Virus record (IMG/VR): IMGVR_UViG_3300044673_000581
Span: 1 to 26,058 of that record
Source of the DNA: a virus
Direction: 5' to 3' (one strand)
Length of the DNA stretch: 26,058 bases
Position numbers and translations under genes: made by a program. The stretch's first letter is position 1; every line of letters starts with the position of its first letter. Shown here piece after piece: positions 1 to 26,058 of this stretch. The notes beneath the pieces were generated by a model that ran no database searches, was not told the DNA's origin, and was given only the letters and a program-made list of their open reading frames with translations.

Positions 1-774
1 TCACTCCCAGTTCCGATAGATCAATTCTTGCCGGCCTTTGCCCTTGCCACCGCCGCCGATAGTGTAGTCGATCTTAGCGGTGTCATGCGGAAAGCTGCTG
101 AAGATCCTTCGCATGACTAGATGATCGTTGATGGTTAGGATGGCGGACCCTTTCATGGTTGCCATGGCCTCGGCAATCTTCTCGTATTCCTCCAGGGGGA
201 ATGGCACGCCGTAACCTTCGGTTTCGTAATATGGTGGATCGAGGAAGTGGAGGGTATACTCACGGTCCCATTTAGCCAGACAATCATCCCAGTCGAGGTG
301 TTCGATCCACGCCCTGGACAATCTTAAATGCGCCTGGCTCAGATCCTCCTCGAGACGGAGAATGTTGAAGCGCGGCGGTGAGCTGGGCGAGGTGCCAAAG
401 GTCTGGCTTGAGACCTTGCTGCCGAAGGATAGCTTCTGCAGGTAGAGGAACCTGGCGGCCCGCTGGATATCGGTCAGGACATGCGGCGGTGTTGCTTTAT
501 TCAGTTCAAAGAGCTGACGGCTACTTACCATGAATCTGAACTGCTTGGCGAATTCATCCAGATGGTTTTTGATCACCCGGTAGAGATTTATTATTTCGCC
601 GTTGACATCATTGAGTACTTCGACTGCGGCCGGCTGGCGGAGAAAAAACATGCTGGCGCCGCCGGCGAATTCTTCCACGTAACATTCATGGGGTCTGCTA
701 TTTATAATTGGCAATATAACCTTTGCTAGTCTGCGTTTACCACCTGGCCATGCTACTACGGGATAATGTTTCAT
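1..774 (-). CDS. dam: D12-class DNA N6-adenine methyltransferase (Dam-like)
   Basis: This 257-aa protein should transfer a methyl group from SAM to adenine N6 in DNA. It shows the D12-class signatures: WPGGK at residues 9-13 and FAGGAS around 36-41 (SAM binding), and the catalytic DPPY at 179-182. I chose the ATG at 774 because AAGGAG lies 8 bases upstream; a TTG at 798 would add eight residues without a better ribosome site. The TGA stop is the first three bases of the window, so the gene is complete. It is the last late gene after the tail spike, the position at which Mu carries the DNA-modification gene mom, so protection of phage DNA from host restriction is a reasonable inference. The target site (GATC or other) cannot be read from the sequence. 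Confidence 0.93.
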   Translation of the reverse strand: MKHYPVVAWPGGKRRLAKVILPIINSRPHECYVEEFAGGASMFFLRQPAAVEVLNDVNGEIINLYRVIKNHLDEFAKQFRFMVSSRQLFELNKATPPHVLTDIQRAARFLYLQKLSFGSKVSSQTFGTSPSSPPRFNILRLEEDLSQAHLRLSRAWIEHLDWDDCLAKWDREYTLHFLDPPYYETEGYGVPFPLEEYEKIAEAMATMKGSAILTINDHLVMRRIFSSFPHDTAKIDYTIGGGGKGKGRQELIYRNWE

Positions 775-791
775 TGTGTGGGCTCCTTGCC

Positions 792-811
792 TTATCAATC
801 TTGTTTGATAA
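792..811. promoter_or_regulatory. Perfect inverted repeat upstream of the methylase
   Basis: TTATCAA is followed by a 6-base spacer and TTGATAA, an exact 7-bp dyad. It ends about 10 bases before the AAGGAG ribosome site of the methylase. It could be a protein operator or a small mRNA hairpin limiting methylase translation. The surrounding gap (775-934) shows no convincing sigma-70 promoter on the minus strand. Function is inference. Confidence 0.45.
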
Positions 812-934
812 ACTACCCTTTACCGCGTACGTGGTGGGGCAGCCTTGGCTTGGCTCACAGTCTGGTTGTGGGTCGGCGGCCGGTTGGTGTTCCTAGCACC
901 TGCCGGTCGCTGCCTCTTTCTGTTTTACAATCCC

Positions 935-2815
935 CTATAAAGTGTTCTCTAAATAGCGGTTGAGCTTGCGGCCGGTGATGACGTACCGGACCGGGTAACT
1001 CTGGCCGTCCGTCCAGGTGGTGTGCAGGGTAATCACGCCAGTGGTGGCCGGGGCGGATACGGTCAGGCCGTTGACGCCGATCACCGAGCCGGCGGAAAAC
1101 TTGGCGGTGCCGATAATGTCAGTTGTCAGAATATCGTAGGTGCTGTCGGAATAATTGACGATATAGGTACCGAGGGCGATATGCGCGACGTTATCGTTCA
1201 CCCGAGCCGCGATGGTTATCAGCCAGGTGCCCTGCGTCGGCAGGGTGAAGGTGCTGGCAACTGCGTTGGACGCGGCGGACGCTGCCTGCACCATCGTCTG
1301 CAGATACGAATTATCTGCCGGCGAGATCGGCAGCAGCGAGGTTGTGTCGCCACTCGTTATAAAGTGGTTATACCCTTGGCCCTGATGTTCGCCGATCAGC
1401 CTGGTCAACCACTTATTAACTGTTGATCCGGCTACCCAGCCATAGATACTACTGTAGCCGCCATTACCCGCTATATTGATCGTTGTGCCGGTAGTGACCG
1501 AACTGGGATAATAAATATTGACGAGGTTGGGAATGCGGCCGGCCGGGTTGACGCGGTTGTTAATCAGCGTCAGCGAGCGTTCGGCAGTGGTGTCTGACCG
1601 CTCGTTCAGCCGGATTAGCCCAACCAGTGAGGTAATGCCAGCATCGAATTGCAAATAACTGTTTTTGTGAATCACTTTTGCACCGGGCGTATCGAACATC
1701 ATTATGGCCTGCAAATTCTGGTCGGAAACCCCAGCCGCTGATTCGTAGAAACTGTGATCAAAATCAAACGGACCGTTCCCGCCAATGCTTATCAATGCCT
1801 GGTACACCGGATTAGCCTGTTTACTGGCAAACATATAGTAATCATCGAATGTCACATTATGGCCACTGAGCCGCAATGGGTAGTCAGTGGGCAAGTGGCC
1901 GGCAACGGTATCAGCCACGCCGTTAAAGCGGGTGCCAATCCACTTGATATCATCCTGGTTTGTGCCGGCACGAATCCAGCGGGCGCAGCCGTCAAAGCGG
2001 ACATTGAGCCCAGTACTGCCCGTCAGCATGCCGCCGCCTGCTGGCGTTGTGGTATTGTTCGGCGCATTGACCGGCCAGGCCGGATCATTGAAGGTCTTAA
2101 ACCAGATATCCTCAAAATGAGATTTTGAGCTACCTGACGGTGTGCCGGTGCCGGCTGTGTAGTTGAAGGCGGAAGATCCCCAGCCGTGGACAGCGGTTGT
2201 CGCATTGCCGTCAAACGCACAGCCTTTGATAAACTTACCATCGGCTCCGGAGTTGAAGTCGAGCATCATTTCGCCCGTGAATGGAGTCATCAGCTTAAAA
2301 ATAGTCGAGTTACTGCCAGCGCAGAGGATCGGCAGAGTAAAGGGCACTTTCTTGTCCCAAAGGTACGTCCCGGATGAAGCGGTGAAGGTACCGCTGCCGG
2401 ATGCCATTGCTTCGATAAAGGCGTCCCCGTCCGCCAGGGCATCGTCCGGCAAACCGCCAAACCACTCGGGACGGGGGTTCTTAATGCCGGTGACCGACCC
2501 GCTGCCGACTTTTTCCAGTGCCTTGAACAGTCCCGCCTCGAAAGAGCCCTGAATGACCAGGTTTCCGCTATAGCGGATCTTGCCGCCGGGGATCACCTTG
2601 ATGCTCCGGTCGGCCGGGATGGTGAGATTGCCGCAGTTCATGGTTTTACTGATGACCATGAGCTTGCCGGCGGTGGTCGGGCTGCGCTTGGCCGTGGACA
2701 AGTTGGTGAACGTGGATATGTCTATGCCCCAGGGGCCGCTGGCCGCGCCGGGCGCGGCAATTGCGGGGAGCGTGGCGGTAAACAGCAGCAACAAGGTGAA
2801 AATTCCTTTCAGCAT
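935..2815 (-). CDS. Tail spike-like beta-helix protein with N-terminal signal peptide
   Basis: The 626-aa protein starts with a typical signal peptide (K3, hydrophobic run about 5-19, likely cleavage near AIAA at 18-21). It continues with a module seen in phage tail spikes: a TIPADRSIKVIPGG-like strand followed by NPRPEWFGG around residue 113, then a long Gly/Ser/Thr/Asn-rich region that reads as a right-handed beta-helix (pectate-lyase-like fold). The C-terminus is a compact beta region. AAGGAGG precedes the ATG by 8 bases. It lies after the fibre N-terminal protein and before the methylase, the usual place for receptor-binding genes. The export signal is odd for a virion protein that is assembled in the cytoplasm. 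Enzymatic polysaccharide cleavage is possible, but no active site can be named. Confidence 0.7.
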   Translation of the reverse strand: MLKGIFTLLLLFTATLPAIAAPGAASGPWGIDISTFTNLSTAKRSPTTAGKLMVISKTMNCGNLTIPADRSIKVIPGGKIRYSGNLVIQGSFEAGLFKALEKVGSGSVTGIKNPRPEWFGGLPDDALADGDAFIEAMASGSGTFTASSGTYLWDKKVPFTLPILCAGSNSTIFKLMTPFTGEMMLDFNSGADGKFIKGCAFDGNATTAVHGWGSSAFNYTAGTGTPSGSSKSHFEDIWFKTFNDPAWPVNAPNNTTTPAGGGMLTGSTGLNVRFDGCARWIRAGTNQDDIKWIGTRFNGVADTVAGHLPTDYPLRLSGHNVTFDDYYMFASKQANPVYQALISIGGNGPFDFDHSFYESAAGVSDQNLQAIMMFDTPGAKVIHKNSYLQFDAGITSLVGLIRLNERSDTTAERSLTLINNRVNPAGRIPNLVNIYYPSSVTTGTTINIAGNGGYSSIYGWVAGSTVNKWLTRLIGEHQGQGYNHFITSGDTTSLLPISPADNSYLQTMVQAASAASNAVASTFTLPTQGTWLITIAARVNDNVAHIALGTYIVNYSDSTYDILTTDIIGTAKFSAGSVIGVNGLTVSAPATTGVITLHTTWTDGQSYPVRYVITGRKLNRYLENTL

Positions 2816-2828
2816 AATTCAAGCCTCC

Positions 2829-3233
2829 TTAAATGGTTTCCCAGGTTAATTCGTCGGTCAGATAGACAATGAGCCGATCGTGTGGCGCGGGTAGCTCGGC
2901 GGTCAGCTGGCCGTCGATGGTCTTGCCGTCGGCGGCGCTAACCGTGACCAGATTCTCGGCGACATTGCGCACTATTCGCCGGGTGCCCACCGCCAGGCCG
3001 GCCGTCGGCGGGAGTTGGATGGCGGCCGGAGCGCCGGGGGAATTGACCCGGACAATGCCGTCGGCAGCGGTCATACTGTAATCGCCCTGGACAGTCTTAA
3101 TGCCGCCGCCGGCCAAGCTGATCAGGTCGGACTGGACCGAGTTGAGCCAGGCGGCGGTGACTGTTGTTCCTGGTTCGCCGGTCACCTCGTTGCCGTCGTG
3201 GAACAGCCCGTCCGCAGTATTAATTGGAATCAT
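2829..3233 (-). CDS. Tail fibre N-terminal / baseplate-attachment protein
   Basis: A 134-aa protein. Its N-terminus (DGLFHDGNEVTGEPGT, then AAWLNSVQ) matches the common attachment segment of Mu-like and P2-like tail fibres. The second half is a short beta-rich domain (AIQLPP, RRIVRN, DGKTIDG) like those in fibre shafts. It is much shorter than a full fibre, so it probably acts as an adaptor between the baseplate (gp47/gp48) and the separate spike encoded next. GAGGTG lies 5-6 bases before the ATG. No tail-fibre assembly chaperone (Mu U-like) follows. Role is from family resemblance and position. Confidence 0.7.
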   Translation of the reverse strand: MIPINTADGLFHDGNEVTGEPGTTVTAAWLNSVQSDLISLAGGGIKTVQGDYSMTAADGIVRVNSPGAPAAIQLPPTAGLAVGTRRIVRNVAENLVTVSAADGKTIDGQLTAELPAPHDRLIVYLTDELTWETI

Positions 3234-3244
3234 TGAGCACCTCG

Positions 3245-3787
3245 CTAGATATATTTGACAAATGTATGGGCCGGCTTCAGTTCTTCAAAAAGTGCCCGGA
3301 GCCGGCCGCTGTTAATCGGGTACATGAGGGGGTCGCCGGCAGCGGAGAGCCCGGCGTGGAAGTAGCGGTTAAAGCCGCTGACTGTGGTAACTTCCCAGAC
3401 GAACCAGGCGTTTTCGTCGCGCAGCGTGTCGCCGGCGCGAAGTATTCCGGCCATGCTCGGCTGCAGCTCGGTGATAGTGATATCGTAGCCAAGCGCGGCG
3501 GCTAGTTGGATAAAGTAATCGCGATCCAGGCGGCCCAGGCTCCGCAAACGCATCAGCACTTCAGATACGCGGCTGGAACGTGGCGCGAACGGATCGGGGA
3601 CAATATCCAGCAGCGCTTCCCAGCGCAGGAACAGCTCGGAGGCAGTGTCGGCGAATGCCTCCTCCACCAGGCGGGCAGCCGAGGATTGGGCGCAGTCGAA
3701 TTGCAGCCCCTCCAGCATAAGATCGGTGGCAAAATCCCCGCCAAGGGCAACGGGAATCAGCAAGTTGAGGATATCGCTATGCAACAT
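3245..3787 (-). CDS. Mu gp48-like tail/baseplate protein (DUF2313/YmfQ family)
   Basis: A 180-aa protein with the gp48/YmfQ pattern: an N-terminal helix region with E-F-x-R-W (LFLRWEALLDIVPDP), then the LxxLGRLDRDYFIQLAAALGYDITITE segment and a C-terminal Trp-rich half. It is a baseplate wedge component next to gp47 in Mu-like and P2-like phages. The start overlaps the gp47 stop by 11 bases, with GGAG 7 bases upstream. Confidence 0.88.
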   Translation of the reverse strand: MLHSDILNLLIPVALGGDFATDLMLEGLQFDCAQSSAARLVEEAFADTASELFLRWEALLDIVPDPFAPRSSRVSEVLMRLRSLGRLDRDYFIQLAAALGYDITITELQPSMAGILRAGDTLRDENAWFVWEVTTVSGFNRYFHAGLSAAGDPLMYPINSGRLRALFEELKPAHTFVKYI

Positions 3788-4547
3788 TGATCACTCCAGG
3801 GCGAACGATCTGGCTGGTCAGGGGGGCGATGGTGCCGCCGGGTGCCGTGATGATGGCTGAGTCGGCGCCGTTCTGCACAGCCAGGGTAGTTAACTGCGCC
3901 ATATACAACGGCTGGCCGGGGATAAGCCCGTTCAGGTAGACGGTAATGTCGCTGGCAATCTGCGGCAGGTTTGCCGGGCCGCTGACCAGCATGGTGATGT
4001 CGACCGGCAGCAGTGTCGGGGCCAGAACACGCACGGACCGGGCCGTGACCGGCCGCACCGAGTCGATGTAATCTTTTACCTCGGCCAGCAGCTCTACGGA
4101 AGGGACCTCGCTTCCGGTCAGGGCACTGTCGGCGACCACGACCACATCGACGGTGCCGAGCCCCAGGGCCAACGGGAAACAGTAGGCGGCGCTAACGCCA
4201 GTAATGGACGTTGCCCACTTGACGTAGTCGGATTTGTTGCCGCCAGCTGGCGGCCGCCGGATATAATCCAATAGCCGGGCAAGCAGCGCGGCGTCGTTTT
4301 CTTCCGGTTTCCGGGGGAGACCGCGTATCGAGGCGTGATGTTCCAGGGACTCACTATCGGCGGTATCGGGGAATATCTGCCGGGACAAGTACGTCTGGTA
4401 TTCGTAGAGCCCCCAGAGGGCGCTGGCCAGGGCGGAACACTTGATGAAGATCAGCGAGCCCTGGGAAGTGTCTGCCTGGGGAAACTGGTTTTTATAGTCG
4501 GTTAACAGGGCATTCAACAGCTCGTCAAAGGTTCTTTGAAAGGACAT
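3777..4547 (-). CDS. Baseplate J-like protein (Mu gp47)
   Basis: The 256-aa protein has the baseplate wedge features of the J/gp47 family: an N-terminal region with DTSQGSLIFIKCSALA, the conserved RGLPRKPEENDAALLARLL segment, and a C-terminal domain ending in a LAVQNGADSA-type motif. In contractile tails this protein forms the wedge ring around the hub. It is somewhat shorter than Mu gp47. Its ATG overlaps the gp46 stop as TAATG, with AGAGGTGG just upstream, so translation is coupled. Confidence 0.92.
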   Translation of the reverse strand: MSFQRTFDELLNALLTDYKNQFPQADTSQGSLIFIKCSALASALWGLYEYQTYLSRQIFPDTADSESLEHHASIRGLPRKPEENDAALLARLLDYIRRPPAGGNKSDYVKWATSITGVSAAYCFPLALGLGTVDVVVVADSALTGSEVPSVELLAEVKDYIDSVRPVTARSVRVLAPTLLPVDITMLVSGPANLPQIASDITVYLNGLIPGQPLYMAQLTTLAVQNGADSAIITAPGGTIAPLTSQIVRPGVINVA

Positions 4548-4906
4548 TACACCACCTCTTTGAATGTTTCGAAGCTGACCTTGCGACCATCGGCCTGAGT
4601 AGCCTCCACCAGGATTTTCAGCCGGTGGAGATCACTGCTGCGGTCCCGTTCGGTGGTGACCTCGATCGCTATTGCCCGGCCACTGTCGACAAGCCACTGC
4701 AGGGCGCGCTTGCAGTCTTCGCGGATCAGTCGGGCGGTGCTCTCGGTGTTTTTCAGGCGGCCGCGATCGCGCAGGCCGAAGTTCGGATTCAACCACCAGG
4801 AGCCCTGCTTGATGGCCAGGCTAAGAAAGATATTGTTAAAGATATCGCCGGCCTTGATAAAGGTCTGCTCGGGCTGATTACTGGCGATGACGATGGCAAA
4901 ATCCAT
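4547..4906 (-). CDS. Phage GP46 family baseplate protein (gpW/gp25-like)
   Basis: A 119-aa protein with the gp46 signature: WWLNPNFGLRDRGRLKNTEST around residues 37-57, followed by CKRALQWLVDSGRA and a beta-rich end. This is the small wedge subunit that nucleates sheath polymerisation in Mu-like tails. It is joined to gp45 upstream and gp47 downstream by TAATG overlaps, giving strict co-translation. Confidence 0.92.
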   Translation of the reverse strand: MDFAIVIASNQPEQTFIKAGDIFNNIFLSLAIKQGSWWLNPNFGLRDRGRLKNTESTARLIREDCKRALQWLVDSGRAIAIEVTTERDRSSDLHRLKILVEATQADGRKVSFETFKEVV

Positions 4907-5472
4907 TACATCTGCTCCGTTGGCGCCGGGCCGCTGCTGTGATGATGGCCGTTGTATGTGGCGCGCATGCCGGCCATGGTCTTTGCTCCTGCGGCATCGG
5001 CAATATTGCCGGCAGCGGTAATGTTCTCGCCGGCAGTGATGCTGCCGGTCACTGCCAGGAGCGGTGTGGCAAGGGTGACTTTCGTGGTTGCCACGACGGT
5101 CACCTCCGGAGAGATGACCGTCGTGCTGACGGTGGCGGTGATTTCGGCGACCTTGGTGGTGGCGATGATCTTCTCGCCGCCTGTAATCTCGATGACGCGA
5201 TCGCGTTTCAGGTGAATCTTGTCTCCCTCGTCGGTATAGAGGGCGACCTCGCCATTCTCCAGGCTGATCCGGTAGCGGCGGTCATCAGAGGCGATGGCGA
5301 TGAAGTGATTGCCCTGGCGAATAAAGATGACTTCGGCGCCGGCCAGCGGGCGACTGGTGAAGCCGTAATCCTGGATAAACTCGCGGTTGTCGATCTCCTC
5401 GCCGGGACGGCCAAAGGCGGAGACGCGCTGAATGACTCCCTGGATAACGCTCTTGACAATGCCCCTGATCAT
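4906..5472 (-). CDS. Baseplate central spike protein (Mu gp45, gpV-like)
   Basis: This 188-aa protein is the membrane-piercing spike at the tip of the contractile tail. The N-terminal half (about 1-90) is an OB-fold-like domain (AFGRPGEEID, GYTSRPLAGAEVIFI-type strands). The second half is a run of short Val/Thr-rich beta strands forming a triple beta-helix. It ends in YNGHHHSSGPAP, a His-rich apex of the kind that binds iron at spike tips. It overlaps the gp44 gene by ATGA. Length is close to Mu gp45 (197 aa). Confidence 0.92.
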   Translation of the reverse strand: MIRGIVKSVIQGVIQRVSAFGRPGEEIDNREFIQDYGFTSRPLAGAEVIFIRQGNHFIAIASDDRRYRISLENGEVALYTDEGDKIHLKRDRVIEITGGEKIIATTKVAEITATVSTTVISPEVTVVATTKVTLATPLLAVTGSITAGENITAAGNIADAAGAKTMAGMRATYNGHHHSSGPAPTEQM

Positions 5473-6539
5473 ACGGCCACCAGCCCCGGCGGGCCGAGCT
5501 TCAGCTCGGTGATGCTCCCCTGCTGTTTGCTCCGCTTGAGCTTGCGGTTGTACACCAGGTAGATGCCGTTCTTGCCCAGCATCTCGTCGCGCACCTGGGC
5601 CAGCTCGTTGACCTTGAAGTTTATGCCGTTCTGGCTGTGGCCGGGGGCTATATAGGTCAGCTGGTAGCCATCATGGCGCTGCTTTTCCAGGAGCATCCGG
5701 GCATAGAGTTTGGGGCTTTGCGAGTCGTTGTTCAGCTTGGTGACGAACGGCTTGTGAAACGGGAAGCTGTCGTCAGTCACGGTTGCCTTGACGTTGATCT
5801 TGGCGGCATTCATGCCGAAATCATCCTCGCCTTGCACCTGGCTAATGACGGTGATCCGCGAGTAGCGGCGGGAGATGTCGTCGACCTCGTCGCCGGATTC
5901 GACATTATTTCCCTGGCCGGAGATGGTGTTGATGAGCTGGAACATTGGCTGTCCCTTGGCCTTGGGCCGGCCGAAGAGCAGGGTGCCATCGGGGAGGCTG
6001 AAGAACATCAGGCCACGGCTGGCGGCATAGATGGAGAGGACTTCGAAGACGGTCATGCCCGGCTCGATCTGGGAGAGCTTCTGCGGGGTATCCATGAAGC
6101 CGGTCAGGGGATTGTCGACGCTCTTCTTCTTTCCCTTCAGTTTGCCGACGACGTTTTCCTGATAAATGATCTGCTTGCGGTTGATGAACGGCATTGCCTT
6201 CAGGAGCAGCTCGGCCAGTTGCTTGACGGTCTTGCCCTGGACGGTGATAAAATTCTCGGCGTAGGAGTCGACAATCAGGCCGTTCAGGTCGCGCCCCTCG
6301 ATGACCAGGGTTTGTCCCTGCTTGCTCCAGCCTTTGCGGGGTGCGTCGATAATGCCGGACAGCTCCAACTGGTCATTGACGTACAGCTGACAGAGCATGC
6401 CGGCGGTGATGGCGGTGCCGGGGTTGGCCAGCTCCAGAGTGAACTTGTCGGCGGCCTGGTACAGGTCGGCCTCCACCTCGTAGCTGAGGAAGTTCTCGAC
6501 CCGTTTGCCGGCTATCTGCAGGTAGACTTTATCTTCCAT
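5469..6539 (-). CDS. Baseplate hub protein (Mu P, gp44; gpD-like)
   Basis: A 356-aa hub protein of the gp44/gpD type: N-terminal VYLQIAGKRVENFLSYEVEAD, then EGRDLNGLIVDSYAENF (about 100-116), a LysM-like middle segment with PGMTVFEVLSIYAASRGL, and a C-terminal RMLLEKQRHDGYQLTYIAPGH domain. It connects the tape measure/tube to the gp45 spike. TAATG overlap with gp43 and ATGA overlap with gp45. Confidence 0.93.
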   Translation of the reverse strand: MEDKVYLQIAGKRVENFLSYEVEADLYQAADKFTLELANPGTAITAGMLCQLYVNDQLELSGIIDAPRKGWSKQGQTLVIEGRDLNGLIVDSYAENFITVQGKTVKQLAELLLKAMPFINRKQIIYQENVVGKLKGKKKSVDNPLTGFMDTPQKLSQIEPGMTVFEVLSIYAASRGLMFFSLPDGTLLFGRPKAKGQPMFQLINTISGQGNNVESGDEVDDISRRYSRITVISQVQGEDDFGMNAAKINVKATVTDDSFPFHKPFVTKLNNDSQSPKLYARMLLEKQRHDGYQLTYIAPGHSQNGINFKVNELAQVRDEMLGKNGIYLVYNRKLKRSKQQGSITELKLGPPGLVAV

Positions 6540-7876
6540 TAAACCTGCCCTCCGGGGCGCCCATAGATCTGCACCTCGCCGCTAGTGAAATTGGGGTTTT
6601 TAATGGCATTGATGGAACTGATCCGCTCGGCATAGTTATAGTCGAGCCCGTAGCGGTGGCAGACGATATGCAGCGGCATGGGGTTATCGAGGGCAACGGT
6701 GATGATCTTGTCCCGCTCGAGCTTAATGGTGTTGATGTGCTCGAGGAGACTACGAGCCATATCCTTGATACTGGGCACGTCGCGGGCGGCATCCACTCCC
6801 TGCTGCAAATACGTCCGGACCAGAGCCAGGCTTTGCTCCAGTTCGGTGACGTTCATCACCATGACGGTGGGGGCAGTGCCCTGGTAGCGGCCAAGGATAT
6901 CGAAGCTCTTGCCGGCTTCGATACGGCGCAGATCCTGACGGGCGGTTTCATCAGCCCGATAAAAGGTTGCCGTCTCCAGGGCCAGCCGGCGGGCAGCGGC
7001 AACTTTCAACTGCCGGCCGAGGATGGCGCGGACACTGCCGGAGGCTCGGGAGTGAGCCGGGGAAAAAGAAAGAAATGCCTGCTCGAGCTTACGCAGTTCA
7101 AAGTCAAGATTGCTGATAATTCTGGCCGGAGCCGCGAGCGTCCCGGTGACGAGCAAGGCGGTTCGTTCGACGGCGCGAGTGATGCTGCCGATGACCCGGC
7201 CGGGCAGGCTGGTGCCGTAGGCGACACTGGCCACCAGGGAGTTAACCGGATTGGTCAGCTCGACCACGGTAGCATTAAAAGCGGCTACGCTGGTGTCGAT
7301 CTCCTTGATCACCTCACGGCTATAGCGGGCGGCAACATTCAGCTGCTCATAGAGGCTTTTGCCTTCATCGAGCGCCACGTCCAGGAATCCCTTGTCCTCG
7401 GCCAGCACCAGCCCCAGCTCGGCGGCCAGGCTTGCCTGCTGTTCTTCTTCGCCAAACAGGAACGCTTCTTCGGCGACAGCCTCAACGTCTTCGTAGTTAA
7501 TATCGGCGATGGTGCCGCGCAGGTTCTCGATAAAGGAGAGGTCGATCTCGGCGGTCATTTCCCGGTCGTCATGGCGGACGGAGACCCGCTCGACCATCCC
7601 GGCCATGACGCCGTACTGGGGATGGATCAGCTCGGACAGGGCGGTGCTCTTCAGGTGGTTGAGGAAGTCGATGTGGTCGGCGTAGGTCTGGTGGTCGCCG
7701 TGGTCCCAGAAGTAGCAACGGATACTGACAGTCCGCGCCTTTTGCCCCATGTCTTCCAGGAGGGCGCCGTCCTGTTTCGGGAATTCGTGACGGGCGATCG
7801 CCTTTTCGAAGGTGTCGTCGAGGGTCTCGATCTCCAGGGGGTAGCCGTCCAGCTTTGCCGGGTAGAGGTCTTCCAT
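6539..7876 (-). CDS. Tail/DNA circulation protein N (Mu gp43)
   Basis: A 445-aa protein of the DNA-circularisation N family. The N-terminal domain (about 1-90) has the typical FEKAIARHEFPKQDGALLEDMG and RTVSIRCYFWDHGD segments. A long alpha-helical middle follows, then a C-terminal LysM-like stretch (PLHIVCHRYGLDYNYAERI, about 395-415). In Mu-like phages N lies between tape measure and hub and is required for the tail tip. The ATG comes one base after the tape-measure stop. Confidence 0.9.
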   Translation of the reverse strand: MEDLYPAKLDGYPLEIETLDDTFEKAIARHEFPKQDGALLEDMGQKARTVSIRCYFWDHGDHQTYADHIDFLNHLKSTALSELIHPQYGVMAGMVERVSVRHDDREMTAEIDLSFIENLRGTIADINYEDVEAVAEEAFLFGEEEQQASLAAELGLVLAEDKGFLDVALDEGKSLYEQLNVAARYSREVIKEIDTSVAAFNATVVELTNPVNSLVASVAYGTSLPGRVIGSITRAVERTALLVTGTLAAPARIISNLDFELRKLEQAFLSFSPAHSRASGSVRAILGRQLKVAAARRLALETATFYRADETARQDLRRIEAGKSFDILGRYQGTAPTVMVMNVTELEQSLALVRTYLQQGVDAARDVPSIKDMARSLLEHINTIKLERDKIITVALDNPMPLHIVCHRYGLDYNYAERISSINAIKNPNFTSGEVQIYGRPGGQV

Positions 7877-9595
7877 TTACATCCCCTCGGTGGTAGTCAG
7901 GGCCTCGAAAAAGCTGCCCCGCTTGCTGCCGACATTGGCTCTGGTGTTCATATCGTTACTTCGAGCGAACATGCGGCCGTTGCCGTCGATCTGCAGGTCG
8001 ATCTTGATTTCGTTTTTAGTCCCTGCAGATCTCTTGCCGCCGATGCCCATGACTTCGTATTCCGTGGAGTTATGGCCGAAGGTCTGGCCGGCCCAGCCGT
8101 TGCGCCGCTGGGCGTCGCTGATCACCTTGGCGACGATTGGCGCGGTGGCCAGGGCGGTCGGCAGGGCAAAAACGGACAGGCCGGCAACGGTGGCCGCGCC
8201 GCCGGGACCGGGAACAATGCCGGGCAGGCTGCCGCCGGCGGGCCAGTTGGTGACAAAGACCGGGGTGACGCCGGCGGCCGCTTCCAGGGCCTTGCCTTCG
8301 GCGACGCCGACGGCGGTGCTCCCCCCCTTGGCCAGCAGCCGGGAGGCCATGGCGCCGATGGCCTTGCCGCCGTAGCGGGCGGTGAGCAGTGTGCCGATCG
8401 CAATTGCTGCCCCGCCGCCGAGCATTTCCTTGCCGGAGAGGTCGAGGCCGCCATTCTTCTTGCTGTCCATGGTCCACTGGACCAGGTCGGCAAGCGTCTT
8501 GTTGATCGGCTGGGCAAAGCCGTCGGCGGCTTCGCGCAGGCTGGCCTTCAGGCGGCCGGACTGGTCGACGGCATTGGCGACGGCGTCGGGCAGATCCCGC
8601 TGCAGGGTGCCGGAAGCGGAACCGATCTTTTGGGTGAAGTCGCGGACCTTGTTCAGCGAGTCGCCGGAGAGGAGCGTCCTGATCCCCTTGATCGTGTCGA
8701 GATCGGCTTTGCCGAATGCCGCCTGGATGAAGGTGGCCCGCTGCTTGTCATTCTTGAGGGTGTCCCACTTCTTCTTCATGTCCGCGAGGACGGCGACCGG
8801 GTCGCGGCGGCTGCCGTCGCTGGCGAAGAACTGGACGCCGGTCCCTTTCTGGGCGGCGGCCATGTAGCGCAGGTTGGTGAAGACGCGCATGGTGGAGTCG
8901 GCCAGGGTGGCGAGCCGCTCCGGCTCGCGCTCGACCATGGACAGCGCTTCGATGAAGCCGAGGGTGCTGTCGAAGCCGAAGTTGGCGGATTTGGCGTTGA
9001 CGCCGACGCGGGCGAAGATGCCGGAGAGATTGTTCAGCTCGGCATTGCCCAGCCGGCCGGCGACGGTCATTTTGTCCAGCAGCTCCAGCGCCTTGCCCGG
9101 TTGCTCCAGGTCGATCTCGAAGGCGGTGGCGCCGACGGTGAGTCCGCCGGCGAGGACGCTCCCCTGGGCGCCGGTGACCGCCGAGGCGATGTTGATCCCC
9201 TTGGTGGACTCCAGGGCGGCCTTCCAGCTCTGTCCCGACTGGATCAGGTTGTCGAAGCCGTCCTTCAGCCCTTCCACCTGCTGGCCGGTATCTTTGGCCA
9301 TGAGGAAAAATTCGCGGCGGAGCCCCTTGACCATCGCGGCCCCTTCGCCGGCGGTCTGGCGGACCTGGGTGAGCCCCTTGTCCAGGTGCGCCGACTGGGA
9401 AAGCTGCTGGATGACGCCGATGGAAACGCCGATCCCGGCCAGCTTGCCCTGGAGCGAACCCATGGCCCCCTTGAGGGTGTCGAATTCGCGGCGGGCGCCC
9501 TGGGTAAAACGCGAGACGGCATTCTTCGATTCGCCCATCTCGCGCTTTAACCCGCTGGCATTGGCCAGTATTTGCAGGAACAGCTTCATGTCCAT
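7877..9595 (-). CDS. Phage tail tape measure protein
   Basis: The 572-aa protein fits a tape measure by position (between tail chaperones and N) and composition: helical N-terminal half with Gln/Lys/Ser-rich segments (MGESKNAVSRFTQGARRE), a TP901-type region with GLTQVRQTAGEGAAMVKGLRREF around 75-97, and a Gly/Ala-rich hydrophobic part around 400-500. Two in-frame ATGs lie six bases apart (9595, 9589). Neither has a clear ribosome site, which is unusual here; the leader directly upstream is occupied by the 9619-9683 repeat. Confidence 0.88.
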   Translation of the reverse strand: MDMKLFLQILANASGLKREMGESKNAVSRFTQGARREFDTLKGAMGSLQGKLAGIGVSIGVIQQLSQSAHLDKGLTQVRQTAGEGAAMVKGLRREFFLMAKDTGQQVEGLKDGFDNLIQSGQSWKAALESTKGINIASAVTGAQGSVLAGGLTVGATAFEIDLEQPGKALELLDKMTVAGRLGNAELNNLSGIFARVGVNAKSANFGFDSTLGFIEALSMVEREPERLATLADSTMRVFTNLRYMAAAQKGTGVQFFASDGSRRDPVAVLADMKKKWDTLKNDKQRATFIQAAFGKADLDTIKGIRTLLSGDSLNKVRDFTQKIGSASGTLQRDLPDAVANAVDQSGRLKASLREAADGFAQPINKTLADLVQWTMDSKKNGGLDLSGKEMLGGGAAIAIGTLLTARYGGKAIGAMASRLLAKGGSTAVGVAEGKALEAAAGVTPVFVTNWPAGGSLPGIVPGPGGAATVAGLSVFALPTALATAPIVAKVISDAQRRNGWAGQTFGHNSTEYEVMGIGGKRSAGTKNEIKIDLQIDGNGRMFARSNDMNTRANVGSKRGSFFEALTTTEGM

Positions 9596-9618
9596 TTTTA
9601 ACGTCCGTGTTAGAGGCC

Positions 9619-9683
9619 GGGATCGGGGATCAGGGATCGGTAAAGGCTTTCGGTTTTCCTGGTCCCCGGTCCCTGGTCCCGGC
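9619..9683. repeat. Palindromic heptad element, GGGATCG flavour
   Basis: On the plus strand the left arm is GGGATCG, GGGATCA, GGGATCG (9619-9639). A loop begins TAAAGGCTTT, and the right arm is CTGGTCC, CCGGTCC, CTGGTCC (9659-9679), an imperfect reverse complement of the left. The arms differ only by transitions. It fills the gap between the frameshifted chaperone stop (9686) and the tape-measure start. The loop closely matches that of the 10548-10625 element, although the arms use a different heptad. Confidence 0.85.
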
Positions 9684-9685
9684 TT

Positions 9686-9838
9686 TTATGGTTTTTTCTT
9701 TCCGCGGACCTTGTACTTCTTCGGTTTATCCGGATTGAGGATCTCGTTGTAGGCGATCAGGTAGGCGTCGCCTTCATCGATGGCCAGGGCTTCAATCTCG
9801 GCCTTGTTTAGCCCCAGCTTCAGGAGCGCCAGTTCCTT
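9686..9838 (-). CDS. Frameshift extension of the tail assembly chaperone (Mu gp42-like)
   Basis: A 50-codon frame with protein-like composition (KELALLKLGLNKAEIEALAI, then DEGDAYLIAYNEI and a Lys-rich end) overlaps the gp41 end in a different frame. It has no ribosome site of its own. Its only ATG (9895) would translate the overlap as a low-quality out-of-frame peptide. Tail chaperone pairs are commonly produced by programmed frameshifting, and Mu gp41/gp42 is a reported -2 case. A -2 slip at 9837-9841 would yield a product of about 159 aa. It lies directly before the tape measure, as expected. Confidence 0.72.
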   Translation of the reverse strand, partial: KELALLKLGLNKAEIEALAIDEGDAYLIAYNEILNPDKPKKYKVRGKKKP

Positions 9839-10163
9839 TTTCCGCTGCGGCTTGTGCCGCGCTTCGAAAGTTGGCCCGCTGGGTCTCCAGGGCATTAATC
9901 TTATTTATCAGCATAGCGGTATCAAGACCGGAGAGGTCAAGGACCATCTCCGGAGTGACCTTGGCAATACCTTTGACTTTGAGACGCTTGGCATATTTAC
10001 AGGCGTCGTAATAAACTTCATCTTCCAAGAGGCTGTTATCAATGTCCGGATCGTGAGCGACCTCCAGGGTGGTGCGGAAGGTCTGTTCCACCAGGGTGAA
10101 TTCAGTGCAGATCTTGCCGTCTTTGGAGATGATCCCTTCCGGGAAGGTGCCGGTCACTTGCAT
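9792..10163 (-). CDS. Tail assembly chaperone (Mu gp41 family)
   Basis: A 123-aa protein lying between the tail tube and the tape measure, which is the gp41 position. The text fits the family: VEQTFRTTLEVAHDPD in the N-terminal half, ACKYAKRLKVKGIAKVTPEMVLDLSGLD in the middle, and a low-complexity Ala/Gly tail (AAQAAAEKGTGAPEAGAK) after the slip site. It coats the tape measure during tube assembly. AGGAG stands 6 bases before the ATG, and the gene starts three bases after the tube stop. Confidence 0.88.
   Translation of the reverse strand: MQVTGTFPEGIISKDGKICTEFTLVEQTFRTTLEVAHDPDIDNSLLEDEVYYDACKYAKRLKVKGIAKVTPEMVLDLSGLDTAMLINKINALETQRANFRSAAQAAAEKGTGAPEAGAKQGRD
9836..9842 (-). other. Candidate -2 slippery site
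   Basis: The minus strand reads GAAAAAG. In the gp41 frame the codons are GAA AAA. If the AAA tRNA slips back two bases it still pairs perfectly with AAA, and the next codons are AAG GAA CTG, exactly the frame of the downstream chaperone ORF. A -1 slip would hit a stop within six codons, so only -2 (or +1) gives a useful product. Confidence 0.6.
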
Positions 10164-10166
10164 GGC

Positions 10167-10526
10167 TTACTCCTGGACCCGGCCGGCGGCGATAAACTTG
10201 ATGTCCTTGGTGGCTTCCTTGTCTCCGTCATACTTGACGGTGCCGATCTCGAGGACCGAGACGCCGGTAAAGGTGGTGCGGCTGCCGTTCTCGTAATCGA
10301 CAACAAAGGTGCCGTCCTGGACAGAGTCAAAATCAAACTCCGGCTTGTTCTTGGGGACCACGTAGCCGACGGTGAAGCCGAAGGCCGGGGTAACACCCAT
10401 GATGCCGGTTTTCTTCATCAGTTTGACGGCCTTGCGCAGGACGCGGGCGTCCTCCTCGAAGGTACTGAAGTCATCGAGGGCCTGGCCGTTGCATTCCAGT
10501 GAGACGGTTGAGACGTATTCATCCAT
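10167..10526 (-). CDS. Tail tube protein (Mu M, gp40)
   Basis: A 119-aa protein; Mu M is 118 aa. It begins MDEYVSTVSLECNGQALDDFSTFEEDAR, typical of tube proteins of Mu-like phages, and ends in a beta-rich domain with GSRTTFTGVSVLEIG. I used the ATG at 10526 because AAGGAG precedes it by 7 bases; the longer open frame upstream only translates the heptad repeat. It polymerises as the inner tube of the contractile tail under the sheath encoded just before it. Confidence 0.92.
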   Translation of the reverse strand: MDEYVSTVSLECNGQALDDFSTFEEDARVLRKAVKLMKKTGIMGVTPAFGFTVGYVVPKNKPEFDFDSVQDGTFVVDYENGSRTTFTGVSVLEIGTVKYDGDKEATKDIKFIAAGRVQE

Positions 10527-10547
10527 GGTTAAACTCCTTTTAAAGGC

Positions 10548-10625
10548 GGTGATTGGTGAGCGGTGAACGGTGAGCGGTAAAGGCTTTTGACCTTCCCGTT
10601 CACCGTTCACTGTTCACCGTTTACA
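10548..10625. repeat. Palindromic heptad element, GGTGAAC flavour
   Basis: Plus strand: GGTGATT, GGTGAGC, GGTGAAC, GGTGAGC (10548-10575), a loop starting GGTAAAGGCTTTTGACC, then GTTCACC, GTTCACT, GTTCACC, GTTTACA (10598-10625). The arms are imperfect reverse complements differing by transitions. It fills the gap between the sheath and tube genes. The last heptad contains the sheath stop codon (TAA at 10623-10621 on the minus strand), so the element abuts and slightly enters the coding region. Confidence 0.9.
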
Positions 10626-12045
10626 GTAAAAGATCGATGCGCCCGGCGAAGACGTGCAGGCCGTTGACCACATCGGCCGGTATCTTGGCGTTCAGTCGAT
10701 TCGGGTCCTGGAGATCACGCTCGACAAGCAGTCCGGGAAGATTGGCGGTCACTTCCTCGACGATCTCCAGGTCCTCGAGCTTTTTCAGGACGTCGATCAG
10801 CTCGCTGCGAACCTTTGCGGCGGTCTTACTGGAAAGTTTCTCCCTGGGGAAGCGGAGCGCGATCCGCTCGCGGATTGCCTTGCGGACGTAATCCAGGGTG
10901 CGGATGGTGGTGATGTCCAGGAGCGAGATATCGGCGACGTTGTTGGCGTCCTTCAGGTAGGTGGAGATGGCGCGAACGATCTGGACCTTTTCGCCGGGGC
11001 CGACTTCCAGGGGAGCGGCGCCGTTATTGAGGCAGCTTTCCTGCTCGGTGCGGGTGAGGCGCTGGGCGACCGGCGGCGCGGCGATCCCCTTCAGCTCGAG
11101 GGTATTGAGCGGCCGGGCCGGATCTTCCTCGCCGGCAAGGACGGCGGCAAAGGCGGCGGCGGTTTCAAATGGAATGCTCCTGGTGCCGCGCAGGTAGACG
11201 CCGACGACGCGGCCGGAGTTGATGGCCGTGGCGAGGGTGGTGGCGGTGGCCAGGGCGGTGTCGGTTGCGTAGACGCCGACGCCGGGGCGCTGTTCCATGG
11301 GGCCGGAATAGGTGTCCAGGTGCGTGGCAAGGGTGGCAATGTCCGCCTGGACGTTGAAGGCGGTGGCGATGACATGGTACTGCTCGCCGGCTACCGTTGC
11401 CAGGGCGGTGGCAATGGCCGGGTCGACGGTGCCGCCGGTGAGGGTCGCCGCGCCCAGGGCGCAGGTGGTTGTCTTTGCGGTCAGCTCATAGCTGATGTCG
11501 ATCTGGTTGGCGATGGTTCCCTTGTTGCGGGCAGTGAGGGTGACAACCGCGCCGGCGACGCCGGCGGTGACCGGCAGATCGGCATACTTGGCGATCTCGG
11601 CGTTAAGGTTGGCGGCGACGGTGGCGGCGGCATCGGCATTGGCAATGGCGATCTCCACCAGGCGGTTGCCGATCCAGAGTTTGAGGGAGCCGGCGGAGCT
11701 GGCCACGTTGGCGATGGTGACCGTGGCGGTGGCGGCAGCGCCGGCGCCGTCATCCAGGGCAACCACGGACAGATCCAGGTAGGGATTGGCGGTGATGGCG
11801 GCCCGCACCATCAGGTGGGCGATGGAGCCGGAGCCGAAGTAGAGGGCGGCGTCGGCGTCGCTGAATACCTGGGTCGGGACCAGGGCGGCTACCGTGCCGG
11901 CGGCCAGGCGCTGGCCGATGATCAGCATCCGCTGCAGATTGGCCGGCAGGGTGCGGACGGACAGCTTGGTATTGAATTCGACATACTTGCCCGGCTTACG
12001 GATGCTGCTGGGGATCTGGTCAAAGCTGATGTTCTTGGATGCCAT
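10621..12045 (-). CDS. Contractile tail sheath protein (Mu L, gp39)
   Basis: A 474-aa sheath protein (Mu L is 495 aa). It has FDQIPSSIRKPGKYVEFN at the N-terminus, the QVFSDADAALYFGSGSIAHLMVRA segment around 60-83, an Ala/Thr-rich middle, and a conserved C-terminal domain with YVRKAIRERIALRFPREKL (about 385-403) and DLEIVEEVTANLPGLLVERD. This is the outer contractile tube. It starts in a TAATG overlap with the gp38-like gene, with GGAGG upstream. The Ala/Thr-rich middle has strong GC3 bias, which creates a long spurious open frame on the other strand. Confidence 0.95.
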   Translation of the reverse strand: MASKNISFDQIPSSIRKPGKYVEFNTKLSVRTLPANLQRMLIIGQRLAAGTVAALVPTQVFSDADAALYFGSGSIAHLMVRAAITANPYLDLSVVALDDGAGAAATATVTIANVASSAGSLKLWIGNRLVEIAIANADAAATVAANLNAEIAKYADLPVTAGVAGAVVTLTARNKGTIANQIDISYELTAKTTTCALGAATLTGGTVDPAIATALATVAGEQYHVIATAFNVQADIATLATHLDTYSGPMEQRPGVGVYATDTALATATTLATAINSGRVVGVYLRGTRSIPFETAAAFAAVLAGEEDPARPLNTLELKGIAAPPVAQRLTRTEQESCLNNGAAPLEVGPGEKVQIVRAISTYLKDANNVADISLLDITTIRTLDYVRKAIRERIALRFPREKLSSKTAAKVRSELIDVLKKLEDLEIVEEVTANLPGLLVERDLQDPNRLNAKIPADVVNGLHVFAGRIDLLL

Positions 12046-12221
12046 TACTGGTCACCTCCTGTTTTTTGTTTGCCGAGCGTGGCGGTGATCAGGGACCCGT
12101 CATCCAGAAGCCGGCGGTAATAGGTCGTGTCCGGAACGTCGACCGGGTCGGAGTCGGTGATGTAAGCCCTGGGGTTTGTTTCCATGGGGCACTGGGTGCC
12201 GGGGGTTGATTTTACGAGCAT
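12045..12221 (-). CDS. Small Mu gp38-like protein (DUF2635 type)
   Basis: A 58-aa protein starting MLVKSTPGTQCPMET and ending GDQ, with TTYYRRLLDDGSL at residues 32-44. This matches the short proteins that lie between gp37 and the sheath in Mu-like phages, where a (S/T)xYWRRRLxDGxL segment is typical. Strong AAGGAGG stands 6 bases before the ATG. Its stop overlaps the sheath start (TAATG), so sheath translation is probably coupled to it. Function in the virion is unknown. Confidence 0.8.
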   Translation of the reverse strand: MLVKSTPGTQCPMETNPRAYITDSDPVDVPDTTYYRRLLDDGSLITATLGKQKTGGDQ

Positions 12222-12243
12222 GTGAAGCCTCCTTTATGAATCC

Positions 12244-12257
12244 GTGAACGGTTAAAG
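12244..12257. repeat. Degenerate heptad pair (GTGAACG, GTTAAAG)
   Basis: One GTGAACG copy is followed by GTTAAAG between the gp37-like and gp38-like genes. The second unit contains the stop codon of the gp37-like gene. It looks like a remnant of the repeats at 10548, 12774 and 13249. Confidence 0.5.
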
Positions 12258-12764
12258 AGCAACAACATCGGCGGCATCGGCTACTGCGTCGGCCGGGTCC
12301 TGGAGGTAGTAGGTCAAGCCGACGGTGAGCAGGTCGGTGACCGCTTCATCGTCCTGTTTGTCTATGTAAAATGCGGTGGTGAATTCGAGCAGGTACTCGA
12401 TCACCCCGGCCGTGTATTTTTCTTCGTTGGTGACATCTTTAAAACTCTTCGGCTGCAGGGACTTGATTTCCAGGCCGAGCTTCTGGCCGACCAGCAGGAG
12501 AATGATTCCCTTGACCAGCGGGTTGATCCCCTTGCGGCGGGCTTCCTCTGACTGCATGTTCTTGAACTTGACCAGAACGGAGACGGTGCAGTCCTGGCGC
12601 CAGCTGACTTTCGATACCTGGCTGAACGTCCCCTCGAGGACGGCGACGGCGACGGCGTTGGCGGTGAGCAGTTGCCGGGCGTCCTTTTGCGCGGCGCTGC
12701 TGGTGATGGCGGCGACCTTGTTGGTGATCTCGGCGAGTACTGCTGTTTCGATGGCGGTCAGCAT
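12252..12764 (-). CDS. Mu gp37-like tail protein
   Basis: The 170-aa protein follows the gp36-like gene and precedes gp38/sheath, as gp37 does in Mu. The alternating pattern LTAIETAVLAEITNK, then WRQDCTVSVLVKFKNMQSEEARRKGINPLVKGII and a C-terminal TAGVIEYLLEFTTAFYI strand fits this family, in which the terminal strand region resembles tail terminator/completion proteins. The leader carrying its ribosome site (GGGG about 6 bases before ATG) directly abuts a heptad repeat. Confidence 0.85.
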   Translation of the reverse strand: MLTAIETAVLAEITNKVAAITSSAAQKDARQLLTANAVAVAVLEGTFSQVSKVSWRQDCTVSVLVKFKNMQSEEARRKGINPLVKGIILLLVGQKLGLEIKSLQPKSFKDVTNEEKYTAGVIEYLLEFTTAFYIDKQDDEAVTDLLTVGLTYYLQDPADAVADAADVVAL

Positions 12765-12773
12765 GTGAACCCC

Positions 12774-12801
12774 GGTGAACGGTGAACGGTGAACGGTGAA
12801 A
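12774..12801. repeat. Heptad tandem repeat, GGTGAAC x3-4
   Basis: Plus strand GGTGAAC is repeated three times, followed by GGTGAAA, after a split GTGAACC copy, in the gap between gp36-like and gp37-like genes. Unlike 10548-10625, only one arm is present, so it looks like a half element. Confidence 0.85.
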
Positions 12802-12810
12802 AAGTCATAG

Positions 12811-13236
12811 TCAAAGGCCCTTCATCGAGGTGCGGCTGAAGAGCCGATCGGCGCTGGTGATTTCCGGGCTTTGCTGCGGTTGCACCGGGGTGGTGGCGGC
12901 TACCTCGCCGAGCTTGACGGCGCCCTTGGAGATATCGGCCAGGAGCTTGATGGCATTGCTGCGGTTCTTGTCCCGCACGTCGGGCATGGTCTCGACCCGG
13001 CGGGCATAGAGGTTGTAGATGGCCAGGTCCATGGCCAGCGGCTTGATGATCGCCGGGGCGACGACAAAGGGGACCACGTAGCGGCCGCTGCAGTAGCCAT
13101 CAATGAGGGCGTCGGCATTGGCGATGGCGTCGTTGACCTTGGCTTCGTCGATGACGCCCTGGTTGTCGTCGTCGGTGAGCTGGACGATGACTTCCTCGGG
13201 GATCTGTTGCTTGATGTCGTCGATGGTGCAGTACAT
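12811..13236 (-). CDS. Mu gp36-like protein (DUF1320), head-tail connector type
   Basis: A 141-aa protein with the DUF1320 pattern: YCTIDDIKQQIPEEVIVQLTDD at the start, ANADALIDGYCSGRYVVPF around 39-57, and LAMDLAIYNLYARR around 67-80. Members resemble adaptor proteins at the head-tail joint. GAGGT precedes the ATG. It is the first gene after the terminator at 13277-13307, so its transcription needs read-through or a promoter I cannot identify. Confidence 0.9.
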   Translation of the reverse strand: MYCTIDDIKQQIPEEVIVQLTDDDNQGVIDEAKVNDAIANADALIDGYCSGRYVVPFVVAPAIIKPLAMDLAIYNLYARRVETMPDVRDKNRSNAIKLLADISKGAVKLGEVAATTPVQPQQSPEITSADRLFSRTSMKGL

Positions 13237-13248
13237 TTAGAACCTCGT

Positions 13249-13276
13249 GAACGGTGAACGGTGAACAGTGAACGGT
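13249..13276. repeat. Heptad tandem repeat, GTGAACG x4
   Basis: GTGAACG, GTGAACG, GTGAACA, GTGAACG on the plus strand, running straight into the terminator hairpin. It lies between the gp35-like stop and the gp36-like start and ends about 10 bases before the gp36 ATG. Confidence 0.88.
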
Positions 13277-13307
13277 AAAAAAGGGGCGGGGTTGCCGCCC
13301 CTTTTTT
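13277..13307. terminator. Strong bidirectional rho-independent terminator
   Basis: A perfect 13-bp stem (AAAAAAGGGGCGG with CCGCCCCTTTTTT) and a GGTTG loop. A T-run follows the GC-rich stem on both strands. It begins seven bases after the gp35-like stop codon. Its place inside the late gene row suggests that head and tail genes are transcribed at different levels or that an antiterminator operates. Confidence 0.88.
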
Positions 13308-13314
13308 GTGGTGC

Positions 13315-13626
13315 TTACTCCGGAGCTGCCAGTTCCTGGCGGCGTTTGGCGGCGGCGTCTATGACTCCCTTGCGGGTATCATTGGCGACGATTGTTTCCA
13401 GTGCCTCCAGGGTTGCGGCAGCCAGGATCAGCTCGACGGTTTTGGCGACATTGAGCACTTCGTCCTTGGTACTGCCGGCAACAAGCTCAACGACCAGCAT
13501 CGGCTCTTTCTTCAATACTTCCAACTCAGCAGGGGTGAATTTGTTGTCCGGGTATTCGGTGGCGGCGGCGGGGTGACTGATGCCGCCCCGGCGGAAGCCG
13601 TCTTTTTTAGCGGTGATACGGATCAT
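13315..13626 (-). CDS. Mu gp35-like protein (HI1506-related)
   Basis: A 103-aa protein beginning MIRITAKKDGFRRGGISHP, followed by EYPDNKFTPAELEVLKKEPMLVVE, the pattern of the HI1506-related small proteins found directly after the major head gene in Mu-like phages. The C-terminal half is helical. Perfect AAGGAGG lies 7 bases before the ATG. Likely a minor head-associated protein, but its role is not established. Confidence 0.85.
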   Translation of the reverse strand: MIRITAKKDGFRRGGISHPAAATEYPDNKFTPAELEVLKKEPMLVVELVAGSTKDEVLNVAKTVELILAAATLEALETIVANDTRKGVIDAAAKRRQELAAPE

Positions 13627-13653
13627 GACAGATCCTCCTTAATAAAAGATGGG

Positions 13654-13672
13654 GGCGGGGACTGGCCCCGCC
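13654..13672 (-). terminator. Hairpin after the major capsid gene
   Basis: A perfect 7-bp stem (GGCGGGG/CCCCGCC) with a 5-base loop, about 10 bases after the capsid stop codon. On the minus strand it is followed by ATCTTTTATT, a weak U-tract. It could be a partial terminator or a 3' stabiliser that lets capsid mRNA accumulate above the downstream genes. Confidence 0.6.
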
Positions 13673-13682
13673 GTTAATCAAT

Positions 13683-14729
13683 TTACGCCACTGACCCGTC
13701 GCTGCCGTAGACCAGTTGCCAGAAGCCGTAGCCGCCGGCACAGCGTGCCTCGGCGCCGAACTTGAACTTTTTCCGGCTGAAGACATCGTCGGCCTGGGGG
13801 TCGATCTGCTGGACAAAGACCGGCTTCTTGCGCTCCTGGTAGATGAACGGCTTGACCGGCTTGGTGGTGTCGAGGAGGAAGTAGGCGTCGTCGCTGGTCA
13901 GACGGGCTTCGCAGACCACGGTCATGGTCCCCTTGTAGGGGTTGGGCTTGCCGTCTTCCAGCTTGTCATTCATCATCAGGACATTGGCGATGTCCTCTAG
14001 GGCGGGCGGCACCAGCAGGATGTTGGGGGTGATGTTGAGCGGCCGGCCGTCATCGTCCTTGAATTTCTTCATGGCGGTGCGGGCTGCGCCGAGGGAAGCG
14101 ATCGCCGCGGCCTGGGTGGCGGCGGACAGCTTCTTGGTCCCCTTGTTGCTGACGCTGGCGCCGGCGACGGAATGATCGGTGTCGCACATGTACTGGCCGT
14201 CGTAACAGAGGTTAGTGAAGACTCCGTTAACCAGGTCGGCGACGATCTCGTCGGGGAGCTGCTTGGCGGAGAAGCCGGCGCCTTGAGCCTGGGGTGCGTA
14301 GATGCCCAGCTCGTCGTCGTCGATATCGTTGCGGTCGACTTCCACCGTCGCCTCGAAGTCGTCGTTGGTAATGGTGTAGTTGAACGCGGCCAGTGCTTTG
14401 ATGGTCTTTTCATCGACCCACTTGCGCATGCGGGGGAAGTTTGCCAGCCATTTATAGTCGTTGGTCTTCGAGGTTGACGGGACCAGCATGGCCACTTTCT
14501 GCCAGAACGTGGGGGCGGCCTCGAATGCCTTATTAAAGATAGTCTTCAGGTTAATAAAGACGTTTGCCAGATTGGCGCTGTTAACGATCATGCCGCCGAT
14601 GCCGAAGAATGCCAGGTGGTGGCCGCTGCTGCCGCCAGCCAGGGCGTAGGCTGCGCCGGCCGGATAGAGCAGCACTGACAGGACAAACAGCCCGATCAAT
14701 ACGAAGAAAGTGGAAAAGTGTTTATGCAT
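13683..14729 (-). CDS. Major head (capsid) protein (Mu T, gp34) with hydrophobic leader
   Basis: The 348-aa frame contains a normal gpT protein from residue 47 onward (MIVNSANLANVFINLKTIFNKAFE, 302 aa; Mu T is 305 aa), with the family's WLANFPRMRKWVDEKTIKAL and a C-terminal GAEARCAGGYGFWQLVYGSDG. Upstream and in frame lies a 46-residue segment that looks like a signal peptide: HKH, a hydrophobic stretch at 8-21, AGAAYALA at 24-31 with signal-peptidase-like sites. The best ribosome site by far (AAGGAGG, 8 bases) belongs to the ATG at 14729; the canonical ATG at 14591 has none. Either the capsid protein carries a removable leader or an internal start is used. Confidence 0.93.
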   Translation of the reverse strand: MHKHFSTFFVLIGLFVLSVLLYPAGAAYALAGGSSGHHLAFFGIGGMIVNSANLANVFINLKTIFNKAFEAAPTFWQKVAMLVPSTSKTNDYKWLANFPRMRKWVDEKTIKALAAFNYTITNDDFEATVEVDRNDIDDDELGIYAPQAQGAGFSAKQLPDEIVADLVNGVFTNLCYDGQYMCDTDHSVAGASVSNKGTKKLSAATQAAAIASLGAARTAMKKFKDDDGRPLNITPNILLVPPALEDIANVLMMNDKLEDGKPNPYKGTMTVVCEARLTSDDAYFLLDTTKPVKPFIYQERKKPVFVQQIDPQADDVFSRKKFKFGAEARCAGGYGFWQLVYGSDGSVA

Positions 14730-14760
14730 GGTTAAAGCCTCCTTGAAATGGTGGTTAAAG

Positions 14761-15165
14761 TTATTCGACCCAGACGCCGTCTGCTTCGACGCCGACGACC
14801 TTGCCGGCCGCCGACTGGGTGTTGCCGCCGGCATTGGTCTTACTGACAGTCTCGTCGTCGGTGATGTAGCAGGTTTTGCCCAGCTCGGCCTGGGTGACCA
14901 GGTCGCCGGCGGCATTCTTCCACTTGAACGCTTTTTTGCGGCGGACGAGGATGGTTTTGGCGCCATCGGCTCCGCCGGTGTTGTCCTTGTACTCTTCGGC
15001 GCGGCCCAGGTAGGTGAGCGTGGTGGCGGTGGCGCCGGGAGTGGCGAAGCCGGTGGCGTTGGCGGCCACCAGTGAGCCGGCATATATCTTTTTGTTGGCG
15101 GCCATGGGGACGGCGATCACTTCGCCGTCTTTGAGCGGGGTATTGCGGTCAGCTGCGAGAGCCAT
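14761..15165 (-). CDS. Capsid decoration-like protein
   Basis: The 134-aa protein lies between the protease/scaffold gene and the major head gene. It has the beta-rich pattern MALAADRNTPLKDGEVIAVPMAA, KIYAGSLVAANATGFATPG, TLTYLGRAEEYKDNTGGADG and a final VVGVEADGVWV, typical of the decoration/cement-type proteins found there in Mu-like phages. AAGGAGG is 7 bases before the ATG. The exact virion role is inferred from position and fold type. Confidence 0.78.
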   Translation of the reverse strand: MALAADRNTPLKDGEVIAVPMAANKKIYAGSLVAANATGFATPGATATTLTYLGRAEEYKDNTGGADGAKTILVRRKKAFKWKNAAGDLVTQAELGKTCYITDDETVSKTNAGGNTQSAAGKVVGVEADGVWVE

Positions 15166-15192
15166 GGTGAATCCTCCTTAGTGGTCGGTTGA

Positions 15193-15687
15193 TTATTGGT
15201 CGCCGTATTTCTTGATATCCTCGGCGGTGTTGCCAAACATTTCGGCGATTTTCAATTGTTCGGCATTCAGCGCGGTGGTTTTATCGTCAGCATTCTTGCC
15301 GTCCAGGTTACTGTCGGCGCCGACGACCGGCGCGACCTTGACGAATTCGCGGAAGCGGTCGAGCCCGCCTTCCTGGCGGCAGGTGGCGATGTGGTGCTCT
15401 TTGGTGGCGGGGGTGATCTTGCCGGCGGCCAGGGCAGCGTCGATCTCGCTGTTGATCGCCTTGTCCAACTGCTCGTCCTTGATGGTTTTGAGGGACGTCT
15501 CGGCGGTGGTTGCCCGGTTGAGCGCCGTGTCGAAATCTGCCCTGGGAACGAACTTGTCCAGGGGCGGGTGCAGGGCGTGGTTGAGGGCGGTGGCGTGGTC
15601 GGCCTTCAGGGTGGTGATGTGGTTGAGGGCCGCTTCTTCGGTGGTGGTCTCGGGGAGTCCGAGGACTAGCAACAATTTTTTCAACAT
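15193..15687 (-). CDS. Internal scaffold product (Mu Z-like), in-frame start inside gene I
   Basis: Within gene I, AAAGGAGG lies 8 bases before an in-frame ATG at 15687, followed by MLKKLLLVLGLPETTTEEAA. This ribosome site is better than the one of gene I itself and would give a 164-aa protein equal to the scaffold half. Mu makes scaffold Z from an internal start in gene I, so the same layout is expected. Predicted coiled, Ala/Glu/Lys/Thr-rich. Confidence 0.78.
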   Translation of the reverse strand: MLKKLLLVLGLPETTTEEAALNHITTLKADHATALNHALHPPLDKFVPRADFDTALNRATTAETSLKTIKDEQLDKAINSEIDAALAAGKITPATKEHHIATCRQEGGLDRFREFVKVAPVVGADSNLDGKNADDKTTALNAEQLKIAEMFGNTAEDIKKYGDQ

Positions 15688-16209
15688 GGGTAATGCCTCC
15701 TTTTTCTGCTCGTTGTTTAAGGCGGTGAGAAACAAGTTCGGTTGATTGGTAAGCCCGCACGACGTGATGCGGAAGATGCGGTTGGTTTCGACCTCATAAC
15801 GGAAGACCGGCGACAGGTAGCGGTATTCCCTGGCGGTAATGGATGCGGCGCCCTTTTCGGTCCACTCGACCCGGCCCCAGATGCTCCCCCCGTCCCGCGC
15901 CGCCATCTCCTTAATCCAGCCGGCGGCCGGTGAGTCCTTGCCTTCCTTGGCGCGCAGCTCGGAGGAGTGCTCCCAGTCAATGGGAAGATCCTTCCCCTCG
16001 GCGGCGAAGCTCTGCAGGATGATTTCAGGGTGATCGTTGATCCAGGTGCGACCGTCGCGGCCGGTGATGATCTGGCCGGCGGGGAGCAGCTCGATCCACT
16101 CGGGCGCATCGCCGGCGGCAATCTCGAAATTGAGCGCCATGAGGTTGGCGGCCAGCTCGTTACAGAGCGCCGTACTTAAGCTGCTGTCGTCGACTATCAA
16201 AATCCTCAT
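15193..16209 (-). CDS. Prohead protease with C-terminal scaffold (Mu I, gp32)
   Basis: The N-terminal half is the Mu I protease domain: ALNFEIAAGDAPEWIELLPAGQIITGRDGR, LPIDWEHSSE, AAGWIKEMAARDGGSIWGRVEWT and YRYLSPVFRYE. The C-terminal half (after about residue 175) is charged and helical, the scaffold part. The open frame has two ATGs (16212, 16209); AGGGGGG is too close to the first, so 16209 is preferred (338 aa). In Mu the protease removes scaffold during head maturation. The N-terminal ILIVDDSS string looks like a response regulator but nothing else supports that. Confidence 0.92.
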   Translation of the reverse strand: MRILIVDDSSLSTALCNELAANLMALNFEIAAGDAPEWIELLPAGQIITGRDGRTWINDHPEIILQSFAAEGKDLPIDWEHSSELRAKEGKDSPAAGWIKEMAARDGGSIWGRVEWTEKGAASITAREYRYLSPVFRYEVETNRIFRITSCGLTNQPNLFLTALNNEQKKEALPMLKKLLLVLGLPETTTEEAALNHITTLKADHATALNHALHPPLDKFVPRADFDTALNRATTAETSLKTIKDEQLDKAINSEIDAALAAGKITPATKEHHIATCRQEGGLDRFREFVKVAPVVGADSNLDGKNADDKTTALNAEQLKIAEMFGNTAEDIKKYGDQ

Positions 16210-16226
16210 CATCCCCCCTGCGTTTG

Positions 16227-16247
16227 GGGCTTGTTTTCAACAAGCCC
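16227..16247. other. Perfect hairpin upstream of protease/scaffold gene
   Basis: GGGCTTGTT, loop TTC, AACAAGCCC: a perfect 9-bp stem about 18 bases before the gene I start on the minus strand. It lacks a U-tract on the coding strand, so it may be an mRNA processing or translation-control structure. It sits in a 211-bp gap (16210-16420), which is AT-richer than its surroundings and holds no gene I can support. Confidence 0.5.
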
Positions 16248-16375
16248 TTAGATGTTTTATCCTTCTTCAACTTTTAAGTCTTTTGAGCCCCTTCAAAAAC
16301 TAGTTACTCCCTGTTTTGGAACCCCATTAAAACAGTCTTTAAATTTTCCTGTAGCGGGACATCGGCTATCTGACC

Positions 16376-16391
16376 GGGGGTCACTACCCCC
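16376..16391. other. Short inverted repeat in the G-I gap
   Basis: GGGGGT, loop CACT, ACCCCC: a perfect 6-bp stem about 30 bases after the stop of the virion morphogenesis gene, with no U-tract on the coding strand. It may be a weak transcript-end structure. No convincing promoter is visible in the rest of the gap. Confidence 0.3.
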
Positions 16392-16420
16392 TGACCGGCT
16401 AGCGGGCAAATTTGGGCGGT

Positions 16421-16951
16421 TTACTTGGCAATGAAATCCTCGGCTATAGCCTGCAGTTCTCTCCGGTCCTCGTTGCTGAAGCCGAGCATTGCCCTGGCCG
16501 GCAGTTTCGGGTTGAAGGTGTGGGCTTTGACCTGCGCCCAGACCGGGAACTTCAGCTCCTTGCCGAACGCCTGGGTGACCCGCCGCTTGTGGGCCGGGAC
16601 GTGGAGGTCTTTGTCCAGGCCGAACTGATGGGGCGCGGCGTAGATCTTGTTGGTGCCGACCTTCAGGCCGTTGTTGCGGACGGAGTAGACGAAGCTGTCG
16701 CGTAGGCCGGATGTCTCGGTGAGGATCTTCGTGTGTTTCTTCTGCTTCAGGGTGGCGGGCTTCAGCGCTGCCCAGCGTTGCCCGGCCGGGTCGACCTGCC
16801 TGGTGAAACGGCCCTGGATGGATTCGACCAGATAGACCCCCATGTTCTTCAGGCAGGGGTGGAGGTTACCGCTTTTCTTTTCAATCCGCTGCAGCGTGCG
16901 CTGGACATCGCGGTCGTCGATTCTTTCGACTACGGAAAAGATGCCGGCCAT
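16421..16951 (-). CDS. Virion morphogenesis protein (Mu G, gp31)
   Basis: A 176-aa protein of the phage virion morphogenesis family: NMGVYLVESIQGRFTRQVDPAGQRWAALKPATL around 37-69, the LTETSGLRDSF segment, an Asn/Gly beta part (VGTNKIYAAPHQFG), and PARAMLGFSNEDRREL near the end. It acts in head/tail joining. Its ATG overlaps the stop of the portal/minor head gene (ATGA). Confidence 0.93.
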   Translation of the reverse strand: MAGIFSVVERIDDRDVQRTLQRIEKKSGNLHPCLKNMGVYLVESIQGRFTRQVDPAGQRWAALKPATLKQKKHTKILTETSGLRDSFVYSVRNNGLKVGTNKIYAAPHQFGLDKDLHVPAHKRRVTQAFGKELKFPVWAQVKAHTFNPKLPARAMLGFSNEDRRELQAIAEDFIAK

Positions 16952-19251
16952 CAGGCTGGCTCGAGTTTGCCGCTGGCCGGATTCAACCAGGACTTGCCGG
17001 GGTTATAATCCCAGCCGGGGTCGATGCCGCGCGGCACGTCGTGGATCTCGCCAGTCTTTTTGTCCAGCCATTCGAAGGTGCCGTCATCGGGTGCCTTGCC
17101 GACGGTGACCCCCTTGCGGGCCAGGTCCCGATCGCTGAGAGCGACGACGCGGCACTTGCAGCCCCAGCCGTTGGGCGTGAAGTGGCTGTCCCACCAGGGG
17201 TCGTTGGCCGGGAGGGTGATCCCGTTCCAGCCCAGGTGCATGGGCCGGGGGCGGATGCTGTCGCCGTGCTGGTACATCCAGTTGGGGCGATAGGCGAGCA
17301 CATCCGGGTCGGTCATCTGCTGGTAGCGGCCGGCCTGGTAGGCGGTGCGGATGTTGGTCTCGTAGATGATCCGGCTGCGCCAGCCGCGCGAGCCGTTATA
17401 GCTCCAGCCGTACTTGGCGACGATGGTGTCGAAGTCTTTGAGGAAGGCAGCCTGGGTGGTGCCGTCGGTGATGGCCTGGTCGATGGCGGCGCGGAAATCG
17501 GCGAGCATGTCGTCGCGCATGACGCCGGCAACGGTGAAGCCGTGGTCATGGTCGCTCTTCCAGAGGTCGGTCCAGGACTGGGCCGGGATGTTGAGCTTCT
17601 GGCGGAAGAAGGCGATCGCTTCGTCGAATGGCAGGCTGCCGTACTGGGCCTCGGCGTTCATGGCCAGGTCGGTCATGATCTCGTCGCGGCCGGTCAGGTT
17701 GGCCAGGAGCATGGCGTTGCCGAGGGTGGCGGCAAGGGGTGCGCTATCGAGCATGTCCGGACGCAGGTTGTTCAGCTGCGTCGACGCTGCTTCCAGGGTC
17801 CTCGCGCCGGCAATGACGTGGTAAAGATGGCCGACCAGGTCGGCGTCGGCGGTGCGGTCCAGGGCCTGGGCCGCGATCAGCTCGGCGGCGTCGGGCGCGG
17901 TTGCTTCCTGGTTAAGGGCGGTGGCGCAGTGGGGGCAAGAATGGCCTTGGTGGTTATTCGCCGTTCCTGATCCCTGATCCCCGATCCCCGGTCCCGGTAT
18001 TCCGAGCAGATCTTCGGGCTTGGCAGTGGCCGGCGGGTCGGGAAGGTTCAGCTTGTCGCGGACGACGCTCTGCTCGACGCGCAGGCCGAGGGGGACGAGC
18101 TTGTCCAGGGCATCAGTCAGGGCCTTGATATCCTCGGATTCCTTGATGTAGAGCTTGAGGGTCGGGTAGCTCTGCTGTGGGCCGAAGTTCAGGTCAACGA
18201 ACGGTTTCACCAGCTGCAGGTTGAGGGTTTCCTCGGCCTGCTCGGCGTCGGATTCGGTGATGTCGCCGCGCACTTCGTTGTGGACGTTGGCCTGGGCCTG
18301 GCTGGAGCCGTCGTCGGCGGTCATGGTCTGGCCGATGACTGCCTTGGAGATCTGCTTGTCGATCCACTCGGCCAGGCTGAGATAGAGCTTGTCGCCGCCG
18401 GTGACCTGGGCGGCTTTCTCGAACTCGATCTTCATGGAGTCTGGGAGCACGGCGGCGGCGTCGCTGCCGATGTTGGCGACGGCGGTCTTCAGGATGCGGA
18501 TGTCGGCATCGGTGGCGTTGGCGCCGTATTTGCCGACGCGCAGCGGCATGCCGAAGATCTCGACAAAGGCCAGCCAGTCCTTGAAGGTGTACATCTTGCC
18601 CATGTAGGACCAGGCGACCAGCCGGGCCAGCCCGCCCCGGATCGGCAGGCCGCTCTTCAGCTTGGGAAAGTGGGTGATGAACTTGTACGGAGGGAGCGCT
18701 ATCCCTTCGAAGCTGTCGGCTTCATCCAGGAGGCGCAGCTGCCGCTGGCTCACCCGGTCAAAGGTGAAGAAACGGGGGTCGCGCCATTCGTACCTGTCGG
18801 GGAACCACTGGCTCGCGGAGCGGTCCCAGATGATTTCTATGGCGCTGTACCCCTTGCCGATGGCGTCGAGCATGTCCTCGGTCAGCCCCTTGAAGCCGGC
18901 GCGCTTGACCAGCTCGCGGACGGCGTCGGCGATCTTCTGGTCGTTGGCGTCGTCGCTGGCAGCCTCGACCATGATCGGGAGCTTCTTAACGGCCCGCTTG
19001 CGGGTACCGAGCACTGAAGCGTAGTGGGGCTCGCGCTCTTCCATCTCTTCAGCCAGGGTGAGATAGTCGTGATTGTCGCCCTGGTTGGCGTTCTGGAGCA
19101 GGCCGGCCAGCCGCTGAGGGGTGAGCCCGGAGGCGACGGTCTCGGTCCAGACGGTGCGGACCCCGGTCAGGCTCGGCGCGGCGTATTCACGGATGAGGTC
19201 TTGCTTCCTGATCGGCTGGTTGTAGGCGTCGTAGAGGGTGACTTCTTTCAT
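16951..19251 (-). CDS. Portal protein fused to minor head protein F (Mu gp29 + gp30)
   Basis: One continuous 766-aa frame covers two Mu genes. Residues about 1-415 are the DUF935 portal core (REPHYASVLGTRKRAVKKLP, GYSAIEIIWD, KFITHFPKLKSGLPIRGGLARLVAWSYMGK, ADDGSSQAQANVHNEVR). Residues about 418-530 are a linker containing heptad-repeat DNA (IPGPGIGDQGSG) and a CPHC pair, then the helical gp29 tail. From about 538 (SLPFDEAIAFFRQKL) the F/SPP1-gp7-like domain begins, with RIIYETNIRTAYQAGRYQQM and GWGCKCRVVALSDRDL. I chose the ATG at 19251, which overlaps the upstream stop (ATGA). The portal forms the DNA entry ring; F is a head morphogenesis protein. Confidence 0.92.
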   Translation of the reverse strand: MKEVTLYDAYNQPIRKQDLIREYAAPSLTGVRTVWTETVASGLTPQRLAGLLQNANQGDNHDYLTLAEEMEEREPHYASVLGTRKRAVKKLPIMVEAASDDANDQKIADAVRELVKRAGFKGLTEDMLDAIGKGYSAIEIIWDRSASQWFPDRYEWRDPRFFTFDRVSQRQLRLLDEADSFEGIALPPYKFITHFPKLKSGLPIRGGLARLVAWSYMGKMYTFKDWLAFVEIFGMPLRVGKYGANATDADIRILKTAVANIGSDAAAVLPDSMKIEFEKAAQVTGGDKLYLSLAEWIDKQISKAVIGQTMTADDGSSQAQANVHNEVRGDITESDAEQAEETLNLQLVKPFVDLNFGPQQSYPTLKLYIKESEDIKALTDALDKLVPLGLRVEQSVVRDKLNLPDPPATAKPEDLLGIPGPGIGDQGSGTANNHQGHSCPHCATALNQEATAPDAAELIAAQALDRTADADLVGHLYHVIAGARTLEAASTQLNNLRPDMLDSAPLAATLGNAMLLANLTGRDEIMTDLAMNAEAQYGSLPFDEAIAFFRQKLNIPAQSWTDLWKSDHDHGFTVAGVMRDDMLADFRAAIDQAITDGTTQAAFLKDFDTIVAKYGWSYNGSRGWRSRIIYETNIRTAYQAGRYQQMTDPDVLAYRPNWMYQHGDSIRPRPMHLGWNGITLPANDPWWDSHFTPNGWGCKCRVVALSDRDLARKGVTVGKAPDDGTFEWLDKKTGEIHDVPRGIDPGWDYNPGKSWLNPASGKLEPA
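17962..17996. repeat. In-frame heptad repeat within the portal gene, GGGATCG flavour
   Basis: On the minus strand: GGGACCG, GGGATCG, GGGATCA, GGGATCA, GGAACGG. It is the same heptad as at 9619-9639, here inside coding DNA, where it specifies the Gly/Pro-rich linker PGPGIGDQGSGT after the portal core. Reading frame is kept. Confidence 0.85.
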
Positions 19252-19448
19252 TGCGCGGCTCCTGTGTAGTGTCGTGCGTGGCCGAAGTGGTAGCCGTTGC
19301 AAAATTGACATTTATAGATGTGCAGCAAGCCGCCCCTTGTTTTCCCGGCGCGGATCACCGCGTGCATGGCATCGGCGGCCAGTTCGCTGGACGCGAAGCG
19401 CTGCTTTCGGCTGCATTGCTTGCGGCGCTGGCCGCGCTTGCTGGCCAT
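19248..19448 (-). CDS. Small zinc-ribbon-like protein between terminase and portal
   Basis: A 66-aa basic protein not in the Mu gene list. It begins MASKRGQRRKQCSRKQRF and ends with a compact metal-binding-like motif: YKCQFCNGYHFGH, with Cys47, Cys50, His54 and His57 (CxxC-xxx-HxxH). Such short YxCxxCxxxHxGH proteins occur in phages and are presumed nucleic-acid or protein binding. It starts in a TAATG overlap with the terminase stop and ends in an ATGA overlap with the portal start, so it is firmly part of the operon. A role in packaging is only inference from position. Confidence 0.75.
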   Translation of the reverse strand: MASKRGQRRKQCSRKQRFASSELAADAMHAVIRAGKTRGGLLHIYKCQFCNGYHFGHARHYTGAAQ

Positions 19449-20995
19449 TACCAGACCCCGGTGGTGCACTTGAACCCGGCGGTGCAGTGGATCGGCCGGT
19501 CCAGGTCTTTCGCTTCCTTGGCGTTGACGGGGTGGTAGGCGTAGATGACGACCTCGAGCAGGGTCGCTGATACGGCCAGGGCGAGGGCGATGGCGGCGTC
19601 ACCGTGGCGCTGGTTGCCGTCCTTGCCCTGGGTGTGCGTTTCGGGAACCTTGGCGATGCCCTTGGTCATCTTGACGGCCCGGTAGTCATCCATGTGATCG
19701 GCGTCTGCCGGTACCTCCAGGGTGCCGTCTTCAAAGAAGGACTTGAAGCGGGGCATGTTTTCCCGGTACCAGGTCTCGGAGAGCATGATGCACTTGATGC
19801 GCTCGCCGTATTTCTGCAGGGCAACCTCGGCCAGGTACTGGCCGTTGCCCCTGGCGTCCATGCAGCCGCCAAAGAAGCGCGGCAGCCGGTCGATGATGTA
19901 GAAGAGGATCAGCTCCTGCTCCTTGAAGGGGACGTTTTTCAGCTCGACGACAAAGGGGGCGCGCCAGTGGAGCTTCTGCTGCTCGGCCAGGGGGAAGATG
20001 ACAGTGAGGTCGCCGGAGCGGGCGAAGTCTTCGCCGAAGCAGTGGTTCTGGGCCGGGTCGAGTTTGGCCAGCAGCGGTTCGAGATGTTCCTTGCACCAGT
20101 CCCGAGCCTCGGCCTGGCGGATATGGTCGGGCATGACGGTGAATTCGTTGGTGCAGGCCCAGCGCAGGACCGGGATATCCTGCTTCATACAGCGCTCGAT
20201 GACCAGGCGGGACAGGTAGGTGCCCTTGCCCTGGGACGGGATACAGAAGAGTTCCTCGTCGGCATGCTCTTTGTAAAAGGCGACCAGGTCGGCCCGCCAT
20301 TTGTCCTCGGCTTCCTGGGACCATTCGCGGCCGAGCTTCAGGCAGATGCGCTGGTACAGACCTTCGGCCAGGGCGTCGTCCAGGGTGATCCGGTGGAGGG
20401 AATACGGCACCTTGCCGGCGTGGATCTCCTGGACCAGTTCGTTGAACGGGTTGGCGTCGCCGTCGTGGGTGGAGATGATCCGCACCTGGCCGCCCCACAT
20501 GAGGAGCGCCATGGCGGCCTTGATCAGGCCGTCGAGATTTTCATGGAATGCGGCCTCGTCGATGACGACCCGGCCCTGCTTGCCGCGCAGGTTGGTGGGG
20601 CGGGATGACAAGGCGGTGATCCGGTGGCCGGAGGGGAAGTTGATCCGGAGCGCGAGGATCTCCTTGTCTTCGTCGACCAGGACGCACTCTTCGACCTCGG
20701 AGGCGATCTTGTTGTATTCCCGCGCCCAGTCGCCGCAGTCGTTGATGAACTCGCGGGCCATCTCCAGGTTGTAGCCGATGTACCAGACGTCGTCGCCGGA
20801 GATCGATGCGGCATAGAGGGTATCGTCGGCGGCCTCGGCCCAGGACAAACCGACCCGGCGGGATTTCTCGCAGATCTTCACCTGGGAGTTATCGGCGATC
20901 CAGCGTTGCTGGTAGGGGAGCAGCACCATGGGGGCGGCTGGCTGGGTGGCGGCGAATTCCGGCAGGACCGGTATTTGTCTGGATCTGGCGTCCAT
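19448..20995 (-). CDS. Terminase large subunit (Mu gp28)
   Basis: The 515-aa packaging motor has an ATPase domain with a Walker A-like KSRRVGLS at 44-51, Walker B VVIDEA at 143-148, and STHDGDANPFNEL about 30 residues later. The C-terminal nuclease domain has conserved acids in GEDFARSGDLTV, GCMDARGNGQ and HGDAAIALALA. It cuts and pumps DNA into the head; in Mu-like phages packaging is headful from integrated copies. It starts as a TAATG overlap with the gp27-like gene. The last ~50 residues carry two cysteines and look poorly conserved. Confidence 0.96.
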   Translation of the reverse strand: MDARSRQIPVLPEFAATQPAAPMVLLPYQQRWIADNSQVKICEKSRRVGLSWAEAADDTLYAASISGDDVWYIGYNLEMAREFINDCGDWAREYNKIASEVEECVLVDEDKEILALRINFPSGHRITALSSRPTNLRGKQGRVVIDEAAFHENLDGLIKAAMALLMWGGQVRIISTHDGDANPFNELVQEIHAGKVPYSLHRITLDDALAEGLYQRICLKLGREWSQEAEDKWRADLVAFYKEHADEELFCIPSQGKGTYLSRLVIERCMKQDIPVLRWACTNEFTVMPDHIRQAEARDWCKEHLEPLLAKLDPAQNHCFGEDFARSGDLTVIFPLAEQQKLHWRAPFVVELKNVPFKEQELILFYIIDRLPRFFGGCMDARGNGQYLAEVALQKYGERIKCIMLSETWYRENMPRFKSFFEDGTLEVPADADHMDDYRAVKMTKGIAKVPETHTQGKDGNQRHGDAAIALALAVSATLLEVVIYAYHPVNAKEAKDLDRPIHCTAGFKCTTGVW

Positions 20996-21573
20996 TAGTT
21001 TCCTATGCCGAGGATCTTCTTGCGGATCTCATTGGCGGCATCGTCGGAGAGACCGCCCTTCTTGCCGGTGGCGACTTCGTCGATCACCTTGACCGCATCG
21101 GCCAGCGCCTGTTGGCGGATCTCAGTCGCGCGCTTGACGTTGATCGTGGCGCTTTGCTCCAGGCGCTGGGTAGCCAGGGCGAGGGCTTTGACCTGGCTGA
21201 TGGTGCTGGCCAGGGTCTCGGGGTCTTTCAGGTCGGCGTCCTGGATCTTCAAGGAGATATCGAAGGCCAGGGTCCGGAGGATCTCGTTGATCAGCAGGCC
21301 CATTTGCCCCTGGGGCGCGGCGCCGACTTTGCCGATGAACATCTCGGCCACGTCGCGGCTCTGGCGCAGCTTGCTGCCGACCTCTTCCATCTTGACGGCG
21401 TAGCGGTTGACTGCGGATTTACTGACGCGATCGGGATGCCCTTCGGCTTCCAGGAGCGCGTTGATTTCGGCGGTCACCTGCAGCTGGGTGACGCGGGGAT
21501 CTTGAAGCAGCTGCTGCAGCTGGCTCTTGATTTCCTCGGGCAATAAATCAATGGTGGAGACCTGTGGGCTCAT
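20995..21573 (-). CDS. Terminase small subunit-like protein (Mu gp27, DUF3486)
   Basis: A 192-aa protein with the DUF3486 layout: LLPEEIKSQLQQLLQDPRVTQLQVTAEINALLEAEG at the N-terminus, SKSAVNRYAVKMEEVGSKLRQSRDVAEM in the middle and a helical C-terminus. In Mu gp27 partners the large terminase. The ATG at 21573 has GAGGGGA just upstream and follows the gp26-like stop; a longer frame to 21636 is out-of-frame reading of gp26. Confidence 0.92.
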   Translation of the reverse strand: MSPQVSTIDLLPEEIKSQLQQLLQDPRVTQLQVTAEINALLEAEGHPDRVSKSAVNRYAVKMEEVGSKLRQSRDVAEMFIGKVGAAPQGQMGLLINEILRTLAFDISLKIQDADLKDPETLASTISQVKALALATQRLEQSATINVKRATEIRQQALADAVKVIDEVATGKKGGLSDDAANEIRKKILGIGN

Positions 21574-21574
21574 A

Positions 21575-21871
21575 TCATCCCCTCGGGCTCGGCCGCTTGA
21601 CGCCGGGCACGGTGGCGCGGGCATTGGCAACGTCAAGGCCCCGCTCGGTCAGGGTGGCGACCATGATGCTGCCGACGTTGGATACGTTTACCAACCCCTG
21701 GTCTGCCAGCCAGTGCAGTTCGGTGCGGACCTTGTCGCGGCTGTGGCTGTGGCCGATGCGATCGAGGAAGGCGTGGAGGATGGAATCGTTCATACTGAAG
21801 CCGCCGGACTCTTCCAGGGTGCGGAGCATGGCCAGCCGTAAATCCTCGTTTAATAGCTCTTTAAAGCTCAT
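21575..21871 (-). CDS. Mu gp26-like winged-helix protein (VpaChn25_0724 family)
   Basis: A 98-aa protein typical of the ArsR-like small protein between gp25 and gp27: LRLAMLRTLEESGGFSMNDSILHAFLDRIGHSHSRDKVRTELHWLADQGLV, then a beta wing (IMVATLTERGLDVA). The fold suggests DNA binding, perhaps site recognition in packaging. ATGA overlap with the preceding gene. Confidence 0.88.
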   Translation of the reverse strand: MSFKELLNEDLRLAMLRTLEESGGFSMNDSILHAFLDRIGHSHSRDKVRTELHWLADQGLVNVSNVGSIMVATLTERGLDVANARATVPGVKRPSPRG

Positions 21872-22176
21872 TGTTTCCCTCCGCTTAGTTCATTCTGGGT
21901 AAGCAGGTCAACCATGCGGCCAATCCCCTCGAGGCGGCCGTCGATCTTTGAGAGGCCCCGGTCGATAGCTTCCAGCCGCAACTTGAAGTCCGGATGGTGC
22001 GGGCAGGCCGGCGGGTGCTGGATGTCGCTTTCGATCTTGATCATCTTGTCTTCGAGCGCCTTGAACCGGGTGTTGGTGATCTTGTCGCGGTTGGTCCACC
22101 AGACGTAGAGGGCTATAGCGCTATTGACGATGGTCATGAACAGGGTGAGGTAAAACATGGCTGCTTGGTAATTCAC
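21868..22176 (-). CDS. Membrane-anchored Mu gp25-like protein (DUF2730)
   Basis: A 102-aa protein with one N-terminal membrane segment (about 7-26), followed by a charged coiled-coil stretch (FKALEDKMIKIESDIQ) and a C-terminal helix with LSKIDGRLEGIGRMVDLL, the DUF2730 pattern. The start is GTG at 22176 with GGAGGG upstream, overlapping the stop of the zinc-finger gene (GTGA); an ATG six codons later is possible. Function unknown in Mu as well. Confidence 0.88.
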   Translation of the reverse strand: MNYQAAMFYLTLFMTIVNSAIALYVWWTNRDKITNTRFKALEDKMIKIESDIQHPPACPHHPDFKLRLEAIDRGLSKIDGRLEGIGRMVDLLTQNELSGGKQ

Positions 22177-22412
22177 AGTGCCCTCCAGTGGGATAAGAGT
22201 TGTTCATTGTCATGGTCTGCTTGGCAGTTGGTGCAGAACCGGCAGCCGGGCATTGCTTTGCGGCGGCCGGCGGGTATCTCTTCGCCGCACTCGGCGCAAT
22301 CGGCGCCGGTGGCTGTGTAGTCAGCGGGATCACGCAACTTGAGCTGAAGATCCAGGGCAAATGCCTGGAAGTCTTCGTTGATGCGCTGTGATCGGTCTGT
22401 TTCATCGCCCAT
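22173..22412 (-). CDS. TraR/DksA-type C4 zinc-finger protein
   Basis: A 79-aa protein with the CxxC-x17-CxxC zinc knuckle of the TraR/DksA family (Cys39, Cys42, Cys60, Cys63), with the characteristic GEEIPAGRRKAMPG between them. Short TraR-like forms lack the coiled-coil of full DksA and can bind the RNA polymerase secondary channel, altering host promoters without ppGpp. They are common in Mu-like and P2-like phages. The first gene of the GTGA-coupled packaging block. Confidence 0.92.
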   Translation of the reverse strand: MGDETDRSQRINEDFQAFALDLQLKLRDPADYTATGADCAECGEEIPAGRRKAMPGCRFCTNCQADHDNEQLLSHWRAL

Positions 22413-22487
22413 TGGCTATGACTCCGGTTTTGCTGTAATTGCGGAACTTGATCAGGAACGGGGCGTATTTGGCCAGCCGTGGATCTG

Positions 22488-22583
22488 TCAGTGCGCATGC
22501 CTGATTGCATAGTGAACAATCAGGGCGTAGCCGACGAGGAGTGCGGCAGTAATGGCTAGATAGTATTTTGCCAATATTCGCAT
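22488..22583 (-). CDS. Tiny single-span membrane peptide (31 aa)
   Basis: MRILAKYYLAITAALLVGYA followed by LIVHYAIRHAH: positive N-terminus, one clear transmembrane helix, His-rich tail. GGTGAG lies close before the ATG. A second frame over the same DNA (22402-22591, 63 codons) has CSLCNQAC and could be real instead. The location near the lysis region of Mu makes a holin-like or regulatory peptide possible, but this is speculation. Confidence 0.4.
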   Translation of the reverse strand: MRILAKYYLAITAALLVGYALIVHYAIRHAH

Positions 22584-22594
22584 TGCTCACCATA

Positions 22595-23047
22595 CTATTG
22601 AGTCCGCAGTGTGCTGTAGATACCGAAGGCGGCATTGCCAAGGTTTAAGATACTGACATTACCAACGGCATCCTGGAGTGCTCCGGTAGTCAGCTTCCAG
22701 TTGCCGTTTTTGACGTATTGCTGGAATGTTGCCGTGGCCTGGTAGGTGCCGCTGGTGGCGGTGCCGCTGATCCGGTTGCCGCTGTTGAACGTCAGCATCA
22801 CTGACTGGCCGCTTAACGGTGCCCGAAAACAAAGCATCATCTGGTCGAATCCGGACAGGTCATCGGTGATCGTGGCATTGATGGTTACTACCTGCGGGCC
22901 GCTCGTTGTCGTGATGGTTGCCGGGCTGAAGCTGAAAGAGGTGAGCACCGGCGCGGTCGTATCTTCGGTGGCCACGGCCATGGCGACCAGTCCTACCCCC
23001 AGCAGGAACAGCACAATGGTAAAGTCGATCAGATCAAACTTCCGCAT
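22595..23047 (-). CDS. Membrane-anchored Ig-like domain protein
   Basis: The 150-aa protein has one N-terminal membrane segment (DLIDFTIVLFLLGVGLVAMA) and then a beta-sandwich domain: APVLTSFSFSPATITTTSGP, VVTINATITDDLSGFDQM, a pattern found in Ig-like repeats of secreted proteins. The domain would face the periplasm. I chose the ATG at 23047 because GGGAGG lies 5 bases upstream; the frame extends further to 23095 without support. It overlaps the previous gene by 14 bases. No specific function recognised. Confidence 0.65.
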   Translation of the reverse strand: MRKFDLIDFTIVLFLLGVGLVAMAVATEDTTAPVLTSFSFSPATITTTSGPQVVTINATITDDLSGFDQMMLCFRAPLSGQSVMLTFNSGNRISGTATSGTYQATATFQQYVKNGNWKLTTGALQDAVGNVSILNLGNAAFGIYSTLRTQ

Positions 23048-23786
23048 ACGCCTCCCTCGGCCCCCAGGGGATTCCTTCGCCGCAAAAATCGGCATAGTCG
23101 ATGACAGCCTGCCTCATGGCGGTGATGGTCGGCAGCGCACTGATCGGCAAGAGTCCGGTGGCCGCATCGCCGCCGTAACAGAGTGCCAGGTAGCGCTCCT
23201 CGATGGCGACGGCAGTCGGGTTGACCCGCCGATTCTCGCCTATGATGTAGGCGGCAAACTGCTCGGCGGACATGCCGAACTTGCTGCCAAACCTGGCCAT
23301 GAAATCCAGGGCGGTTGAGCCGTCTTTCATCACGTCGCTGCCGCGCCCTTCAATGATAGCTACGGCGGCCTTGTAGTTTTCGTCATAGACCGCGAGGACG
23401 CCGGCGTTTTTCGGTACCGTGCCCAGGGCGGAAACGCGGATGCCCTTGATGTAGCTGCACATGTTGTCGACCATGCGCGGGAACATGGCCTTGATCTGGG
23501 CAATGGTGGCGGTGCCGGCGTCGTCCTGCCAAAGCTCGGCCCGGCGGTGCTCGTCGTCGGAGTAGATGTCGGGATCGTAGGAATAGAGGAGCTTGCGGAA
23601 CGTGGCCGGGTACACCGGCGCCGGGATCGGTGTTGGCTGATCTTGCCAGCGGAACACCTTCCCCTCTGCGTCCAGCTCATAGCCGGGCGGCAGCGCACTC
23701 GGCGCGCAGTCCATTTCGTCCAGGTAAATCCTGATCGGTGTGATCCGTGGCGTTACCTGCTCGCGGATAAATATCGTGTAACCCAT
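23034..23786 (-). CDS. Unrecognised 250-aa protein, possibly fibre-associated
   Basis: The protein begins MGYTIFIREQVTPRITPIRIY, followed by a Pro-rich stretch (PTPIPAPVYPATFRKLLYSYDPDIYSD) and a helical C-terminal half with GSKFGMSAEQFAAYIIGENRRVNPTA and AMRQAVIDYADFCGEG. No membrane segment or signal peptide. I do not recognise the family. The start at 23786 overlaps the papain-fold gene as TAATG with AAGGAG upstream; the longer frame to 23978 is out-of-frame reading of that gene. Confidence 0.7.
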   Translation of the reverse strand: MGYTIFIREQVTPRITPIRIYLDEMDCAPSALPPGYELDAEGKVFRWQDQPTPIPAPVYPATFRKLLYSYDPDIYSDDEHRRAELWQDDAGTATIAQIKAMFPRMVDNMCSYIKGIRVSALGTVPKNAGVLAVYDENYKAAVAIIEGRGSDVMKDGSTALDFMARFGSKFGMSAEQFAAYIIGENRRVNPTAVAIEERYLALCYGGDAATGLLPISALPTITAMRQAVIDYADFCGEGIPWGPREAYAEV

Positions 23787-24274
23787 TACCAGACTCCTTT
23801 GAAGATGGTTTCGAACTGCTGGTTGTAGCGGAACAGGCGCGGCATGGGGAGCAGCTCGTCCTGGGCGGTGATCGGCTGCAGGTTGTGGATTGCCCAGTAG
23901 GGAAGCTCGGCGCATGTCCAGGCGGTGGCGTCGTCGATCCAGCAGCGGCGCAAGAGCCCGGTGAAGAAGCCGAACCACTGCTTGAAGTCGTAGCCGGTGG
24001 CGGTCTTCTCGATGGCGAAGCAGCTGGATAGTGCGCGATAGAGCTGGCCGCCTTCCTTTAGCCGATGGATGGTTATATGACGCCCTTTGTAATGATCCAG
24101 GTGCCGGCGCTTGATGCCGGTGAACTCGGGGCTCCAGCCATTGCCGGCCGGGTCGACGATGGTGAAACAGTGGACGCCGGGATCGAGGCCGCGCCAGCGG
24201 ATCAGCCAGTGATGCGGCATGTACCAGAGGCCGTCGACGACGACGATGTCGAGGGGCTGCAGCGGTGGGATCAT
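23786..24274 (-). CDS. YiiX-like permuted papain-fold (NlpC/P60-type) hydrolase
   Basis: A 162-aa protein with the order of motifs of permuted papain-fold amidases: an opening PLDIVVVDG strand, LIRWRGLDPGVHCFTIVD around 24-41 with His35 at the position of the catalytic HVGI His, a GIKRRHLDHY strand, and TAWTCAELPYW at 118-127 with Cys121 as the likely nucleophile (compare TCSELV). Such enzymes cleave peptide or acyl-amide bonds; peptidoglycan is a possible substrate. No signal peptide, so it would need a holin or release partner if it is a lysin. ATGA overlap with the serine protease upstream. Confidence 0.68.
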   Translation of the reverse strand: MIPPLQPLDIVVVDGLWYMPHHWLIRWRGLDPGVHCFTIVDPAGNGWSPEFTGIKRRHLDHYKGRHITIHRLKEGGQLYRALSSCFAIEKTATGYDFKQWFGFFTGLLRRCWIDDATAWTCAELPYWAIHNLQPITAQDELLPMPRLFRYNQQFETIFKGVW

Positions 24275-24831
24275 AATCCGGCCCTCCGCAGCATGGGGAA
24301 TGCCCGGTCGATAGGGATGGCGATGCCGATGTCTCCCATTGATTTGGGCACGGTCGCGCTGATGATTGCTAGCACCTGGCCGGATTCGTTAAATAGTGGC
24401 GCTCCGGAATGGCCGCCATTAATCGAGGCATCGACCAGGTAGACGTTTTTCAGGGTTGGGAAGTTCTGGCCGGTGGCGCTGATGATGCCACTGACCGCTT
24501 GCTTTACCAGGCGCAGCGGGTAGCCGACGACCATGACCTGCTCGCCGATCCGCGCGGGGGCATTGCTCAGTTTAGCGATCACTCCCCCCTGGGTGTCGGC
24601 CCGGACCAGGGCCAGGTCATTGGCCTGGTCGATCTCTACTATAGCGCTGGCCGGGGCGGTGGCCACCACATGGGCGGCGGTGAGCATGTAGCCATCGGCT
24701 ACGATCACCCCGCTGGCACGGCCCACCGGGGCGACTGACTGCTGGACCGCATTATAGAGTTCGGCGGTCGGAGCCTGGTGGGCGCAGGCGGTGAGGAGCA
24801 GTATGATTATTAATAGTGCGGATCGTCTCAT
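24271..24831 (-). CDS. Trypsin-like serine protease lipoprotein
   Basis: A 186-aa protein with a lipoprotein signal (ALLIIILLLTAC, lipidation Cys16) and a compact trypsin/DegP-like domain. His54 in LTAAHVV, Asp72 in NDLALVRAD and Ser142 in GGHSGAP form a complete catalytic triad; there is no PDZ domain. It should be tethered to a membrane in the periplasm. I chose the ATG at 24831, which overlaps the preceding stop (TAATG); the longer frame to 25236 reads an upstream gene out of frame. It is unusual among Mu structural genes. Confidence 0.85.
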   Translation of the reverse strand: MRRSALLIIILLLTACAHQAPTAELYNAVQQSVAPVGRASGVIVADGYMLTAAHVVATAPASAIVEIDQANDLALVRADTQGGVIAKLSNAPARIGEQVMVVGYPLRLVKQAVSGIISATGQNFPTLKNVYLVDASINGGHSGAPLFNESGQVLAIISATVPKSMGDIGIAIPIDRAFPMLRRAGL

Positions 24832-25166
24832 TATTGGCACCTGTAGCAGTAAGCTGACCCGCCGAATGTCACTACATCGTAGGGCTGGTAGTCGGCGTCG
24901 GCTGACCATTCGCCACGGAAATGGAAGCCCTGGCCTGTGTCGCCTTTTGGCCCTGTGGGGCCGACAATTCCGAGATCGTCCGGATTGATCATCCGCATGG
25001 CATTGCCCTGCTTGATCGGTATTGTGTCGGTTGCGGCCCGTGGTAGTTGTGCCGGCAGCCGGCTCTTGAAATAATCGAGCATTGACTCGCCGCCCGGTTC
25101 GGCGGCGTAGAGCGGCTGGCAGGTGGTGAGCGCCAGTATTGTGATTGTAAGTAGAGCCATTCTCAT
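24831..25166 (-). CDS. Secreted collagen-like/CBM-like short protein
   Basis: A 111-aa protein with a signal peptide (LLTITILALTTCQPLYAA), a helical segment (LDYFKSRLPAQLPRAATDTIP), a short collagen-like run GPTGPKGDTGQG at 69-80, and FRGEWSADADYQPYDVVTFGGSAY, the start of a carbohydrate-binding/fibre repeat that usually continues further. It ends abruptly with CYRCQ, so it may be truncated. LTTC is a weak lipobox. ATGA overlap upstream, TAATG overlap downstream. Confidence 0.72.
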   Translation of the reverse strand: MRMALLTITILALTTCQPLYAAEPGGESMLDYFKSRLPAQLPRAATDTIPIKQGNAMRMINPDDLGIVGPTGPKGDTGQGFHFRGEWSADADYQPYDVVTFGGSAYCYRCQ

Positions 25167-25426
25167 GTTGCTTCCTCGGCAAAGAGCGATTTTCCGGAAT
25201 CCTCGTTGAAAATGTACTTTTGGTTGTCCTCGTCAAACAGCCCGGCGGTGTCGACCGGGATTAAATCCTCGTTAAATGGCGTGTAATCAAAGGCAACGGT
25301 CGGCTCGGCGGCAAAGGCCAGGCTGTCAAGGTCCGCCAGGAACAGCGGTGCCGAGTCATCCGGAACAATGGCGCAAACCGGGTCGGGGATAAATTCCAGC
25401 CGCGCCAGGGGGTAGATGGTCGGCAT
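25163..25426 (-). CDS. Unrecognised acidic 87-aa protein
   Basis: A small acidic protein, Pro/Asp-rich (IPDPVCAIVPDDSAPLFLADLD), ending LFDEDNQKYIFNEDSGKSLF. The repeated F-D/N-E-D segments resemble short fibre-linker strands. No membrane segment. It starts one base after the stop of the BppU-like gene and is coupled to the collagen-like gene by ATGA. Function unknown. Confidence 0.65.
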   Translation of the reverse strand: MPTIYPLARLEFIPDPVCAIVPDDSAPLFLADLDSLAFAAEPTVAFDYTPFNEDLIPVDTAGLFDEDNQKYIFNEDSGKSLFAEEAT

Positions 25427-25427
25427 G

Positions 25428-25733
25428 TCATGTCATCCTCGGGTCGATCTGGAGCCCGGCGATCTTGTGGGTCTTCTCTTTCCCGGCGGCGTCGGTGACG
25501 AGCATTTCGGCCTTCCAGGTGCCGGCCTTCAGGTCAGTTGATATCCACTGGAACTCGATGATCCCGTTGGCGGCATCGGCAATCACGGCCGGCTTGGCGA
25601 GTATCCCCGGCGCCTCGGTGTAGCCGATTTTCAGGAGAAACGAGTAGCCGTCAATATTCACCGGCTGGCCGCTTACCTTGTAGGTTAGTCTGGTTGGCCG
25701 GGTGTCGCCTTCTGTCAGGGTTGCTGCTGCCAT
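25428..25733 (-). CDS. BppU N-terminal-like Ig-fold phage protein
   Basis: A 101-aa protein from the ATG at 25733, which has AGGTGG 8 bases upstream; the longer frame to 25775 lacks support. The text AAATLTEGDTRPTRLTYKV, YSFLLKIGYTEAPG, GIIEFQWISTDLKAGTWKAEMLVTD matches small Ig-like domains of the baseplate upper protein (BppU) type found in phage receptor-binding or tail modules. It has no signal peptide, unlike its neighbours. Confidence 0.65.
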   Translation of the reverse strand: MAAATLTEGDTRPTRLTYKVSGQPVNIDGYSFLLKIGYTEAPGILAKPAVIADAANGIIEFQWISTDLKAGTWKAEMLVTDAAGKEKTHKIAGLQIDPRMT

Positions 25734-25737
25734 GTCA

Positions 25738-26058
25738 TTACCACCTGTATTCCGCGCCCAGTTGCAGGTGCGCATCGCCGCCGGTCGTGAGGTCGCCGTT
25801 GGCGGATAGATAGACGTTCTTGACCCGGAGAAAATCCCAGCGGCCGTAGACGGTGCCGGTGTTCACCAGGCGCTGGTTGAGGCCATAGCGGATGCCGGCG
25901 GCGGCATCGCGCCTGAACTGGAACCAGGGGGCCGGGATCTCTTTGGCGACGATGGTGGAGACGCCGGTGTCGGCGTCGATAACGCTGATGACGTTGACCC
26001 CGTTGTTGCTGCGGGGGATTTCGGCAGTGGCGGTTATTTCAAGGGGACCGGGGATCGG
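25738..26058 (-). CDS. Partial gene, outer-membrane beta-barrel-like C-terminus
   Basis: The frame is open from the window edge for 106 codons to a TAA at 25740-25738. The visible part shows alternating beta strands: AAGIRYGLNQRLVNTG, VYGRWDFLRVKNVYLSANGD, and a final HLQLGAEYRW with aromatic end, the pattern of outer membrane barrel C-termini. The first visible residues (PIPGP) are encoded by a heptad repeat. The N-terminus lies outside. If it is a barrel, it belongs with the envelope-directed genes that follow. Confidence 0.6.
   Translation of the reverse strand, partial: PIPGPLEITATAEIPRSNNGVNVISVIDADTGVSTIVAKEIPAPWFQFRRDAAAGIRYGLNQRLVNTGTVYGRWDFLRVKNVYLSANGDLTTGGDAHLQLGAEYRW
26043..26058. 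repeat. Heptad repeat at window edge, GGGATCG flavour
   Basis: Plus strand GGGACCG then GGGATCG, probably continuing beyond the window. It is inside the partial gene and in frame (PIPGP on the minus strand). Same flavour as 9619-9683 and 17962-17996. Confidence 0.7.

Follow-up and report, generated by a model that had tools for sequence, protein, structure and literature searches.

We analyzed a 26,058-nucleotide stretch of viral DNA (the window; IMG/VR record IMGVR_UViG_3300044673_000581, positions 1 to 26,058) that is part of a Mu-like phage carrying a portal/Mu F fusion gene, gp36, gp37, sheath, minor tail protein and baseplate J domains. A second contig, L339, is 100% identical over its positions 3410-17220 to window positions 26058-12248 and extends past the window. 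Two palindromic elements lie among the tail genes, and both occupy intercistronic gaps, in agreement with the gene-boundary location given in the initial annotation. Element A (9617..9684, minus strand) fills the gap that separates the tape-measure-type gene from the preceding one, and element B (10554..10621, minus strand) fills the gap between the tail tube and tail sheath genes. Two overlapping frames (9792-10163 and 9686-9895) cover 9686-10163 on the minus strand, between the tape measure and the tube, which is the usual place for a frameshifted tail assembly chaperone pair.

Read on the plus strand, element A is GGGATCG GGGATCA GGGATCG-GTAAAGGCTTTCGGTTTTCC-TGGTCCC CGGTCCC TGGTCCC and element B is GGTGAGC GGTGAAC GGTGAGC-GGTAAAGGCTTTTGACCTTCC-CGTTCAC CGTTCAC TGTTCAC. 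In the sense of the genes, A has GGGACCR units to the left of its core and GATCCCY units to the right, while B has GTGAACR units on the left and GYTCACC units on the right. The cores, which form the loops, are GGTAAAGGCTTTCGGTTTTCC in A (9639-9659, plus strand) and GGTAAAGGCTTTTGACCTTCC in B (10576-10596, plus strand); they are equal in length and identical at 17 of 21 positions, with a naive chance of 1.2e-7. The earlier description of two heptad palindromes with similar loops of equal length is therefore borne out, as is the remark that the two arms of each element differ almost only by transitions, since all arm pairs of the plus strand fold that depart from Watson-Crick pairing are G.T, seven of them in A and six in B. 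The initial annotation had also called the arms of A and B unrelated in flavor, but this does not hold: an ungapped alignment of the entire elements over 65 nt matches at 46 of 65 positions, against 37 at the next best place in the window and a maximum of 35 in 30 shuffles, and the heptads of their arms keep the same register. Starting at the loop, A has GATCRGG(G) as its unit and B has GARCGGT; in this register five of the seven positions are shared between GATCGGG and GAACGGT. Folding z-scores for the plus strand were -6.8 for A and -9.3 for B. The window holds seven period-7 arrays in all, compared with a mean of 0.04 per dinucleotide shuffle.

The phage contains at least four full copies of the element (A, B, F and G). 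The third, F, is a full palindrome of which only the end falls within the window (26044..26058, minus strand); it continues in L339 3348-3424, and its core is GGTACCGGCTTTTTGATTCTCC. The fourth, G (L339 1396-1467), is a hybrid with GGGATCA-type units in one arm and GGTGATC-type units in the other, and its arms match poorly (fold z-scores of -0.4 and -2.5). All four copies can be aligned end to end with one 1-nt indel, and their cores all point the same way with respect to the genes. The common plan, about 65 nt long, is three 7-nt units, a core that in gene sense reads GGRAAR..C..AAAGCC..TACCG, and three roughly complementary units. Units in the same register differ stepwise (GGGACCR, GGGATCR, GGTGATC, GGTGAAC), and the hybrid copy G connects the two arm types through single steps. 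Several single-arm sequences on the plus strand look like half-elements: a four-unit GGTGAAC array at 12773..12800, between the Mu gp37-like and gp36-like genes, which is absent from relatives L340 and L348; a GTGAACG array at 13247..13275, which leads into a GC hairpin that resembles a terminator and has a T tail; and an array of GATCCCY-type heptads at 17966..17995, inside the portal/Mu F-like fusion gene. A further sequence at 12243..12257 (plus strand) looks like a remnant of a GTGAACG arm (CGTGAACGGTTAAAG), and L339 ends beside it. The contig of the window itself ends within a heptad palindrome, and the overlapping L339 breaks near the heptad remnant (window position 12248).

Related phages provided a comparison of the same sites. 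Relative L340, whose DNA is 74-82% identical (about 78%) along most tail genes, has neither A nor B, and the 25 nt between its sheath and tube genes contain a ribosome-binding site only. The site of B is also empty in L347, and gaps of 11-38 nt with only a ribosome-binding site separate sheath and tube in L241, L243, L244, L248-L252 and L257-L260. In five other phages (L240, L245, L254, L255 and L256) the same gap is occupied by palindromes with other arm units, which are GGGACCA/GGGATCC, GGACCTT, AAGGTAG, TTAGCTA and ATTGAAT. A covariance model built from A, B, F and G (model R1) recognized the L240 gap element (E = 2e-10) and did not recognize the sheath-tube palindromes of L254-L256. The sheath-tube gap sequences of L246/L247 and L263 resemble what we take to be known dispersed palindromic repeats. 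No target duplication and no terminal repeats outside the heptad arms could be made out around the phage elements in comparisons with relatives whose identity, only about 78%, is too low to resolve the junctions. In L241, L242, L251 and L252 a small stem in the sheath-tube gap presents the ribosome-binding site, with apparently compensatory variants between phages (TTGAAC-GGAG-GTTCAA and TTAAAC-GGAG-GTTTAA).

The initial annotation had asked whether these elements form a family or reflect a local duplication. Related and variant elements were found between genes in Desulfobacterota, which shows that they are neither confined to the phage nor a local duplication. Among 395 genomes from the phylum to which G002 (Desulfocapsa) belongs, 15 had a triple GGTGAAC array (at most one mismatch), and the reversed control pattern was nearly absent; model R1 matched 32 of 395 Desulfobacterota genomes. 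One copy, L436 of G293, has the core CAGCAAAAGCTTTTGACTTTCCTG, which is close to CGGTAAAGGCTTTTGACCTTCCCG of B. A looser search pattern, GGTAAAGGCTTTN{4,16}TTCC, yielded chance matches, and these were reused as random background. In 396 kb of G023, a genome picked for carrying the array and therefore not typical in density, there were 64 period-7 arrays (162 per Mb), and no other period between 5 and 11 exceeded 12 arrays; the period-7 density at random genome loci was 7.7 per Mb, and shuffled G023 DNA had no such arrays. Across 622 kb of host DNA, 94 of 118 arrays fell outside open reading frames, a fraction that makes up 16% of the DNA by crude ORF calling.

Many of the host palindromes have other heptad units and one build, a tandem-unit arm followed by a core that starts A-rich and ends T-rich and by the complementary arm. 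Heptad palindromes are common in some Desulfobacterota, where they occur as families with conserved loops and varying arms, and copies within families that share a loop differ by one or two whole units (7 and 14 nt). The TCAGC heptads of G023 (L319-L338, for example L336 4053-4206) combine an invariant pentamer with two variable positions next to each other, at which arm-to-arm complementarity looks poor. The variable positions were adjacent in 22 of 28 two-phase G023 arrays, where one third would be expected, and in 7 of 17 from other Desulfobacterota, so this grammar is specific to the family and was rejected as a general rule. A period-8 palindrome in G293 (L495 6994-7081) has ACGCAACG units and a loop that starts with AAAGGCTTTT and resembles the window core, a likeness that may reflect chance or a wider core family.

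One of the host families is a miniature transposon. The TCAGC-heptad palindrome of G023 forms the inner part of a ~154-nt element that is present in dozens of copies (>40 dispersed) and has terminal inverted repeats (CATCCGGAAAC/GTTTCCGGATG) and a target duplication (TGAGGCAG); in sister genomes G126 and G097 the site is uninterrupted and empty. A copy in G061 has a second heptad palindrome of the CCGTT type nested inside it. Turnover at single sites was compared in four species of one genus (G293, G418, G069 and G419) with flanks that are 86-89% identical. In the gap between infB and rbfA (gene names read off the sequence alone), G293 has a GGGACC heptad palindrome and the other three have GGTAAA hexad palindromes, that of G419 with a long hexad array. 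At a second orthologous site, a heptad palindrome is common to G293 and G418, a few substitutions apart, and a different repeat is found in G419 and G069. In G419 (L524, around 1440-1520), TCAGCCT heptads pass uninterrupted into CTTTAC hexads. A dispersed repeat of ~130 nt, seen at L477 5212-5345 in G293 and present in dozens of copies in G293, G418, G419 and G069, turned up at a position that is occupied by heptads in sister species. The replacement of palindromes at one site, both in related phages and in sister species, may represent re-insertion rather than rewriting; replacement by another element fits most of the same-site changes, and rewriting of the arms at an unbroken orthologous insertion was not caught.

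Several other explanations of these elements were considered. Functional RNA hairpins might be kept in certain intercistronic gaps for mRNA processing, stability or attenuation, in which case only pairing would matter, the sequence would turn over freely and heptad slippage would merely lengthen the stem. The elements do fold strongly, and unrelated palindromes do occupy the same sheath-tube gap (in six phages, including that of the window), the same infB-rbfA gap and the same second gap. We nevertheless regard this as unlikely, as most relatives have no hairpin between sheath and tube except the small one around the ribosome-binding site, in the phage family it is the complement of the mRNA strand that folds better, and 34 host palindromes have no consistent strand bias. 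Selection on RNA through G.U pairs was rejected on the same strand comparisons. A scan for Rho-independent terminators (GC stem plus T run in the gene sense) made no call at A or B, and Rfam gave no match above the gathering score, only sub-threshold microRNA-like hairpin matches.

Pure replication slippage, in which slippage and template switching would add heptad arms to a chance small palindrome where it stands, without any mobility, would account for the variation in unit number between copies and for the single-arm arrays in the window, and the published excess of heptamers has been attributed to polymerase slippage (as cited in PMC4692102 and PMC4679880). It fails to account for one core at several sites in a single phage or for the G023 element, which is dispersed in >40 copies and shows terminal inverted repeats and target duplication; already weakened by the shared cores, it appears to us quite improbable as a complete explanation. 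The elements might instead be of the REP/REPIN type, mobilized by a host RAYT (REP-associated Y1 tyrosine transposase), since they are hairpins, intergenic and present in many copies. Long Y1_Tnp genes (about 320-350 aa) are frequent in heptad-rich Desulfobacterota (G105, G023, G045 and others); they occurred in nearly all of the heptad-rich genomes examined and in 0 of 8 heptad-poor ones, a choice of genomes that was not phylogenetically controlled, and the association may be phylogenetic. Set against this suggestive co-occurrence, no heptad palindromes flank the Y1_Tnp genes at 20 loci, heptad-rich G353 has no Y1_Tnp match, and the feet of A and B, read directly, bear no GTAG or CGTC tag. 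The RAYT link was rejected on the flank test, and we consider mobilization of this kind very unlikely.

We think it probable that A and B represent diverged copies of a single non-autonomous palindromic insertion whose arms evolve by slippage and hairpin pairing. Copies would spread via trans-acting machinery or together with miniature transposons such as the G023 family, and would persist mainly in gaps that tolerate them. Replication slippage would homogenize unit number and sequence within one arm, and pairing of the arms in a hairpin, along with fold-back copying, would hold the arms roughly complementary, such that the arm sequence would drift as a whole and the core would remain recognizable. 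Such correction from arm to arm would not be strict, because the arms of copy G are poorly matched. At equivalent pairs in all three units, B differs from the other copies by three T-A versus G-C double changes, which agree with this scheme and are removed by sliding the pair partners; the covariation count, from only 4 sequences, did not beat a shuffle control (134/500). The idea of one mobile family put forward in the initial annotation thus gains from the several copies, the empty sites in a relative and a core that is kept while the arms change; its suggestion that arms are swapped does not extend to a wholesale exchange of unrelated arms within the phage, where units differ stepwise and a hybrid copy exists. 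A dedicated phage function is not needed for these elements, and a hairpin located among the tail genes might influence how the mRNA is processed. A broader possibility, which we hold to be rather doubtful, is a superfamily across Desulfobacterota and their phages, defined by arms of tandem 6-, 7- or 8-nt units, an A-rich/T-rich core and a process that rewrites both arms together. Fold-back or repeat-adding copying on the hairpin would then change the arm sequence and even the unit length, and core, site and architecture would persist.

Parts of this picture are already published. Heptameric simple-sequence repeats have been reported as GGGAATC in Xanthomonas and GGGGAYT in Nostoc (PMC4692102) and as TAACTGA in the Beggiatoaceae (PMC4679880), and Xanthomonas has 70-75 convergent inverted heptamer pairs per genome that vary in length and sequence at conserved positions (PMC4692102). 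The phage elements share with these a 7-nt unit, intergenic location and many copies, and here too tandem units occur well above chance and convergent inverted pairs are present. In contrast, the published heptamers are described with one unit sequence per genome, and the accessible text describes no shared core, empty-site evidence of insertion or phage copies. In Geobacter metallireducens, from the same broad bacterial group, 49 copies of a GGGACCG element with four tandem units are found both between and within genes (PMC2700814), and this unit almost matches the arms of element A; they are reported as direct repeats and predicted regulatory RNAs, and the text consulted does not describe a palindrome, a core or arm variation. 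REP/REPIN elements with RAYTs are likewise dispersed, intergenic, non-autonomous hairpins; they differ in that REPs are 20-40 nt long, carry a GTAG/CGTC tag and lack tandem-unit arms (PMC3116915, PMC3733652), and a RAYT linkage was not found here. The G023 TCAGC family resembles MITEs in its terminal inverted repeats, target duplication and empty sites, whereas in the phage elements no terminal inverted repeats are seen beyond the heptad arms, and a target duplication could not be resolved. Degenerate heptad units that change in copy number also pair into a hairpin in the P6b stem of the Nostoc tRNA-Leu intron, although that stem lies inside a tRNA intron at one locus and is not dispersed (PMC3488679). 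A conserved core with rewritten unit arms, phage copies and orthologous replacement of heptads by hexads were not found in the open-access literature, which is weak evidence of absence.

An overabundance of 7-nt tandem repeats in bacteria has been on record since 2007, and the only guess at its cause was polymerase slippage (as cited in PMC4692102). Many of these repeats are now tied to dispersed palindromic elements with recognizable cores, and phages carry them. Insertion can be seen from the empty sites, and different palindromes turn over at one intergenic site between sister species. Heptad repeats also seem to break metagenome assembly, and the palindromes suggest a reason for breaks at such sites, the window itself ending inside one. 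The elements described here are a vivid new case within a class of bacterial repeats that has been recognized but poorly explained and, because these repeats are tied to dispersed elements for which insertion and turnover can be seen, their origin, spread and arm homogenization become testable through close strains.
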